From the NCBI GenBank assembly GCA_004322135.1, contig SCSG01000031.1, positions 62,001 through 126,000 on the forward strand: a stretch of DNA of 64,000 nucleotides. The letters are read 5' to 3'. The notes under the pieces were generated by a model. It worked only from the letters and a program-made list of their open reading frames with translations, was not told where the DNA came from and searched no databases. Shown piece by piece: positions 1 through 64,000 of the stretch. Position 1 is the stretch's first letter. Every line of letters begins with the position of its first letter. The translations under genes were made by a program, and so were the position numbers. Source of the stretch: Burkholderiaceae bacterium. Lineage in GTDB: Bacteria; Pseudomonadota; Gammaproteobacteria; Burkholderiales; Burkholderiaceae_B.

Positions 1-619
1 GCAAGATGCCAATGGACTGTATCGACTCGGGATAAATGCCCTGAGGCTGGGGTTGGCCTGCCTGGAACAGATCGACGCGTTAAGGCTGGCAAGCAACGTG
101 CTCGACGACTTGAACGCAAGTACCGGCGAAACCGTATTTGCCGCAATCTGGGGCAACAACGGGCCAACAATTGTGCAATGGCGGGACTCTTCTCGTCCCG
201 TTACCGTAAACGTAAAGCCGGGATCGGTATTGCCATTGTTGTCGTCCGCGACGGGACGGACTTTTCTTGCGTATGGCGATACGCAAATGCTCGAACCATT
301 CATCGAGCAAGAGCTGGCAAGTCAAAAAGGGAAGTCTGCCGCTACTTACCCCGGCACAAAAAAGCAGATCAAAGAACTTATCAAAACCACTCGCGCCGAG
401 CAGGTGGGACGCGTAATCGGCGATCTTCTGGTCGGCGTCAATTCAGTCAGTGCTCCGGTGTTTGACCACAACGGAACACTCGTGTTGGCCCTGACCATGC
501 TCGGCAGCGAGCTGCGGTTCAGCGCGGCGCTTGACGCCGCACCGGTCAGGCAACTTTGCCGCACCGCGAAGGCATTCTCCGCCCAGTTGGGGTACCACGT
601 GCTGGTGGACGATATTTAA
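1..619 (+). CDS. IclR-family transcriptional regulator, C-terminal part (5' end outside window)
   Basis: The frame is open from base 2, so the gene starts upstream and the N-terminal winged-helix domain is mostly missing. The first residues visible (YRLGINALRLG) are the usual junction between the IclR DNA-binding and effector domains. The rest matches an IclR effector domain: LPLLSSATGRTFLAY near the middle, then VNSVSAPVFDHNGTLVLALTMLG, the conserved effector-pocket core. It ends seven bases before the stop of the convergent aldolase-like gene. The ligand is not predictable. The family call is firm from the effector-domain pattern. Confidence 0.9.
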   Translation, partial: QDANGLYRLGINALRLGLACLEQIDALRLASNVLDDLNASTGETVFAAIWGNNGPTIVQWRDSSRPVTVNVKPGSVLPLLSSATGRTFLAYGDTQMLEPFIEQELASQKGKSAATYPGTKKQIKELIKTTRAEQVGRVIGDLLVGVNSVSAPVFDHNGTLVLALTMLGSELRFSAALDAAPVRQLCRTAKAFSAQLGYHVLVDDI

Positions 620-625
620 CGCAAT

Positions 626-1393
626 TCAGCCTTCAAGCTGATACCCCGTGCGCCGCAAGGTGCGGCGCGCAAACATGGCAAAGCTGGCCTTGACGACATT
701 AGGCAAAAGAAGGAAGTCATGCGCCTCCTTGGCCAAGGCGGGGTCCAGCTCTTTGACTGGGCCCGTAGCCTGCGCAATCAGCTGATTGCGTGCGGCGCGC
801 TCAATAAGCACAGCAAGGTAGGCGGTTTCCTCGATTGAAGAAGTGGCGGCCAAAAACCCATGGTTGGCCAGCAATATCGTCCTCTTGGAGCCCAGTGCCG
901 TCGAAATGATGTCACCCTCTTTGTCGGCAATTGGCAATCCGGGCCATTCCGGCAAAAACGCACAATCGTCCGCAAAGGGGGTAGCGTCCATATGGGCCAC
1001 CAGCAACGGTCGGCCTGTCATCGACAGCGCTGAAATATAGGGGGGATGCGTGTGGACAATACACTGAACGTCCGGCCGGCGGCGATACACCCAGAAATGA
1101 AACCTGACGGCCGGGTTCGCCATCCCGTGGCCTTCCAGCACCTGCATTGACTCGTCCACGCGGATCACGTGCCGGGCTTCGATTTCGTCAAACCCGATCG
1201 CCATCGGCGTGGTCAGAAACGTGCCATTCGTGCTGCGCATCGAAATTTGACCCGCCAATGATTCAGAATGCGACTCCAGGGCCAGCATCCTGCACGTAAG
1301 AATGAGCTTCTGTGCCTCGGTCCACTCGCCAAGCTCGAGCTGAGTCTTCATTTTGCCAACGGTGCTTGCCGTGGCCGCTTCTCTTGTCTGCAT
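626..1393 (-). CDS. Class II aldolase/adducin family protein
   Basis: About 255 residues, normal for a class II aldolase/adducin domain, whose members bind zinc and cleave or epimerise sugar phosphates or related aldols. HTHPP near residue 115 supplies two metal histidines, and ANHG near residue 175 the third. The usual catalytic glutamate four residues before the preceding FHFWVYRRRPDV segment is replaced: the text is NPAVRFH where aldolases have SSE-x3-H. This suggests a divergent subgroup and possibly another reaction. The ATG at 1393 is preferred over one four codons earlier because GGAGAGGG lies just upstream of it. It converges on the IclR gene. The substrate is unknown. Confidence 0.85.
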   Translation of the reverse strand: MQTREAATASTVGKMKTQLELGEWTEAQKLILTCRMLALESHSESLAGQISMRSTNGTFLTTPMAIGFDEIEARHVIRVDESMQVLEGHGMANPAVRFHFWVYRRRPDVQCIVHTHPPYISALSMTGRPLLVAHMDATPFADDCAFLPEWPGLPIADKEGDIISTALGSKRTILLANHGFLAATSSIEETAYLAVLIERAARNQLIAQATGPVKELDPALAKEAHDFLLLPNVVKASFAMFARRTLRRTGYQLEG

Positions 1394-1495
1394 TACCCTC
1401 TCCATTGGGGCAACGATAGCTACCCCTCAGGTAAAAGTATACTCATTGAACGCCAAATGACCGGGTCACAAACCCGACAGGGCGAAACGACCCAG

Positions 1496-1777
1496 TCAGT
1501 CCTGACGGCTGGTGACTTCAAGCAGGTGATAGCCGAACTGGGTTTTTACGGGCCCCTGCACAACGTTGATTGGCGCACTGAACACAACGGCGTCGAATTC
1601 CTTGACCATTTGGCCGCGGCCGAACGAACCCAGGTTGCCCCCATCACGACTGGAAGGGCAACTGGAGCGATCTCTGGCAACTTGTGCAAAATCAGCGCCG
1701 TTTTCAATGGCAGTCTTCAACTCATTGCATTCTTCTTCAGTGGAAACCAGGATATGGCGCGCGGTAGCTTGGGTCAT
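1496..1777 (-). CDS. ppiC: Parvulin-type peptidyl-prolyl isomerase
   Basis: A single stand-alone parvulin domain of 93 residues, the size of E. coli PpiC, which catalyses cis-trans isomerisation of prolyl bonds in the cytoplasm. The family pattern is complete: ARHILV at the start, FAQVARDRSSCPSSRDGGNLGSF in the middle and GPVKTQFGYHLLEV at the end. No signal peptide is present. The start at 1777 is chosen over one two codons upstream because AAGGAG lies eight bases before it. It is monocistronic. The symbol is by family resemblance. Confidence 0.9.
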   Translation of the reverse strand: MTQATARHILVSTEEECNELKTAIENGADFAQVARDRSSCPSSRDGGNLGSFGRGQMVKEFDAVVFSAPINVVQGPVKTQFGYHLLEVTSRQD

Positions 1778-1960
1778 GGGCATTGCTCCTTATGAATGAA
1801 TCCCGAGTAAATTCCAAAGGATACATCACGACAGAACCATCCGGAATCCGGTCGACCCGCCATCTGACCGACAGATGCCAGTTAGCTTGATCGGGTATGC
1901 CGCCTTTTCCATAGCAAGCGACCATTCTCAACCGCGGGTGCCGATTACTCCCAACGACGA

Positions 1961-2632
1961 ATGCCGATTAAACTGACCTATTCCGATCCGGCGGCACAAC
2001 AGGCAAACGCACCCGGTACGAACGCGAACCAGGTACCGCGCCCCATGACAAACGACACGAGCCACTCCATGGAACCGACACGACGCGGCTTATCGGCGTC
2101 CGACACTGCACAGATATCACGCCTCATCCGGCAGTTCGGCCTGCTGCCGCACCCGGAAGGCGGCTACTACCGCGAAACCTACCGCAGCCAGGAGACCGTC
2201 CGGCGCAACGCCACCGGTAACCCTTACAGCGCGTCGACCGCCATCTATTATTTGCTGGCCGATGGTGCCTATTCGGCCTGGCATCGCATCGCCGCCGACG
2301 AGGCCTGGCACTTCTACGCCGGCCACCTATTACTTGTGCACGTGCTGCTGGCAAATGGCCGCCATATCACGCACAAGCTGGGCAACGCACTGCAAACCGA
2401 CGGGGCGATATTTCAAGCTGTGGTCCCGGCAGGCTGCTGGTTCGCGGCCCAGCTAGCCCAACCCGACTCGTTCGCCTTCGTCGGCTGCACGGTGGCTCCC
2501 GGCTTTGAATTCCGCGAATTCGAACTGGCAACCGAACAGGACCTTCAGCCATGGAAGGCACAGCAGGACCTGCCACTCAGGCAACTGCTGAAGACCGATA
2601 CGGAAGTCATCCAAAAAGGAGCACGACATTGA
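1961..2632 (+). CDS. Cupin-family protein (DUF985)
   Basis: The core begins around residue 48 with [22 protein letters not shown] and continues with [28 protein letters not shown] and [12 protein letters not shown], the usual DUF985 cupin order. Roughly 140 core residues are preceded by an unconserved N-terminal tail, so translation may instead begin at 2045 or 2069; no ribosome site decides this. The family is structurally a small beta-barrel without a well-established reaction. The TGA overlaps the TTG start of the following SDR gene, so the two are probably translated together. Confidence 0.8.
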
Positions 2633-3387
2633 ACGGGAACCCGTCAAGAATAGCCCTGGTCACCGGGGCGGGCGCAGGTATCGGTCGAGCCACGGCCCTG
2701 GCACTCCTGCGGGACGGCTACCGGGTGGTCCTGGCCGGCCGCCGGTCAGAGCCGCTTGCAAGCGTCATCCAGGAATCCAATGCCGACCAGCGCGCAATGG
2801 CTGTGCAGGCCGATGTCCGTGACGAGGCCTCGGTCGAAAAATTATTCGATACCTGCCTGCGCCGTTTTGGACGGCTGGACGTGCTGTTCAACAACGCGGG
2901 AGTAACCGGGCCATCAGTCTTGCTGGAAGACATGGCACTGACACAGTGGCAGGATGTGGTCAATGTCAACCTTACCGGCATGTTCCTTTGCATACGGCAG
3001 GCGTTTCGAGCCATGAAGGACCAACAGCCCCGCGGCGGGCGCATCATAAACAATGGGTCGATTTCCGCCTACGCGCCCCGACCCAATTCCATCGCCTACA
3101 CAGCGACCAAACACGCGGTCACGGGGCTGACCAGGGCAGCTTCGCTGGATGGCCGCAAATACGACATTGCCGTCGGCCAGATCGACATAGGCAATGCAGG
3201 AACCGACATGGCGGCCCGCATGGCCAAAGGGGTTCCGCAGGCCAACGGCGAGATCGTCCCCGAACCACTGATGGACGTCAACATCGTGGCTCAGTCGGTG
3301 CTGTACATGGCCAACCTCCCGCTGGAGGCCAACGTCCTGTCGCACACTGTCATGGCCACCAAAATGCCTTTCGTGGGCAGGGGCTAG
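2629..3387 (+). CDS. SDR-family oxidoreductase
   Basis: A classical short-chain dehydrogenase of 252 residues. The NAD(P) motif TGAGAGIG is near residue 13, NNAG near 90, and the catalytic YTATK follows a serine in SISAYAPRP. The start is TTG at 2629, chosen because AAAAAGGAG lies eight bases upstream and because it begins the protein just before the nucleotide-binding strand. TTGA overlaps the stop of the cupin gene, indicating translational coupling. The substrate is unknown. Confidence 0.9.
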
Positions 3388-3475
3388 CTGACCCGACAGG
3401 GATAGACTTGAATTTATCTGTTACAACCAAGCGTATCGACGTGCGCCCGCCAAACATTTATTCCAAACTACCTCT

Positions 3476-3862
3476 ATGTCCGTTAACCTAGACAAGCCCC
3501 ATTTGTGGAAAGACGACATTGCTCGATCTGTTGACATGTACAACAAGTGGTTCATGCGATTCGCACCAGAAGCCTTTCGCACTACCCGCATGCAAACTGC
3601 CAAGAGTGTCGAGACCGCTCTCAAGGCAACCGCAAACCTGACCAACATAAAACCCGAGCTTCTACAACAGCATCCCGACGTCCTCCCAACGCTACGGATG
3701 TCCACTTGTCCACCAATTGCTGTTGACCGATTGATTGGGCTTGCGGGCGTCTTACCAAGTCTCGTCAAAAGCATGGAGCTTCACAAAAGATTTCCCAGGA
3801 AACTGACAACAGCTGACCTTGTCTATACACCCTCTGAATCAGCTATGGGCGCGAGCGGGTGA
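3476..3862 (+). pseudogene. Truncated XamI-like type II restriction endonuclease fragment
   Basis: The first roughly 115 residues resemble, from memory, the N-terminal third of XamI-family restriction enzymes: DKPHLWKDDIARSVDMYNKWF, FAPEAFRTTR, LLQQHPDVLPTLRMSTCPP and DRLIGLAGVLPSLVKSME. Full-length members are roughly twice to three times as long. After TTADL the reading becomes unrelated and stops, and I see no continuation in the other two frames before the aconitase gene. No DNA methyltransferase gene is adjacent. Base composition looks more A+T-rich than the neighbours. I interpret it as the decayed end of a lost restriction-modification system; a short functional protein cannot be excluded. 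Confidence 0.65.
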
Positions 3863-4068
3863 ACCCACCTTCGTCATGCCCCGTACTACACTAGGCAGGT
3901 TACCTGCCACGCAGTTCGACGCGGGGAGAGCCATTGTTGGTGCATACCATCACCAACTCCACTCAGGCCAGCATGGCGAAGGCACGTGTCTTCGCGTCAA
4001 TCTGCTATTGTGGTGAATGATTCTGCCGGAGTGGGGATTTGCAGGCAGGGTTCTTAGGAGATCGCATA

Positions 4069-6876
4069 ATGAAAAGCATGAATAGTTTTGGGGCTCAGGA
4101 AACACTCAAGGTTGGTTCCGAGTCATACAGCATTTACCGTCTCGCTGCCGTCAAGGGAGCGGGAATCGACGTTGCCACACTCCCGTACGGGTTGAAAATC
4201 CTGCTCGAAAACCTGCTGCGCACGGAAAACGGCCGCGATGTTACGGCCGACGACATTCGAGCACTTGCGGGGTGGAAAGCCGATGCCAAGCCTGATCGCG
4301 AAATTGCCTTCACGCCCGCGCGCGTCATCCTGCAGGACTTCACCGGCGTTCCAGCGGTGGTCGACCTGGCCGCCATGCGCGAGGCCATGCGCGACCTCGG
4401 GGGCGACCCGAGCAAGATCAACCCTTCGGCACCCGTGGAACTTGTCATTGACCACTCTGTCATCGTGGATACATTCGGCCGGAACGACGCGTTCAAACGC
4501 AATGTCGAAATGGAATACAAACGCAACGTGGAACGCTACAAGTTCCTGCGCTGGGGCCAAAGTGCCTTCAAAGACTTCAGGGTCGTACCGCCGGATACCG
4601 GCATCGTGCACCAGGTGAATCTGGAACATCTGGCGCGGGTGGTGTTCAGACGCGACGATGACGGTACAAAATTCGCGTACCCCGACACCTGCATCGGCAC
4701 TGATTCACACACACCCATGGTAAATGGGCTGGGCGTCGTGGCGTGGGGCGTAGGTGGCATCGAAGCCGAAGCCGCCATGCTGGGCCAGCCCATCTCCATG
4801 CTGATTCCCCAGGTGGTAGGCGTCAAACTTACCGGCGCGCTGCCCGAAGGAACAACCGCCACGGATCTTGTACTGACCATTACCGAGTTGCTGCGCCAGA
4901 ACCACGTGGTGGGCAAATTCGTCGAATTCTACGGTCCTGGCGTTGCGGCCGTACCGCTGGCCAACCGTGCCACCATCGGCAACATGAGCCCGGAATACGG
5001 CTCCACCATATCCATCTTCCCGATCGATGACGAAACGCTACGCTACCTTGCGCTTACAGGCCGCAGCGAAGAGCAGATTGCGCTCGTAAAGGCGTACGCC
5101 CAACTGCAGGGCCTGTGGCACGACCCTAACGCCGAATTGCGCTATTCCCAACGCATCAATCTTGACCTGTCGACAGTGGTGCCATCCATTGCCGGACCGA
5201 AACGCCCACAGGACCGCATCTCCCTCACCAATGCGCAACGCTCATTCGAAGGTGCTCTGGGGCAGTCGCTTAGCGCTTCACACAAGCTGCACGGCTACGA
5301 CAAGGCGGTTGCCGAATCGTTCCCTGCCTCGGATACACCAGCCTTCAACGACTCCACCAGCCAATCCGCCGCCTCAACGGATCACACTGACGAGACGTCG
5401 GCCGGAAGCCACGAGCGCGACCCCGTGTCCATTACCCTGGACGACGGCACCAAATGCCGGGTGGATCACGGCTCCGTGGTCATTGCCGCAATCACCTCAT
5501 GCACCAACACGTCCAACCCCACCGTAATGATCGCGGCTGCGCTGTTGGCCAAGAAGGCTGTCGAGCAGGGTCTGAAACGCAAGCCATGGGTCAAGACCAG
5601 CCTTGCCCCAGGATCCAGGGTGGTCACCGACTACTACAAGCGGGCCGGACTCATGCAGTACCTGGAAGCACTTGGGTTTTATCTGGTGGGATTCGGCTGT
5701 ACAACCTGCATCGGCAACTCGGGCCCCTTGATTCCCGAGGTCAGCCATGCCGTCAATGAACACGACCTGTCCGTGGTGTCGGTTTTATCCGGCAACCGCA
5801 ACTTTGAAGGCCGCATTCACTCCGAAGTCAAAATGAATTACCTGATGTCGCCCCCGCTCGTAGTGGCATACGCCCTGGCCGGGACAATGGATACAGACCT
5901 GTTCAACGATCCGCTGGGCAAGGGCAGCAAGGGACAAGACGTCTATCTGAAAGACATCTGGCCTTCGGCCGCTGAAGTGCAGTCGGTTGTCGACTCGGCA
6001 ATCGTCTCGGGCATGTTCAAGACCGGTTACGCCGACGTATTCAAGGGCGACGAGCGTTGGCGCGATCTGCCTACGCCAGAGGGCGAACTTTTCGACTGGG
6101 AGCCAGATTCGACGTACGTGCGCAAGCCTCCCTATTTTGAAAACATGCCACGCAACCCGGAACCTGTTTCCGACATCCTGGAAGCACGGGTGCTGGCGTT
6201 GCTTGGCGACTCGGTCACTACGGACCACATCAGCCCGGCCGGTACCATCGCCAAGAACTCGCCCGCTGCCGCCTACCTGGCCGGACAGGGCGTGGAGCCA
6301 AGCGCGTTCAATTCCTACGGCTCGCGCCGCGGCAACCACGAAGTCATGATTCGTGGCACGTTTGCCAACGTGCGGTTACGCAATCAACTGGCACCGGGCA
6401 CCGAGGGCGGCTTCACGCGCGATTTCACCCAACACGATGCGCCCGTCAGCACAATTTTCGAAGCATCCAGCGCCTACATCAAGGCCGGCATACCTCTCGT
6501 AATTCTGGCAGGCAAGGAATACGGGTCGGGGTCATCGCGCGACTGGGCCGCCAAGGGTACCGTTTTGCTGGGTGTACGCGCCGTCATCGCCGAATCGTAC
6601 GAGCGCATTCACCGCTCAAACCTGATCGGCATGGGCGTGTTGCCGCTGCAGTTCCTCGACGGCCAGAATGCAAGCTCGCTTGGCCTGACAGGAGCGGAAG
6701 TCTTCGACATCAAGGGGGTGGAGGAACTGAACTCCGGCAAGATCCCCGAGAAAATCAAGGTGTGCGCAGGAAAAGTCGAATTTTCCGTCTCGGTGCGTAT
6801 CGACACCGACAGTGAAGCCGCGTATTACCGTCATGGCGGCATTATGCAATACGCCTTGCGCAATCTCCTGGACTGA
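4069..6876 (+). CDS. acnA: Aconitate hydratase A
   Basis: Converts citrate to isocitrate in the TCA cycle using a [4Fe-4S] cluster. At 935 residues it is slightly longer than E. coli AcnA. Cluster ligands are seen in [11 protein letters not shown] and [14 protein letters not shown], and substrate-site motifs in [12 protein letters not shown] and [13 protein letters not shown] of the swivelling C-terminal domain. ATG 4069 is chosen because TAGGAG precedes it by about eight bases; a TTG ten codons earlier lacks a site. A Ser/Thr/Asp-rich linker around residues 415-450 contains [10 protein letters not shown] and looks inserted relative to E. coli AcnA. It appears to be monocistronic and ends at a hairpin. 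Confidence 0.97.
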
Positions 6877-6890
6877 CGCAAGCCACTGAC

Positions 6891-6933
6891 CCGAAGCCGC
6901 CGCCTCGCTCCGGCAAAGCGGTGACGGCTTCGG
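6891..6933 (+). terminator. Hairpin after acnA, between convergent genes
   Basis: CCGAAGCCG (6891-6899) is exactly complementary to CGGCTTCGG (6925-6933), a nine-pair stem with a loop of about 25 bases. It lies between the aconitase stop and the end of the convergent hydrolase gene. There is no clean T-run, so it may act bidirectionally or not be a strict intrinsic terminator. Confidence 0.5.
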
Positions 6934-6949
6934 ATTTACGCTTGCCGCG

Positions 6950-7762
6950 TCACCGCGAAACGACGAATGGCTCGACGTGCTGCCACAACTGGGCAGCGGC
7001 TTCAACATGAAGGTTGTGCCCCAGGCCGGGGATGACAGTCATATTGGGGTCGCATTGACGCATAAGCTCAAACGACACCAGCTTATCATCCGCGCCTACC
7101 AGCAGGTGGACGGGCACATTCAATGACGCGATGAACGGATCAAGCGGGGAACCCACGACATAATTGACCTTGGGATCCATCGCCAGAGAAAACTTTCCCT
7201 CAACCTTCACAACGCCGCCACGCGCCATGTCCGAAGCAGGGTCAACCAGCCCCTTCAACCCGGAAACCTTCAAATAGCGGTCAATAGCTTCTTCTTCCGA
7301 GTCGAACCACCTGACAGGACCACGCGCGATCTTGTGCAGCCTGTCAACATCGCCCTGATCAAAATCAAGTTTTACGGAAAACGCCACGAGCCCACGCACG
7401 GTAACGCCAAATTGTCCTGTGGCCAGGAGCATCCCCACCGCACCACCCATGGAATGCCCAAGAATCGTTATGTCGTCTTCCCCTTTCACCAGGGACGCAA
7501 CATCTGCAGCCAGCGTGGAATAGGTGTATGGCTCCTGATGGAAAGAATGGCCGTGCCCACGCAGATCGGGGGCGATCCACCTCCCCGGCCAGTGAGCATC
7601 AAGCAACGGTATCAACCTGTCCCAAACCGAAGCGCAACAGCCCAGCCCATGCAGTAATACGAGTAGCGGCGAGCCCGCGCCGCCATGTTTGGCCCAGAGC
7701 GGCCTTCTGTTTAACGACGTAGCGGTTGCTGTGGCGTGGGGAGTAGTGGCGCTTGATGTCAT
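6950..7762 (-). CDS. Alpha/beta hydrolase
   Basis: An alpha/beta-hydrolase fold protein of about 270 residues. LLVLLHGLGCCASVW gives the oxyanion-hole HG motif, GHSMGG near residue 107 holds the nucleophile serine, and PVHLLVGADDKLVS and GLGHNLHVE supply the late aspartate and histidine. Start ATG 7762 is taken over a TTG four codons earlier; neither has a strong ribosome site. It is convergent with acnA. The substrate is unknown. Confidence 0.88.
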   Translation of the reverse strand: MTSSATTPHATATATSLNRRPLWAKHGGAGSPLLVLLHGLGCCASVWDRLIPLLDAHWPGRWIAPDLRGHGHSFHQEPYTYSTLAADVASLVKGEDDITILGHSMGGAVGMLLATGQFGVTVRGLVAFSVKLDFDQGDVDRLHKIARGPVRWFDSEEEAIDRYLKVSGLKGLVDPASDMARGGVVKVEGKFSLAMDPKVNYVVGSPLDPFIASLNVPVHLLVGADDKLVSFELMRQCDPNMTVIPGLGHNLHVEAAAQLWQHVEPFVVSR

Positions 7763-8108
7763 GAGCAATACCAATAGAGTAAAAAGTTTCCATTTTGAAC
7801 TGACCAGCCATCATATCGTTTTTCAGCAAGGCACGGGTTCCAGCGGCGCTGTGTGACGCCAGCAGTGCCGCGTCACCCCACGCTCACGAAACTTTACCCG
7901 CGAACGGCTGCTCCAACGTAGACAGGATCCCCCCAGGGCCCAGGAATTGGACGCCACAACTCGCTGGAAACCATGTCGTTCGAATTTTGGTTCCCAGTTT
8001 GTCAATTACAGCGTATGCTATGCGCCGACGACCAATCCATGGCCGCAATGTTTAGTAACGCCGGCCACACTCAACGGCACAAAATGATGTGGCTGTGCAA
8101 GGATTACC
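7763..8108. other. Intergenic, divergent promoter region
   Basis: About 345 bases separate the divergently transcribed hydrolase and membrane-protein genes. I see no convincing reading frame, repeat or RNA gene; it presumably contains both promoters. Confidence 0.5.
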
Positions 8109-9401
8109 ATGCCTCATTCCAGCGACATGCACTATCGCAACACATTCTTTTATGTGTTGACGCAAATCATCGGCATCACGGCTCTGTTGGGGTGGTTGGC
8201 GTACGGCTTCCAGCATTCAGGCTCATCACCTCACCTGGTGCTGCCCGACGTCGCCAATCCGCTCGCGGGTGGTGCCTGGCGGCAAGCGATCGGCTACCTG
8301 CTCGACAGCCAGATCACGCTGCCGGTGCTGATCCTCATCAACGGAGCCCTTGCTTTGCGTAGCCGCCGGGATCACGCCCCCAAATCCGTACAAGCAACGT
8401 TCGGTGCGCTGTTCTTGCTGCTCCTGCTCGTATTCGTGGCCCTATTGGCGTTTCGCCACAATGTGATCGCGCCCCACCCCGCACTGTCCGAGCAGCCCGA
8501 CCTGGTGGAACACTCCATCTTCGGCGTGTATTTTCTGCTCTTCGAACTGTATTTTGCCGGCTGGGCGCTCAACCACCAGCGCCTGCGCTGGCTGGGTCTG
8601 GGCATGGCGCTGGTTACCGGCTTGACGCTGTGTCTGCTGCAATTGCTGGAGGGTGCCCACTACCTGAGTGACACCCTATGGGCCGCGTCCATCGCCTGGC
8701 TGCTGTGCAGCGTTCTGTTTTTCTACCTGGTCGTCAGTCGCCGCACCCGAGCTGGCTCCGACCGGCGTGACTACACCCTTGACGAAATCTGGAAACATCT
8801 GTCCACCGTACAGGTACAGCGCCGCCGCACGCTGGCCATCTATGGCGTGCTGCTGGTTTGCCTGATTCCCTTCGTCGCCTCGCTGGCCCCCGCCGAGTCC
8901 CCGCCACACGAAACTGTAGAGTGGATCGGCCTGGGTCTCATTTTCCTGGCCATTCTGGGGCGCTGCTGGTGCATGCTGTATCTGGGCGGGCGCAAGGGCG
9001 CCGAACTGATCGACCAGGGACCATACTCAATCAGCCGCAACCCGCTCTACTGGTTCTCGATGATGGCTGTGGCAGGCATCGGTGCCCAATCGGGCAGTCT
9101 GCTGCTGGGGCCGCTGCTTGCTCTCTTTGTCTATGCGGTCTTCAACAACGTCATCGACGAAGAAGAGCGCCTATTGCGCAAGGTTTTCGGAGCCCAGTTC
9201 GACGCCTATTGCGCCAAAGTGCCGCGGTTCGGCCCGCGCCTGGCCAACTGGAGCAGTGCCGACAACGTAACGGTTTCCGTCTCGGGCCTGTGGGGCACAC
9301 TGCGTGATGCCCTACCGTACTTCCTGGCTGTCCCCGTGTTCGAACTTGTCGAATGGGCCCAGGTTTCGGGCTGGTTACCCGTCCTGATCCGATTGCCGTA
9401 G
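8109..9401 (+). CDS. Membrane protein: PAP2-like N-terminal part joined to isoprenylcysteine methyltransferase-like part
   Basis: 430 residues with many hydrophobic segments. The C-terminal half (about 285-400) has the ICMT/NnrU-like pattern: LYLGGRKGAELIDQGPYSISRNPLYW, then EEERLLRKVFGAQFDAYCAKVPRFGP. Such proteins are integral-membrane methyltransferases or their homologues. The N-terminal half ends with LLQLLEGAHYLSDTLWA, like the third motif of PAP2 lipid phosphatases (RxxxGAHxxSD), but the arginine is Gln, and the PSGH motif reads LVEHS, so phosphatase activity is doubtful. A role in lipid modification is inference only. Confidence 0.7.
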   Translation: MPHSSDMHYRNTFFYVLTQIIGITALLGWLAYGFQHSGSSPHLVLPDVANPLAGGAWRQAIGYLLDSQITLPVLILINGALALRSRRDHAPKSVQATFGALFLLLLLVFVALLAFRHNVIAPHPALSEQPDLVEHSIFGVYFLLFELYFAGWALNHQRLRWLGLGMALVTGLTLCLLQLLEGAHYLSDTLWAASIAWLLCSVLFFYLVVSRRTRAGSDRRDYTLDEIWKHLSTVQVQRRRTLAIYGVLLVCLIPFVASLAPAESPPHETVEWIGLGLIFLAILGRCWCMLYLGGRKGAELIDQGPYSISRNPLYWFSMMAVAGIGAQSGSLLLGPLLALFVYAVFNNVIDEEERLLRKVFGAQFDAYCAKVPRFGPRLANWSSADNVTVSVSGLWGTLRDALPYFLAVPVFELVEWAQVSGWLPVLIRLP

Positions 9402-9413
9402 GCACCGCTCGCA

Positions 9414-10502
9414 TTACTCTTGTGCTTCGCGCCGCAGCAATTCCCGTTTGCGCTCTACCCCCCAACGGTAACCCGAAATGCCACCGTCGCGACGCACTAC
9501 ACGGTGGCAAGGGATGGCCACGGCAATGCAATTGGCACCACACGCCTTCGCGACAGCCCGCGCCGCCTTGGGCGCGCCAATGTGGTTTGCCACTTGCGCG
9601 TAACTTACCGTGACACCAGGGGGAATCTCGCGCAACGCTTGCCAGACGCGCTCCTGAAACGCGGTTCCCCGCACATCCAGCGGAAGATTAAGCCCTAGTG
9701 CCGGCGCTTCAATAAAACCCACGACCTGCGCGACCAATTGCTCGAAGCCGTCATCGCCGCCAAATAGTCGGGCCTTCGGAAACTGGTCCTGAAGGTCATG
9801 CACCAGTGCATCGGGATCGTCACCCATCAAAATGGCACAAATTCCGCGCTGGCTTTGTGCAACGAGAATGGCGCCCAGGGAACATTGCCCTACCGCGAAG
9901 CGGATCCGCGCATTGCGCCCCCCATTGCGATAATCGCGCGGGGGCATACCAAGCAAGGCCTGCGAAGCTTCATAAAAGCGACTGCTTGAATTGAACCCCG
10001 CCTCATAGAGCGCATTGGTGACCGTGCCGGACCCGTTCAGCTCTTCGCGCAGCCTGGAAGCACGGTGTGCGCTCGCATAGGCTTTGGGTGTCAATCCGGT
10101 TTCAGCCTTGAACACACGATGAAAGTGGAATGGGCTCATACCCGCCTGCATAGCCAGCGCATCCAGCCCTGGCGGCACATCGGCCATTTCAATCGCCCGG
10201 CACGCCTTCGCCACGACAGCCGCATGCCTGGCCGCTGCAGCAGTTTGGTCGCCGAGCATCCGCTGACTCGCCCTGTAACCCGCCGCTTCGGCCGCCGCTC
10301 CACTCTCGAAAAACTCAACATTGTCTCGCCTCGGCAAACGGGCCGATGAACTGGGCCGGCAGTAGATGCCGGTAGTCCTCACCGCATAGACAAAGTGGCC
10401 ATCTGCAGCGGGGTCACGAGCTTGAACGGCCGCCCACCGCTGTTCGTCGTCAGCGAAGCATGGGCGGGTAGCCATCGGTTTGGAAAGTGGGATCGAATTC
10501 AT
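9414..10502 (-). CDS. ada: Ada-type regulator/O6-methylguanine-DNA methyltransferase with altered N-terminal zinc site
   Basis: Co-linear with E. coli Ada: N-terminal Ada domain, AraC-type helix-turn-helix (MSPFHFHRVFKAETGLTPKAY), then an Ogt-type domain with the acceptor motif IPCHRVVRRDGGISGYRWG, which repairs O6-methylguanine. In the N-domain only the first of four zinc cysteines remains: GIYCRPSSSAR has Ser for the second, and GYRASQRM has Ser and Met for the third and fourth. Methylphosphotriester sensing is therefore probably lost or changed while C-terminal repair should work. ATG 10502 is chosen for its GGAG five bases upstream, giving 362 residues. Confidence 0.9.
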   Translation of the reverse strand: MNSIPLSKPMATRPCFADDEQRWAAVQARDPAADGHFVYAVRTTGIYCRPSSSARLPRRDNVEFFESGAAAEAAGYRASQRMLGDQTAAAARHAAVVAKACRAIEMADVPPGLDALAMQAGMSPFHFHRVFKAETGLTPKAYASAHRASRLREELNGSGTVTNALYEAGFNSSSRFYEASQALLGMPPRDYRNGGRNARIRFAVGQCSLGAILVAQSQRGICAILMGDDPDALVHDLQDQFPKARLFGGDDGFEQLVAQVVGFIEAPALGLNLPLDVRGTAFQERVWQALREIPPGVTVSYAQVANHIGAPKAARAVAKACGANCIAVAIPCHRVVRRDGGISGYRWGVERKRELLRREAQE

Positions 10503-10682
10503 GGCGACTCCAGCAAGGTTTAGCGACAAACCAAGCTTATGCAGGAATTCAGCCGCGGAAAATACGTTTCTTGCGGTCGAATTCCGTTGACTCAAAATAT
10601 TTATACTAGCGCCAAATATTTATACTAGCGCCACCCCACGCCACGCTGCAACGATGTGCAACGGCTGACCATTATTGCCGCA

Positions 10683-11612
10683 CTAGTCGTGCTTTTTGCC
10701 TGGCAACTCAAGCTGCTCCGATTCCTGCAGCCTTGCCTTGACGAATTCAATGAACAGCCGCGTTCTGGCCGGCAGAAAGCGCGTCTCAGTAATCGCATGT
10801 ACTTCAACCGGCGTAAGGTTCCAGTCGGGCAGCACACGCCTCAAGCGACCAGTCGCGACATCGTCCCGCGCCAGCTCGGTGTCCAGTGCCGCAATACCGA
10901 CACCCTGCTTTGCCAACGCGCGACTCAAGCCCACGCTATTCATCGCAAAGCGGGTTGCCGTCATCACTTCTGCCACCTCTCCACCTCGGTTGAATATCCG
11001 CGCCACATCGCCGTGCCGTACGGCCCCTTGCGCAATACACAACACATGCTGCTTCAGGTCAGCAGGATGCTTCAGCGGCGGGGCGCCCTTCAGATACGCT
11101 GGCGACGCGTATAAATACCGCGACAGCAAAGCAATCCGGCGCGCAACCAGCATCAACGGGGCAGTAGGCGGCGGACCAATACGGATGGCAAGATCGAACG
11201 GTTCACTCTGCAGATCGACACGCCGTGGGGTCAGGTCGAACTCAAACGCAATCAGCGGATAAGCCTTGGCAAAGTCAGCCAGGATGGGCGCCAGATAGTC
11301 TGTGGCAAGATCGACAGGCATCGAGACGCGCAGCGTGCCACTTGGACGCTCTGCCACATCCAGCAGTGATTCGTGGGCAATGCGCGCTTCCTCAACGATG
11401 CTCTGACACCGCTTGAAATAGACCTCGCCGGCGTCCGTCAGCTCGACCTTGCGTGTTGACCGGTGCAGCAGCCGCAAACCAATAGCCTTTTCCAATTCCG
11501 AAATATGGCGCGAAAGCGTTGAATTCGGCATGTCCAGTGCTTCTGCCGCGCGGCGAAAACTCTTCGTACGCGCCACCTCGACAAATAGCCGCATATAGCT
11601 CAGCACTTCCAT
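10683..11612 (-). CDS. LysR-family transcriptional regulator
   Basis: 309 residues, standard LysR length. The N-terminal helix-turn-helix is clear (VARTKSFRRAAEALDMPNSTLSRHISELE, then RLLHRSTRKVELTDAG), followed by a periplasmic-binding-like effector domain (GTLRVSMPVDLATDYLAPILADF). It is divergent from the old yellow enzyme gene with about 100 bases between starts, the classical arrangement for a LysR protein controlling its neighbour, so it probably regulates that reductase and itself. Confidence 0.93.
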   Translation of the reverse strand: MEVLSYMRLFVEVARTKSFRRAAEALDMPNSTLSRHISELEKAIGLRLLHRSTRKVELTDAGEVYFKRCQSIVEEARIAHESLLDVAERPSGTLRVSMPVDLATDYLAPILADFAKAYPLIAFEFDLTPRRVDLQSEPFDLAIRIGPPPTAPLMLVARRIALLSRYLYASPAYLKGAPPLKHPADLKQHVLCIAQGAVRHGDVARIFNRGGEVAEVMTATRFAMNSVGLSRALAKQGVGIAALDTELARDDVATGRLRRVLPDWNLTPVEVHAITETRFLPARTRLFIEFVKARLQESEQLELPGKKHD

Positions 11613-11713
11613 TTCTATTGCTCCACCAGTGGATCACTGTATTCAATTATAGGTATTTATCTATCCAATGGATCAGTTCATTATCTCCCTACACGCTTAA
11701 CACAGGAATTGAC

Positions 11714-12781
11714 ATGAACCCACTCTACGAAAGCACCCACCTTGGCCATTACACGCTACGCAACCGCGTCGTCATGGCACCCATGACGCGATCACGCGCC
11801 GACGATGCGTCGGGCGTGCCTTCTCCCCTTGCGGTACAGTACTACACCCAACGCGCGGGTGCCGGCCTGATCATTACCGAGGGCACCTTCCCCGCGCCGA
11901 TGGGCAAAGGATACGTACGCACGCCAGGCATCCACTCGCCCGCTCAGATCGAAGCATGGAAACGCGTCGTGCAAGCCGTGCATGCCAAGGACGGCCTGAT
12001 CTTCTTGCAACTGATGCATTGCGGACGCATCTCGCATCCCAGCCTGCTGCCGGGCCACGCAACACCGGTCGCCCCCTCGGCCATTGCTGCGATCGGCAAG
12101 GTATTCACCGCTACAGGACCGCAAGATTTCGTTGTGCCCCGCGCCCTGGAGACTGAGGAAATCCCGGGCATCGTCCAGGACTACCAGCACGCCACGCGCC
12201 ACGCGCTCGAAGCGGGCTTTGACGGCGTCGAACTGCACGCCGCTTCCGGATACCTGCCGGAACAATTCCTGTCTTCAGAGACCAACCATCGCACGGACCG
12301 CTACGGTGGATCGCTCGAGAACCGAGTGCGCTTCATCGCGGAGGTGCTGGCGGGCATGATCGCCGAAGCGGGCCGCGACCGCGTCGGCATCAAGATCGCG
12401 CCCGAAATGAATTTCAACAGCGCAAGCGACGCCTCTCCCCAGGAAACCTACCAGTATTTGGTGCAGCGGCTCGGATCACTGAAGCCGTCGTATCTGCACC
12501 TTGTCAGAACGAGAAGCCCATTCGACTATCGCGCGCTCCTGCGGCCGCTGTTCGACGGTGCACTCCTGCAAGGCGGCGGCTTCGACCGAGACAGCGCTGA
12601 ATCCCTGATCATCAGCGGCGGGGCAGACGCCGCCGTATTCGGCAGTCTGTATCTGGCCAACCCCGATCTGGTCGAGCGGTTCTCGCGCAACGCCCCGCTC
12701 AACACTCCCGAACGCGACACCTTTTACTCAGAGGGTGAGCACGGCTATATCGACTACCCCACCCTGGAGAGTGCGCAATGA
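11714..12781 (+). CDS. Old yellow enzyme-family alkene reductase
   Basis: An FMN-dependent NADPH ene-reductase of 355 residues, NemA/XenB-like: NRVVMAPMTRSRA at the N-terminus, QLMHCGRISHP, RTDRYGGSLENRVRF, and the C-terminal NTPERDTFYSEGEHGYIDYPTL. The substrate-activating pair, normally His-x-x-Asn or His-x-x-His in H-x-A-N-G-Y, reads HAASGY, so the second ligand is Ser; the tyrosine proton donor is kept. ATG 11714 begins right at the family N-terminus. It is probably induced by electrophiles through the divergent LysR protein. Confidence 0.92.
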   Translation: MNPLYESTHLGHYTLRNRVVMAPMTRSRADDASGVPSPLAVQYYTQRAGAGLIITEGTFPAPMGKGYVRTPGIHSPAQIEAWKRVVQAVHAKDGLIFLQLMHCGRISHPSLLPGHATPVAPSAIAAIGKVFTATGPQDFVVPRALETEEIPGIVQDYQHATRHALEAGFDGVELHAASGYLPEQFLSSETNHRTDRYGGSLENRVRFIAEVLAGMIAEAGRDRVGIKIAPEMNFNSASDASPQETYQYLVQRLGSLKPSYLHLVRTRSPFDYRALLRPLFDGALLQGGGFDRDSAESLIISGGADAAVFGSLYLANPDLVERFSRNAPLNTPERDTFYSEGEHGYIDYPTLESAQ

Positions 12782-12956
12782 AGCACACATTTCACCGCCC
12801 AGCGGAAATGGCGCGCCCACAGTCTCGATACTACCCGCCCTAGAGGAGCAATCGGTCATCCCGGGCCTGACCTGCCCCGTAGTCAACAGTCTGTAGTCAA
12901 CACGCTTCACACCACTTTCGAATCTTTTTTAATTCACTTTGAATCAAGGAAACATC

Positions 12957-13235
12957 ATGAAACTCTCGACCTCTACACTCGCCGTTGCAATAAGCCTGAT
13001 GGCGCCCGGAACCTTTGTCGTTGCACACGCACAAGGAACAGCGCAGCCCCCACACCCCTCTTCCATTGTCAGCGAGCAAGTAAAAAGCGACCTGGCCGAT
13101 TGGCAAAAGGCCGGCTTCGACGCGCATAGCCAAGATGTGCTCTCGTATGACGTATTTGGCACCGAGTATCAGCAACGCTATGCAAAATACAAGGAACTCC
13201 GGAAACAACACGTCAACCAGGCCGTTCGAAACTGA
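12957..13235 (+). CDS. DUF4148-like secreted small protein
   Basis: 92 residues. A typical signal peptide (MKLSTSTLAVAISLMAPG...VVAHAQ) predicts export with cleavage after AHA. The mature part contains SEQVKSDLADWQKAGFD, like the DUF4148 repeat common in Burkholderiales periplasmic proteins of unknown role. CAAGGAAA precedes the ATG. The 175 bases between the reductase and this gene contain no other gene that I can see. Confidence 0.75.
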   Translation: MKLSTSTLAVAISLMAPGTFVVAHAQGTAQPPHPSSIVSEQVKSDLADWQKAGFDAHSQDVLSYDVFGTEYQQRYAKYKELRKQHVNQAVRN

Positions 13236-13257
13236 TCAAATCATGCCGACAACCAGC

Positions 13258-13273
13258 GCCGGCTTCGGCCGGC
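13258..13273. terminator. GCCGGC-TTCG-GCCGGC hairpin
   Basis: A perfect six-pair stem closed by a stable TTCG tetraloop, between the ends of the DUF4148 gene and the convergent MFS gene. No T-run follows directly, though GTTTTTA lies about 15 bases on. It is probably a shared transcription end. Confidence 0.55.
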
Positions 13274-13295
13274 AGCTAATGACAACGTGTCGTTT

Positions 13296-14504
13296 TTACG
13301 AGCCCTGACGCTTCACCTGCGGATAGCGGTATTCGCCCAACGACAGCACCGTCGCGGACCCAACCAAAAGGGCGACCCCCAATATTGCCAGCCCAACATG
13401 GTAGCTTCCCGTCATATCAAATGACAGCGACATGACATAAGGCCCAACCGCATTACCGATCATAAACGACGCGAACAAGTATCCATAAATCTCTCCGAAG
13501 CTTTTCAAGCCCAGGTAGCGGGAAAGCAAAAACGCAATCAGGTCAACCTCTGCTCCCAGCCCCAGCCCAATCAACACGACCGCAACAGAGGCATAACCCG
13601 AGGTTGTGGTCGCAAATAATATGATCAGGCCAACAAGAGGAATGGCAAAAAGCACAGAGGCAACATACGGCGCAAAGACGCGATCAAGCATGTAACCCGC
13701 CAAAAGCCGCCCAGCTATCAAAGCCACTCCGGCAAACGCCATGGACGACGCGGCAATGTCCGCCGAAACACCGCGACCAATAAGCATCGGAACAACGTGC
13801 ACGAGGGCGCCATTCATGGCAAACACCACGGCAACAAAGGCTATGGCCAATTTCCAGAAAGTCGCCGTACGAAAGGCCTGACGGGCGGTTAACCCCGGAA
13901 TATCTTCAGCAGACTGCTTGACCGAATGGTGTGACGGTTCTTTGGATGCAAGCAAGACCGCCAGGACACCGACAACGAACGTAAGGATGGCGAGCCCCAG
14001 ATAAGCGCCCCTCCAGCCAAATTGATCCATCACCGACTGTGCGTATTTCGGTACGAGAGCTACACCTACGCCAACTCCCGACATGGCCACGCCAAGGGCC
14101 AGGCCCCGCTTTTCATCAAACCAGGTCGAGACGGCTTTCGCGTACGGTAGTGGCGTCTGACCAGCGGCGCCAATACCCATGATCGCGTAGATAATTATGA
14201 AGCTGGTCAACGTCGTCGCAAAAAAGGCTACGGACGCCAGGGCCAGGGAGAACAACGTGATCGACGCCAACGTAACAACGCGAATGCCGTACCGGTCCAC
14301 CAACCTGCCCGCAATGGGAACAAAAATAGCGGTCACGGTCAATCCGATGGCCAGTGCAAGGGAAGTCGATGACCTGCTCCACCCAAATTCTTTGCCTAGC
14401 GGAAGTAAAAACACGCCAAATGTAAATTGCATGATAGGCCCGTTACCCACCAACAAGCCAAATACAGACCCGACTACAACCCACCAACGATTTAGAAATT
14501 TCAT
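13296..14504 (-). CDS. MFS transporter (oxalate/formate antiporter or monocarboxylate type)
   Basis: 402 residues with about twelve hydrophobic segments. Family marks are GPIMQFTFGVFLLPLGKEFGWSRSSTSLALAIG at the first helices, AGRLVDRYGIRVV in the loop between helices 2 and 3, and a repeat of the pattern in the second half. GGAGGAGA precedes the ATG. It is followed on the same strand by nothing and preceded by the SDR gene, so SDR and transporter may form an operon exporting or importing an organic acid acted on by the adjacent ligase/amidohydrolase genes. Confidence 0.88.
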   Translation of the reverse strand: MKFLNRWWVVVGSVFGLLVGNGPIMQFTFGVFLLPLGKEFGWSRSSTSLALAIGLTVTAIFVPIAGRLVDRYGIRVVTLASITLFSLALASVAFFATTLTSFIIIYAIMGIGAAGQTPLPYAKAVSTWFDEKRGLALGVAMSGVGVGVALVPKYAQSVMDQFGWRGAYLGLAILTFVVGVLAVLLASKEPSHHSVKQSAEDIPGLTARQAFRTATFWKLAIAFVAVVFAMNGALVHVVPMLIGRGVSADIAASSMAFAGVALIAGRLLAGYMLDRVFAPYVASVLFAIPLVGLIILFATTTSGYASVAVVLIGLGLGAEVDLIAFLLSRYLGLKSFGEIYGYLFASFMIGNAVGPYVMSLSFDMTGSYHVGLAILGVALLVGSATVLSLGEYRYPQVKRQGS

Positions 14505-14664
14505 GCTGTCTCCTCCAGATGGTCATTGCCATCAGTCGTTGTTGCTGCCTCGAATTCTTGTTCTTCAATCTGGCCTGGTGCAAACCTTGAGCTGAGTGGG
14601 CCCGAGATCACTCTACTGCGCTCATGAGCGTAGTTGTAGATACAGACGACTGCCGGCAAATACG

Positions 14665-15429
14665 CTAGGTGGAACTGGAGAAGCCGCCATCAATGACAAC
14701 GATTTCACCGGTAACAAACCTGTTGGACTGAGCGAGATTCAGTATGGTTTCAGCTACGTCATCGGCGGTAACGCAACGCTTCAATGGCGTGTGCCGAGCA
14801 CGCCTCTCCATAAGGCTGTCATATTTATCGTTAAGCATGCGTTTCATCCAGTCACCTTCCATCCAGCCAGGCGCAACCGCGTTGACACGAATTTCAGGGC
14901 CAAGATGGTAGGCAAGAACCTTCGTGAGGTTCACTACAGCGGCCTTGCTTGTGGCGTAAGCCAAAGGCTGAGGGCCCGGGCGCAAGCCCACAATGCTGGC
15001 CGTATTGACCACACAGCCATTGCCTGCAGCCCTAAGCAAAGGTACGGCCGCACGCGTGACCTGGAACATGCCCCGCACGTTGACCGCAAAAACCCTATCC
15101 CAGTTTTCTGCCGTGACACCGTCGAAATCGCTCGCGGCAACCGTTGAGGTCGTACCCGCATTGTTGACCAGCACGTCCAAACGCCCAAAGTGCCGCTCAA
15201 CCTCGGCAACCATTTCGCGTACCGCCGGATCATCGCTGACATCGCACCGAACCAAAATGGCTTCGGCACCCAACTTCCGGGCGGCAGCCAACGTGTCGGC
15301 GGCGGCCTCTTTACTTCTGCTGTAGTTGATGGCAACGTCATACCCAGCGGCCGCGAACGCAAGCACTGCTCCACGCCCGATTCCGGTTCCGCCACCAGTA
15401 ACCAACACCACCGGTTTCGCGTGACCCAT
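14665..15429 (-). CDS. SDR-family oxidoreductase (FabG-like)
   Basis: 254 residues with TGGGTGIG near residue 11, NNAG near 90 and the catalytic YATSK near 158. The C-terminal TGEIVVIDGGFSSS is typical of 3-oxoacyl-reductase-like SDRs. GAAGGAGG lies just before the ATG. It is divergent from the acyl ligase gene across a region carrying two identical palindromes, which suggests co-regulation with that operon. The substrate is unknown. Confidence 0.92.
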   Translation of the reverse strand: MGHAKPVVLVTGGGTGIGRGAVLAFAAAGYDVAINYSRSKEAAADTLAAARKLGAEAILVRCDVSDDPAVREMVAEVERHFGRLDVLVNNAGTTSTVAASDFDGVTAENWDRVFAVNVRGMFQVTRAAVPLLRAAGNGCVVNTASIVGLRPGPQPLAYATSKAAVVNLTKVLAYHLGPEIRVNAVAPGWMEGDWMKRMLNDKYDSLMERRARHTPLKRCVTADDVAETILNLAQSNRFVTGEIVVIDGGFSSST

Positions 15430-15469
15430 GTTGCCTCCTTCGAGTGAAAGAATTTGATATTAATTATTA

Positions 15470-15481
15470 TGAACATGTTCT
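15470..15481. promoter_or_regulatory. Palindromic operator candidate 1 (GAACATGTTC)
   Basis: GAACATGTTC is a perfect ten-base palindrome about 40 bases upstream of the SDR start. The same sequence recurs 126 bases away in the same divergent intergenic region. It fits the operator size of a TetR-family dimer, and a TetR gene closes this locus at 18.9 kb. Confidence 0.5.
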
Positions 15482-15595
15482 ACTTTAGATCATGGCCATA
15501 TTCATGGCAAGAAAAAGATGCGATTTTTCAGGCTTTGGACGTACACGTTTTCACTACCCAATTCACGTTGACACAAAAAATTCATAACTATAAAC

Positions 15596-15607
15596 TGAAC
15601 ATGTTCA
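15596..15607. promoter_or_regulatory. Palindromic operator candidate 2 (TGAACATGTTCA)
   Basis: A perfect twelve-base palindrome sharing the ten-base core of the copy at 15471-15480. It lies about 78 bases upstream of the acyl ligase start, so the two copies could serve the two divergent promoters or allow looping. Confidence 0.5.
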
Positions 15608-15684
15608 CTATAAAAAACATATAGACCACCCGCGGTCAGCTCAAATTCTTCGCTGACAAATCCACCCTTTTCGGGGAGAAAATC

Positions 15685-17337
15685 ATGCTTGATGGAGTCG
15701 TCCCGTTTCCACCTGAATATGCCAAGCGTTATCGTGAAAAGGGCTATTGGGCCGACAAATCGCTGGCGCAGGAATTCAGCGTGGTCTTTAGCCGCTATGC
15801 TGACCGCGTGGCATTCATAGACAGCACGCGTTCATACACGTACTCTGACATCGACAAAGCCACAGATCGCCTGGCATCAAACTTGCTCAGTCTTGGCCTC
15901 AAACCTCTCGATCGGGTGGTCGTTCAACTTCCCAACGTCATCGAGTTCGTGATCCTGTACTTTGCCCTACAGAAAATCGGTTGTATTCCCATTGCGGCAT
16001 TACCCAGCCACCGCTACCTCGAGGTCAGCCAATTCGTCGCGTTGTCTGGTGCCGTCGCGTGCGTTTCCCCCGACCGCCAGGGAGACTTCGATTTTCAGGA
16101 CATGGTGACACGCATCCAAAAGGTCAGTCCTTCCCTCAAGTACGGTATTGTCCTGGGGACACCCCAAAAAGGCTTCCAGTCACTACGCAACCTGATTGAT
16201 GCCGCGCCCGAAAGCACCGCGCAACCTCTTGATTCCATCCGGATCGACCCTACAGACCCCGCCATATTCCAGCTGTCGGGCGGCACAACGGGAATTCCAA
16301 AGCTAATCCCGCGGACGCACAACGATTACGCATACAACTCCAAGGTCGCTGCCAAGGTCTGCGGCATCGAACCTCAGCACGTGCTGCTCATAATCCTGCC
16401 CATTGCCCACAATCTTCCATTAGCGTGCCCCGGCATCCAGGGTTTTATGTTTCAGGGAGCCAAGGTCGTCCTGTCGACCAGCGTACGGGCCAAAGAAATC
16501 TGCACCGCAGTACAGACTCATGGCGTCACCCACATCAAAGTGGTGCCTGCGTTACTGATACGATTACTTAACGACCCGGTACTAAGCCAATACGATTTAT
16601 CGTCACTGCAAGTGATCCAAAGCGGCGGACAACGCCTACAACCCGAAGTGCGCGCCCTGTCCAAAAAGCTGATACCAAGCGCCTTCATTCAGGAAAACTT
16701 CGGCATGAGCGAAGGAATGTTATTTTTTGTCCGACGTGATGATCCCGACGATGTGCGCATGGAAACCGTCGGCAGCCCAGTCTCCCCGGACGACGAAGTT
16801 CGTATCGTGGACGAAGATGGCATTGACGTGCCATTCGGAGAAACCGGCGAAATGTGGTGTCGCGGCCCCTATACCCTGCGCGGCTACTTTGGCGTCCCCG
16901 AGTACAACAAAAACGCGTTTTCGCCCGACGGCTTTTACAAGTCGGGGGACCTGATGCGTCAGCATCCTTCTGGGCGTTACATGGTTGAAGGGCGGCGTAA
17001 GGACCTCATTAACCGCGGCGGCGAAAAGATCAGTGCCGAAGAAATCGAGAACCTGATTCTTTCACACCCTGCTGTCAAGAACGTAGCCTGTGTGCCAATT
17101 CCCGACCCCAATATGGGCGAGCGCATGTGCGCTTGCATCCTGCTCCGAGACAACGCGAAGCTGGACTTCGAGGAGCTGAAGAATTTCCTTATCGATAAGG
17201 AAATTGCAAAATACAAACTCCCCGAGCGGCTCGAAATCATGAACGATTTCCCTCTGTCCACGTTCGGCAAAGTATCGAAGAAGAAACTTCGGGAACTAAT
17301 CACCCGCAAGATGGAAGCCGAGCAAGCAAAAAAATGA
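15685..17337 (+). CDS. Acyl-adenylate-forming ligase, aryl-acid (EntE/DhbE-like) type
   Basis: 550 residues of the ANL superfamily. FQLSGGTTGIPKLIPRTHNDY is the phosphate loop (about residue 195), ENFGMSEGM the A5 region, SGDLMRQHPSGRYMVEGRRKDLINRGGEKISAEEIE the hinge and A8 motif, and TFGKVSKKKLRE the late lysine. The N-terminal VPFPPEYAKRYREKGYWADKSLAQEF closely resembles 2,3-dihydroxybenzoate/salicylate adenylating enzymes, so an aryl carboxylate is the likely substrate. No carrier-protein or siderophore synthase gene is nearby, so formation of a CoA thioester for degradation is more likely. GGGGAG precedes the ATG. Confidence 0.88.
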   Translation: MLDGVVPFPPEYAKRYREKGYWADKSLAQEFSVVFSRYADRVAFIDSTRSYTYSDIDKATDRLASNLLSLGLKPLDRVVVQLPNVIEFVILYFALQKIGCIPIAALPSHRYLEVSQFVALSGAVACVSPDRQGDFDFQDMVTRIQKVSPSLKYGIVLGTPQKGFQSLRNLIDAAPESTAQPLDSIRIDPTDPAIFQLSGGTTGIPKLIPRTHNDYAYNSKVAAKVCGIEPQHVLLIILPIAHNLPLACPGIQGFMFQGAKVVLSTSVRAKEICTAVQTHGVTHIKVVPALLIRLLNDPVLSQYDLSSLQVIQSGGQRLQPEVRALSKKLIPSAFIQENFGMSEGMLFFVRRDDPDDVRMETVGSPVSPDDEVRIVDEDGIDVPFGETGEMWCRGPYTLRGYFGVPEYNKNAFSPDGFYKSGDLMRQHPSGRYMVEGRRKDLINRGGEKISAEEIENLILSHPAVKNVACVPIPDPNMGERMCACILLRDNAKLDFEELKNFLIDKEIAKYKLPERLEIMNDFPLSTFGKVSKKKLRELITRKMEAEQAKK

Positions 17338-17375
17338 CTCCGCCGCTACCTGCTAGTCCTTAACGGAAGACCAAT

Positions 17376-18218
17376 ATGAGAGTTATCGATCTGCATTGTT
17401 ACCCCAATACGTCCGAATGGATAGCATGCCAACAACCGTACGTGGATGCGCTGGCCAAATACTGGAACCGCGAATGGAAAGGAAAGGCCGAAAAGGACGT
17501 CATTGAGGACTTCACCACGGCAGGCGTAGAGGCAGTATTGGTTGCGCTTGACCTCGAAACCACCGTTGGCACGCCACCATGCTCGAACGAATACGTACAT
17601 GGCATGTGGAAACGCAGCGGCGGACGTATCATTCAGGCGTGGGGTGCACTCGAACCCCCGAAAGGCGAACTGGCCATCAGAGAGGCGCGCCGGGCAGTAC
17701 GCGAGTTCGGCATGATGGGTTTTCACTTTCACCCCATCATGCAGCACTTCTCTGTGGACAACCCCCAATACTATCCGCTTTTCGAAGAGATCTCCGAACT
17801 GGGCGCTGCCGTCATGATTGACGTTGGAACAACCGGCATGGGTGCCGGCATGCCCGGCGGCATGGGTGCGTTGATCCGCCACGCCCACCCTAGTGCCATC
17901 GACAAACTGGCTGCCGACTTTCCAAAATTGAAAATAGTCATGGCTCATCCCGGCTGGCCATGGGTAGACGAAACAACGGCTGTCGCCCTGCATAAGGGCA
18001 ACGTTTACTGGGAAATGTCGGGCTGGGCGCCTAAATATTTCTGGCCGCAATTGAAGGTGGACATGCGTACGAGGCTGCAGGACAAAATCATGTTCGGCAG
18101 CGATTACCCCAGTATGCCGTACGAGCGGCTGCTGCGTGAATGGAACGAGCTGGGCTATAGCGATACCGTCATGGAAAAAATCTTCCACGGCAATGCCGAG
18201 CGCATATTAGGCCTATAG
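17376..18218 (+). CDS. Amidohydrolase-2 family protein (ACMSD/gamma-resorcylate decarboxylase-like)
   Basis: 280 residues. DLHCYPN replaces the usual D-x-H-x-H metal motif with a single His; GFHFHP, IVMAHPGWPW and FGSDYPSMPYE supply the later metal histidines and aspartate. The family decarboxylates or hydrolyses aromatic or lactone acids through one metal ion. It lies 38 bases after the ligase, so it is almost certainly in that operon and probably acts on the same aromatic acid. The order of the two steps is unknown. Confidence 0.85.
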   Translation: MRVIDLHCYPNTSEWIACQQPYVDALAKYWNREWKGKAEKDVIEDFTTAGVEAVLVALDLETTVGTPPCSNEYVHGMWKRSGGRIIQAWGALEPPKGELAIREARRAVREFGMMGFHFHPIMQHFSVDNPQYYPLFEEISELGAAVMIDVGTTGMGAGMPGGMGALIRHAHPSAIDKLAADFPKLKIVMAHPGWPWVDETTAVALHKGNVYWEMSGWAPKYFWPQLKVDMRTRLQDKIMFGSDYPSMPYERLLREWNELGYSDTVMEKIFHGNAERILGL

Positions 18219-18271
18219 CTGGGTAAACGTTGTCACAACGGCGTCAAAGTCGTAGCTAGGGCTAGGACTAG

Positions 18272-18916
18272 TCAGCGTACCGGATCCAGCCCGTTTATAT
18301 AAATCCTGAATTGTTTGCGCAACGCAGCCAGACCCGCATCAAGATCGGGATTGTCTTCCGAAATCCACAGCCGCACAGCGCCGGCGTAGACAAAAAACAG
18401 GCCCAGGGCAATTACGGACGGGTTCTCCCGGGATCGAACCTGCCCACGTTTTTGGGCGTCGGCAACCAGTTGCCTGACTGTGTCGACAACACGCAACCGG
18501 TTCTCGGTGAACTCAACGGAAAGTTTGCCGTGTTGGTAAAAGGTTAATTCACGAAGCAAGATGCGTGACAATGTTGGATTTCCGGCAAAATCTTCGTACA
18601 AGAGCGAAAAAAAAGCCACCAACTGGCCAAGGAGCGACTTACGCGGATTCACCGCTTCGATTCCGCGCTGCTGGATCTCGTTGAGATGATCGACATAAAT
18701 TAAAAATATCAGGTCACGCTTATCGTCTGCATAGTTAAAAAGTGTGCCCAGGCCCACGCGTGCACGCCGGGCAATATCGCGTGTCGTCGCGGCATCATAC
18801 CCAAGCTCAGTAAAAAGCTCCTTGGCAGCGCTTTTAATACGTTGAAGCTTTTCCAGCTTGTTCTGCTCCCGCAACCCAAGGGGCGGTTTCTCAAACACAA
18901 CTGTATTCTTTTTCAT
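18272..18916 (-). CDS. TetR-family transcriptional regulator
   Basis: The DNA-binding domain begins near residue 15 (LQRIKSAAKELFTELGYDAATTRDIARRARVGLGTLFNYADDKRDLIF), followed by a helical ligand domain. ATG 18916 puts the domain at the usual distance; GTG 18985 and ATG 18976 in the same frame are alternatives, and no ribosome site decides. It converges on the ligase/amidohydrolase operon and is the best candidate to bind the paired GAACATGTTC sites upstream of that operon, though its own promoter shows no copy. Confidence 0.9.
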   Translation of the reverse strand: MKKNTVVFEKPPLGLREQNKLEKLQRIKSAAKELFTELGYDAATTRDIARRARVGLGTLFNYADDKRDLIFLIYVDHLNEIQQRGIEAVNPRKSLLGQLVAFFSLLYEDFAGNPTLSRILLRELTFYQHGKLSVEFTENRLRVVDTVRQLVADAQKRGQVRSRENPSVIALGLFFVYAGAVRLWISEDNPDLDAGLAALRKQFRIYINGLDPVR

Positions 18917-18985
18917 TAATAACCCATTTTCCCCAAAAGATAAGGCTACCTCCGGCCGGAGAGATTTTTCTAACATTGGACCCAC

Positions 18986-19183
18986 CCAAACTTAACTCCA
19001 ACACTACGCGCCCGACCATGCGGTGTTATCTTTTATCATAGATAGAGGCGCGTTTATTTCCTCGGGCAGCCGCCAGCCCAATCCATACTAACTTCCAGCA
19101 GCCAAAAAATTGTACCTACTTCGGCATGCCTGTATATCTAACTGGCACTAGCATGCCGCAAATCCCTTCTTGCCGCGACCGTT
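18986..19183. other. Intergenic region
   Basis: Between the TetR promoter and the duplicated leader. It is A+T-rich in parts and contains TTATCTTTTATCATAGATAG near 19027. I see no gene or RNA. Confidence 0.4.
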
Positions 19184-19241
19184 GAAAGCTGATTTAATAA
19201 ATATTGATGAACCAATCAGGTTCTGTGGCGCACTTTCCTTA

Positions 19242-19257
19242 AGTGAAATATTTCACT
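19242..19257. promoter_or_regulatory. Operator candidate AGTGAAATATTTCACT
   Basis: A perfect sixteen-base palindrome, identical to the one at 22498-22513. It is the upstream member of a pair whose second site starts 95 bases downstream. It resembles sites bound by IclR/KdgR-type dimers. Confidence 0.7.
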
Positions 19258-19336
19258 ACTTAGCACAGCGAAAAGAAGCACTGCATAAACACGGTAGTCC
19301 AGAAGGCAGCGGCAGCGGTCAATGTATACGAATCAT

Positions 19337-19352
19337 AATGAAATATTTCATT
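19337..19352. promoter_or_regulatory. Operator candidate AATGAAATATTTCATT
   Basis: A perfect sixteen-base palindrome ending 13 bases before the ATG of the truncated transporter frame. It differs from the upstream site only by A/G and C/T at its two symmetric outer positions. At this position a bound protein would block transcription of the operon. Confidence 0.7.
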
Positions 19353-19365
19353 AACCGAGACAAAA

Positions 19366-19485
19366 ATGCAGCAAGCCATGGAAGGTCCGGCAACGGGCAA
19401 GGCGGCTGGCGGAGACAACAGCGATATAGATAATAGCCTTGCGGCAACCTTAATATCGAACAGAATCGAACCTATGCCCGTTTCC
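19366..19485 (+). pseudogene. N-terminal remnant of an MFS transporter gene
   Basis: About 40 codons that align in register with the first 40 residues of the MFS transporter at 22623, including ATLISNRIEPMPVS against IALISARIERLPVS. After that the frame runs on into the start of the FAD gene and stops at 19590 without any membrane segment. It may still act as a translated leader for the FAD gene, whose own ribosome site lies just inside it. Confidence 0.65.
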
Positions 19486-19510
19486 GATCAAAACGCCGCG
19501 GAGGCAACCG

Positions 19511-21073
19511 ATGACATCGAAAGTACGCGAAATGACGTTCGACGTAGCCGTCGTTGGAGGTGGTGGCGCGGGTTTATTAGCTGCAGCTGAGGCCGGGCGC
19601 ACAGGATGCACGGTTTGCGTCGTGGAAAAAGCCCCCACACTCGGTGGGACGACAGCAATGTCGGTAGGCTCCATCATGGCAGCCGGCACACGCTTACAAC
19701 GACGAGCCGGGGTCTCGGATTCACCAGTTGAGCACGCCCAGGACTTAGCCGCGATCTGCGAGCAACTAGGCCTGCATGACAATGCTGAATTGCGCGACCT
19801 CTACACCAATCACGCTGCGGAGGCGGTTGACCTTCTGGAATCGATCGGTGTTGTATTCACTCAGCCAATGCCGCAGCCGCCACACGGGAAGCCGCGATTA
19901 CATCAGGTCATCCCTGACTCAAGCTCTTATATTTATCATCTCGAACGGTACTGCCGCAAGAATTCCGTCACACTGATCCTCGGCACCCAAGCAGACAGCT
20001 TGGTGTACCGGAAAGGACTCGTCTGCGGAGTCAAAGTGCATAACGCTGAGGGGGCAATGGCAATTACGGCACGACGCGCCGTTGTACTAGCTTCTGGCGA
20101 TGTAGCCGGAGACGCTGAGTTACTCCGCACCTACGTGACAACTGGCCTCGATGGCGTGCAGCCCATCAATCCGGTTTGCGCCGGCGACGGCCATCGAATG
20201 GCCATCGCAGTAGGGGCACACATTGTCCCGCGGACCGATTTCAGTGCAGCCGGCCTCACCCACATACGTTTCGTGCCTCCACCCAAGAAAACTCTTGTCC
20301 AGCGTATTCCCCCCTACGCCCTATTCGCGCAATTGGCCAAGCTGGCCATTAATCACGTGCGCCCCACGTTGATCAGGCCTTTCATCCTTCAGTTCTTGAC
20401 CACGGCCCTTGCCCCAGACCGAGGGTTGTTCCAAAACGGCGCCCTGCTCGTGAACCTAAATGGCCAACGTTTTTCCAACGAACTCAGCGGTCCTGGCATT
20501 AACGACGTTGGCCAACACGATCGCAAAGTGGCGGAGTCGGAAGGTGAAGATGCGGCTCCGAGCGTGTTGCTGGCACGGCAACCGCAGGGGCGCGGCTACC
20601 TTATCTTCGATCATCGCATTGCCACTCTCTTTTCAAATTGGCCTCACTTTATTTCGACGGCGCCTGGCGTGGCATATGCCTATTTAAACGACTACCGCAA
20701 AGCAAGACCTGATCTGTTTCACATGGCTCCTACGCTAGAGGCGCTATCGGAGGTTCTACGCATGCCTGCGCATAGCCTGTATCAAACAGTCGGCGACGCG
20801 AACGGCCTACACGCGGATTGTCGGCTCGCGCGCCCACCTTTCTACGCGCTCGGTCCCGTCACTGCATGGATTCTGGTGACACCCGTGGGGTTGAAAGTTG
20901 ATAATTACCTTCGGGTGTTACGTGAGGACGGTTCCCCTATCGCAGGACTGTTTGCGGCCGGAGGTGTGGGGCAAGGGGGATTCACATTAACGGGCCATGG
21001 CCATGGGCTGGGTTGGGCTTTCACATCAGGGATGCTTGCTGGCCGCAATGCGGCGCACAGAGACAACACATGA
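19511..21073 (+). CDS. FAD-dependent oxidoreductase (fumarate reductase/3-ketosteroid dehydrogenase-like)
   Basis: 520 residues, FAD_binding_2 family. The dinucleotide motif VAVVGGGGAGLLAAAEAGR is near residue 11, EKAPTLGGTTAMSVGSI follows, and the C-terminal GLFAAGGVGQGGFTLTGHGHGLGWAFTSGMLAGRNAA closes the FAD site. Members oxidise or reduce an activated carbon-carbon bond. There is no heme or signal peptide, so it is cytoplasmic. GGAGG sits about eight bases before the ATG. Its stop overlaps the start of the DHODH-like gene (ATGA), so the two flavoproteins are made together and may exchange electrons or substrate. Confidence 0.85.
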   Translation: MTSKVREMTFDVAVVGGGGAGLLAAAEAGRTGCTVCVVEKAPTLGGTTAMSVGSIMAAGTRLQRRAGVSDSPVEHAQDLAAICEQLGLHDNAELRDLYTNHAAEAVDLLESIGVVFTQPMPQPPHGKPRLHQVIPDSSSYIYHLERYCRKNSVTLILGTQADSLVYRKGLVCGVKVHNAEGAMAITARRAVVLASGDVAGDAELLRTYVTTGLDGVQPINPVCAGDGHRMAIAVGAHIVPRTDFSAAGLTHIRFVPPPKKTLVQRIPPYALFAQLAKLAINHVRPTLIRPFILQFLTTALAPDRGLFQNGALLVNLNGQRFSNELSGPGINDVGQHDRKVAESEGEDAAPSVLLARQPQGRGYLIFDHRIATLFSNWPHFISTAPGVAYAYLNDYRKARPDLFHMAPTLEALSEVLRMPAHSLYQTVGDANGLHADCRLARPPFYALGPVTAWILVTPVGLKVDNYLRVLREDGSPIAGLFAAGGVGQGGFTLTGHGHGLGWAFTSGMLAGRNAAHRDNT

Positions 21074-22152
21074 TCTACGAACACGCCATACGCCCAATGC
21101 TGTTCAACCTTCCCCCCGAAGCGGCTCACTCCGGCACATTGCGTATCGCGGGTGCCTTGGCCCGAGTGGGACTCATAGGCAATACGATTGAGCGCATTTT
21201 GAAGCTGGAAGACGAGCGGCTTGCCATCTCCAGTGCGGGACTAAAATTTCCCAACCCCATCGGATTGGGTGCCGGCATGGACAAAAACGCCATCGCACTG
21301 GACCTTCTCGGCCAACTCGGCTTCGGATCGCTTGAGGTCGGCTCCATATCGTCGAACCCGTCTGGCGGAAACCGCTCCACCCCACGACTACAGCGCGTGC
21401 CACAAGAGCAGTCTTTGCTCGTTAACTACGGCGTACCAAATGACGGTATTAAGGTCATCGCTGAACGACTTCGGCGTTACCATGCTTGCGCTCCCCTCGG
21501 CGTGAGTCTGGTCGAGACCAACACGGGAGTCCAAAACACTACCTCCGCAGTTATCGAAGAGCTACAGAAGGCTGCTTTGGTAGCTGCCCCTTTGGCCGAC
21601 TACCTGACTATCAACCTGCAATGTCCCAATTCGATTTCCGGGCCATTCGCAAAAGCCAGCAATCTGCGAGCGCTACTCCGTGCACTCGCGGACATTGGCG
21701 ATATGCCCCCAACATTTCTAAAGACGGCTGCTACAACCGACGAACGACTAATTGACGAGCTAACTGGGACTGCGTGCGATTTTCCATTTGTACGTGGCAT
21801 CGCACTGAGCGTCATAATTCGCCGCCCGTTTGCCACAACGGGCAAACATCACAGCTCGACGACAGGCTCTGTGACGGGAGGGCCGCTACGAACACTCGCC
21901 CTCGAAAGTTTACGCGCCTGGTATCGTCGCATCGACCGTCAGCGGCTTATGCTAATAGGCGCTGGCGGTGTCTCTACAGGTGCCCAAGCATACGAATTCA
22001 TTCAGAACGGCGCGTCCCTTATACAGCTTGTAACAGCACTGGTATACCGAGGCCCAGCGGTAGCTCGCCGCATCAAGTCTGAGCTTTTGGCCGCGATCGA
22101 GCGCGACGGCGTAGCAAACATCCAGGAGGCTATTGGTTGCGTTATGGTTTGA
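21070..22152 (+). CDS. Divergent class 2 dihydroorotate dehydrogenase-like flavoprotein
   Basis: 360 residues in the PyrD class 2 order: YEHAIRPMLFNLPPEAAH, then IGLGAGMDKNAIALDLLGQLGFGSLEVG, then IGAGGVSTGAQAYEFIQNGASLIQLVTALVYRGP (phosphate site of FMN). Key positions differ from true PyrD: the catalytic-base Ser of NISSPN is Cys (NLQCPN), and the orotate-contacting INRxGFNN is VNYGVPND. It is therefore probably a paralogue acting on another cyclic or unsaturated substrate. It is translationally coupled to the FAD oxidoreductase and shares promoter architecture with the hydantoinase-like operon. Confidence 0.8.
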   Translation: MIYEHAIRPMLFNLPPEAAHSGTLRIAGALARVGLIGNTIERILKLEDERLAISSAGLKFPNPIGLGAGMDKNAIALDLLGQLGFGSLEVGSISSNPSGGNRSTPRLQRVPQEQSLLVNYGVPNDGIKVIAERLRRYHACAPLGVSLVETNTGVQNTTSAVIEELQKAALVAAPLADYLTINLQCPNSISGPFAKASNLRALLRALADIGDMPPTFLKTAATTDERLIDELTGTACDFPFVRGIALSVIIRRPFATTGKHHSSTTGSVTGGPLRTLALESLRAWYRRIDRQRLMLIGAGGVSTGAQAYEFIQNGASLIQLVTALVYRGPAVARRIKSELLAAIERDGVANIQEAIGCVMV

Positions 22153-22439
22153 TAGTCAAGTCCGTCATGTCGCATCACTTGGCAAAGTAGACCCGGCAAA
22201 CAAAATGTGTGAGACGCATTTATGCCACCCGTTTCTTGAAAGCAAACTATGAAGCTCACGCCGAGTCTGGACGAGACTCATGCAACGCATGCGAACGACG
22301 GCTTCGCATCCCTTGCTGTCACCCCATCGTCCACAGACGTAGACAGCATGGTGACACGTGATGGTAACGACATTCCGTGGAACAGGCGCAATGTCTTGCC
22401 GATCGGCTGGCGCAGGAAATTTTTCTTGCGGCGCCTATA
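22153..22439. other. Intergenic region with an unassigned 63-codon frame
   Basis: A frame at 22249-22440 (MKLTPSLDETHATHAND... ending RKFFLRRL) has no recognisable domain and no good ribosome site, and its end runs to the duplicated leader. I see no other gene. It may be debris of the rearrangement that produced the duplicate promoters. Confidence 0.35.
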
Positions 22440-22497
22440 GAAAGCTGATCTAATAAATACCAGAAAATTAATTGTTTTCTGTTGCGCCAATAAATAA

Positions 22498-22513
22498 AGT
22501 GAAATATTTCACT
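22498..22513. promoter_or_regulatory. Operator candidate AGTGAAATATTTCACT
   Basis: A perfect sixteen-base palindrome, identical to 19242-19257, starting 58 bases after the conserved GAAAGCTGAT block in both copies. Confidence 0.7.
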
Positions 22514-22595
22514 ATTTTCAAAAAAGAAGTCGCCAGCAGAGCAGATGAAGTCTGAAGTCTGAAGTCCGCAGCAATTTTCAACGTACATAAATAAA

Positions 22596-22611
22596 AATGA
22601 AATATTTCACT
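22596..22611. promoter_or_regulatory. Operator candidate AATGAAATATTTCACT
   Basis: A hybrid of the two perfect palindromes (one mismatched outer pair), 98 bases after the upstream site and just ahead of the AAGGAGACAAA ribosome site of the transporter gene. Confidence 0.65.
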
Positions 22612-22622
22612 AAGGAGACAAA

Positions 22623-24041
22623 ATGGAGCACGCCACACAAAGTTCATCAGTGGGTAACGCGACACACGCCAATGACGATGGCGCAGGTGATAGACACGCC
22701 ATAGCCCTGATATCGGCCAGAATTGAGCGCCTGCCGGTATCCAAGTGGCACGCAAGACTTTTGGCTGCCGTCGCGACAGGACACTTCTTCGATGGGTTCG
22801 ACGCCGTTGCCATCGCGTTTGTCCTGCCAGTCCTCGTCGTGCAATGGCACTTGTCACCCGGCGAAATCGGTCTGCTTATTTCCGTGGGGTACATCGGCCA
22901 ACTGATTGGAGCTTTACTGGTAGGCCCCTCGGCAGAGCGATTCGGCAGAATTCCAGCATTCAGATCTGCCCTGGTCATCATTGCCGTATTCAGCTTTGGG
23001 TCAGCGTTCGCGTGGGGGCTCACAATATTCCTGGTCTTGCGGTTTTTCCAAGGTATCGGGCTGGGCGGCGAAGTACCAATCGCAGCCACCTATCTGAACG
23101 AACTCAGTCCTTCCAAGGCCAGGGGACGCATCGTTCTTGCCCTGGAGTCGGGGTTCTCGCTGGGCACCCTCGTGACGGCTGCCGTCGCGGTATGGGCTAT
23201 CCCGGCCTACGGGTGGCAGTCAATGTTCGTCATCGGCGCCCTGCCAATCATACTGGCGGCGGTGCTCCCACGCATCGCCCCGGAATCGCCACGATGGCTG
23301 GCAGCCAACGGCCAAATCCAAAAAGCAGAGCAAATCGTAGCCACCATGGAAAGTCACTTGCCCAGTGACGTACGAAACGCGCTCCCCCCACTGACGGTTG
23401 CTCCGCCACCGAAGCGCAAGCCATCGTCTTTCAAGCAACTGTTCACCGACGGGCTTGCTGCGCGTACGATCGGCGTGTGGATTATTACGTGCTGCACTTC
23501 GTTGACTGGCTACGGGCTTCTTGTCTGGATGCCAACGCTGTATCGAACCGAATACCACATGCCGGTCAAGATCGCACTGCGCTACGGAATGATCTCCAAC
23601 ATTGCCGGCTTTATAGCAATACTTGTCGGCATTTTCCTGATCGACTACATTGGCCGCCGCAAGACGTTCATACTCGGCTTTCTCGGCTCGGCCGTGCCGC
23701 TGCTTTACCTTACGTACGCAGGCACAACAATCCCCGCGTTTTACGCAATGGTGTGCGCAACGATAAGCATGGTATTCATCAGCCTATTGCTGGCTGGGAT
23801 TTACGTGTACGCCCCTGAAATATATCCCACGCGACTGCGTGCGACCGGCGCCGGGGCCGCCAGCGCATGGCTCAGGATCGGATCAATCTTCGGCCCCATC
23901 GCCGTGGGTGCCATGCTTACCCATTCCACTATCAATTCCGTGTTCCTGCTGTTCGGCGCCGCCGCCGTAGTTGGCGCAATCGCCGTATGGACTCTCGGGC
24001 TGGAGACCAAGGGCAAAGCGTTGGACGAAATAGCTTCATAA
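22623..24041 (+). CDS. MFS transporter, aromatic/organic acid symporter type
   Basis: 472 residues and about twelve membrane segments. Marks of the AAHS/sugar-porter branch are GHFFDGFDAVAIAFVLPVL in helix 1, GPSAERFGRIPAFRSAL, RFFQGIGLGGEVPIAATYLNEL, ESPRWLAANGQ and the second-half YAPEIYPTRLRATGAG. It is probably a proton-driven importer of the acid or cyclic compound degraded by the following genes. AAGGAGAC precedes the ATG. The regulatory region carries two palindromic sites. HyuA starts 100 bases downstream beyond a hairpin. Confidence 0.9.
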   Translation: MEHATQSSSVGNATHANDDGAGDRHAIALISARIERLPVSKWHARLLAAVATGHFFDGFDAVAIAFVLPVLVVQWHLSPGEIGLLISVGYIGQLIGALLVGPSAERFGRIPAFRSALVIIAVFSFGSAFAWGLTIFLVLRFFQGIGLGGEVPIAATYLNELSPSKARGRIVLALESGFSLGTLVTAAVAVWAIPAYGWQSMFVIGALPIILAAVLPRIAPESPRWLAANGQIQKAEQIVATMESHLPSDVRNALPPLTVAPPPKRKPSSFKQLFTDGLAARTIGVWIITCCTSLTGYGLLVWMPTLYRTEYHMPVKIALRYGMISNIAGFIAILVGIFLIDYIGRRKTFILGFLGSAVPLLYLTYAGTTIPAFYAMVCATISMVFISLLLAGIYVYAPEIYPTRLRATGAGAASAWLRIGSIFGPIAVGAMLTHSTINSVFLLFGAAAVVGAIAVWTLGLETKGKALDEIAS

Positions 24042-24094
24042 CGCCAGGACAGCGTTGCCGCCGAAGTTTGAATAATTCCTTTCGTAAACAACGT

Positions 24095-24120
24095 ATCCGC
24101 ACCAAGCCAAAGGTGCGGAT
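24095..24120 (+). promoter_or_regulatory. Strong hairpin between transporter and hyuA genes
   Basis: ATCCGCACC (24095-24103) pairs exactly with GGTGCGGAT (24112-24120) around an eight-base loop. It ends 20 bases before the hyuA ATG. No T-run follows directly (CACCACTTTTCAG does), so it could be a processing or stability element, a weak attenuator, or an operator. Confidence 0.45.
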
Positions 24121-24140
24121 GCACCACTTTTCAGAGCGCC

Positions 24141-26231
24141 ATGAGCATTACCAAGCAGATGCATGACTCCGGACGCCAGCTGCGCATAGCTGTCGACATC
24201 GGAGGAACCTTTACGGACCTCGCTGCGTTTGACGAATCGGGAAAGCAATTACTTTTCAGCAAGTCACTATCGACCCACGACAGCCTGGTAAAGGGTATCC
24301 AGAACGCCATGAGCATGGCGAAAATCCAGTTTGAAAAAGCCGATGTCTTCCTGCACGGGTCCACCATTGTCATCAACACCTTGCTTGAACGCAGCGGCGC
24401 CAGGACGGCGCTACTCATAACCGAGGGCTTTCGTGACATATACGAAATCGGTCGAATCAACCGGCCAGATGCGTACAACCTTTATTTTTCGAAGCACGAA
24501 CCGCTGGTTAATCGATCCATGCGGTTCGAGGTCGAGGAACGGCTTCTGGCCGATGGAACGGTCCACAAGGATTTAAATGAGCAGCAGGTTCGGGATATTG
24601 CCAAGGACCTCAGGGCACGCAATGTCGAGGCGGTCGCCATCATTCTGCTTCACTCATACAACAACAACGAACATGAAAGACGGGTAAAGAAGATCATCGA
24701 GGAGGAAATCCCCTCCGCCTTTGTCACCACTTCGCATGAACTCTCTCGGGAATACAGGGAATTCGAACGGGCGTCGACAGTCGCCGCAAACGCTTACGTC
24801 GGCCCCAGGGTGGGAACGTATCTGCAGGAACTCGAATCGCACCTCGAGCAAAACAAGTTTCGTGGAGACTTCTATGCGGTCCAGTCCACAGGAGGTCTTT
24901 TCCCGGTCAGCGATGCCAAGCAACACTGCGTACGGATGCTGGAGTCAGGGCCGGCTGCCGGCGTCATCGGTGCACAGGCAATTTGCAGCCAGCTTGGGCT
25001 CACACAGGTAATCGCATTCGACATGGGAGGCACCACCGCAAAGGCTGGCGTCATCAACAATAGCGTTCCACTCACTACCGGAAGCGCACTAATAGGCGGC
25101 TATGCAAAGGCGCTGCCTATTCAGATTCCCATGATCGACATATTCGAGGTGGGGACTGGGGGAGGCAGTATCGCCGCGCTGAATGAAGGCGGCGCGCTCA
25201 GGGTTGGCCCGCGCAGTGCCGGGTCCGAACCCGGGCCAGCCTGTTACGGCCGCGGCGGCACGCAACCGACCGTCACCGATGCCAATCTGGTATTAGGCCG
25301 GATCGATGCCGAGCATTTCCTGGGTGGAACCATGAAGCTTGATGTAAGCGCCGCAGTTGACGCGGTAAGCGATCGATTGGCCAAGCCTCTGAATCTCGAT
25401 GTCCAGACAGCGGCAAACGGCGTTTTACGGATCGCCGTCACGGCAATGTCCTATGCAGTAAAAGGCGTCACCACAGAACGGGGCCTGGACGCTGGAGCGT
25501 TCGCCATGATCGTATACGGCGGCGCAGGCCCCCTGCACGCGTCTGCGATCGCCCGGGAACTTGGCATCCGGCGAGTCATCATTCCGTTTTCACCAGGACA
25601 TTTTTCCGCTTACGGCATGCTTTTCAGTGATCTGCGCTACGACTACGTCCGGTCCTGCTTCCAATCGTTGTCACTGGCGGTGTTTGATGAAATTGAGCGC
25701 CTGTATGGCGAGATGGAAGGAACCGGCCGAGACGCTGTTTCGGCAGCGACAAGTCAGCCAAAATCCATCGAGTTCAAGCGATTTGCGGACATGCGATACG
25801 TCGGGCAGGAACATGCCGTAACCGTTGAGCTCCCACAACAACTCTTCGATAATCGTGATGTGGACGCCATTAAACACGCCTTCGATGAGGTTCACCTCCA
25901 GCGTTATGGTACCTGCGCCCCCAAAGAGGCTGTCCAAATCGTCAGCGTCAGGACTTCGGTCATTGGGAAGATGCCCAAACCGCCACAGGAAACCAGCCCG
26001 ACAGCTTCCGGAAATGGCGCCGAGAAAGCGCTGGTGCGCACCAAGGACGTGTTTTTCGAGTATGCCGGATTCGTCGAAACCCCCGTGTATGATCGGGCGC
26101 TCCTGAGTTATGGCGATCATATTTCAGGTCCGGCCTTGATCGAGGAGTACGCATCGACCACCGTCGTGCTGCCAACAGATCGCGTCGCAATCGACTCTTT
26201 TGGAAACCTTGATATCGAAATTGGAGAGTAG
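24141..26231 (+). CDS. Hydantoinase/oxoprolinase family protein, subunit A (HyuA-like)
   Basis: 696 residues. The actin-like ATP-binding start RIAVDIGGTFTDLAAFDESGK is near residue 14, GSTIVINTLLERSGARTALLITEGFRDIYEIGR follows, and FDMGGTTAKAG near residue 295 is the second phosphate motif. The family uses ATP to open hydantoins, 5-oxoproline or N-methylhydantoin, or to carboxylate ketones. It is followed after two bases by the B subunit, so the pair forms one enzyme. Which reaction it performs is not decidable here; acetone/acetophenone carboxylase-type activity is the main alternative. Confidence 0.93.
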   Translation: MSITKQMHDSGRQLRIAVDIGGTFTDLAAFDESGKQLLFSKSLSTHDSLVKGIQNAMSMAKIQFEKADVFLHGSTIVINTLLERSGARTALLITEGFRDIYEIGRINRPDAYNLYFSKHEPLVNRSMRFEVEERLLADGTVHKDLNEQQVRDIAKDLRARNVEAVAIILLHSYNNNEHERRVKKIIEEEIPSAFVTTSHELSREYREFERASTVAANAYVGPRVGTYLQELESHLEQNKFRGDFYAVQSTGGLFPVSDAKQHCVRMLESGPAAGVIGAQAICSQLGLTQVIAFDMGGTTAKAGVINNSVPLTTGSALIGGYAKALPIQIPMIDIFEVGTGGGSIAALNEGGALRVGPRSAGSEPGPACYGRGGTQPTVTDANLVLGRIDAEHFLGGTMKLDVSAAVDAVSDRLAKPLNLDVQTAANGVLRIAVTAMSYAVKGVTTERGLDAGAFAMIVYGGAGPLHASAIARELGIRRVIIPFSPGHFSAYGMLFSDLRYDYVRSCFQSLSLAVFDEIERLYGEMEGTGRDAVSAATSQPKSIEFKRFADMRYVGQEHAVTVELPQQLFDNRDVDAIKHAFDEVHLQRYGTCAPKEAVQIVSVRTSVIGKMPKPPQETSPTASGNGAEKALVRTKDVFFEYAGFVETPVYDRALLSYGDHISGPALIEEYASTTVVLPTDRVAIDSFGNLDIEIGE

Positions 26232-26233
26232 AA

Positions 26234-27943
26234 ATGAGTGCGGAAAAGGATATCGCGGATCCTATCACTGTCGAATTGGTGCGTAACGGGCTTCTGGCCG
26301 TGACTGAGGAAATGAAAACAAACCTCATGCGCACGGCCTACAACATGATCATTTATGAAGCGCTGGATTTCACCGTTGGGTTGTTCACTGCAAGCGGAGA
26401 AACCGTTTCCATCGGGCTTGGGCTGCCGATGTTCATCCGCGGAATGTCAGAAACCGTCAAAGCCAAGATTCGGCACTACGGAATAGAGAACATCCACCCC
26501 GGCGACATCATCGTCACCAACGACGCCTATGTCACAGGCAGCCATCTTAATCACGTAACGTTCACACTGCCCGTTTTCTACGACGGAGAAATTGTCGCAT
26601 TTACGTGCTGCATGGCTCACTGGCTGGATATCGGCGGCACGTTGGGCCAGGTGACGACCGACATTTATTCTGAAGGCCTGCAGATTCCCATCATCAAGTA
26701 TCGAAACGCCGGAGTGATCAACCAGGACCTGCTGGACATCATTGCCATCAACGTGCGGCTGCCCGAACTTGCAATGGGCGACCTGCGCGCGCAGATCACT
26801 GCCGTCACAACAGGCGAGCGACGCTTCCTGGAACTTCTGGACCGATATGGAAAGGGTAAAGTGCTGGCGTCCATTGCGACGATCATGGATCATACCGATG
26901 CCGCCGCACGATCCAACGCCAGCAAAATACCCGATGGCGTCTATAAAGCGGAATCCTTCATGGACGACGATGGCGTCAATGAAGGCGTGCCTATTCCCAT
27001 ACGAGTACAAGTCATCGTGAAGGCAGGTCACGTCACCATTGATCTCACCGACGTCAGCCGCCAGGTCAGCGGCTTCTACAACTCGGGGGTAACCACGGGA
27101 ATCGCATGTGCGCAAGTCGCATACAAGTGTCTGACGACCCCGGAATGGTATCCGGTCAATGATGGAAGCTTTCGCTCCCTGGATGTAGTCATACCGGAAG
27201 GAAGCGTCATCAGCGCAACGCGCCCCGCACCGATGCGGTGGTGGATGACCTTCCCCATGACAGTGATCGACACAATCTTCAAAGCACTCGCGCCCGCGCT
27301 ACCCGATCACGTCATCGCCGGACACCATGCCGACCTGGTTGTGGCCACACTGCATGGCTTCTCGCCAAAAGACGGACGCTTTTTCATTGCCAGCATCGGA
27401 CCTCTCGGCGGGGGATGGGGCGCCAAGTCAACCGAAGATGGCGTCTCGGTAACCGTCTGCATCAACGATGGAGACACCCACAACAGCCCTGTAGAGCAAA
27501 TTGAAGCGAAGTATCCTTTGCTGATCGAGCGATACGAGCTCCGTCAAGACAGCGGCGGCCCCGGGCAATATCGTGGGGGCCTCGGTGCCGATCTGGTTGT
27601 TCAGGCACTTACTCCCTTCTCGTTCGACACCACAATCGAACGCGCGCACTGTAAGCCATGGGGGTTGAACGGTGGCATGGACGGGGACGGCAACGCCGTC
27701 AGCGTCCGCACCAACGGGGTATGGGAGGAAAAGCCGCCCAACGCAAAATTTACCCATCGACGGCTGAAAAAGGGCGATGCGTTCATACTACGTTCAGGCG
27801 GTGGTGGCGGTTACGGTGATCCGCGATTGCGCCCTGCGGAAAAAGTTGCGCACGATGTGGCAGAGGGCTATATAAGTCCTGAATCGGCAAGACGGGACTA
27901 CGGTGCAACGCTCGACACATCTCCGGCGCTCGAAAAAGCCTAG
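26234..27943 (+). CDS. Hydantoinase/oxoprolinase family protein, subunit B (HyuB-like)
   Basis: 569 residues, standard for HyuB. The N-terminal DPITVELVRNGLLAVTEEMKTNLMRTAYN and ITNDAYVTGSHLNH-type segment (here VTNDAYVTGSHLNHVTF) are diagnostic, as is the C-terminal RYELRQDSGGPGQYRGGLG followed by RSGGGGGYGDPRLRPAEKV. It supplies the metal-dependent half of the ATP-driven ring-opening or carboxylating enzyme with HyuA, which ends two bases upstream. Confidence 0.95.
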   Translation: MSAEKDIADPITVELVRNGLLAVTEEMKTNLMRTAYNMIIYEALDFTVGLFTASGETVSIGLGLPMFIRGMSETVKAKIRHYGIENIHPGDIIVTNDAYVTGSHLNHVTFTLPVFYDGEIVAFTCCMAHWLDIGGTLGQVTTDIYSEGLQIPIIKYRNAGVINQDLLDIIAINVRLPELAMGDLRAQITAVTTGERRFLELLDRYGKGKVLASIATIMDHTDAAARSNASKIPDGVYKAESFMDDDGVNEGVPIPIRVQVIVKAGHVTIDLTDVSRQVSGFYNSGVTTGIACAQVAYKCLTTPEWYPVNDGSFRSLDVVIPEGSVISATRPAPMRWWMTFPMTVIDTIFKALAPALPDHVIAGHHADLVVATLHGFSPKDGRFFIASIGPLGGGWGAKSTEDGVSVTVCINDGDTHNSPVEQIEAKYPLLIERYELRQDSGGPGQYRGGLGADLVVQALTPFSFDTTIERAHCKPWGLNGGMDGDGNAVSVRTNGVWEEKPPNAKFTHRRLKKGDAFILRSGGGGGYGDPRLRPAEKVAHDVAEGYISPESARRDYGATLDTSPALEKA

Positions 27944-28031
27944 TCGGCAAACAGTGCAGCCTGTCAGTCACGCGAAGGCAGCCTGACGACGTGGCAATTC
28001 AACAAAGCACAACCAGAAGAGGAAAAGAATC

Positions 28032-28940
28032 ATGTCATACAAGCTATTGAGCTATTACGAAGGAAGCGACATCATTGCCGGCATCATGGTGAACGAGCGT
28101 ATTTACAAGTTGTCCGATGCTTTGGCAGACGCCTCTTTGCATTCGATGATTCAGGTCCTGGAGCAATGGAAGACCGTACGCCCCAAACTCATTGCTTTCG
28201 CAGAGAAAGCCCCAAGCGGCGGCCTCCCTCTTGCACAGGTGAAACTCGCCGCGCCCGTTCCGCGCCCACCCACAATCTATTGCGCCGGAGCAAACTATAC
28301 GGACCATGTCGCGAATATGGCCCGGGCACTAAATCAGAAAATGGAGCCGGACCCACATGAGAACGGTCTGAATCCCTGGCACTTCATCAAGTCGTCGGCC
28401 AGCGTCGTGGGAACGGGCACCAGCGTCATAGCCACGTCAAAAAAGCTGGACTGGGAGGCCGAACTTGCACTCGTCGTAGGTGCTCGCGCACGCGGCCTGA
28501 CACTGAACAACGCGTTGGATTGCATTGCTGCCGTCACCAATGCCAACGATTTTTCCGCGCGCGACTACCTGCAGCGCGAACAGCTGGACTTCCGTTCGCC
28601 CTTTAAATACGACTGGATTGGACAGAAAAGTTTTGACGGGTCGTGTCCACTGGGGCCGTGGCTGACTCCACTGGATGACATTGACGACATTCAATCACTT
28701 CCCATCCAATTGTGGATCAACGGTGAGCTGAAACAGAACTCCAATACCCAAAACATGATCTTCACCGCGGCCGAACAGCTTGTACAACTATCAAGCCGGT
28801 TGACGCTATACCCCGGTGATGTCATATTAACGGGTACCCCTGCTGGCACCGGGGCCGAAAGCGGGAACTATCTAAAGCCGAATGACGTCGTCACAATAAA
28901 AATTGGAGAGCTGGGCGAGCTCGTCAATAAGATTGAGTAA
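28032..28940 (+). CDS. Fumarylacetoacetate hydrolase-family protein
   Basis: 302 residues. The FAH core starts at TIYCAGANYTDHVANM (about residue 87) and includes the metal glutamates in KLDWEAELALVVG, then NDFSARDYLQREQ, FDGSCPLGPWL and GDVILTGTPAGTG. The family cleaves or decarboxylates beta-diketo acids, or isomerises/hydrates related enols. It sits 88 bases after HyuB with GAGGAAAAG before its ATG. It is therefore likely to process a ring-cleaved product late in this pathway. Confidence 0.92.
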   Translation: MSYKLLSYYEGSDIIAGIMVNERIYKLSDALADASLHSMIQVLEQWKTVRPKLIAFAEKAPSGGLPLAQVKLAAPVPRPPTIYCAGANYTDHVANMARALNQKMEPDPHENGLNPWHFIKSSASVVGTGTSVIATSKKLDWEAELALVVGARARGLTLNNALDCIAAVTNANDFSARDYLQREQLDFRSPFKYDWIGQKSFDGSCPLGPWLTPLDDIDDIQSLPIQLWINGELKQNSNTQNMIFTAAEQLVQLSSRLTLYPGDVILTGTPAGTGAESGNYLKPNDVVTIKIGELGELVNKIE

Positions 28941-28997
28941 CCGGAATTCAGCGGCGCTGGGCTGGCAATCGAATCACCTTGAACAACCATCACGCCC

Positions 28998-29906
28998 ATG
29001 ATCAATTTAGCAGCCGCGCGCGGACGCCCCAGGCGCAAAAGTAACCAGCCCGTCGGAATACAAACCGTCGAGACAGCTCTGGATGTGCTCAGCATCATCA
29101 CACAGGAGGGATTTCCTATTGGACTAAGCGAGCTATCACGCAAAAGCGGACTTATTCCAAGCAAACTGCACCGCTATCTCGTTACGCTTGTACGCTACGG
29201 CATCGTAAAACAATCCATTGCCAACGGTATGTACGATCTGGGCCCGACCGCATTGCGTATCGGATTGGCGGCATTAAGTCGCCACGACTTCATCAGTAGC
29301 GCCCAGGATATAGTCGGTGCACTCGCGGCAAATACCGAAAGTACCGTCGCCTTATACGTATGGACCGAGTTGGGGCCGACCTTGGTTCGCATGGAGATGA
29401 GGTCTCCACCACTGACGACCCTTCGTGTCGGCACAGCGCTACCCTTGGTCGGGTCGGCGACAGGTCGGGTATTTCTTGCGCACTTGCCAATGTCGGAAAC
29501 AGCTCGACTGCTGCGAAAAGAACGCGCCGCGGCCAAAACTGACGGCATTGCATTTCCTACTCTTCGGGAAATCAACAGCACGCTGGACGCGATCAGAGAC
29601 AGCGAAATCTACTGGACCCGCGACGCAATTATCCAGAACACGGTCGGCGTAATTCCGATCCTCAGGAGAAAGCAGGATCCTCTTTGCGTCATTATTGCCA
29701 TCTTGCCCAGCGGGCACGCGGGCCCCAGCCAAAGGGAACGCGTCGGCGAGCAGCTGCTGGCCGCTCGAGACATCCTGCAGAAGGAGTGCGGCTTCGACAT
29801 TGAAGAAAGCGCACGGTCCTTACGAACCACCGATTCCAAGACTCGTGAGGTTCAAAGCCAGCTGGACAAGGCCGTCTCGAATATAAAACGCGGGAAGGGG
29901 AAATAA
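28998..29906 (+). CDS. IclR-family transcriptional regulator
   Basis: 302 residues. A basic N-terminal tail (AAARGRPRRKSNQ) precedes the winged helix (TVETALDVLSIITQEGFPIGLSELSRKSGLIPSKLHRYLVTLVRYGIVKQ); the effector domain has VGTALPLVGSATGRVFLAHLP and VGVIPILRRKQDPLCVIIAILPSG. It follows the FAH gene by 57 bases and is the likely regulator of this locus. The four palindromes at 19.2-19.4 and 22.5-22.6 kb resemble IclR/KdgR operators and are its natural candidate targets. No such site precedes this gene itself, so it would be expressed from the operon. Confidence 0.92.
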   Translation: MINLAAARGRPRRKSNQPVGIQTVETALDVLSIITQEGFPIGLSELSRKSGLIPSKLHRYLVTLVRYGIVKQSIANGMYDLGPTALRIGLAALSRHDFISSAQDIVGALAANTESTVALYVWTELGPTLVRMEMRSPPLTTLRVGTALPLVGSATGRVFLAHLPMSETARLLRKERAAAKTDGIAFPTLREINSTLDAIRDSEIYWTRDAIIQNTVGVIPILRRKQDPLCVIIAILPSGHAGPSQRERVGEQLLAARDILQKECGFDIEESARSLRTTDSKTREVQSQLDKAVSNIKRGKGK

Positions 29907-29911
29907 ATGAT

Positions 29912-30283
29912 ATGACGCAACAATCAGGACATCGCCGCCCCGAAGACACCGACCAAGCCATAATCACATTATGGAATGGCATAGGCAGGAGCACACGCCA
30001 TGGAATGTCGTGCGCGTGCTGTTCAGGAGGGATGTTCTCGCCGAACGCACAGCAGCTGGAAGCAGACTTGTTGGATTACTTGGCAGAAAAATACAAAAGC
30101 GAAGGCATCACGTCGCTGCACAATGCTGTGAGTGAACGTGCGGACAATCCAACGGGTGGACTGATCCCCTGGCTACGTGCAATGAGCACGAGCGACACCA
30201 TACCTGCTCCGTTACTGGACCGGCTAAAAAGCGACCTTGTCGATCTCCTGGAAAAATATAATTCAACTCAGGCTCCACGCTAG
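29912..30283 (+). CDS. Hypothetical protein, 123 residues, follows IclR
   Basis: I do not recognise this protein. It starts five bases after the IclR stop and is probably in the same operon. Residues 33-40 read SCACCSGG, a cysteine cluster that could bind metal; the rest is mostly helical with charged residues (LEADLLDYLAEKYKSEGITSLHNAV, LDRLKSDLVDLLEKY). No signal peptide or membrane segment is seen. The 298 bases after it, up to the monooxygenase, show no supported gene. Confidence 0.55.
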   Translation: MTQQSGHRRPEDTDQAIITLWNGIGRSTRHGMSCACCSGGMFSPNAQQLEADLLDYLAEKYKSEGITSLHNAVSERADNPTGGLIPWLRAMSTSDTIPAPLLDRLKSDLVDLLEKYNSTQAPR

Positions 30284-30581
30284 TCCTGAGAAGTCCGTCA
30301 GGACAAGATAACGGACGGCATCAAGTCATCATCTTTCTTGACTTTTGCCAGGCACAGGAACATTCTAATTTCTCCTAAAAATGCCGGCGCCTTTTCCCGA
30401 GCCCGTCGAGCCATGGTATTACAGCAACGCTGTCGAAGCATGGGCGGCGATGTCCAAAGCGTCTTACTGCAGGCTGAACAATTTCGGTGGGGCGGCAAGC
30501 CAACCAAAGGATCAAGTCAGGATCGGGTTCATCACGACGCTTAGCCGCATGAATTGACAGGAGCTACCGGAGATTGACTGC

Positions 30582-32270
30582 ATGACGAAAAACGAGGACA
30601 CGCAAGTACTGGTGGTCGGCGCCGGGCCCGTCGGGCTTACGCTGGCGATGGATCTGGCCCAACGTGGCATTCGGGTATTGATTGCCGAAACGCGCCATCG
30701 CGGCGAGCCTCCCGAGGTCAAGTGCAATCACGTCGCGGCACGATCGATGGAAATCTTCCGAAGGCTGGGGGTTGCGGCCAAACTGCGCAACAGCGGTCTG
30801 CCCGCCGATTATCCAAACGACGTCGCGTACCGCACCACCGTAACCGGCATGGAATTATCACGAATTCCAATTCCGGCGCGGCGTGATCGTTATACCGCGA
30901 CAGGTGGCCCGGACACGTGGTGGCCAACCCCGGAGCCGCCACATCGCATCAACCAGATCTTCCTTGAGCCCGTTCTGTTCGCCCATGCCGAAGCAACCAC
31001 GAACGTTCGGATTCTGAACAGGCTGCGCATCGACAGCGCCGGGCAGGACAACAACGGGGCCTGGGCCACGGGCGTCAATCTTGACGATGGGAGCTCCACC
31101 CGGATCCATTGCAATTACCTCGTGGGGTGCGATGGCGGCCGCTCCATAGTGCGCAAAGCGATTGGCGCGCAATTTCACGGCACGGATGTGGTGGGCCGCG
31201 TCCAGTCGACTTACTTCCGGGCACCCGAACTGCTGGGGCTGCTGAAACACCCGCCCGCATGGGGTACGTTCGCCCTCAATCCGCGCCGCTGTGGCAACGT
31301 CTACGCCATCGATGGGCGCGAAACGTGGCTCTTGCACAATTACCTCGCCGCCGATGAGACGGATTTCGACTCCATCGACCGTGACTGGGCCATTCGTGAA
31401 ATTCTGGGTGTCGACTCAACCTTCAAATACGAGATCATCTCCCGGGAAGACTGGATTGGCCGACGACTTGTGGCAGACCGTTTCCGCGACCGGCGCCTCT
31501 TCATTTGTGGAGACTCCGCCCACTTGTGGATTCCCATGGCCGGATACGGAATGAATGCAGGCATAGCCGACGCGGCAAACCTCTCGTGGCTGATGGCGGC
31601 GCAGCTACAGGGCTGGGCAGGCGATGCCGTGCTGGACGCCTACGAAGCGGAACGACTGCCGATAACCGAACAGGTTTCGAAATTCGCCATGAATCACGCC
31701 ATCGCCCTGCAGCGTCAGCGCGAAGCCGTGCCCGCCCGCATCGAAGAGCCCGGGCCGGAAGGCGATGCCATACGCAAGGCCACCGGCAAGGTGCTTTACG
31801 ACCTGAACGTTCAGCAGTATTGCTGTGGTGGCCTGAACTTCGGATATTTTTACGACAAATCGCCGCTCATCGCGTATGACGGAGAGCCCCCACCCGCTTA
31901 CACCATGGCTGACTTCACGCCGTCAACCGTGCCGGGGTGCCGCACACCTCACGTCTGGCTGGCTGCGGGAAAGTCGCTCTATGACGCACTTTCTCCAGGC
32001 TACACACTATTGCGAACCGACCCTACCCTGGACGTGTCTGCACTTACCTCCGCGGCGGCAACACGCAACGTGCCTCTCGCGGTACTGGATCTTACGGCGC
32101 AGCAAGCTGGCCCGGTCTACGACCACAAACTGGTGCTTTCCCGACCCGATCAACACGTGGCCTGGCGTGGCAACCGTATCCCAAACGACGCGCTGGGGTT
32201 AATCGACCTGGTGCGCGGCGCAGTAAAGCAACCCAGTTCCACCACCAACCTGAAGGAGAAGCCTTTATGA
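30582..32270 (+). CDS. FAD-dependent aromatic monooxygenase (PheA/TfdB/MhpA-like)
   Basis: 562 residues of the class A flavin hydroxylase family. VVGAGPVGLTLAMDLAQRG near residue 10 binds FAD, YLVGCDGGRSIVRKAIG contains the DG motif, and CGDSAHLWIPMAGYGMNAGIADAANLSWLMA is the second FAD site. The C-terminal 160 residues form the thioredoxin-like extension usual in phenol hydroxylases. It adds a hydroxyl to an activated aromatic ring with NAD(P)H and O2. ATGA overlap with the next gene indicates coupled translation. GGAG precedes the start at a suitable distance. Confidence 0.92.
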   Translation: MTKNEDTQVLVVGAGPVGLTLAMDLAQRGIRVLIAETRHRGEPPEVKCNHVAARSMEIFRRLGVAAKLRNSGLPADYPNDVAYRTTVTGMELSRIPIPARRDRYTATGGPDTWWPTPEPPHRINQIFLEPVLFAHAEATTNVRILNRLRIDSAGQDNNGAWATGVNLDDGSSTRIHCNYLVGCDGGRSIVRKAIGAQFHGTDVVGRVQSTYFRAPELLGLLKHPPAWGTFALNPRRCGNVYAIDGRETWLLHNYLAADETDFDSIDRDWAIREILGVDSTFKYEIISREDWIGRRLVADRFRDRRLFICGDSAHLWIPMAGYGMNAGIADAANLSWLMAAQLQGWAGDAVLDAYEAERLPITEQVSKFAMNHAIALQRQREAVPARIEEPGPEGDAIRKATGKVLYDLNVQQYCCGGLNFGYFYDKSPLIAYDGEPPPAYTMADFTPSTVPGCRTPHVWLAAGKSLYDALSPGYTLLRTDPTLDVSALTSAAATRNVPLAVLDLTAQQAGPVYDHKLVLSRPDQHVAWRGNRIPNDALGLIDLVRGAVKQPSSTTNLKEKPL

Positions 32271-32869
32271 AAAAACTTACGATGGCTGCGGCGTGCGCCG
32301 CGTTGTGCCTGTCCACCGTCAGCGTCAGCGCATTGGCCAAAGGAGGCGAAGAAATTCCCGGCGTACGTGGGATCGACCACATCGGATTCACGGTGCCCGA
32401 CATCAACAAGGCTGTGAGCTTTTTCCACGACGTGATGGGTTGCGTCGAGGTCATGCGCTTTGGCCCATTCAGCGATCCCAAGGGCAACTTCATGACGGAA
32501 CTTGTCAACGTCAACCCGCGCGCCGTCATCAAGCAAATCGCCATGATGCGTTGCGGTCGGGGGGCAAACATCGAACTGTTCGACTACACCTCACCCGATC
32601 AGAACAAAGTCATGCCCAAAAACAGCGATTACGGCGGTTACCACATCGCGTTCTACGTCAAGGACATCAAAGCCGCCGTAGACAAGGCCAGATCCCTTGG
32701 GCTGAAGGTAGGCACAGGCCCCTTCACGCTCAAGGAAGGTCCGGCTGCGGGCGAGTCTGTGACCTATGTGCAAACGCCTTGGGGCATGCAACTGGAGCTG
32801 ATCAGCTACCCCAAAGGCATGGCCTACGAGAAAAAGGGTAAGCCACGCCTGTGGGCGCCGGGACGTTAA
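32267..32869 (+). CDS. Exported VOC-family protein (glyoxalase/dioxygenase fold)
   Basis: 200 residues. A clear signal peptide (MKKLTMAAACAALCLSTVSV, cleavage after SALA) is followed by two beta-alpha-beta-beta-beta units. The four usual metal ligands are present: His in DHIGFTV, Glu in IELFDY, His in YHIAFYV and Glu in LELISYP. Metal-dependent VOC enzymes are normally cytoplasmic; a secreted one coupled by ATGA overlap to a flavin monooxygenase is unusual. Ring cleavage or isomerisation of the monooxygenase product is possible, but the compartment mismatch argues for an upstream periplasmic step. Confidence 0.85.
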   Translation: MKKLTMAAACAALCLSTVSVSALAKGGEEIPGVRGIDHIGFTVPDINKAVSFFHDVMGCVEVMRFGPFSDPKGNFMTELVNVNPRAVIKQIAMMRCGRGANIELFDYTSPDQNKVMPKNSDYGGYHIAFYVKDIKAAVDKARSLGLKVGTGPFTLKEGPAAGESVTYVQTPWGMQLELISYPKGMAYEKKGKPRLWAPGR

Positions 32870-32952
32870 CACCACCACCCAGCCAATCCACCTTTCCCGG
32901 CACAGAAGCGCTCTGAACAATAGCGTAAGGGTCGCCAGCCGTTGCGAGGCCA

Positions 32953-32984
32953 GCGCCGAATCTTCGGATCTCGGCGCTTCTTTT
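32953..32984 (+). terminator. Intrinsic terminator after the monooxygenase-VOC pair
   Basis: GCGCCGA (32953-32959) pairs with TCGGCGC (32971-32977); inside, ATC pairs with GAT around a TTCG loop, leaving one bulged C. TTCTTTT follows at once. It lies 84 bases after the VOC stop and about 220 bases before the channel gene. Confidence 0.8.
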
Positions 32985-33205
32985 CGGCCACCCGCGCCGC
33001 CGGGGTGGATAAGCAAAGCAACGTAAAGCGCGAGGCCGCCGTCCCAATACACCATAAACTGCAGTCATCAATTGCAGCTCGCACTCGCAACATACGGTGT
33101 ATAAGTCATGCTTTCATGCCTTAACAAGCGGCGACTCGTCGTTCATGACCTGCGCCATGAAGGTCCAGATAAAATGGCATGGGCACCAACACGGCGAAAG
33201 GACCA

Positions 33206-34417
33206 ATGGACACAAGACTCGTCTACAACAAACTAAAGCGCTGGCACACAAGGTTGCCGCTGCATTGGCTCCTGGCCGCGCTGGTTGCCGTCAACGGCGT
33301 TGCCCTGCTTCTCCCGGGCCTGGAAGCGGCCTACGCGCTGCACCCATGGTCCTGGACGAACTGGATGAACACGGGCGTCACGTGGACGTTTCTTGATCCA
33401 TCCAACCTATTGGCGGTATCCCGCCTGATGATCGGTGCCGCGCTGGCCATCATGGCCCTCGGCCTGATCTTCCGCGCACGTATTGCATGGGGTGCGGCGT
33501 TGCTGCTGCTGGCCTGCAGCGGGCTCTACTATTTGCTTCGTTCGAATATCCACACGGGATTGCTGGTTTACACTATTGTCATCGTCGCACTGCTACTACT
33601 TTATTGGCGGCGATTCGACCGATCCAGCCTCGCCGCCGGCAGCCTGTTCGCCATACTGGGCGCCACATCGTTATTGATTTATGCAGTGCTGGGTACGCTG
33701 TACCTTGGGAACGAATTCCATCCTCATATAACAGACGTCGCCACGGCATTCTATTTTTCCATCGTTTCCATGTCGACGGTGGGGTACGGAGACATCACAC
33801 CACAAACAATACCAGCCCGGTTGTTTACCGCCTCCATCATCATTCTGGGAATCACCGTCTTCGCCACTTCCATCAGCGTCATCGCAGGGCCGATCATCGG
33901 CGGAAAGATCCAGCGCCTGGTTAAAGGCAAGTTGACCAAACCCATGAGAAAAAATCACATCATCATTGCAGGCGTCACCCCCCTGGCCCAGAACGTATAC
34001 CAGACATTGCACGAACGCGGCCACAATATCACTGTCATCGTCCCGCCGGCCACCAGCCATAATTATCCTGAAGACGCCGACATCATCGTGGGCGACGCGA
34101 CAGATGCCGAAATACTGAAGGAAGCGGGCGCAGACCAGGCGCTGTACCTGCTTGCACTGCGCAGCGACGACTCGGAAAATGCCTTCATTATTCTGGCCTC
34201 CAGGGAAGTTTGTAGCGCGCGCACCCGCACCGTGGCCCTGGCCAATACGGCAACGCATCTAAGGAAGATCAGACAGGTGAACCCCGACATCGTCTTCTCG
34301 CTGCAATCCCTGGGCGCGGAAATTCTTGCTCGTATGGTAACGGGACAAAGTATTGACAACAATCTGGTCACCAGCATGCTGTTTCCCACGAAGCCCGAGG
34401 AGACACCTCAGCCCTGA
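33206..34417 (+). CDS. kch: Kch-type potassium channel protein
   Basis: About 403 residues, co-linear with E. coli Kch. Hydrophobic segments fill the first 200 residues, with the selectivity filter STVGYGDITP near 195, then a cytoplasmic RCK/TrkA-N domain (NHIIIAGVTPLAQNVYQTLHERGHNITVI, DADIIVGDATDAEILKEAGADQALYLLALRSDDSENAF). It probably conducts K+ across the inner membrane. The start is either ATG 33206, with GAAAGGA four bases upstream, or ATG 33179. No link to the flanking genes is evident. Confidence 0.9.
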   Translation: MDTRLVYNKLKRWHTRLPLHWLLAALVAVNGVALLLPGLEAAYALHPWSWTNWMNTGVTWTFLDPSNLLAVSRLMIGAALAIMALGLIFRARIAWGAALLLLACSGLYYLLRSNIHTGLLVYTIVIVALLLLYWRRFDRSSLAAGSLFAILGATSLLIYAVLGTLYLGNEFHPHITDVATAFYFSIVSMSTVGYGDITPQTIPARLFTASIIILGITVFATSISVIAGPIIGGKIQRLVKGKLTKPMRKNHIIIAGVTPLAQNVYQTLHERGHNITVIVPPATSHNYPEDADIIVGDATDAEILKEAGADQALYLLALRSDDSENAFIILASREVCSARTRTVALANTATHLRKIRQVNPDIVFSLQSLGAEILARMVTGQSIDNNLVTSMLFPTKPEETPQP

Positions 34418-34557
34418 CCAGACCGGGCAATAGAAACTGGCAGCAGCTTCAGTCGGCGAAGCACGCCGGCCCTGCAACTGGGCGCTATTGAATGCATCCG
34501 AAATCAAGCAAGTGTTGTTACACTGGTTTCTTCATTACACAGAACGGAGATATCGGC

Positions 34558-35265
34558 TTGAACACGGCAAAGTTACGCATCGGTCTGGTTCTTTTCCCCG
34601 GGCTGACCCAACTGGACCTTACCGGGCCGGCCGAGGTGCTGGGCCGCATACCCGGTGTAGACCTGCACCTTCTATGGAAGGATCTGAACCCGGTCGCATC
34701 GGACCGCGGGCTGCGTTTGCTCCCCACCACAACGTTTGCCGATTGCCCCAGCCTGGACGTGATCTGCGTACCGGGAGGCCCCGGCCAGCTGAACCTGATG
34801 GACGATGACACTGTTCTGGATTTCCTTCGGCGTGTGGCGCCAAGCTGCAGGCTGGTAACGTCCGTCTGCACCGGTTCGCTCGTTCTTGCCGCGGCAGGCC
34901 TATTGCGTGGCTATCGCGCCACGTGCCACTGGACGTGCATCGATCAGCTATCGTTATTCGGTGCCCTGCCAGTCAGCGAACGGGTCGTGCACGATCGCAA
35001 CCGGCTTACCGGTGCGGGTGTCACGTCGGGCATCGACTTTGCCCTGACGCTGGTCGCAGATCTGTTGGGAGAAGACGTTGCGAAGGAGATCCAGCTAAAG
35101 CTGGAGTACGACCCCCAGCCCCCATACAATGCAGGTTCGCCCAAAAACGCACCGTCCACTATCGTCAGCTCCGTCCGCAACGAACTGGCAGAATTTCTTA
35201 CGACGAGGCGCGCGGCGGCCGTGAAGGCCGCAAAGCGGCTTGAAGCATCGGCTTCCGACAGCTAG
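34558..35265 (+). CDS. inhA: DJ-1/PfpI family protein, isonitrile hydratase-like
   Basis: 235 residues. The order matches cyclohexyl-isocyanide hydratase: LRIGLVLFPGLTQLDLTGPAEVLGRIPG, then VICVPGGPGQLNLM, then the nucleophile elbow SVCTGSLVLAAAGLLRGYRATCHW with the catalytic Cys, and ITGAGVTSGIDFAL-like text (here LTGAGVTSGIDFALTLVADLLG). The family hydrates isonitriles to N-substituted formamides. TTG 34558 is chosen because GGAG lies eight bases upstream; ATG 34492 has no site. The name is by resemblance, and some members act otherwise. Confidence 0.75.
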   Translation: MNTAKLRIGLVLFPGLTQLDLTGPAEVLGRIPGVDLHLLWKDLNPVASDRGLRLLPTTTFADCPSLDVICVPGGPGQLNLMDDDTVLDFLRRVAPSCRLVTSVCTGSLVLAAAGLLRGYRATCHWTCIDQLSLFGALPVSERVVHDRNRLTGAGVTSGIDFALTLVADLLGEDVAKEIQLKLEYDPQPPYNAGSPKNAPSTIVSSVRNELAEFLTTRRAAAVKAAKRLEASASDS

Positions 35266-35293
35266 CGGCGTTAGGCTGAAGTCACAGGGATAA

Positions 35294-36178
35294 TCAACCG
35301 CCCTGAGCCGCCGCGGCCAAACTTACAGGAATCTTCAAATACCTGACACCGTTGGACTCTGCAACTGGCAGACACCCGGCGCGGATGTTTACCTGGATCG
35401 ACGGCAGCAGCAATTCCGGTGAGGCCAGCGTTGAGTCACGCTTCTCGCGCAGCGCGACGAACTCGTCTTCCTCCATGCCGTCATGGACATGGACGTTGTG
35501 TGTGCGCTGTTCAGCCACCGTCGTTTCCCAGGCGTAAGTGTCGCGCCCCGACGCCTTATAATCGTGGCACACAAACACGCGCGTCTGCAGGGGCAAGTCC
35601 AGCAGCCTGCGGATCGAGTGATACAGCGTGCGCGCATTGCCTCCCGGGAAATCCGCACGCGCGGTGCCGTAGTCCGGCATGAATAATGTATCGCCAACGA
35701 AAACTGAGTCACCAATACGATACGACACACAGGCGGGCGTGTGGCCTGGCGTATAGAGCACCTCGATCGTCGTGTTGCCCAGCCTGATGGTTTCGCCATC
35801 GCACAGCAACTGATCAAATTCACTGCCGTCACCCGAGACATCGTCAAGGTTGAAGACTGGCCTGAAAATAAGCTGCACCTCCCGGATGTGCTCACCGATG
35901 GCAACCCGTGCACCGGTATGCTTGCGCAGGTACGGTGCGGCGCTTAGATGGTCGGCGTGTGCGTGAGTTTCGAGTATCAGGACAATGGCCAAACCCGCGT
36001 CGCGCGCATACGCAAGCACCCTGTCGGCCGAAGACGCCGAAGCCTTGCCGCTACGGTGTTCATAGTCCAGGACGGGATCGATCACGACTGCCTGCCCGGT
36101 GGCAGAATCGGAAACGACGTACGTCACCGTATTGGTCGCTTCGTCGAAGAACGCCTTGATGTGAGTCAGTGGATCCAT
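35294..36178 (-). CDS. MBL-fold hydrolase, persulfide dioxygenase/Blh-like
   Basis: 294 residues. THAHADHLSAAPYLRKHTGA holds the HxHxDH metal motif near residue 72, TPGHTPACVSY the next histidine, VFVGDTLFMPDYGTARADFPGG the bridging aspartate and FVCHDYK the last histidine. This resembles ETHE1/Blh-type enzymes that oxidise glutathione persulfide with a single iron. ATG 36178 begins at MDPLTHIKAFFDEATNTVTY, the usual start of this family, and GGGGAA precedes it. It faces the DJ-1/PfpI gene. Confidence 0.88.
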   Translation of the reverse strand: MDPLTHIKAFFDEATNTVTYVVSDSATGQAVVIDPVLDYEHRSGKASASSADRVLAYARDAGLAIVLILETHAHADHLSAAPYLRKHTGARVAIGEHIREVQLIFRPVFNLDDVSGDGSEFDQLLCDGETIRLGNTTIEVLYTPGHTPACVSYRIGDSVFVGDTLFMPDYGTARADFPGGNARTLYHSIRRLLDLPLQTRVFVCHDYKASGRDTYAWETTVAEQRTHNVHVHDGMEEDEFVALREKRDSTLASPELLLPSIQVNIRAGCLPVAESNGVRYLKIPVSLAAAAQGG

Positions 36179-36310
36179 GCAATTCCCCGTCTTCTTGTCT
36201 GTATGGGTGGTCTGTCTACACAACCGCGCAAACGGCCCGGCTACCGTAACGGGTAATCGAAAGGCCGCCTCTTCGGGCCGGCCTCGTTCCAAGTACCGCT
36301 ACCCTCAAAG

Positions 36311-36784
36311 TCAGGAATGCGCCTTCGCCGCGGCACGCGGCTGATAAATGCCAGGAGTCGAGCGGAACGGAATCGCCAGGCGATTCCAGCCATTGATGGC
36401 GATGATGACAAAAGAAAGGTCCACGAGCTCTTTCTCGCTGAAGTGCTCGCGCGCTTCGGCATACAACTCGTCGGACACTTCTTTCTGGCTGACAAGGGTC
36501 AACGCCTCAGTCCAGGCCAGTGCGGCGCGTTCACGATCGGTATAAAACGGCGTCTCGCGCCAGGCATTCAATGCATACAGACGCTGCTCGGTTTCGCCCG
36601 CCGCACGCGCGTCCTTACTGTGCATGTCAAGGCAATAGGCACATCCGTTAATCTGTGAAGCCCGCATCTTCACGAGTTCCATCAGAGAGTGTTCAAGCCC
36701 CGAGTTGTCCACATAAGCCTGCAAACCATAAATGGCTTTGAAACCGTCCGGTGAAACCTTTGAATAATCGAGTCGTTGGGTCAT
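36311..36784 (-). CDS. Carboxymuconolactone decarboxylase/AhpD-like protein
   Basis: 157 residues. The AhpD core has GCAYCLDMHSKDAR near residue 48, giving the redox CxxC and following His that act as a peroxidase-type thiol pair, preceded by LMELVKMRASQIN. YALNAWRETPFYTDRERAALAWTEALT is the usual second helix pair. The start at 36784 has AAGGAG eight bases upstream. It is probably a thiol antioxidant, perhaps of one transcript with the downstream MBL hydrolase 130 bases away. Confidence 0.9.
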   Translation of the reverse strand: MTQRLDYSKVSPDGFKAIYGLQAYVDNSGLEHSLMELVKMRASQINGCAYCLDMHSKDARAAGETEQRLYALNAWRETPFYTDRERAALAWTEALTLVSQKEVSDELYAEAREHFSEKELVDLSFVIIAINGWNRLAIPFRSTPGIYQPRAAAKAHS

Positions 36785-37033
36785 TAAGATTCTCCTTGCA
36801 AACGAACGCGAACATACCCTTTGCGTGCAGGCAAAGCCAGTCACCGAGTGGCAATACTGGCAGCGATGTTTGCAGTTGGCAAGGCCATTGGCAGGGCGCC
36901 ACGCTCACGTGTAGATTGTACTGCACCCGGGAGTGCATGACGGCGGTTGTACCGGCCTCACCGCCAATATTTCGCAATGCAGTACGATACGAAGATCGGT
37001 CTGAACACTTTCATTCCCGAACACTGTATTCAC

Positions 37034-38407
37034 ATGCCAAAACAGCCGGTTTCCAGGGGTTTAATCTTTGCGACCATTTCCCTGGCGTTGTTAATGATGT
37101 CCATCGACTCGACGATAGTCGCGACAGCCCTGCATGCGATGCAGCATGACCTGAACACTTCCATCAATTGGGTCGGCTGGACCCTCACCGCCTATTCGCT
37201 CGGATTCGTGCTGATGCTGCCCGTCAGCGGCAAACTTACCGAACGGTATGGCATGCGCCGCGTGTTTCTGGCCTCGGTTCTGATTTTCACGCTGGCCTCG
37301 CTGTGTTGCGGGATCGCCAACAACATTTACGTGCTTATTGTATTGCGCGCGCTGCAAGCAGCGGGCGGTGCAGGCTTCACGCCATCGGCCACCGGGATCG
37401 TCGTGAATTATTTCGGATCTGCACGCGATCGCGCAGTCAGCCTGTTTGGCAGCATATTCCCCGTTGGTGCCATGATAGGACCCATTTTCGGCGGAGTGTT
37501 CGTAACGTACTGGAATTGGCGAGGCGTATTCCTGGTCAACGTGCCCATCGGACTGGCCGTCCTTGTCATGGCATTCCGGTATATTCCGCACGACAAACCC
37601 CGTGCGGGCACGCGCAAGCCAGGCATGGACGCCGTGGGCATGCTGCTGCTGGGAACGGGTTTGCTGACTGGCATGTTGATGGCCACTGCCCTTGGCGACG
37701 CGCATCAGCCAACATCGTCTCCTATAGTGGTGGGGCTGTTTGTCGTTGCCGTGGCGAGCCTATGGGGGTTTGTACGCCACATTTCCCGTACGGCCCGACC
37801 GTTCATCGCACCACTCCTGGTGCATGGCCCGGGCTTTGGCGTGGTCAATCTGATCAACACATTATTCGGAGGCGTCACCCAGGGTGTCATCGCATTGGTG
37901 CCGCTCTACGCGACCAACCGCTATGGCTTCGATGCGCTGGCATCGGGCACGCTGCTGACCGCACAAGGCATAGCGGCACTGCTGCTGTCGCTGGTGGCGG
38001 CGGTGGCCCTACGGCGCACAGGGTATCGACTTCCTATCTATGGCGGAAGCATTCTCATCATCATCGGAACTCTTCTGCTCGCCTCGGGAGCGCTAGCGGG
38101 AATTTCGCCCTATGTGTGGCTGGCGTGCGCCGCGTTTCTGGTCGGCGCCGGTAGTGGAGTCATCAATCCTGCCTGCCGTAACGCCGGTCTGCAGCTCGCC
38201 GCGGAGAAGTCCGCGACCATCGCCGCGCTGCGTTCCGCCTCACTGCAAATCGGGTCGATTCTCACGATTTCGATCGCCACGGCCGTTCTTGCCGGCACCC
38301 AAAACCCCGGCGGCGTGCAAGCGTGGTTCTACGTGGCAACTGCAGCGGTGATCCTGTGCGCCATGCCACTGGTTGCCCGCGTGCCGGAACACCATGGTTC
38401 GTGGTAA
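37034..38407 (+). CDS. MFS drug transporter, DHA2-type
   Basis: About 457 residues from ATG 37034; ATG 36947 upstream is also open. Fourteen-helix DHA2 marks: LLMMSIDSTIVATALHAMQHDLN in helix 1, GWTLTAYSLGFVLMLPVSGKLTERYGMRRVF, RALQAAGGAGFTPSATGIVVNYF and GPIFGGVFVTYWNWRGVFLVNVPIG (motif C). It is a proton-coupled exporter of unknown substrate. No clear ribosome site decides the start. It is divergent from the AhpD-like gene. Confidence 0.88.
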   Translation: MPKQPVSRGLIFATISLALLMMSIDSTIVATALHAMQHDLNTSINWVGWTLTAYSLGFVLMLPVSGKLTERYGMRRVFLASVLIFTLASLCCGIANNIYVLIVLRALQAAGGAGFTPSATGIVVNYFGSARDRAVSLFGSIFPVGAMIGPIFGGVFVTYWNWRGVFLVNVPIGLAVLVMAFRYIPHDKPRAGTRKPGMDAVGMLLLGTGLLTGMLMATALGDAHQPTSSPIVVGLFVVAVASLWGFVRHISRTARPFIAPLLVHGPGFGVVNLINTLFGGVTQGVIALVPLYATNRYGFDALASGTLLTAQGIAALLLSLVAAVALRRTGYRLPIYGGSILIIIGTLLLASGALAGISPYVWLACAAFLVGAGSGVINPACRNAGLQLAAEKSATIAALRSASLQIGSILTISIATAVLAGTQNPGGVQAWFYVATAAVILCAMPLVARVPEHHGSW

Positions 38408-38548
38408 GCGGCATAGTTTGCCGCCACCGCCCGGCGGGCCCACATGGCGGCGCCCAACCAATGCCTCTTGGAGGCTACACGTACGGGCCCGCACGGCCGA
38501 AACCATCCCTCAAATGGTAAGCTAATTATTTGCTCCTGCCCCATTACC

Positions 38549-39145
38549 ATGACGGAACCTGCCGACGCCCATCTGATTGAAACCCTGGTGGAAAGCCAGA
38601 CGCTATTCAATGGCGATTTCTTGAAAGCGCGCCGCGATACCGTGCGACTGCCCGATGGAAACGAATCCAGCCGCGAATACATCGTGCACCCAGGTGCCGT
38701 TGTGATCATCCCACTTCTGGATGACAACCACGTATTGCTGGAGCGTCAATTCCGCCACCCGGTCAACCGCGTGATGACGGAATTTCCGGCAGGGAAGCTA
38801 AACCCTGGAGAAGATCCACTGGCGTGCGCGAAGCGCGAACTGCTGGAAGAGACCGGGTTCACCGCAGGCCAGTGGGCGCGGGCTGGTGCCATGCACCTGG
38901 CCATCGCCTATTCCACCGAGATCATCCACATTTTCTTCGCACGCGATCTGATTCCCGGAAAGCAGAAACTCGACAGTGACGAGTTTTTGGAAGCGCGCGC
39001 CGCAACAGTGGAAGAGTTGATGCAATCTTGCCGCACAGGAGCCATTACGGATGCCAAGACCCTGACCTGCACGTTGTGGCTGCAAAATATGCGTACTGGC
39101 GCGTGGCCCATGAAATGGCTGACAACAAAGGACAACAATGGTTGA
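38549..39145 (+). CDS. Nudix hydrolase, ADP-ribose pyrophosphatase-like
   Basis: 198 residues. The Nudix box is complete: GKLNPGEDPLACAKRELLEETGF, matching G-x5-E-x7-REUxEExGU near residues 85-107. HPGAVVIIPLLDDNHVLLERQFRHPV before it is typical of the ADP-ribose/NudF branch. It hydrolyses nucleoside diphosphate derivatives with Mg. ATG 38549 is preferred from the domain layout; the ribosome site is weak. The stop overlaps the MaoC gene by eight bases. Confidence 0.88.
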   Translation: MTEPADAHLIETLVESQTLFNGDFLKARRDTVRLPDGNESSREYIVHPGAVVIIPLLDDNHVLLERQFRHPVNRVMTEFPAGKLNPGEDPLACAKRELLEETGFTAGQWARAGAMHLAIAYSTEIIHIFFARDLIPGKQKLDSDEFLEARAATVEELMQSCRTGAITDAKTLTCTLWLQNMRTGAWPMKWLTTKDNNG

Positions 39146-39623
39146 AAGCGATAAAGAAGACCGACTTTACCTGGACGACCTGACCGTTGGCCAGCGATTT
39201 GCAAGCACCGAATTCGAACTAACCAGAGAACGCCTGCACGAATTCGCGACGGTATACGATCCACAACCGTTCCATCTTGACGATAACGCCGCGAAGCAAA
39301 CGTTATTCGGCGGGCTCGCATGTAGCGGCTGGCAGACCGCATCCATTACCATGCGGCTTATCGTGCAAAGCGTGCCATTCGCCGGCGGCATCATCGGCGC
39401 CGGTGGTGAAGTATCCTGGCCACAACCAACACGGCCTGGAGACCGGCTTAACGTAACCAGCGAAGTCGTCGAGATCATCCCGTCACGCTCAAAGCCGCAT
39501 CGCGGTGTAGTCAAACTGCGCAGCGAAACGCACAACCAACGCAACGAACTCGTACAGGTTCTGAACGCCACACTGATTGTTCCACGACGAATTGACGCAA
39601 AGGGCAAATCGAGCGTAGCGTAG
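39138..39623 (+). CDS. MaoC-family (R)-hydratase-like protein
   Basis: 161 residues, single hot-dog fold. YLDDLTVGQRFASTEFELTRERLHEFATVYDPQPFHLDDNAAK contains the catalytic D-x4-H of the hydratase-2 motif (YDPQPFHLD), and FGGLACSGWQTASITMRL matches the following helix. It probably hydrates an enoyl-CoA or acts as a related thioester enzyme. It overlaps the Nudix gene by eight bases, so the two are coupled, although no shared pathway is obvious. Confidence 0.88.
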   Translation: MVESDKEDRLYLDDLTVGQRFASTEFELTRERLHEFATVYDPQPFHLDDNAAKQTLFGGLACSGWQTASITMRLIVQSVPFAGGIIGAGGEVSWPQPTRPGDRLNVTSEVVEIIPSRSKPHRGVVKLRSETHNQRNELVQVLNATLIVPRRIDAKGKSSVA

Positions 39624-39741
39624 AAAAGCAGCCAGTCAACCATCCGTGCACTTCTTTTTTTGTGAACAAATTGCTTAGCATCAGCGCCGCCACCATCGAC
39701 GGGGCATTACCACTACGTTCGACACGTGAGAAAATCGGTGA

Positions 39742-40641
39742 TCAACGGAATATTTTAAGCTGGTTTTTCCGAAGCAGCCGATACGCAGTTGGGGTGGTAT
39801 TGGTGTTGCGTATAAAAAATTTCGTGAAATGTGCTGGGTCATTGAAGCCTAGAGCGTAGCAGATCTCGGCAACCGTTTTGTCCGTGTAGAGAAGGCTTCG
39901 TTTCGCTTCGAGTGCAATACGCCGCTGCAAGATTTCTCCCGGAGCAAGTCCCGTTATTGCGTGGCATATGCGTCGTAATGTCCGCTCATTCGTTGCCAGA
40001 GCGTTAACGTAGTTCTCTATGTGCCAACGATCATTGAAGTGAACCTCAACAAGGGCTTCGAAGTCACGAAACACCGCGTGTTGTTTGGTAAGTATAGATG
40101 GTGTGTCCTCAGTTGGAAGATGCAACAGCCGTACTATCTCGACGAATAACAGCATGACGTAGCCGTACATTGCTGCCCGACGCTGTGGATTATTTCGTAG
40201 GTATTCAGCGGAGAGATATCCAAACAGATTAGAAACCTGATTTGTATTTTCAATAAATGCTTCTCGTGGAATCAGACGCGCCAATCCCAGCGTGGAGTCG
40301 GCCATCCCCTCAAAGTGCGACGATATTTCTTTGACGTAATTCTGACTTAGTGTCAAGGACACACCTTTCGCTCCCGTTTGCAGTTGGAACGCGTGAATAA
40401 CGGGAGAAGGTACAGAAATTAGCACTGGAGATTGCAAGGTCAATCTTTCTTCGTCAAGTATTGCTCCGACCGAGCCCTGTTCTATCCAGACTAGCTGATG
40501 CAGATCGCTGTGGCGGTGTGGCTCAACGTTTCCTTTGCGTTGCTGGCGGGACTCATCAATCGTTTCTATAAACAGATAGTCGAGTTCCGCGGCAGAGTAC
40601 GTCTGCCCATAGAGAGCATAGGTTGGTATTCGATTCTTCAT
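39742..40641 (-). CDS. AraC-family transcriptional regulator
   Basis: 299 residues. An N-terminal cupin-type sensor (EPHRHSDLHQLVWIEQGSVGAILDEERL) is followed by paired helix-turn-helix motifs (WHIENYVNALATNERTLRRICHAITGLAPGEILQRRIALEAKRSLLYTDKTVAEICYALGFNDPAHFTKFFIRNTNTTPTAYR). The arrangement resembles PobR/HpaA-type regulators of aromatic acid genes. It lies 645 bases from and divergent to the MBL-ABC operon, which is the nearest candidate target. Confidence 0.92.
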   Translation of the reverse strand: MKNRIPTYALYGQTYSAAELDYLFIETIDESRQQRKGNVEPHRHSDLHQLVWIEQGSVGAILDEERLTLQSPVLISVPSPVIHAFQLQTGAKGVSLTLSQNYVKEISSHFEGMADSTLGLARLIPREAFIENTNQVSNLFGYLSAEYLRNNPQRRAAMYGYVMLLFVEIVRLLHLPTEDTPSILTKQHAVFRDFEALVEVHFNDRWHIENYVNALATNERTLRRICHAITGLAPGEILQRRIALEAKRSLLYTDKTVAEICYALGFNDPAHFTKFFIRNTNTTPTAYRLLRKNQLKIFR

Positions 40642-41286
40642 GTATAAAGCGTGGCTACAAGACTGTTGATCCTACCTAGGGGGCATTGCGTAATACACCA
40701 CTCCGAAAATGTACACCAGAGGACAGCAGGAAGAGTCAGCGCTATTTATCACGACTGAAACCTCTTGTATTCAATAGGGGCTGCATAGCTGACTCGTTCC
40801 TAAGAATTACTTTTGAACGAGCATGTAAATACGCAATGGGCGACACGTTGCCCCGGGGGGGGATTCAACTTCAACTCCTAGCCCTTGCTGGTCTAGTATA
40901 GGACGACAGCGGACGGTTATGGTACTGCTCGTACTGAATACTGCGACACTAGCCCGCCGGCAATAGACTGGCGTTTACGGTGCCTCTAGTCTTTCTGTCT
41001 GAACGAATGAATGAAAAAGTGCGTTTTAAAAGCAATATTCCGCTAACCAATTAAATCCACTCAAAGATTGGCCACTCAGTGATTGTGGTACGCCATTATC
41101 GCCATTGAGCCTGTCAGGAATGTACAAATATAAGCCCGATATATCCATGTTACGGACATCGCTAATAGGGGAAACTTGACTTGATAGATAAGAGGGGTCA
41201 AATTTTAATTCATCTTCGGCCTTTGCACTAAGGATGTTTGCGTTGCAGATGGTCATATGGTGGGAAACACAGGAGGCACGGGCATC
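40642..41286. other. Long intergenic region, no recognised gene
   Basis: 645 bases, more A+T-rich than the flanks. Two short frames exist (40686-40901 forward, 71 codons; 41026-41256 reverse, 76 codons); neither has a recognisable domain or a good ribosome site. A run of eight or nine Gs lies near 40853-40862. It presumably contains the AraC and ABC-operon promoters and possibly eroded DNA. Confidence 0.45.
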
Positions 41287-42216
41287 ATGGATGAGTTACA
41301 GAGCACTCAGGACTCTGCACCGATTGTTGATTTGGCTGGCATTTGCGAAATCGCTGATGGAGTGTGGATTATTCCTGATAGTCATCGTATTCCCCTAGTT
41401 CCAAATATTGGTATTGTCGAAGGTAAACGGTCTGTATTAGTGATAGATACTGGTATGGGCCCCAAAAATGCGGAAATGGTTCTTAATGCGGCCACCAAAA
41501 TTGCCAATGGCCGCCAGCTTCTCCTAACTATTACTCATTTTCATCCTGAACACGGCTTCGGCCATCAGGCGTTCGCCGGCAAAGCAACCATTTTCTACAA
41601 TCGCAAGCAGCGGGACGAACTTCGCGCGAAAGGTCCCGGCTATCTCGCCATGTTCCGAGGCTTTGGCGAGAACGTCGCAAAGTGCCTGGTCGGCGTCGAG
41701 TTCGTTGATCCGGACTTGGTCTACGACGGCAGCGCGACAATCGAGCTCGGCGGCCGTGAAGTTGAACTCATCGAGATGGGCCCGGCCCACTCGCTGGGCG
41801 ATCAGGTCGTTTGGTTGCCTAAAGAGCGAATCGTGTTCGTTGGAGACCTGGTCGAGACCCGCGTATTCCCAATTGTTCCGTATTTTCCGCCGGACGACGC
41901 CGACGTCAATGGCAACAAATGGATCAAAGTCCTGCGACGTATCATGGCACTCAAACCCAAAACGGTCATCACAGGGCACGGCGAGATCGGAGGGCCCGAA
42001 CTGGTCGAAATCGCCGAGCGCTACCTGACAGAAATGGGACAGCAGGTTGAACGTCTCAAGAATTCCGGCGTATCCGAAGACGATATCGTTGCGCAGCTCG
42101 GACCCATGATCCGAAACAAGCATCCTGACTGGCGAGAGCCAAACTGGGTGGAATCCGGTATCCGCTGCTTCTACTCAACCGGGTACAACGCTGGCGCCAC
42201 GGAAACGACCCAATGA
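41287..42216 (+). CDS. MBL-fold metallo-hydrolase with HxHxEH motif
   Basis: 309 residues. The metal motif is HFHPEHGFG (about residue 83), with Glu where most of the superfamily has Asp; MGPAHSLGDQVVWLP, FVGDLVETRVFPIVPYFPPDD and ITGHGEIGG supply the remaining ligands. The AGGAGG ten bases before ATG 41287 decides the start over 41257. ATGA overlap with the ABC ATPase gene shows it belongs to that transport operon, so it probably hydrolyses the imported compound or a product. The reaction is unknown. Confidence 0.88.
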   Translation: MDELQSTQDSAPIVDLAGICEIADGVWIIPDSHRIPLVPNIGIVEGKRSVLVIDTGMGPKNAEMVLNAATKIANGRQLLLTITHFHPEHGFGHQAFAGKATIFYNRKQRDELRAKGPGYLAMFRGFGENVAKCLVGVEFVDPDLVYDGSATIELGGREVELIEMGPAHSLGDQVVWLPKERIVFVGDLVETRVFPIVPYFPPDDADVNGNKWIKVLRRIMALKPKTVITGHGEIGGPELVEIAERYLTEMGQQVERLKNSGVSEDDIVAQLGPMIRNKHPDWREPNWVESGIRCFYSTGYNAGATETTQ

Positions 42217-43721
42217 GCCTGTTCGAGTTGCGTGGCATACACCGAAGTTTCGGGGGCATCCACGCACTACGCGGTGCGTCATTCAAAATCGGGCAACCCG
42301 GCAGTATCCACGCGTTACTCGGATCGAATGGTTGCGGCAAGTCCACGCTATTGCGCATCGCAACGGGACAACTGCGGGCCGACGCAGGTGAAATCTACCT
42401 CGACGGCAAGCCCGTAAACTTTGCTGAACCGCGCGATGCGCTTCGCAACGGTATCGCCACCGTCACCCAGGAAACCACACTGGTTCCGGATCTTACTGTC
42501 GCGGAAAATATCCTGATGGGAAAACTTCCGCGACGTCGCTTCGGCCCCATCGACTGGCCAGGCGCGTACCGGGCCGCGCGCAAGCTGCTTGACGCGCTTG
42601 GGCTCGAACTGCCGGAAAACGTGACGGTGCGGCAGCTGCGTCCAGACCAACAGCAAATGGTAGAGATTGCCAGAGCCTTTTCGATGCAAGCTCGTATTCT
42701 TGTCCTCGATGAAGCAACCAGTGCGCTTACCGACGACGAAGTACAAGCCGTTTTCCGCGTTATCCGAAACGCCAGCCAACGCGGCACCATGGCCACAATA
42801 CTTGTGTCGCATCGAATGGATGAGATCTACAACCTGGCCAACGAAGTGACCGTTCTGCGAGACGGGAAAACTGTTTCAACACGACTCATTGCCGACGCCG
42901 ACCGCAACACGCTTATCACCGACATGATAGGTGAGTCGGTAGCATCTACTCCGAAACTCCCAAGACACAGCGTGCCAGACGCATCAGGGGCACCATCACG
43001 CTTGCAGATCAACGGCTTATTCACAGCAGGAAGTGTCGAAAACGTTTCCCTATCTGTTGCTGCGGGTGAAGTGGTCGGAATAACAGGTCTTACGCGCTCT
43101 GGAGCCAATGAACTGCTCGAAGCGGTATACGGCTCGCGTACCGTCGAGCGTGGCCGGATCTTGGTGGATGGTCGGGATATCACGCGCTCCGATATCGACA
43201 CGGCCATCCGCGCCGGGATCGGGTTTGTCCCCGCTGATCGGAAACGACAGGGTGTGCTGCTGAACATGAGTGTCAGGCACAACATGTTGATTCCAAGCAC
43301 TGCACATCACCTCCGCGCCCGGTTACCTCGCCGACGACCGGAGCTTGCCCTGGTGCACCGCATTGCCGAATCCGTGTCCATGCGCATGGATGGCGCTGAC
43401 AGCCCGGTAACGACACTATCGGGCGGCAATCAGCAGAAGGTCGTGATCGGCAAGTGGTTGGCGAAGCCGCTAAAGTTGTTACTGCTTGCCGAACCGTCAC
43501 GAGGGGTGGACGTCAAAGCCAAGGCACAAGTGCACGATATACTGCGCCGCATAGCGTCCGACGGCACTGCCGTGCTTTTTGCCTCGACCGAACTCGACGA
43601 AGTGCTTGCGCTGGCCGATCGGGTCGTGGTGATGTTCCAGGGCAGGATTGTCGGCGATCTACCGTGGCACGAGGCGACCGAGCATAAGGTTACTTCAATG
43701 ATGTCGGGCGTAACGGAATGA
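42213..43721 (+). CDS. Sugar-type ABC transporter ATP-binding protein (RbsA-like), copy 1
   Basis: 502 residues, two fused ATPase domains. The first has Walker A GSNGCGKST, a degenerate signature (LRPDQQQ) and intact Walker B (ILVLDEATSALT). The second has a degenerate P-loop (GLTRSGANE), a good signature (LSGGNQQK) and Walker B LLLLAEPSRGVD, where the metal-binding Asp is Ala. Degenerate second P-loops are usual in RbsA/MglA; the D-to-A change is not. It is overlapped by the MBL gene before it and the permease gene after it, both by ATGA. Confidence 0.93.
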   Translation: MSLFELRGIHRSFGGIHALRGASFKIGQPGSIHALLGSNGCGKSTLLRIATGQLRADAGEIYLDGKPVNFAEPRDALRNGIATVTQETTLVPDLTVAENILMGKLPRRRFGPIDWPGAYRAARKLLDALGLELPENVTVRQLRPDQQQMVEIARAFSMQARILVLDEATSALTDDEVQAVFRVIRNASQRGTMATILVSHRMDEIYNLANEVTVLRDGKTVSTRLIADADRNTLITDMIGESVASTPKLPRHSVPDASGAPSRLQINGLFTAGSVENVSLSVAAGEVVGITGLTRSGANELLEAVYGSRTVERGRILVDGRDITRSDIDTAIRAGIGFVPADRKRQGVLLNMSVRHNMLIPSTAHHLRARLPRRRPELALVHRIAESVSMRMDGADSPVTTLSGGNQQKVVIGKWLAKPLKLLLLAEPSRGVDVKAKAQVHDILRRIASDGTAVLFASTELDEVLALADRVVVMFQGRIVGDLPWHEATEHKVTSMMSGVTE

Positions 43722-44755
43722 GCGAGACAATGGCGATAGCAAATAAAAACCCAACCAGGCTGACACAGTTCGTTCACAACACCGAACGATACGCTGCGGT
43801 CGTGATCATCGACGTTATCCTCTTTATCGTTTTCTCGACCACCTTATCGGGTTTTCTTTCTGTCGCCAACATCAGCAACCTGCTCACCGGCAGTGCGGTA
43901 CTTTGGGTTGTCTCGCTCGGTATGACACTTGTCGTAATTTCCGCAGGGATCGATCTTACCGTCGCTTCGCAGATGGGCCTGTCGGGCTATATGCTCGGAA
44001 CACTGCTCCTAGGAGGAATGAACAGTTGGCTGGCAATCATCGTCATGCTCATTTTTTCGGCGGTATGCGGGGCAGTTGTGAATGGCTTTCTCATCGGTAA
44101 GGCGGGTTTGAATTTCTTTGTGGTGACATTGGGGTCCATGACAGCATTCACTGGCATCGTGAATATATGGTCGGGGACGCAAACGCTGGCCGTCAATGAC
44201 CCTGTCGTATCCGCCATCGGATACGGACAGTTCGTCGGCATACCAATCACCATTTGGGTCATGATTGCAACGTTCTTTATCGCACTCTACATACAACGCT
44301 GGACCTATTACGGCCGAGATGTCTATGCAGTGGGAGGCAGCATTGAAGCAGCCCGACTATCGGGTATACGCACTTCCCGAACGCTGGTCGGCGTCTACAC
44401 CATTAGCGCCGTATGCGCCGGCATCGCCGCACTGATCGAGCTCGGCCAGCTTGGCGCGGCCAGCCCGCGGGTTACCCTGGTTTTGCCGCTACAGGCGGCC
44501 GCGGCGGTATTGCTGGGTGGAACCGCATTTACGGGTGGCGTAGGTGGAGTCATTGGCACAGCTGCCGGAGTCCTGTTCATCGGGGTTCTCCAGAATGGCC
44601 TGGGGTTGGCTGGGGTCTCTAGTTACTGGCAGCAAGTGGTGACCGGCATTATCCTCGTTCTTGCCGTAGGGCTTGAGCCGACACGGCGAAAAATAGGTGA
44701 CATCCGTCACCGCCGGCGTCTTTCAATCTACGACCCTGATAGTAGCAGCACCTGA
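43718..44755 (+). CDS. ABC transporter permease (RbsC-like), copy 1
   Basis: 345 residues, about ten hydrophobic segments. ISAGIDLTVASQMGLSGYM and GKAGLNFFVVTLGSMTAFTGI are diagnostic of the ribose/galactose permease branch, as is YAVGGSIEAARLSGIRTSRTLVGVYTISAVCAGIAAL with the EAA-type coupling loop, and LLGGTAFTGGVGGVIGT. It forms the inner-membrane channel for the adjacent ATPase and binding protein. The start overlaps the ATPase stop by ATGA. Confidence 0.95.
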   Translation: MSETMAIANKNPTRLTQFVHNTERYAAVVIIDVILFIVFSTTLSGFLSVANISNLLTGSAVLWVVSLGMTLVVISAGIDLTVASQMGLSGYMLGTLLLGGMNSWLAIIVMLIFSAVCGAVVNGFLIGKAGLNFFVVTLGSMTAFTGIVNIWSGTQTLAVNDPVVSAIGYGQFVGIPITIWVMIATFFIALYIQRWTYYGRDVYAVGGSIEAARLSGIRTSRTLVGVYTISAVCAGIAALIELGQLGAASPRVTLVLPLQAAAAVLLGGTAFTGGVGGVIGTAAGVLFIGVLQNGLGLAGVSSYWQQVVTGIILVLAVGLEPTRRKIGDIRHRRRLSIYDPDSSST

Positions 44756-44821
44756 TTCTGTTTGACTCCAGAGGACCCAGGCCAATTCTCAATCAGCCAT
44801 AAACAATAAGGAGTGATGACA

Positions 44822-45934
44822 ATGTTCCGCAACAACAATCCAGAAGTGAAATTCCGCAGTACATGTGGCGCACTAGTCTTTGGTGCAGCCGCTGCGTTGA
44901 TGATCGGTAGCCCGGGCCTTGCGTTGTCAGCACCGTCCACCGGCTCGGGTTCGTCAGCGGCTGAAGTGCCCGTGACGATGAGCGATTACAAGGGTGCTGA
45001 GTCAACGCTCCCGAAAACGTATGCGGCGCCCAAGGCCGGAGCACTGAAGTCATTCACCATTGGCTTCATGAACCCCGTTGGAGGCAATCAAAACCTTCAA
45101 GCTGTACAAGATGGAGCAAAGGTCGAAACTGAGCGGCTTGGAGGAAAGTTCATCGTCAAGAACGACAACGGTGATGTAAACCAGCAGCTCAGAAATTTCA
45201 ATCAGATGCTCGTCCAGGGTGTCAACGCCATTCTGCTCTATCCACTTGATCCTAAATCATTGGGACCAGTTATCGCCCAGGCCAAGAAAAAAGGTGTTGT
45301 TGTCATTGGATACGACGTCACGAACACCGCCAACGACCCCCTTCCAGACGGCTACGTGAGCCAAGTCATGCAAGGTCGTGACTGGCAGGCGTGGGCAATG
45401 TCCAAAGCCATGGCGGCCGCAAAACCCGGTGGCCAGATCGCCCTGATTGGTTTCGCCGTCCCGGTGCCGGGCATCGAATACCTGATGCAGCGGGTCAAAT
45501 ATTGGTCCGAGAAAATGGGACTGAAAGTAGTCGGTCGGCAGGACAATCAAGAGGATGCTGCAGCCGGTGGCAAGACGGCGGCTACGGCCCTGCTTGGTGC
45601 ACATCCCAAACTTGACGGCATCATTGCATACAACGATCCCTCTGCAGCAGGTGCGGCGGCAGCAGCAAGAACCTCAGGACGCACCATTGCCATCGTTGGC
45701 ATGAATGGAGATAACTACGGGATCCATGGCGTGGAACAAGGGACGATCACAGCAACCTTCCAGAACGATGCCGTCGGACAGGGCGTGCAAGGCGTCGTCG
45801 GTGCATACGACGCACTCTCGGGCCTCCAAATACCCAAAACGATTGTGCGCCCGCCACTAAGCGCCATGACCAAATCAAACGTCAAAACGGTTACTACGTG
45901 GGATCAACAACTGTCGGCGTTAAACGCAAAATAG
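44822..45934 (+). CDS. Periplasmic substrate-binding protein of sugar-type ABC transporter, copy 1
   Basis: 370 residues. It has an export signal (hydrophobic stretch LVFGAAAALMIGSPGLALSA) and a type 1 periplasmic binding fold: FTIGFMNPVGGNQNLQAVQDGAKVETERLGGKF, MLVQGVNAILLYPLDPKSLGPVIAQAKKKGVVVIGYDV, and DGIIAYNDPSAAGAAAA. ATG 44822 fits the AAGGAG nine bases upstream better than 44813 or 44816. The ligand is unknown and need not be a sugar. A perfect palindromic hairpin ends the operon. Confidence 0.93.
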   Translation: MFRNNNPEVKFRSTCGALVFGAAAALMIGSPGLALSAPSTGSGSSAAEVPVTMSDYKGAESTLPKTYAAPKAGALKSFTIGFMNPVGGNQNLQAVQDGAKVETERLGGKFIVKNDNGDVNQQLRNFNQMLVQGVNAILLYPLDPKSLGPVIAQAKKKGVVVIGYDVTNTANDPLPDGYVSQVMQGRDWQAWAMSKAMAAAKPGGQIALIGFAVPVPGIEYLMQRVKYWSEKMGLKVVGRQDNQEDAAAGGKTAATALLGAHPKLDGIIAYNDPSAAGAAAAARTSGRTIAIVGMNGDNYGIHGVEQGTITATFQNDAVGQGVQGVVGAYDALSGLQIPKTIVRPPLSAMTKSNVKTVTTWDQQLSALNAK

Positions 45935-45945
45935 TTCTATTTAAA

Positions 45946-45967
45946 GGAGCGGCAATATTGCCGCTCC
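45946..45967 (+). terminator. Perfect 22-base inverted repeat after ABC operon 1
   Basis: GGAGCGGCAAT is followed at once by its exact complement ATTGCCGCTCC, then GTCTTCT. It starts 12 bases after the binding-protein stop and sits between convergent genes, so a terminator is the likely role. Confidence 0.75.
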
Positions 45968-46107
45968 GTCTTCTATGTACGCTTTGCGTACTAACTTGCA
46001 CCGACGTCGCTTCAATGTCATTTTTCTGCGAAAGATTGCGATCATCGATCAAACGATGGGGCTAACACCCCATCGACCAGGCTGTACTTTGAGCTTGCTC
46101 GCCGAAC

Positions 46108-47139
46108 CTATTCCTCTAGGTTCACCAAAATTTTCCCGGCCACCTTCCCTTCTTCAAGCATTCTGTGCGCGTCACTGATTCGCGATAGCGGGACGGTTTC
46201 GCCAATCAGTGGCGACAGGCTTCCATTGTTCAGGAAGGACACCGCCGCCCGGGCTCCTGACATTGTTCCCAGGCTGTAACCCATCATCGTGAGCTGCTTG
46301 ATGATCATGACGACCGCGTCGGTCTTCAGCGTCTGACCCGTCGTCAGCCCGGCATTCACGATTCGCGCGCCGGCACTTGCCAGCAACATGGAACGCTCCC
46401 ACGTTGCGGCGCCAGTATGCTCGAACACAACACTTGCGCCCACCCCATGGGTGGCCTCCATAACTTCAGCAACGACGTCGTCGCGGTAGTGATCCAGCAC
46501 AAGCCCCGAGGTCCTCTTGCGCAAGATATCCAGCTTGTGCGGCTGGCCAGCCGTGGTGATGATTTTTGCGTTGACCAGTTTCGCTATGTCTACCGCCGCG
46601 CTGCCCACGCCGCCAGTCCCCGCCCAAATAAATACAGTATCTTCAGGCGTAAGCTTAGCCCTGTTAATCAACATTTCCCATGCTGTAATGTAGATATTGG
46701 CAAAGCACGCTGCCGCATCGGCGCTGACCGATTCATTGATTCGTATTGCCTGGCTCTCACGGACGACCGCAAACTGAGCGTAAGAGCCGTTGGCGATGTC
46801 CACGTTCATACAAAATTGCGGGCGTTGGCCGCGACAGGCATGACAATGTCCGCACGCAAATTGCGGGTTGGCGATAATACGGTCACCCACAGAAAACTGC
46901 GTGACATCTTTGCCAACTTCGACAATTTCGCCGGAAAAATCAACCCCCAGGACTGCCGGCAATTCGACTTGAAACGTCTCGTCGGGAAGACCCTTCCGGA
47001 TCCAGACATCACGGTGGTTGGCCGACGTACGGGTCTGGCGAATCAAGACGTCGGACGGGCCCGGAGTGGGTTCCGGGACGTCGTCCTCAACCTGAAATAC
47101 CTCGGGGCCACCATGTTTGTAGATTCTTGCTGCGCGCAT
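46108..47139 (-). CDS. Zinc-type alcohol dehydrogenase/quinone oxidoreductase, copy 1
   Basis: 343 residues, MDR superfamily. CGHCHACRGQRPQFC gives all four structural-zinc cysteines, GVDFSGEIVEVG is in the catalytic domain, and FIWAGTGGVGSAAVDIAKL is the NAD(P) site. GGAGAG lies ten bases before the ATG. It is the last gene of the operon running down from 52.6 kb and is a paralogue of the first gene of that operon (same MRAA-x-I-x-KHG-x-P start and NHRDVWIRKG). It probably oxidises an alcohol intermediate. Confidence 0.92.
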   Translation of the reverse strand: MRAARIYKHGGPEVFQVEDDVPEPTPGPSDVLIRQTRTSANHRDVWIRKGLPDETFQVELPAVLGVDFSGEIVEVGKDVTQFSVGDRIIANPQFACGHCHACRGQRPQFCMNVDIANGSYAQFAVVRESQAIRINESVSADAAACFANIYITAWEMLINRAKLTPEDTVFIWAGTGGVGSAAVDIAKLVNAKIITTAGQPHKLDILRKRTSGLVLDHYRDDVVAEVMEATHGVGASVVFEHTGAATWERSMLLASAGARIVNAGLTTGQTLKTDAVVMIIKQLTMMGYSLGTMSGARAAVSFLNNGSLSPLIGETVPLSRISDAHRMLEEGKVAGKILVNLEE

Positions 47140-47192
47140 TACGATTACTCTCCTTCCTGTTTTCCTGGCCCCGAGGAAGCCATGTGAAATGG

Positions 47193-47588
47193 TTACGATG
47201 GAAGCCGAACTGTTGCTTCGATCTCGATCAATAGCCCCGGAACCGCCAGGCCCGTTACGCCGATAATCGTCTGCGCTGGATGTTCTTTGCTTCCCTGAAT
47301 CTCCTCAATGGCTGCCGTGATGACTCCGAACTCGGTGGGGTGCAGGGTATAGATCGTGCGGCGGACGACGTCACTCCATGTGGCGTTCACCGCCTTCAGC
47401 GCAATGCCGAGGTTACGCATGGCAGCCTTGGTCTGCGCGCCAAGGTCATCACCGCCGATTACAGAGAAATCCGGCGCCAACGCAACTTGGCCAGCCAAGT
47501 ACGCCATGGTGCCTGACTCGACAACCGTAATATGGCTGAAACCCGGTGCCGGATGCAGTTCGGGGGGGTTAATTAATTTTCGTGACAT
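47193..47588 (-). CDS. RidA-family protein lacking the catalytic arginine
   Basis: 131 residues, one RidA domain: YLAGQVALAPDFSVIGGDDLGAQTKAAMRNLG, TWSDVVRRTIYTLHP, and GVTGLAVPGLLIEIEATVRLP. Imine deaminases of this family need an Arg in the motif P-A-R; here it reads HPAQTIIGV, so Gln replaces it. That places the protein with Rid subgroups thought not to deaminate imines. GAGGAG precedes the ATG. It lies between the ABC ATPase gene and an alcohol dehydrogenase gene in one operon. Confidence 0.9.
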   Translation of the reverse strand: MSRKLINPPELHPAPGFSHITVVESGTMAYLAGQVALAPDFSVIGGDDLGAQTKAAMRNLGIALKAVNATWSDVVRRTIYTLHPTEFGVITAAIEEIQGSKEHPAQTIIGVTGLAVPGLLIEIEATVRLPS

Positions 47589-47748
47589 GAGAGGCTCCTC
47601 GATAACATGGTGAATAACTGAAATCCGGGTGCGACAAACAACCTATTCCGATAGGCTGGGAAACTACCTACTGAATACCGCTGAAAAAATAGCAAAATGC
47701 CCGGTTTGAAATTGCTGAGAAAACACGGCCAGACACATTGCACATGAT

Positions 47749-49302
47749 TTACTGACGGCTGCCATCCCGATCACTTTCCTGCGTCAGATAACTGGCGGCG
47801 TATATGTTGCCCACCATATCCGGCCCGCGGGGAAATTCCGCCGCGATAACCCCGTCGCGCACAACAAGCACGCGGTCCGAACACTCGGCAACCTCGTCAA
47901 TATCGGATGAAACATAGAGTACGGCGGTGCCTTCGTCGGCCACCTTGCGTATCAGCGAGGCAAGATCTCGCCGCGTCATTTCGTCCACCCCTTCAGTGGG
48001 CTCGTGCAATAGCAACACTTTCGGGCGATCTTCGATAATGCGCGCCAACAATACCTTCTGCTGGTTCCCGCCACTTAACGTGGCAATCGGCACTTCCGGG
48101 TGGGCCGCAACAATCTGGAACGCGCGGCAGATCGTGTGGGCCCAGGTAAGCTCGCGCCGTTTGGAAAGCAGACGCGCCCACGTATGACGGGAGCGCGCCA
48201 GCGGTGAAAGATTTTCGCGAACGCTGGCCTGAAGCAATATGCCCTGTGACAGTCGTTCGGCCGGGACCAGGCCAACCCCACGACGGCGACTCTCGTGGGT
48301 ACCTTGACGCTGTATCGGCTTGCCAGCCACCACCACCTTGGCGCTGCCGCGGTTGGCAACACCTGCAATCAGGTACGGCACTTCCTCGAACCCTGCACCA
48401 GGCGCCCCGGTCAGCCCAACAATCTCGCCCGCTGCAATCGCAATCTCGTTCCCACACGAAAATCGGTCACCCGTCATATGAGACACAGTGATTGCCACTT
48501 CACGCTGCGAGTCGTGATCCAGCCGCTGAGCAACATCCTGAGAGCGAGAGGCCGTCACTCGACGGCCGCTGGCCAATTCCAGCAATTGCTCTTCGGTAGT
48601 ATCTGCAACGTTCACAACGCCTGCAACCCGGCCATTCATCAACACCGTGGCGCGGTTGGCCGCCTGCAGCACTTCCATCATGTGGTGCGTCACAATCAGC
48701 ACACCGCCGCCCTGCCTGGCCACGAGGCTAGCGGTCGAAAGCACCTTGTCGGCATCGCGCCCGCGCAGTCGTGCGGTGGCCTCATCCAGAATGAGCAAAT
48801 CGAGGGTCCCACGCGGCGCCGCATTTTTGAGGGCTCGCGCAATGGCCACGATAGTCTGGTTCGCCGGTGACAAATCACGCACCATCATTGAACTTGAAAA
48901 CCCTGCCGCCAGCGACTCGAGTATGGGCTCTATGATCCGGCGCTCTGCTGCCCAATTGATCCTGCCAAAACGCGAGGATTGATACTTGGCCATGCAGCAG
49001 TTTTCAAGCACGGTTGCGTCATGGCACAGCCCAAGATCCTGATGCACCACACCAAGCTGGGCTGGCCTGCCGTCCCGACCCGTGATGGAAACAGACCCCG
49101 CATCGGGGCTGATCACACCACTTATGATCTTGACTATGGTCGACTTCCCCGACCCATTATGGCCGAGCAACGCGTGAACCTCGCCTCGCAGGACGTCAAG
49201 AGAGACGCCCTGCAAGGCGATAGTGTGTCCAAACCGTTTTCCCACCTGCCGCAATTCAAGGACAGCAGCGCGGACAGCCGACGGTGCAGACACACTTTCC
49301 AT
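47749..49302 (-). CDS. Sugar-type ABC transporter ATP-binding protein (RbsA-like), copy 2
   Basis: 517 residues, two ATPase domains. The first has GHNGSGKST, a degenerate signature (LSPANQ) and ILDEATARL. The second has a degenerate P-loop (GAPGAGFEE), LSGGNQQKVLLARI and Walker B VLLLHEPTEGVD, where His replaces the Asp. ATG 49302 overlaps the stop of the binding-protein gene (TAATG). It pairs with the binding protein and permease upstream. The 160 bases before the RidA gene show nothing clear. Confidence 0.92.
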   Translation of the reverse strand: MESVSAPSAVRAAVLELRQVGKRFGHTIALQGVSLDVLRGEVHALLGHNGSGKSTIVKIISGVISPDAGSVSITGRDGRPAQLGVVHQDLGLCHDATVLENCCMAKYQSSRFGRINWAAERRIIEPILESLAAGFSSSMMVRDLSPANQTIVAIARALKNAAPRGTLDLLILDEATARLRGRDADKVLSTASLVARQGGGVLIVTHHMMEVLQAANRATVLMNGRVAGVVNVADTTEEQLLELASGRRVTASRSQDVAQRLDHDSQREVAITVSHMTGDRFSCGNEIAIAAGEIVGLTGAPGAGFEEVPYLIAGVANRGSAKVVVAGKPIQRQGTHESRRRGVGLVPAERLSQGILLQASVRENLSPLARSRHTWARLLSKRRELTWAHTICRAFQIVAAHPEVPIATLSGGNQQKVLLARIIEDRPKVLLLHEPTEGVDEMTRRDLASLIRKVADEGTAVLYVSSDIDEVAECSDRVLVVRDGVIAAEFPRGPDMVGNIYAASYLTQESDRDGSRQ

Positions 49303-50450
49303 TACATGAGGCCCCAAAGTTTCAGGAACCCATCCCTGTAGTCTTCGCCAAAGAACGCCTTCGACAGCGCCGTTGACGACGAGGTATCAACACCCTGCAA
49401 ATCTTTTGTCCCTATATACCGTACCGGGGCGATCGGATCTGCCGGCTCCATTTTGAGCATGCCACGCATGCACTGATCAACCGCCGCCCAACCAATCCAC
49501 TGGTCATCTTCAGCGACATTTACTGCGTAGATATCACCCTTCTTCACCAGCGCCTGTGCCGCGGGCGTGCCGTTGAACGATGCGATATGCACTCTTCCTG
49601 TGGCACCAGCCTGCTGGATGCCCGCTGCGGCGAAAAGCCCCATATCGCTGTAGATAGGCAACAGATAGTTGACCTGGGGCTGGCTGCGAACGAGCGTGGT
49701 GGTGAGACCCGTGATTGCCGTTGTCCATTGCGCCAATGGTGTATCGGTAACCTGCACAATCGAGCAGCCCGGGCATTTTGCCAGCGAGTCTTTCATCCCT
49801 TTCACGATCGTGGACGCTGCCGAGACTTCAGACGTATTCATGATTACGACGTGAGCCTTGCCTTTGGTGTTGACGATAGCTGCCGCAGCCACCAGGGAGC
49901 CGGCAAGATGCGCATCAGGAGCGACGTTGCCGAACGTATTGGGATCCGAGCCCTGACCAGGCACGCCAACAACCGGTGGCGAATTGATCACCTCAACCGT
50001 GGGAATGCCCTTATCCTTGGCCGCCTTTATCTGATTGGCAATGATCTTGACGACGTCCCCGTCGTTCACGATCGCATCAGCGCCATTGTTGATGGCGTCC
50101 TGAAAGCCCTGCTGCATCTTGACGGGCGAGCTGCTCGCGTCAAATATTGTTGTCTTCAACCCAGCCTTCTCGGCCGCCTCCTGGATGGCGGTGGCCACAT
50201 CCCGTATGGCGCCGATACGTCCATCGACCATCTGAATGGAGATTGTCTTGCCCTTTAATTTCTTAGCATCCAGAGGCGGGCCAGGCGGGGTGAACTTTGG
50301 CTTAACCGAATGTTGCGCAATCAGCTGCTGCATCTGCGCAACGCCGTCATCGGGTGCGGCACTTGCCGTACCAACACCCAGTATTCCCACCGACAAAAAT
50401 ATAGCTGCCGCCGTGCTCACGACTGTCTTTCTTTTTTTAAGCATTATCAC
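49302..50450 (-). CDS. Periplasmic substrate-binding protein of sugar-type ABC transporter, copy 2
   Basis: 382 residues with a signal peptide (KKRKTVVSTAAAIFLSVGIL, cleavage after ASA). Fold marks are GKTISIQMVDGRIGAIRDVATAIQEAAEKAGLKT, GADAIVNDGDVVKIIANQIKAAKDKGIPTVEVINSPP, and NYLLPIYSDMGLFAAAGIQQ. It starts with GTG 50450, which has AGGAG about eight bases upstream. It is closely similar along its whole length to the binding protein at 56143. A pair of cysteines in AKCPGCSIV may form a disulfide. The ligand is unknown. Confidence 0.92.
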   Translation of the reverse strand: MIMLKKRKTVVSTAAAIFLSVGILGVGTASAAPDDGVAQMQQLIAQHSVKPKFTPPGPPLDAKKLKGKTISIQMVDGRIGAIRDVATAIQEAAEKAGLKTTIFDASSSPVKMQQGFQDAINNGADAIVNDGDVVKIIANQIKAAKDKGIPTVEVINSPPVVGVPGQGSDPNTFGNVAPDAHLAGSLVAAAAIVNTKGKAHVVIMNTSEVSAASTIVKGMKDSLAKCPGCSIVQVTDTPLAQWTTAITGLTTTLVRSQPQVNYLLPIYSDMGLFAAAGIQQAGATGRVHIASFNGTPAAQALVKKGDIYAVNVAEDDQWIGWAAVDQCMRGMLKMEPADPIAPVRYIGTKDLQGVDTSSSTALSKAFFGEDYRDGFLKLWGLM

Positions 50451-50508
50451 GATTTCACTCCTTTATTTAAAGCCACACGTCTATTCATTCTGCAAGAATG
50501 CAGTGTGA

Positions 50509-51507
50509 TCAGTGGCGGGAACTTCGCGCGAAGATCTCGGCAAAGGCAACAGCGAGGATAAGCACCGCACCTTCAAAGACATTCACCACCCAGCTCTGCA
50601 GGCCGAGAAACTGCAGCCCCGTTGTGCCTACAGCAAGAAAATAGACTGCCCAGATAGTCCCCCAAACATTGAATCGCCCCGGCGTAAAGGCCGTTGATCC
50701 AAGAAACACCGCCGCATACGCCGGTAAAAGGAAGGCATCGGCGATCGTCGGAGATGCGGCAGCGGTCTGGCCGCTAAGGACAATCCCCGCCAATGCGGAC
50801 AACACTGACGCAAGAATTAGGGAAACCGTCCGTATCCGGTCGGTGCGAATGCCCGCCAACATTGCCGCCTTGCGTGCATTGCCGGTGAAAAACATGCTGC
50901 GCCCTACCGGCATGAAGCTGAGTGCGACATAAAAGCACAAGCCTATGACGATCATGTAGATGAACGATAGCTGCACGCCTTCAATCTGCGTCTGAAAGAC
51001 AGTGGTGAAGCCATTCGGAAGGCCGCCAAGCGTCATGGAACCGAACACCCCCACTGCAATCCCCGTCACCAGGGTGCCCATGCCCAGAGTAACGATGAAC
51101 GAATTGATTCCCAACCATACGATGAATAGCGCGTTGACCAGACCCACCACCACCGCAAACAGCACCGCAATAACGCAGGCCAGAACGGGGTCTATATTGG
51201 CGTTGGTCGTAAAGAAGGCAACCGCACTTGCCGACATCCCCATGACCGACGCCACAGACAGATCAAACTCGCCCACAAGCAGTACGATCGTGACGCCAAT
51301 CGCCAAAATCACCAGCGCCGACTGGGTACTGAGAATCGTCGCCAAGTTGCCGAGAGTGAAAAACGTCGTCGGCCGCATGATCGAGAAAATGGCAATGAAA
51401 ATGACAAGGGCAATTAGCAACGCATAGCGCTGCATTGAAGGCGCGAAACGCGCCGGCTGGCGCTCGGATGACGCCATGACTGTGGTGTTGGATGTATCAG
51501 TACCCAC
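50509..51507 (-). CDS. ABC transporter permease (RbsC-like), copy 2
   Basis: 332 residues with about ten hydrophobic segments. LVGEFDLSVASVMGMSASAVA and WLGINSFIVTLGMGTLVTGIAVG match the family, as do MFFTGNARKAAMLAGIRTDRIRTVSLILASVLSALAGI and FLGSTAFTPGRFNVWGT. Gene order in this operon is permease, binding protein, ATPase, unlike the ATPase, permease, binding-protein order of copy 1. Confidence 0.93.
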   Translation of the reverse strand: MGTDTSNTTVMASSERQPARFAPSMQRYALLIALVIFIAIFSIMRPTTFFTLGNLATILSTQSALVILAIGVTIVLLVGEFDLSVASVMGMSASAVAFFTTNANIDPVLACVIAVLFAVVVGLVNALFIVWLGINSFIVTLGMGTLVTGIAVGVFGSMTLGGLPNGFTTVFQTQIEGVQLSFIYMIVIGLCFYVALSFMPVGRSMFFTGNARKAAMLAGIRTDRIRTVSLILASVLSALAGIVLSGQTAAASPTIADAFLLPAYAAVFLGSTAFTPGRFNVWGTIWAVYFLAVGTTGLQFLGLQSWVVNVFEGAVLILAVAFAEIFARSSRH

Positions 51508-51572
51508 CGCTACCTCGTTCCTTTGGGTTCATGCCGCATGACGCGGGCAATATTCTTTTTATTCAGCTACAA

Positions 51573-52598
51573 CTAATATTCCAGGGTAATCTTTCCAATG
51601 ATTTTCCCCGCTTCCATCAGTTCGTGAGCCTGTACGATTTCCTCCAGCGGCAACGCCCTTCCGATCAAGGGCTTGAAGTAGCCCGAATTCAGATGGCGCA
51701 CGCTGTCGGCCAGATCTTTCATTGTTCCCAGCCTTGAGCCCAATATCCTGATTTGCTTCACGAAGGCGTAGGTGATGTCCATGGTAACCTCATCGCCGCT
51801 AGTTGCACCAGCGGTCACAATCGTACCGCCGACCGCACACATTTCAAGCGTCCTTTGCCAGCTTGACTTGCCCACGTGCTCGAACACAATGGATGCGCCC
51901 TTGCCGTCGGTGAAATCCATGATCTGCTTCACCATATCGGGTTTGTAATGATCCAGGATCAGATCAGGGTGGTAGCCCTTGAGCATGTCGCGCTTCGCTT
52001 CAGTCCCCGCGCTTGTGACAACCCTTGCTCCGGCCAACTTCGCAATCTCGATTGCCGCACTGCCCAGCCCGCTGGTTCCGGCCCAGACAAAAACGGTATC
52101 AGCGGGCCCAACGTTCGCTTTTCCAACAAGCATCTGCCAAGCGGTGATGTAGCTGTTGGGAAAGGCCGCCGCGTGCGTGATGGGAACATCATCGTTAATG
52201 TTAACGGCATTATTGGCGGAAATCACTGCATATTCGGCATAGCTGCCGTTATAAACCGTGAAATAGGGGCAATATTGAAACTCGCCGCGCCTGCAATGAT
52301 CACACTTCCCACAGGGAATATAAGGGTTGGCAATAATACGGTTGCCCGGCTTGAACATGGGGTCGACATCTGCTCCGATCTCTTCAATCACACCACAGAC
52401 ATCCACCCCCAATACAGTGGGCAAATCAACGTGGTAGGCGGGATGAGGATGCCCCTTGCGTATCCAGACATCGCGATGATTGACCGACGTGGACAGCATT
52501 TTTATCAGTAGCTCGCCCCTGCCTGGCCTGGGAACGGGAATATCTTCCAAGTGCAGGACGCTCGGGTCTCCGTGTTTACGTATGAGGGCAGCTCGCAT
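51573..52598 (-). CDS. Zinc-type alcohol dehydrogenase, copy 2
   Basis: 341 residues. CGKCDHCRRGEFQYC holds the structural-zinc cysteines, GVDVCGVIEEIG the catalytic-domain turn and FVWAGTSGLGSAAIEIAKL the nucleotide site. GGAGG lies before the ATG. It opens the operon that continues with permease, binding protein, ATPase, RidA and the paralogous dehydrogenase at 46108; the two share long identical stretches, so one arose from the other. Having two in one operon suggests two successive or related alcohols. Confidence 0.92.
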   Translation of the reverse strand: MRAALIRKHGDPSVLHLEDIPVPRPGRGELLIKMLSTSVNHRDVWIRKGHPHPAYHVDLPTVLGVDVCGVIEEIGADVDPMFKPGNRIIANPYIPCGKCDHCRRGEFQYCPYFTVYNGSYAEYAVISANNAVNINDDVPITHAAAFPNSYITAWQMLVGKANVGPADTVFVWAGTSGLGSAAIEIAKLAGARVVTSAGTEAKRDMLKGYHPDLILDHYKPDMVKQIMDFTDGKGASIVFEHVGKSSWQRTLEMCAVGGTIVTAGATSGDEVTMDITYAFVKQIRILGSRLGTMKDLADSVRHLNSGYFKPLIGRALPLEEIVQAHELMEAGKIIGKITLEY

Positions 52599-52858
52599 TC
52601 AAAACCTCCAGCAGATACAGTATTCCACGCGTGAAGCGCATCATTGAGCATAGGCCACATTCGTAGCCAGCAACCATCTTGCGCGGAAATTCCTGCACAG
52701 TACGGACGTACCCTGCACTCTCGTGATGAATGACATAATCCCGACACTCGCCTTCTAAGTAGAAACCCTTGGCCAATAGACGGGCGACGCGTATTAGCAT
52801 ATATACCGATGCATCAATCTGATGCACCGCAACGAGACACGATTTTGAGATGGTCAGG
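52599..52858. promoter_or_regulatory. Divergent promoter region between ADH operon and AraC1
   Basis: 260 bases hold the promoters of the dehydrogenase/ABC operon and of the AraC regulator. An inverted repeat GCATCA-ATC-TGATGC lies at 52811-52825, only 25-35 bases before the AraC start, and could be an autoregulatory site. No other gene is seen. Confidence 0.45.
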
Positions 52859-53872
52859 ATGTACACCGATACCACACGCACGCGTCGCGCAAAGAGCTAT
52901 CACGACAATTTCATCTCTAGCGATCTGGACGAAACCCAACGATATATCGGCCAGGCGCTCAAGCCGCACGCCCTGACGTTGCTGGACCGCAGGCAATCCC
53001 TGAACGTGAAGGTAGGCCGGACCGATTTCGGCCGCATGTCGTTCATGTATATCGACCATGGGGCAGATGTTCACGTTTACCCCGGCAAGCTCGAAACCAT
53101 TTTTCTCTTCCAGGTCCCGATCCACACCACGGCCATCAACAAACAAGAGGTGCGCGTGGGCAATTCGGTCGTCCAGGTCTCGCCGGGCATCGCGTACGTG
53201 GTATCCCCCACGCTCGACCTGGAACTCAGGATGTCGAAGTATTCCGATAATGCCGTACTGTCCATCGAACGAACTCGACTCGAAGGGTTCCTGGAACAGA
53301 CCCTGCAGCGGCGCCTGGACAAACCGTTGGAATTCACTCCCAGGGTTGACCTTACCCAATGCGGCAGCCAGGAACTGGTAAGCCTGATGTCGCATATGAC
53401 AAGGCAGCTCAATCTGCCTTCATCCAGCCTGCGACACGTCATGATCCAGAGCCAGGCCGAATCGCTGTTGATGAGCACCATGCTCATCAACCTGGAGCAC
53501 AACTACCGTGCCGAGCTAATCAGCGAAGCAGCCACACCAAAGCCTCACTACATCAGGAAAGCGCAAGCGTATATACTGGAAAATGCGCAAGATGCATTGA
53601 CACCAGAAGACATTGCAAGAGCGGCGTGCGTAAGCCTGCGGTCACTATATGCCGGCTTCCAGACCTACCTGCATTGCTCGCCGATGACGTTTGTAAAGAA
53701 CATCAAACTGGACAAAATCAACGACGAGCTCATGCTGGGCGAAGCAGCGACTACCTCCGTCTCAGAGGTCGTGTCGAAATACGGGATTTCCAGCCTGGGA
53801 AATTTCTCCGCCAACTACCGCCGGCGGTTTGGCGAGTTGCCGCGGGAAACGCTGCGTCGCAAGCGCATTTAA
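52859..53872 (+). CDS. AraC-family regulator with AraC-binding-like domain (AraC1)
   Basis: About 337 residues. The N-terminal AraC_binding_2-type sensor (KSYHDNFISSDLDETQRYIGQALKPH, ...FMYIDHGADVHVYPG) is followed by a C-terminal helix-turn-helix pair (YILENAQDALTPEDIARAACVSLRSLYAGFQTYLHCSPMTFVKNIKLDKI, then EVVSKYGISSLGNFSANYRRRFGELPRETLR). ATG 52859 matches the start of its paralogue at 57608; 52850 is also possible. It is divergent from and likely activates the dehydrogenase/ABC operon. Confidence 0.93.
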   Translation: MYTDTTRTRRAKSYHDNFISSDLDETQRYIGQALKPHALTLLDRRQSLNVKVGRTDFGRMSFMYIDHGADVHVYPGKLETIFLFQVPIHTTAINKQEVRVGNSVVQVSPGIAYVVSPTLDLELRMSKYSDNAVLSIERTRLEGFLEQTLQRRLDKPLEFTPRVDLTQCGSQELVSLMSHMTRQLNLPSSSLRHVMIQSQAESLLMSTMLINLEHNYRAELISEAATPKPHYIRKAQAYILENAQDALTPEDIARAACVSLRSLYAGFQTYLHCSPMTFVKNIKLDKINDELMLGEAATTSVSEVVSKYGISSLGNFSANYRRRFGELPRETLRRKRI

Positions 53873-53925
53873 GGCCTTTTGTCGCATCCAGGCCGTAAGA
53901 CCATTGCCGCATACTCACAGGCCCT

Positions 53926-54753
53926 CTACGAGCCTGGTAAGACACCGGTCCGACAGAGACGAGCAGTCGCTTCGATTTCGATAAGCAAGCCGGGTATCGC
54001 AAGCTGCGTCACCCCGACAATGGTTTCTGCAGGGTGCTGCTTGTTACCCTGTATTTCTTCAACGGCTGCAGTGATGACTTCATACTCGGTTGGGTGGAGT
54101 GTATATATCGTGCGACGGACAACATCACTGAAGTCTGCGCCAACGGATTTCAATGCCGTTCCGAGATTGCGCATTGCCGCTTTGGTCTGCGCTGCCAGGT
54201 CGGAGCCGCCAATAACAGAAAAGTCCGTTCCAAGCGCTACCTGGCCAGCGACGAACACGGCGGGACCAGGCTCTGCAATAACGACATGATGGAAGCCAGG
54301 CGTCGGATGCAACCCTGGCGGGTTCACTCGGTTTAACGTAGCCGCCTGCTTGCCAGTTGACTCAGGAAGGCACACTGTCACCTCGATTTCAACCAACAAT
54401 CCAGGAAGGGCCAACCCGGTCACTCCGACTATCGATTGTGCAGGATGCACCTTATTATCTTGCACGTCCTCGATTGCTGCCGTTATCACTTCCTGCTCGA
54501 TCGGTTTGAGCGTGTAAATCGTACGACGTACGACGTCCTGCCAAGAGGCGCCAATGAAACGAAGGACTGTTTCCACACTTCGCATCGCGGTTCGCGTCTG
54601 CTCTGCAAGATCGTCTCCCCCGATGATTTCGAAATTAGAGGATAAAGCCACCTGTCCGGCAATATACGCCATGCGTCCCGAGTGTCCGACTGCAATATGG
54701 CTAAAACCACGAGCCGGAGGCGAACTTGAGGGATCCATCAGTTTGACTGGCAT
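53926..54753 (-). CDS. Tandem RidA-RidA fusion protein
   Basis: 275 residues containing two complete RidA domains in tandem (about 1-130 and 140-275). Both carry a start block (FSHIAVGHSGRMAYIAGQVAL; FHHVVIAEPGPAVFVAGQVAL), DVVRRTIYTL and PGLL(V/I)EIE. The catalytic Arg position is Gln in the first (HPAQSIVGV) and Glu in the second (HPAETIVGV). The second half is much closer to the single-domain RidA at 47193 than to the first half. RidA normally forms trimers, so the fusion may build a pseudo-hexamer. GAGG lies before the ATG. It probably shares a transcript with the monooxygenase upstream. Confidence 0.93.
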   Translation of the reverse strand: MPVKLMDPSSSPPARGFSHIAVGHSGRMAYIAGQVALSSNFEIIGGDDLAEQTRTAMRSVETVLRFIGASWQDVVRRTIYTLKPIEQEVITAAIEDVQDNKVHPAQSIVGVTGLALPGLLVEIEVTVCLPESTGKQAATLNRVNPPGLHPTPGFHHVVIAEPGPAVFVAGQVALGTDFSVIGGSDLAAQTKAAMRNLGTALKSVGADFSDVVRRTIYTLHPTEYEVITAAVEEIQGNKQHPAETIVGVTQLAIPGLLIEIEATARLCRTGVLPGS

Positions 54754-54883
54754 CTTGTCCTCAGATCAATTAAATAAAACAGCCAGCTCGCCATTTCGGA
54801 TTTTCAAACGAGCTTACGTTGTACAGTTTTGCCTATCCAAATAGCCAATTCACCGTAACACGGTCCTATTTTCAGGCCGAAAT

Positions 54884-56014
54884 CTATAGGTTGGTGGACG
54901 TAACGAATCTAGCCGCTGTGCTAATCATTTCGTTGATATCCACGCTCTTTAATACTTCAGTCAATACGTGTGACCTTATACCCATCAATTCGGCTGGCCA
55001 CACTGTGGCACTCGAACCGTATGCACGCGCCATTATCTGTGTCATTTCTATCATCGGCCGAATGCGTTTCTCCCATTTACTCAAACCATCGTCGATAGAC
55101 TCACTATTATTAAGCTGTATCGCCATTTCCAAAGCGCTTGTCATACTGCTAGCTGCGCCCTGACCTAAATTCGGTGTCATCGCATGTGCAGCGTCTCCCA
55201 GCAGAACTACCTTGCCCGCCACCCAGCGCTTTACATAGACATAATAAAAAGTTTTATTAACGTGTATATCGTTGCCCGGTATGCGTTCAAAAACGTGTCT
55301 TAAAAACGGGAATGACGAAGTCCACGACTCAATGGAAAAAGATTTGGCCAACGCCACTTCATCGTCTGTCACTGCAGACAGATAAACGTAGAGTAACGAG
55401 TCCGAAGATGTGGCTGTCCCAACTCGTCTCGTGCCATTCCAATATTCTGTCGCTATGCCGGGCGAGTCTTGCTCGTTTCTGGGTATCAATATTCTTATTG
55501 ATCCGTCAGCTACTGTTTCCATCCTGTGGTCGTTGCTGATCGAATCCCTTATTACGGAATTAATTCCATCAGCGCCGACGATCAAATCGCCACTGCGCTG
55601 CTGTCCGTCCACGAACGTGACAGTACCATTCGGATCGGCTCCCTTCGCTTCCATATTAGTATGTATTTGCACACCGAGTTTTAGCGCTGCGTCACTAAGC
55701 GTCGTGTGCAGCTGTACTCTTGGCAATACGCAGAATCTCAACTGGTCGGAAAAAGGAATCCTGTGGATGAGCTTATGATCATTATCCAATAGCTCCATCG
55801 ACGACAAAAACTGAACTCCGCGGGTCGCCCGTTTATATAAACCCAACTGCTCAAGAACTTTAAGCCCATTTTCCCAAGTATGAAGACCTGTTCCCGTTTC
55901 TCTAAGCGCCGCCGATTTCTCAAATACTGACACTTCCCACCCATAACGCCGTAGCGCGACTGCTAGCGTAAGCCCCGCTAGTCCGGCGCCAACGATTAGC
56001 GCTTGCTTATTCAC
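54884..56014 (-). CDS. FAD-dependent monooxygenase (salicylate hydroxylase-like)
   Basis: 376 residues, class A flavin monooxygenase. LIVGAGLAGLTLAVALRRYGWEVSVFEK near the N-terminus binds FAD, LIVGADGINSVIRDSI is the DG motif and VVLLGDAAHAMTPNLGQGAASSMTSALEMA the GD motif. It probably hydroxylates an aromatic or similar ring using NAD(P)H. The start is GTG 56014 with AGGAGGT nine bases upstream. Base composition and codon use are visibly more A+T-rich than in the ABC operon upstream. It lies between binding protein 3 and the RidA fusion on one strand. Confidence 0.92.
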   Translation of the reverse strand: MNKQALIVGAGLAGLTLAVALRRYGWEVSVFEKSAALRETGTGLHTWENGLKVLEQLGLYKRATRGVQFLSSMELLDNDHKLIHRIPFSDQLRFCVLPRVQLHTTLSDAALKLGVQIHTNMEAKGADPNGTVTFVDGQQRSGDLIVGADGINSVIRDSISNDHRMETVADGSIRILIPRNEQDSPGIATEYWNGTRRVGTATSSDSLLYVYLSAVTDDEVALAKSFSIESWTSSFPFLRHVFERIPGNDIHVNKTFYYVYVKRWVAGKVVLLGDAAHAMTPNLGQGAASSMTSALEMAIQLNNSESIDDGLSKWEKRIRPMIEMTQIMARAYGSSATVWPAELMGIRSHVLTEVLKSVDINEMISTAARFVTSTNL

Positions 56015-56142
56015 GATTCTTTACCTCCTAAGCCTTGCTCGCGATTCATGATCCAAGCAAAGAAAACCCATGGGCCCTGCACCTTCATTGCCATAGGCAA
56101 TTCTTCACGTCTGGAGTTGGCTCTAGCGCTATAGAACCAAAC

Positions 56143-57324
56143 TCATTTGACGTTCCACAGTTTCATAAAACCGTCTTTATATTCAGTACCGAAAAGGGCT
56201 GCCGAAATGGAAGATGCTGAGGATGTATCCACGCCTTGCAGATCGCGTTTTTCTACATATCTTATTGGCGCGATTGGGTTCGCTGGTTTCATCTTCAGCA
56301 TGCCGCGCATGGCTTGATCGACAACGGCCCAACCTTCCCAATCGAGATCCTCAGTAACGTTAGCTTTATAAGCACCACCGTTCTTGATTAAAGATTGCGA
56401 AGCAGGCACGCCGCTGAATGATGCGATACTTACCTTGTGAGCAGCCGTGGTCTGCTGAACACCGGCAGCGGCAAAAATTCCCATATCGCTATAGATCGGA
56501 AGCAGATAATTGACCTCGGGATGGCTGCGCACGATTGTAGTGGTAAGGCCGGTAATTGCTGTAGTCCATTCACTCAAAGGGGTGTCAGTGACACGGACTA
56601 TTGAGCAAGTGGTACACCTGCTCATGGCTGTCTTCATGCCATCGACCAACACCGATGACGCCGTCACTTCAGACGTGTTCATTATGACCACATTTGCGTG
56701 GCCGTCTGTGTTGACGATAGCGGACGCGGCCATCAGTCCACCTGCCAGACGGGTGTCGGGCGATACGTTTCCGAAAGTGTTCGGATCAGACCCTTGCCCG
56801 GCGACGCCAGCAATTGGAGGTGAGTTTGTAACCTCTACCGTCGGTATGCCTTTCTCTTTCGCCTCTTTAATTTGACCTGCGATAATTTCGACCACGTTAC
56901 CAATATTTACGATGGCGTCAGCTTTGTTGAGAATCGCTTCCTTGAATCCTTGTTGCATTCGCACAGGCGAACTCTTGGAATCAAAAACGACAGTCTTGAG
57001 CCCCACCAGGGATGCTGCCTCCTTAATCGCATCAGCCACGTCGTTGATCGCCCCTATGCGCGCATCGACTAACACGAGCATGATCGTCTTGCCTTTTAAT
57101 TTTGAGGCATCCAGTGGTGGCCCTGGTGGACTGAACTTGGGCTTGACCGAATATTTGGCAAGCAGTTGACGCATTTGTTGCACAACGTCTGACGTCGAAG
57201 CGATTTGAGAACCGTTTGCGGGCGTGGAGGCGGCACTCGCGCCGCTAGCAGCAAATATGCCCGCCAACAAAAAAGACATGCCGGCGGCTATTCTAATAGC
57301 GGCCTTCCATTTTTTAAAAGGCAT
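56143..57324 (-). CDS. Periplasmic substrate-binding protein, copy 3 (no adjacent transporter)
   Basis: 393 residues with signal peptide (KAAIRIAAGMSFLLAGIFAA, cleavage after ASA). It aligns throughout with the binding protein at 49302: KFSPPGPPLDASKLKGKTI, DSKSSPVRMQQGF, GIPTVEVTNSPP, GQGSDPNTFGNVSPD, NYLLPIYSDMGIFAAAG, and DLQGVDTSSASSISAALFG. No permease or ATPase accompanies it, so it may feed the copy 2 transporter with a different ligand. GGGGGAG is six bases before ATG 57324. It is divergent from AraC2. Confidence 0.92.
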   Translation of the reverse strand: MPFKKWKAAIRIAAGMSFLLAGIFAASGASAASTPANGSQIASTSDVVQQMRQLLAKYSVKPKFSPPGPPLDASKLKGKTIMLVLVDARIGAINDVADAIKEAASLVGLKTVVFDSKSSPVRMQQGFKEAILNKADAIVNIGNVVEIIAGQIKEAKEKGIPTVEVTNSPPIAGVAGQGSDPNTFGNVSPDTRLAGGLMAASAIVNTDGHANVVIMNTSEVTASSVLVDGMKTAMSRCTTCSIVRVTDTPLSEWTTAITGLTTTIVRSHPEVNYLLPIYSDMGIFAAAGVQQTTAAHKVSIASFSGVPASQSLIKNGGAYKANVTEDLDWEGWAVVDQAMRGMLKMKPANPIAPIRYVEKRDLQGVDTSSASSISAALFGTEYKDGFMKLWNVK

Positions 57325-57607
57325 TGCGACTCCCCCTGGATCAACGCTGGTGACAAGCTCACACTGAGCTCGCATTTACAATCGAAAAGCGAGTAACCCA
57401 GCTTACACGAGCCAAACTGTTGTGGACGTCGTGCCATGAAATGTCTGCATGTGGCTAACGATGTTTGCATTTCTTTGACAAATAAGGCTCCGCCATCTTG
57501 CCTTATAGGTGGAACCCCTCGGTTTGCAGGGCGGTTACGTGTGTTAGGATGAAAGGCGCCTCGCCAACTTAGCGCGACATAATGGACTCGATTCTGACGT
57601 AATCAAG

Positions 57608-58612
57608 ATGTACAAAAATGTCAAACGCTTACGTCGCGCAAAGAGCTATCAGCACAGCTTCATCTCGAGCGATGTAGACGAAACCAAGAAATATATAGGT
57701 CAAGCACTGAAGCCGCACGTGCTGACGCTACTTGACCCTCGACAATCCCTGGATGTCACCGTCGGCAGAACCGAGTTCGGTCGTATGACATTCATGTATA
57801 TCTACCATGGTGCGGACGTTCGCGTTTACCCAGGTAAAGTTGAAACTCTTTTCTTGTTCCAGGTGCCGATCCATGCGGCGAACCAGAAAGTACGTGTAGG
57901 CGAGTCGGTTTTCAGCATCTCGCCCGGCATCGCACATATGGCATCACCCACTCTCGAACTGGAGCTAAAGATGTCCAGATACTGCGAAAGTGTAGTGCTG
58001 GCAATCGAGCGAAGCTGGGTTGAAAAATTCCTAGAGCAACTCCTGCAGCGGCGCCTGGATAAACCGTTGGAATTTTCGCCCAAAGTTGACCTCAGCTTAT
58101 ATGGCAATCTGGAGCCTGTTCAGCTGATGTCGCATATGACGAGACAACTTAATCAGCCATCTTCCAGTCTGAGAAATTCCATGATTCAGACCCATGCCGA
58201 ATCGCTGCTGATAAATACTATACTGGTCAACCTCAATCATAACTACCATGCAGAGTTGCTTAGCGAATCGGCGGCGCCCAGACCGCACTATATTAAAAAA
58301 GCGCAGGCTTACATACTAAGTAATGCAAAAGCTGTTCTGACGGTAGAGGAGATTGCAAAAGAAGCCTGCGTCAGCGAACGGTCGATATACGCAGGCTTCA
58401 AAATCTATTTGCACTGCACACCAATGGCGTATGCCAGGAATATAAAATTGAAAAAAATAAGAGAGGAGCTAAAGCATAGCAGCGGCACGTCCACCTCGGT
58501 TGCTGAAATCGTTTCGAAGTACGGCATCTCAGGTCTTGGAAACTTTTCCGCCAATTATCGCAAACGATTTGGCGAGCTCCCACGAGATACGTTGCGACAC
58601 GGGAACCGTTAG
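57608..58612 (+). CDS. AraC-family regulator (AraC2), paralogue of AraC1
   Basis: 334 residues, the same domain layout as AraC1: sensor start KSYQHSFISSDVDETKKYIGQALKPH and C-terminal DNA-binding domain (YILSNAKAVLTVEEIAKEACVSERSIYAGFKIYLHCTPMAYARNIKLKKI; EIVSKYGISGLGNFSANYRKRFGELPRDTLR). DNA of the two genes is nearly identical over short blocks such as CAGCGGCGCCTGGA. It is divergent from binding protein 3 across about 280 bases with no evident gene, so it most likely controls the binding protein-monooxygenase-RidA fusion operon. Confidence 0.93.
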   Translation: MYKNVKRLRRAKSYQHSFISSDVDETKKYIGQALKPHVLTLLDPRQSLDVTVGRTEFGRMTFMYIYHGADVRVYPGKVETLFLFQVPIHAANQKVRVGESVFSISPGIAHMASPTLELELKMSRYCESVVLAIERSWVEKFLEQLLQRRLDKPLEFSPKVDLSLYGNLEPVQLMSHMTRQLNQPSSSLRNSMIQTHAESLLINTILVNLNHNYHAELLSESAAPRPHYIKKAQAYILSNAKAVLTVEEIAKEACVSERSIYAGFKIYLHCTPMAYARNIKLKKIREELKHSSGTSTSVAEIVSKYGISGLGNFSANYRKRFGELPRDTLRHGNR

Positions 58613-58767
58613 TCACGATTTGCGTCAAATCGACCAAGCTTACAACTCTATATTGCACCGCCTTAAGAAGAAGTGCGCGACGGGATGCCTATTTTGAATG
58701 CGACGCTTTTTCGCTTGGCGAGAAACGGAAAGCGGCATGAGATGAGTTCCGCCTCTCGAACGAAAAT

Positions 58768-59607
58768 TCAGCGTTTTCCACGAAGATAACTTGGACTCTT
58801 CCTCCACAATTCCTCGCGTGCGTAGGCCTCAGTGCGGTACTCATATTCGGCAAGTTCGATGACGGCCAGCGAAAGCTCTTCGGGAGAGTCATTGAAACCA
58901 CAATGACCCGATGGGATCTCGGCGTATGTAAAATCCGTGCCCATTTTTCCGATCCGACCAGATAGTCGGGGATCCCAGGACTTACGGTAATCCCAGTCAA
59001 AACACATATCCTTTACGCCATTAATAAAACTCTTCGAGATCTTCTGTACACGCGAATCGTTATAGAAACGGTCAAGATCAGGCTTGTCTGTAAAGGAGTG
59101 CAATGGCTGTTCTTGCCACCTTTCCAGGTCAGCCGTCTGCTGCTCGGCCGTCATGCCGTTCATCCATCTGGCGCGGATCACCTCGCGAGGGGGCAATGGA
59201 TACCTGTTGTTCTTCAATTGGGGCAGTACTTTTGAATATTCTGGCGGACAGGCATCCAGAATCGACTGTCCGTTCTCGTTAATAAAAGCCATATACCAGA
59301 CAACATGTGAAATTTTCTCTGGTACAGCTTGTGCTGTTAGTTGGCATATCAGGCCACCCGTACTATTTCCGACCAACACCACTCGATCCAATTTCTTTTG
59401 TTCTATGAAATCAACTATGGCCTGCGGGTAGTCAATGAGACGCGCATCTTCAATCTCGTTGAAGCGTTCGCCGTGGCCCGGGCAGTCTACCGCATAGGCG
59501 TCTCTTCCCCAGGCATGCATGACATCAAGAACCTTGTCCCAGCACCATGCTCCACGCCACGCCGGGTGAATGAAAATATAGGGTACATTTTCCTTAATAT
59601 GTGCCAT
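58768..59607 (-). CDS. Alpha/beta hydrolase (plant methylesterase-like branch)
   Basis: 279 residues. YIFIHPAWRGAWCWDKVLDVMHAWGRDAYAVDCPGHGE gives the oxyanion loop and GNSTGG the nucleophile serine near residue 83; SGHCGFNDSPEELS ends with the catalytic histidine. The opening HPAWRGAWCWDKV resembles salicylate/hydroxynitrile esterases, so an ester or activated lactone substrate is possible. GGAGGAAAC lies before the ATG. It is convergent with AraC2 and has its own promoter, but may serve the same pathway. Confidence 0.88.
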   Translation of the reverse strand: MAHIKENVPYIFIHPAWRGAWCWDKVLDVMHAWGRDAYAVDCPGHGERFNEIEDARLIDYPQAIVDFIEQKKLDRVVLVGNSTGGLICQLTAQAVPEKISHVVWYMAFINENGQSILDACPPEYSKVLPQLKNNRYPLPPREVIRARWMNGMTAEQQTADLERWQEQPLHSFTDKPDLDRFYNDSRVQKISKSFINGVKDMCFDWDYRKSWDPRLSGRIGKMGTDFTYAEIPSGHCGFNDSPEELSLAVIELAEYEYRTEAYAREELWRKSPSYLRGKR

Positions 59608-60036
59608 GATCGTTTCCTCCTATTCAAGGCAAAACCAGCAAATACAGTCTTGCGTTCCCTTGATACATTTGGGTATCGACCGACCTGACTCAAGGTACGT
59701 CCATGAGTACACCACCGTATCGCGTAGATGCAAGATTCGGCTTGATTCTTCAATTTCCGTATGACATGCCTAGCCATCAACGCCCTCGCACTTAGTCGGC
59801 ACGTGGCACACAAGAAAGGGGCGCTTCAAGGAACACGAAGCAGGACGAGGAACCGCCTATCATCCCGACCATTCCTTCAGACCAGTTAACTCTTGGCAAA
59901 ACTATTTGTCAACATCCGCCACTGTGCCAAAATATGATGGTAAGTTGCGACGCGCCAACGCTTCATCTGTACACCCGCAAGCGGCTTGTCCCGGGCCGAA
60001 GCGCCAGCGTACGCTTCGACCAGCCAAAGGAGAAAC
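59608..60036. other. Intergenic region
   Basis: 430 bases between the divergent hydrolase and MgtC genes. No reading frame with recognisable features, no repeat and no RNA gene seen. Confidence 0.45.
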
Positions 60037-60732
60037 ATGCTCAGTAATACAGAACTCATCGTTCGGCTGCTGCTGGGTGCGGTTCTTGGCAGCATGATCG
60101 GTTTCGAACGCGAGCGGTTGTCATGGGCGGCGGGGCTGCGAACCCACATGCTGGTATGCGTGGGGTCCACGCTGGTGATGATCATCTCCGCCTTCGGCTT
60201 CAACGATATTCTCAGCCACAGCAATGTGGTGCTCGACCCGTCACGCATGGCGGCACAGGTGGTGTCGGGAATAGGTTTTCTGGGCGCGGGCGCCATCCTG
60301 TTGCGCGGCCAGGTCATACGCGGGCTTACCACCGCCGCCAGCCTCTGGTCAGTTGCCGCCATCGGCCTAGCCGTCGGTGGAGGAATGTACGTGGCATCCA
60401 TTGCCTCCACCATCATCATCCTGATCATTCTGGCGGGCATCAAGCCGCTGGAGCAACGCTATATCGTCGCGAAGCAAGAGCGCCGAATGCATCTGATGGT
60501 GGACCACGGATCGCTGAATCTGCACGTGCTGTCCGGATCGCTGGGCGCCGACAGCAGCAGAATCAAACAATTCGTCGTGCAGCAGGTCGAAGGTTCAGAA
60601 GCTCTGGACGAAGTCCAGATTACGCTGACGCGGGTGTCGCCGGCCGAGTACACTGCCATTCGCGAAAGGCTGAAGACGGCTCCGGGTGTACATGAAGTCC
60701 ACGAGGACGTGAGCGACTCCAGTTTCCTGTAA
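60037..60732 (+). CDS. MgtC/SapB-family membrane protein
   Basis: 231 residues. Four to five hydrophobic segments fill the first 135 residues, with the family motifs GSMIGFERER, GLRTHMLVCVGSTLVM, VSGIGFLGAGAILLRG and VRGLTTAASLWSVAAIGLAVG-like text (here IRGLTTAASLWS), followed by a cytoplasmic ACT-like tail. MgtC proteins modulate Mg2+ homeostasis and ATP synthase in pathogens; environmental homologues are less clear. AAAGGAGAAAC before ATG 60037 decides the start. Confidence 0.92.
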   Translation: MLSNTELIVRLLLGAVLGSMIGFERERLSWAAGLRTHMLVCVGSTLVMIISAFGFNDILSHSNVVLDPSRMAAQVVSGIGFLGAGAILLRGQVIRGLTTAASLWSVAAIGLAVGGGMYVASIASTIIILIILAGIKPLEQRYIVAKQERRMHLMVDHGSLNLHVLSGSLGADSSRIKQFVVQQVEGSEALDEVQITLTRVSPAEYTAIRERLKTAPGVHEVHEDVSDSSFL

Positions 60733-60816
60733 TGGCGGATCACTCTGGTTCGGCCATGCCGCAGGCACAATTACGGTGTGCATACTGATAAAATCTAAGC
60801 GTCAACGATCCAAATC

Positions 60817-61551
60817 ATGACCAAAACCGCCATCGCCATTCGCCACGTTCACTTCGAGGACCTGGGCACGCTGGAACCATTACTGCACAAACGCGGCTAC
60901 GTCGTGCGCTACGTCGACGCCACCGTGGATGACCTCACTGCCATCGACGCGTCGGCGTCAGACTTGATGATTGCGCTGGGCGGCCCAATCGGCGCCTTCG
61001 ACGAAGGCATTTACCCCTTCCTGGCCCACGAACTGGCGCTGATACAACAGCGCGTCGCCAACCGTGCTCCGATCCTGGGAATATGCCTGGGCGCGCAGTT
61101 GATCGCGCGCAGCCAGGGTGCCAAGGTCTACCCGCTGGGCGTCAAGGAAATCGGCTTCAGCCCGCTGCAACTCACGGCCGAGGGCCGCCAGTCGCCCTTG
61201 GCGATACTGGGCGATACGCCGGTACTCCACTGGCACGGCGACCAGTTCGACATCCCACCCGACGCCTTGCGGCTGGCAGGCACGGAAGTCGGCGTCAACC
61301 AGGCTTTCTCTTTGGGTGACACGGTGCTGGGTCTGCAGTTTCATCTGGAAGTCGACGTGCGCCACATAGAACGCTGGCTGGTGGGCCATGCAAACGAGCT
61401 CGGCCAAGCCGGCGTTGACCCTCGCACGCTGCGCACGCAAGCGCAGCAAATGCGGGAACGCCTGGACGCCGCATCCGGCGCCATCTTCACGGCCTGGCTT
61501 GATGGCATTGAGCGGCGTGCGGAAGAATCAGCCCAAAGGGCTCCGTCATAG
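60817..61551 (+). CDS. Class I glutamine amidotransferase-like protein
   Basis: 244 residues. The nucleophile elbow GICLGAQLIARSQGAKVYPLGVKEIGF holds the Cys near residue 90, HWHGDQFDIPPDALRLAGT follows, and LGLQFHLEVD supplies the His-x-Glu of the triad. It resembles YfeJ/GuaA-like stand-alone amidotransferases that hydrolyse gamma-glutamyl or glutamine-like amides. It is downstream of MgtC by 84 bases. The physiological acceptor is unknown. Confidence 0.9.
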   Translation: MTKTAIAIRHVHFEDLGTLEPLLHKRGYVVRYVDATVDDLTAIDASASDLMIALGGPIGAFDEGIYPFLAHELALIQQRVANRAPILGICLGAQLIARSQGAKVYPLGVKEIGFSPLQLTAEGRQSPLAILGDTPVLHWHGDQFDIPPDALRLAGTEVGVNQAFSLGDTVLGLQFHLEVDVRHIERWLVGHANELGQAGVDPRTLRTQAQQMRERLDAASGAIFTAWLDGIERRAEESAQRAPS

Positions 61552-61600
61552 CACGGAGACGATACGCTGCTCGGAAATTGATCGCGAAGGCGCATGCCCT

Positions 61601-62878
61601 TTACGCCCGCGAATGTAGTCGCGCAGCCGGATGCGAACCGAAAAAGCGAACGTACAAAACCAGGTAGACAAGTTGCAACACCGCGCCGAGTAAAAATGGC
61701 AACTCCAGGTAACCCGCGTGAAACAACACCCCACCGATAACCGGACCAATGGCGCGCGGCAACTGCAGGGAAATATTCTGCACACTTGAGGCCAGCCCAC
61801 GCCGCTCGGCGCGGGTAAGCCCGGCCGCAAGTGCCTGGCGCACACCGCCCGTGCCGCGGTTGACGGCACCCCGCGCGATATAAAGCAGCATAGCCAGCCA
61901 AAACCACGGCACCAACGGCAGCGCAAACAAAAACAGCACGCCCAGGCCACGCATCCATATCACCGTGGTCATGATGCCGTGACGGCGGGCAAGCTCACCC
62001 GCCACGATGGCACCAATGGCGCTGATCAGGAACGCCACGGCAAGGCCGGGGCCAATCTCGAGCAGCCCGCGGTGAAACCTGATCGCGAACCAGTACGCAA
62101 TCAGCGGGCCCACCAGCCCAATCGCGAAACCATTGATCGCGTTGGCCAGCACCAGCTTGGCAAGCAGCCGGTTCTCCGCCTTATGCACGCGCAATGTCGC
62201 CTCGTCACGATCGGCATGCACCACAACGTCGGGCTCGCGCGTGAGCCACAACAACACGAAGCTCGCGAGTGCGCCCACCAGCGGCAACAGGAACAACAGC
62301 CGATAATCGTCGGCACCCATGGTGCGACCAATCCACAGCGGCGGCAACGCGGCAAGAAGCGCGCCAACTCCCATGCCGATCAGGCCGACCGCGCTATTGG
62401 CACTAAACACGCTGCCACGCCGCGACACGGGTAACTCTATGGCCATCCACGCCTGCTCGATCGGCGAAAATGGCCCGGCAGACCCGTTACCCCCGCGTCC
62501 GAACCCGCCGATTACTGCCGCAGCAACCAGCAACCACGGTGTCGTAGTCACCAACGCGACAATCGCCACGAACACCTGCACCAAGTCATACCCCAACAAG
62601 AACGTACGCCGGTGGCCATGGTCGCTTAAGGGGCCAACAATTGCCGTAAGAAGGGTCGAGAACAGCAGGGCACTCATCAGCACGGCGCCAATCGACGCGG
62701 CGGACCACCCCAAAGCGTTGAGATATAGCGTGAATGCCGCCACCATCGCCCCCTGCCCGAGGCTGCGCGTCGCACGCGCACCGATCAACAGGCACACGTT
62801 ACGGGGCAGACGAATTCTTGCAGCGAAATTGTTCACGTTCCGACGATGACTTGCTTGGACAGTCAGAGCATATACCAC
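61601..62878 (-). CDS. MFS transporter
   Basis: 425 residues and about twelve hydrophobic segments. Helix 1 begins near residue 28 (VCLLIGARATRSLGQGAMVAAFTLYLNALGWSAASIG), GPLSDHGHRRTFLLGYDLVQV is the loop 2-3 motif and GAVNRGTGGVRQALAAGLTRAERRGLASSVQNISLQLPRAIGPVIGG marks the second half. The exact start may be a little downstream. The substrate is unknown. It lies 88 bases below the ligase gene on the same strand. Confidence 0.85.
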   Translation of the reverse strand: MVYALTVQASHRRNVNNFAARIRLPRNVCLLIGARATRSLGQGAMVAAFTLYLNALGWSAASIGAVLMSALLFSTLLTAIVGPLSDHGHRRTFLLGYDLVQVFVAIVALVTTTPWLLVAAAVIGGFGRGGNGSAGPFSPIEQAWMAIELPVSRRGSVFSANSAVGLIGMGVGALLAALPPLWIGRTMGADDYRLLFLLPLVGALASFVLLWLTREPDVVVHADRDEATLRVHKAENRLLAKLVLANAINGFAIGLVGPLIAYWFAIRFHRGLLEIGPGLAVAFLISAIGAIVAGELARRHGIMTTVIWMRGLGVLFLFALPLVPWFWLAMLLYIARGAVNRGTGGVRQALAAGLTRAERRGLASSVQNISLQLPRAIGPVIGGVLFHAGYLELPFLLGAVLQLVYLVLYVRFFGSHPAARLHSRA

Positions 62879-62966
62879 TGGCGGACATCACCCACCCGAA
62901 CCGGCACTCGGTTGCCATAGTCCTGGCTGAAGGTGGCAGCCGTAAGCGGGTACTGATCCAGCTCCA

Positions 62967-64000
62967 CTACGCTGCCGCCATGGCGCGCAAGCGCTTTTTG
63001 TCGATCTTGCCCACACTGGTGCGAGGCAGGTCATTCACCATATGGATATGTGCGGGCCATTTATATTTGACCAACCGCTGCATCAGAAAATCCTGGAGGT
63101 CCGATGCGCCAACCTTTTCATCGGCCACGACGACATAGGCTTGCAGGATTTCACCGCGATAGGAGTCGGGCACTCCAATGACGGCCACCTCGCTCACTGC
63201 CGGATGGCGATAAAGCACCTCTTCGATTTCACGCGGGTACACGTTGAAGCCGCCGACAATCACCATTTCCTTTTTGCGGTCACAAATGAACAGATAACCC
63301 TCTTCGTCGAGTCGACCAATATCGCCGGTATAAAGCCAGCCATCGCGCAACGTCTGTGCCGTCTCGCCGGGCATGCCAAAGTAGCCCGACATGACTTGTG
63401 GCCCACGTGCGCGGATTTCGCCAATTTCACCTACAGGCAGCACCTTTTCGCCGTCCTGGACATCAACAATCTCGACTTCGGTCTCGGGGGTTACCACGCC
63501 TACCGAGCCGATTTTCCGCTGGCCATTGAGTGGGTTATAGGTAAGCACAGGGCCAGCCTCGGTCTGGCCGTAGCCCTCACACACGACACACCCGGTGGAC
63601 GCCTCCCAACGGCGCAACGTTTCTTCGGAAAGCGCTGACGACCCAGAGGAGCTCAGGCGCAGGGAGCTCAGATCAGCCTTGGCAAACCCTTCATACCCCA
63701 TGAGGCCCGAGAAAATGGTGGGGCTACCCAGAAGCAGAGTAATGTGTTCGCGTGCGATGGCATCGAGCACGGTATCGGGCCGATACCGCGTCACGATGAC
63801 CAGCGCGCTGCGCGCATAAGCGGCCAAGTACAAGCCCATGGCCATGGCGTAGGAGTGAAACAGGGGCGTAATCGCCAGAACACGCTCTTTCCCCGCATGT
63901 GTCGGCACCAGAGCCTCACGCTGGCTGACATTGGTCGACACGGCCGAGTGCCGCAAACTGACACCCTTGGGCACGCCGGTCGTTCCGCCCGTGTACTGCA
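62967..64000 (-). CDS. Acyl-CoA synthetase (AMP-binding), C-terminal part, cut by window end
   Basis: The frame is open through the last base, where YTGGTTGVPKGV (the ATP phosphate loop) is read, so about the first 200 residues lie outside. The visible portion contains VCEGYGQTEAGPV (A5), GWLYTGDIGRLDEEGYLFICDRKKEMVIVGGFNVYPREIEEVL (hinge and A8) and PRTSVGKIDKKRLR with the catalytic lysine. This is typical of long-chain or generic fatty acid CoA ligases. The substrate length cannot be inferred from the visible portion. Confidence 0.93.
   Translation of the reverse strand, partial: QYTGGTTGVPKGVSLRHSAVSTNVSQREALVPTHAGKERVLAITPLFHSYAMAMGLYLAAYARSALVIVTRYRPDTVLDAIAREHITLLLGSPTIFSGLMGYEGFAKADLSSLRLSSSGSSALSEETLRRWEASTGCVVCEGYGQTEAGPVLTYNPLNGQRKIGSVGVVTPETEVEIVDVQDGEKVLPVGEIGEIRARGPQVMSGYFGMPGETAQTLRDGWLYTGDIGRLDEEGYLFICDRKKEMVIVGGFNVYPREIEEVLYRHPAVSEVAVIGVPDSYRGEILQAYVVVADEKVGASDLQDFLMQRLVKYKWPAHIHMVNDLPRTSVGKIDKKRLRAMAAA

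Follow-up and report, generated by a model that had tools for sequence, protein, structure and literature searches.

Two adjacent operons in the 64,000-nucleotide stretch of Burkholderiaceae DNA analysed here (the window) are headed by the same block of sequence, which consists of a promoter-like element, two palindromes downstream of that promoter and approximately 42 codons of an MFS transporter gene. We judged it probable that this block is a promoter-operator unit read by the locally encoded IclR-family protein, that repression is exerted by roadblocking or bridging, and that copy 1 of the block arose by duplication of an operon head. The original prediction had proposed that both operons are under shared control, and this remains the simplest reading, with one nearby repressor probably governing both. 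This provides a concrete predicted regulon for an uncharacterised IclR protein and a HyuAB-FAH operon.

Organisation of the two operons and their shared block

The operon behind copy 1 contains a gene for an FAD-dependent oxidoreductase (FAD_binding_2; 19511..21073, + strand), which has its own GGAGG before the ATG and for which the nearest NCBIfam model, flavocytochrome c, scored under its cut-off. This is followed by a gene for a class-2 dihydroorotate-dehydrogenase-like (DHODH-like) protein (21070..22152, +), for which we took ATG 21070, giving an ATGA overlap with the FAD gene; a mechanical list of open reading frames begins it at TTG 21013. A second DHODH in the same genome, at C45, is 33% identical to the DHODH-like protein of the window. 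Divergent from copy 1 lies a gene for a TetR-type protein (18272-18985).

The operon behind copy 2 encodes, all on the + strand, an MFS transporter (22623..24041; nearest NCBIfam model aromatic acid/H+ symport family, under cut-off), HyuA (hydantoinase/oxoprolinase A; 24141..26231), HyuB (hydantoinase B; 26234..27943), a protein assigned by family match to the fumarylacetoacetate-hydrolase (FAH) family (28032..28940) and an IclR-family regulator (28998..29906), the candidate ligand of the palindromes. The nearest NCBIfam models of HyuA and HyuB were caprolactamase alpha and beta, respectively, both under cut-off; as in caprolactamase CapAB (NF050156, NF050157), the subunits are of HyuA/HyuB type and their genes lie side by side, but the window proteins score 531 and 290 of 1000 bits, far under the curated cut-offs. 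The regulator carries HTH_IclR and IclR_C domains (PF09339, 42.9 bits, cut-off 22; PF01614, 33.9 bits, cut-off 24), which places it in the family, and its best solved relative is the KdgR-named 5y6i (E 3.6e-25). A small protein encoded 3' of iclR (29912..30283, +) had no Pfam or NCBIfam match and is conserved in this position, with relatives at the loci of three other genomes (G416, G495 and G483, see below).

DNA alignment placed the homologous stretches at approximately 19167-19488 (copy 1) and 22423-22745 (copy 2). Within them, GAAAGCTGAT begins at 19184 and 22440, the distal palindrome AGTGAAATATTTCACT starts 58 bases after the start of GAAAGCTGAT in both copies, the core of the proximal palindrome (19339-19350 and 22598-22609) follows 95 and 98 bases past the distal one, and an ATG stands at 19366 and 22623, 182 and 183 bases after the start of GAAAGCTGAT; all of these positions and spacings, taken from the original prediction, were exact on re-check. 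The four predicted operators, to which no strand was assigned, were located by sequence match at 19242..19257 (AGTGAAATATTTCACT, copy 1 distal), 19338..19351 (ATGAAATATTTCAT, copy 1 proximal), 22498..22513 (AGTGAAATATTTCACT, copy 2 distal) and 22597..22610 (ATGAAATATTTCAC, copy 2 proximal), the last directly 5' of the Shine-Dalgarno sequence AAGGAG. The palindromes had been described as 16-base pairs, and this is exact for the distal pair; the proximal pair matches in its 12-base core only, outside which the copies read A...T (copy 1) and A...C (copy 2). Likewise, the proposed 300-base leader is a genuine shared upstream block, but approximately 120 bases of the region of similarity are transporter coding sequence. 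Relative to randomised sequence, the promoter block of copy 1 aligned to that of copy 2 with a z of 10.8 and the stretch between the palindromes with a z of 3.2 (6 of 500 randomised sequences reached the score), and the sequence beyond the unit on either side was no more alike than randomised sequence (z -0.4).

The promoter-like element, TTGC..-N17-T..AAT, occupies the same place in all four leaders compared (copy 1, copy 2, G416 and G495), with hexamer pairs TTGCCG/TTTAAT, TTGCGG/TCTAAT, TTGCAC/TTTAAT and TTGCAC/TAGAAT, respectively. The predicted sigma70-type promoter of copy 1, TTGCCG-N17-(TGA)TTTAAT, is the best-scoring hexamer pair upstream of that copy (19170..19198, +), and that of copy 2, TTGCGG-N17-(TGA)TCTAAT, lies correspondingly at 22426..22454 (+); TG precedes the second hexamer, as in an extended -10 element, in three of the four leaders. 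What had been described as a GAAAGCTGAT-TAATAAATA block is the end of the spacer plus this -10 element. The candidate ranked best in both window copies, tied best in G416 and one point below another in G495. Such a pattern arises in 0.3-0.5% of randomised leaders, a frequency that applies to a pattern chosen after viewing the alignment, and a generic promoter scan, in which the second base of the second hexamer has to be A, did not list the element. Across the four leaders, the centre of the distal operator lies 51.5, 51.5, 47.5 and 45.5 bases after the -10 element, and the first base of the proximal core lies 27, 25, 27 and 28 bases 5' of the ATG.

Copy 1 retains the stub of a transporter gene

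The ATG at 19366, previously counted as the one that ends the copy 1 leader, belongs to a relic of the MFS transporter gene and is its start. The FAD gene has its start 145 bases further on, at 19511. The relic (19366..19491, +) aligned with the 5' end of the MFS gene over approximately 42 codons both as DNA, with a score 9.5 sd higher than that of sequence randomised by a first-order Markov model (none of 500 reached it), and as residues, 14 of 42 of which are identical (MQQAMEGPATG...LISNRIEPMPVS cf. MEHATQSSSVG...LISARIERLPVS). Its frame continues to a stop at 19588-19590, which lies inside the FAD gene in another frame, and the Shine-Dalgarno AAGGAG of copy 2 corresponds to AACCGAG in the relic. 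The promoter-like element and the transporter gene's 5' end, neither of which featured in the original prediction, are both part of the block, so the two leaders are related by duplication of the head of an operon. Judged by these alignments, copy 1 is a truncated copy of the head of the transporter operon that has kept its operators and now stands before the FAD/DHODH-like pair.

By codon position, the relic differs from copy 2 at 20, 13 and 21 bases, from G416 at 16, 10 and 25, and from G495 at 18, 15 and 29, such that a third-position excess is still visible relative to both relatives; decay of the coding part of the relic is not evident by this measure. Pairwise identity of the four leaders, including the first 42 codons, was 47-60%. 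Because the identity of copy 1 to copy 2 (60%) is hardly above that of copy 2 to G416 (59%), the duplication may date from roughly the time of the split between copy 2 and G416, or copy 1 may have changed faster. The stub shows what persists, as the operator cores are intact and the relic Shine-Dalgarno sequence is altered, and it would be a readable record of a regulon gaining members, in which a control head with the stub of its old gene was copied before other genes.

The palindromes are rare and look selected

The genome assembly to which the window belongs spans 3.38 Mb and is 95.7% complete. The exact 12-base core TGAAATATTTCA was found at four places in it, all in these two leaders. The 14-mer GTGAAATATTTCAC with ≤ 2 mismatches occurred four times in the window, cf. 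0.16 expected, and none of 100 shuffles reached four; this count and the genome-wide exclusivity of the exact core rule out a chance origin, and a scattered repeat family is ruled out by the confinement of the exact core to the two leaders. Genome-wide, eight places matched GTGAAATATTTCAC with ≤ 2 mismatches, four of which were in these leaders; thus the sites are not scattered by this search, which had been set as a check beforehand. The other four were rejected as members of the regulon, as three lie within coding frames (including a one-mismatch site at C9:70172, in a frame that we take to be trpD) and one lies near the 3' ends of two genes. With ≤ 3 mismatches, the count was 87 places, cf. 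47 for a reversed control.

Selection on the palindromes had been proposed, and the four leaders bear this out. All 24 of 24 core columns were invariant, relative to 26 of 132 other gap-free leader columns, with 8 of 12 invariant in the promoter hexamers. The palindromes look selected on account of this difference, and they are tied to the operon in relatives.

Palindromes and the IclR gene accompany HyuAB in related genomes

Presence of the palindromes at homologous loci, a second check set in advance, was examined in a family set of 268 genomes, and relatives do carry them. Exact cores paired across a gap of 78-108 bases were found in two of these genomes, that of the window and G495 (Pusillimonas noertemannii DSM 10065, Alcaligenaceae). 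In G495 the pair lies directly 5' of MFS-HyuA-HyuB-FAH-IclR, the products of which are 70, 75, 84, 65 and 65% identical, respectively, to those of the window. G416, the only other genome of the window's genus in the searched set, has the same operon (72, 79, 85, 72 and 66% identical) with a palindrome pair 75 bases apart, too close for the 78-108 pattern. Spacings were 95 (copy 1), 98 (copy 2), and 75 and 115 (relatives).

IclR orthologues (E ≤ 1e-50) were present in 4 of the 268 genomes (that of the window, G416, G495 and G483), and this type of palindrome precedes the operon in all four, as pairs in the first three and as a single site in G483. The G483 locus reads HyuA-HyuB-IclR, with no MFS gene and with an IclR protein 46% identical to that of the window; its one site, AGTGAAACTATTCACT (AGTGAA-N4-TTCACT), lies 142 bases 5' of HyuA and is the only full one in 6.2 Mb. 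Searching the four genomes for AGTGAA-N4-TTCAC gave eight places (11 rows before strand duplicates were merged), six of them at these operons (2 of 2 in the window's genome, 2 of 3 in G416, 1 of 1 in G495 and 1 of 2 in G483), cf. one for the reversed control. The peptide PSKLHRYLV, which presumably lies in the recognition helix, is identical in all four IclR proteins.

Single 12-mer cores are not confined to such operons, since 66 of the 268 family genomes contained at least one. Neither the third copy of the 12-mer in G416, which falls within a coding frame, nor that in G495, which stands immediately 5' of another large frame, had an evident link to the system. A contig scan for the core pair returned eight stretches, and besides Pusillimonas noertemannii the remaining seven had none of ten window proteins (E ≤ 1e-5, up to 8 kb). 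Two order-wide searches for IclR orthologues, one of 399 genomes at E ≤ 1e-60 and one of 220 genomes at E ≤ 1e-40, each matched a single genome, the window's own. An IclR relative was present in 61 plasmid records; GTGAA-N4-TTCAC was found at none of the eight of these loci that were inspected (relatives 40-50% identical), which counts against IclR as the ligand, and a DNA search of plasmids with the leader gave no match. Plasmid relatives of the FAD protein likewise gave no lead. These plasmid loci have other gene settings; two are annotated with salicylyl-CoA genes and one lies beside a gentisate 1,2-dioxygenase. Literature searches found no paper on a Pusillimonas noertemannii hydantoinase, none joining salicylyl-CoA, gentisyl-CoA and IclR, and nothing on this system among the listed matches for IclR looping or downstream operators and for HyuAB-FAH-IclR operons.

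A single compound handled by the two enzyme sets had also been proposed. Beyond the shared operators, this is not supported by the sequences of relatives. Neither FAD nor DHODH genes occurred in the 20 kb around the operon in G416 or G495. At E ≤ 1e-60, relatives of the FAD protein are encoded by 27 other genomes of the family (36-47% identical among the matches listed). With flanks of up to 1.5 kb, a DHODH-like gene adjoined none of the nine best-ranked FAD-relative loci, and an FAD gene adjoined none of the 29 best-ranked DHODH-relative loci.

Proposed mechanism and identity of the ligand

In the mechanism that we favour, each leader would be a self-contained unit in which a sigma70-type promoter with a 17-base spacer is followed by approximately 160 bases of untranslated leader with two operators, one centred approximately 45 bases past the predicted start point and one just 5' of the ribosome-binding site. 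The operator would be read by the IclR-family protein whose gene closes the MFS-HyuA-HyuB-FAH operon. Without inducer, the repressor would be bound at both sites, which it might bridge as a tetramer, and would stop RNA polymerase inside the leader; inducer would free the repressor, and the transporter, HyuAB, FAH and the FAD/DHODH pair would be made together. The operon head (promoter, operators and approximately 42 transporter codons) would have been duplicated and then joined to the FAD-DHODH pair.

Promoter activity, IclR as the ligand, repression rather than activation, and blocking or looping are what we infer from the arrangement of genes and sites. Binding by IclR is suggested because an IclR-type gene accompanies HyuAB in all four genomes and because a TetR relative is missing from the 20 kb around the operon in G416 and G495 and a Rex domain from the window's genome, making the conserved local IclR protein the best candidate ligand. 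Repression by halting polymerase in the leader is proposed because the predicted start point precedes both sites. Binding in dimeric or tetrameric form is described for IclR proteins (PMC8222616). A roadblock can be effective at positions well downstream of the promoter, and several of them may be required to match the range that promoter repression achieves (PMC4132739); two downstream sites would suit roadblocking. The spacings of 95, 98, 75 and 115 are compatible with helical phasing, for which R was 0.65, a value that would arise by chance in approximately 19% of cases and is not significant. More tentatively, an IclR repressor may act wholly within the transcribed leader, where it would form a roadblock loop between two operators spaced 75-115 bases apart; the portable unit, duplicated together with the first codons of the transporter, would then have brought an unrelated oxidoreductase pair into the regulon.

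The same control unit might instead be read by IclR as an activator or dual regulator. This seems unlikely, as activation from sites downstream of a promoter is uncommon and both sites are downstream of the predicted promoter in all four leaders, an argument that holds only if the promoter is placed correctly. Activators and dual regulators do occur in the IclR family (PMC8222616).

It is also improbable that the ligand is some other regulator, whether the TetR-type protein, Rex or a remote LacI/CRP-type protein. The TetR gene is divergent to copy 1, but no TetR relative (E ≤ 1e-5) was found in the 20 kb around the operon in G416 or G495, both of which have palindrome pairs, and TetR was rejected as the ligand. 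Rex and CRP sites have a core similar to GTGAAATATTTCAC, and one unrelated Firmicute palindrome pair stands before a gene that we take to encode lactate dehydrogenase. Rex operators have flanks TTGTGA..TCACAA, whereas the distal flanks in the window copies are AAGTGA...TCACTA, and the Rex domain PF06971 had no match in the window's genome, although the same search was positive in 7 of 14 control genomes; Rex was likewise rejected. LacI-type operators are even palindromes with a central CG, and the eight sites of the four leaders have TA at their centre instead. A global regulator would be expected to have many sites, yet only four exact cores occur in the genome. The 12-mer is printed in a paper that, by title, concerns a streptococcal Rex regulon; it is also printed in papers that, by title, concern Arabidopsis flowering and hnRNP R.

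The misfit of the site to published IclR consensuses also speaks for another ligand. These are GKTYCRYW3-4RYGRAMC (group 1) and TGRAACAN1-2TGTTYCA (group 2), and tandem sites usually have 18-22 bases between centres, a spacing given for 94 orthologous groups in the same survey (PMC8222616). The palindrome fits neither consensus: TGAAATATTTCA has two bases between TGAAA and TTTCA, cf. 5-6 between TGRAA and TTYCA in group 2, and the spacings of 95, 98, 75 and 115 fall outside the 18-22 range.

It is very unlikely that the palindromes act in RNA, pairing with themselves or together close to the ribosome-binding site of the 160-base leader. In the centroid fold of the copy 2 leader, the two palindromes pair over 14 bases, but such pairing is automatic for a repeated palindrome. 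The fold of this leader, the one that was folded, does not stand out (z -1.18; 27 of 200 shuffles did as well), and RNA structure was rejected as the main agent on that basis. Moreover, the eight cores are letter-identical although the leaders are 47-60% alike, with no compensatory change, as protein-DNA recognition predicts.

Comparison with characterised regulators

The predicted IclR regulon would be a switch of a familiar type whose operators are laid out unusually. It resembles E. coli IclR (TGGAAATNATTTCCA), AllR and KdgR in that an IclR protein is encoded beside the operon that it would control, along with one adjacent operon, in the A/T-rich palindrome, which has a GAAAT/ATTTC half-site like that of E. 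coli IclR, and in the multiple sites per operon (PMC8222616). It differs from these systems in having a 12-14 base core with no central base, outer GTGA/TCAC, and sites that are 75-115 bases apart rather than 18-22, both of them past the predicted promoter. In Sphingobium, PheR is similarly an IclR-type repressor of a catabolic operon, but has one 44-base footprint over the start point (-21 to +23; PMC13273656), in contrast to two separate sites that are predicted to lie wholly downstream. As with the LacI roadblock, in which RNA polymerase can be halted by operators that follow the promoter at a distance of tens of bases (PMC4132739), the sites here lie within the leader; the LacI operator was placed experimentally, whereas the present pair is natural and known from sequence. 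If the sites act inside the leader, their layout is not among the main IclR site types set out in the survey text (PMC8222616).

Putative active-site residue of the DHODH-like protein

The class-2 DHODH-like protein (21070-22152) carries Cys in the sequence NLQCPNS (codon at 21622), at a position occupied by Ser (NVSSPNT) in the aligned mitochondrial enzyme 4ori. The same Cys was found in the two nearest relatives that we found, the proteins of loci L018 and L019 (46% and 44% identical to the window protein, respectively). We take this position to be that of the catalytic base, for which class-1 DHODH enzymes use Cys. The window protein is possibly a distinct oxidoreductase rather than a pyrimidine enzyme.

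Genes near iclR and IclR relatives on plasmids

Directly after iclR lies a gene for a small protein (29912-30283) containing MSCACCSGGMFS, for which searches of Pfam and NCBIfam matched no family. Relatives that were ~45% identical occupied the same position in G416 and G495, two family genomes with the MFS-HyuA-HyuB-FAH-IclR operon, and a weak relative (23% identical, E 2e-6) was present in G483, which encodes a more distant IclR. Another protein (32267-32869), encoded after a gene that by eye resembles an FAD monooxygenase, looks like a putative VOC/glyoxalase with a signal peptide, likewise judged by eye.

In five plasmid loci (L092-L095 and L098), a gene for a thioesterase is oriented divergently to one for a ligase or monooxygenase and is followed by the gene of an IclR relative 44-50% identical to that of the window. 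The ligase was annotated as salicylyl-CoA ligase in two of the five. A GCAA-N4-TTTYATA-like block, a candidate operator of this group, recurs in the short intergenic regions between the divergent genes of these loci.

In a Domibacillus locus (L059), a pair of GTGAAATATTTCAC (5757-5867), which resembles a Rex site, lies immediately upstream of a frame that is presumably lactate dehydrogenase, a reminder that unrelated regulators have this palindrome core in common.
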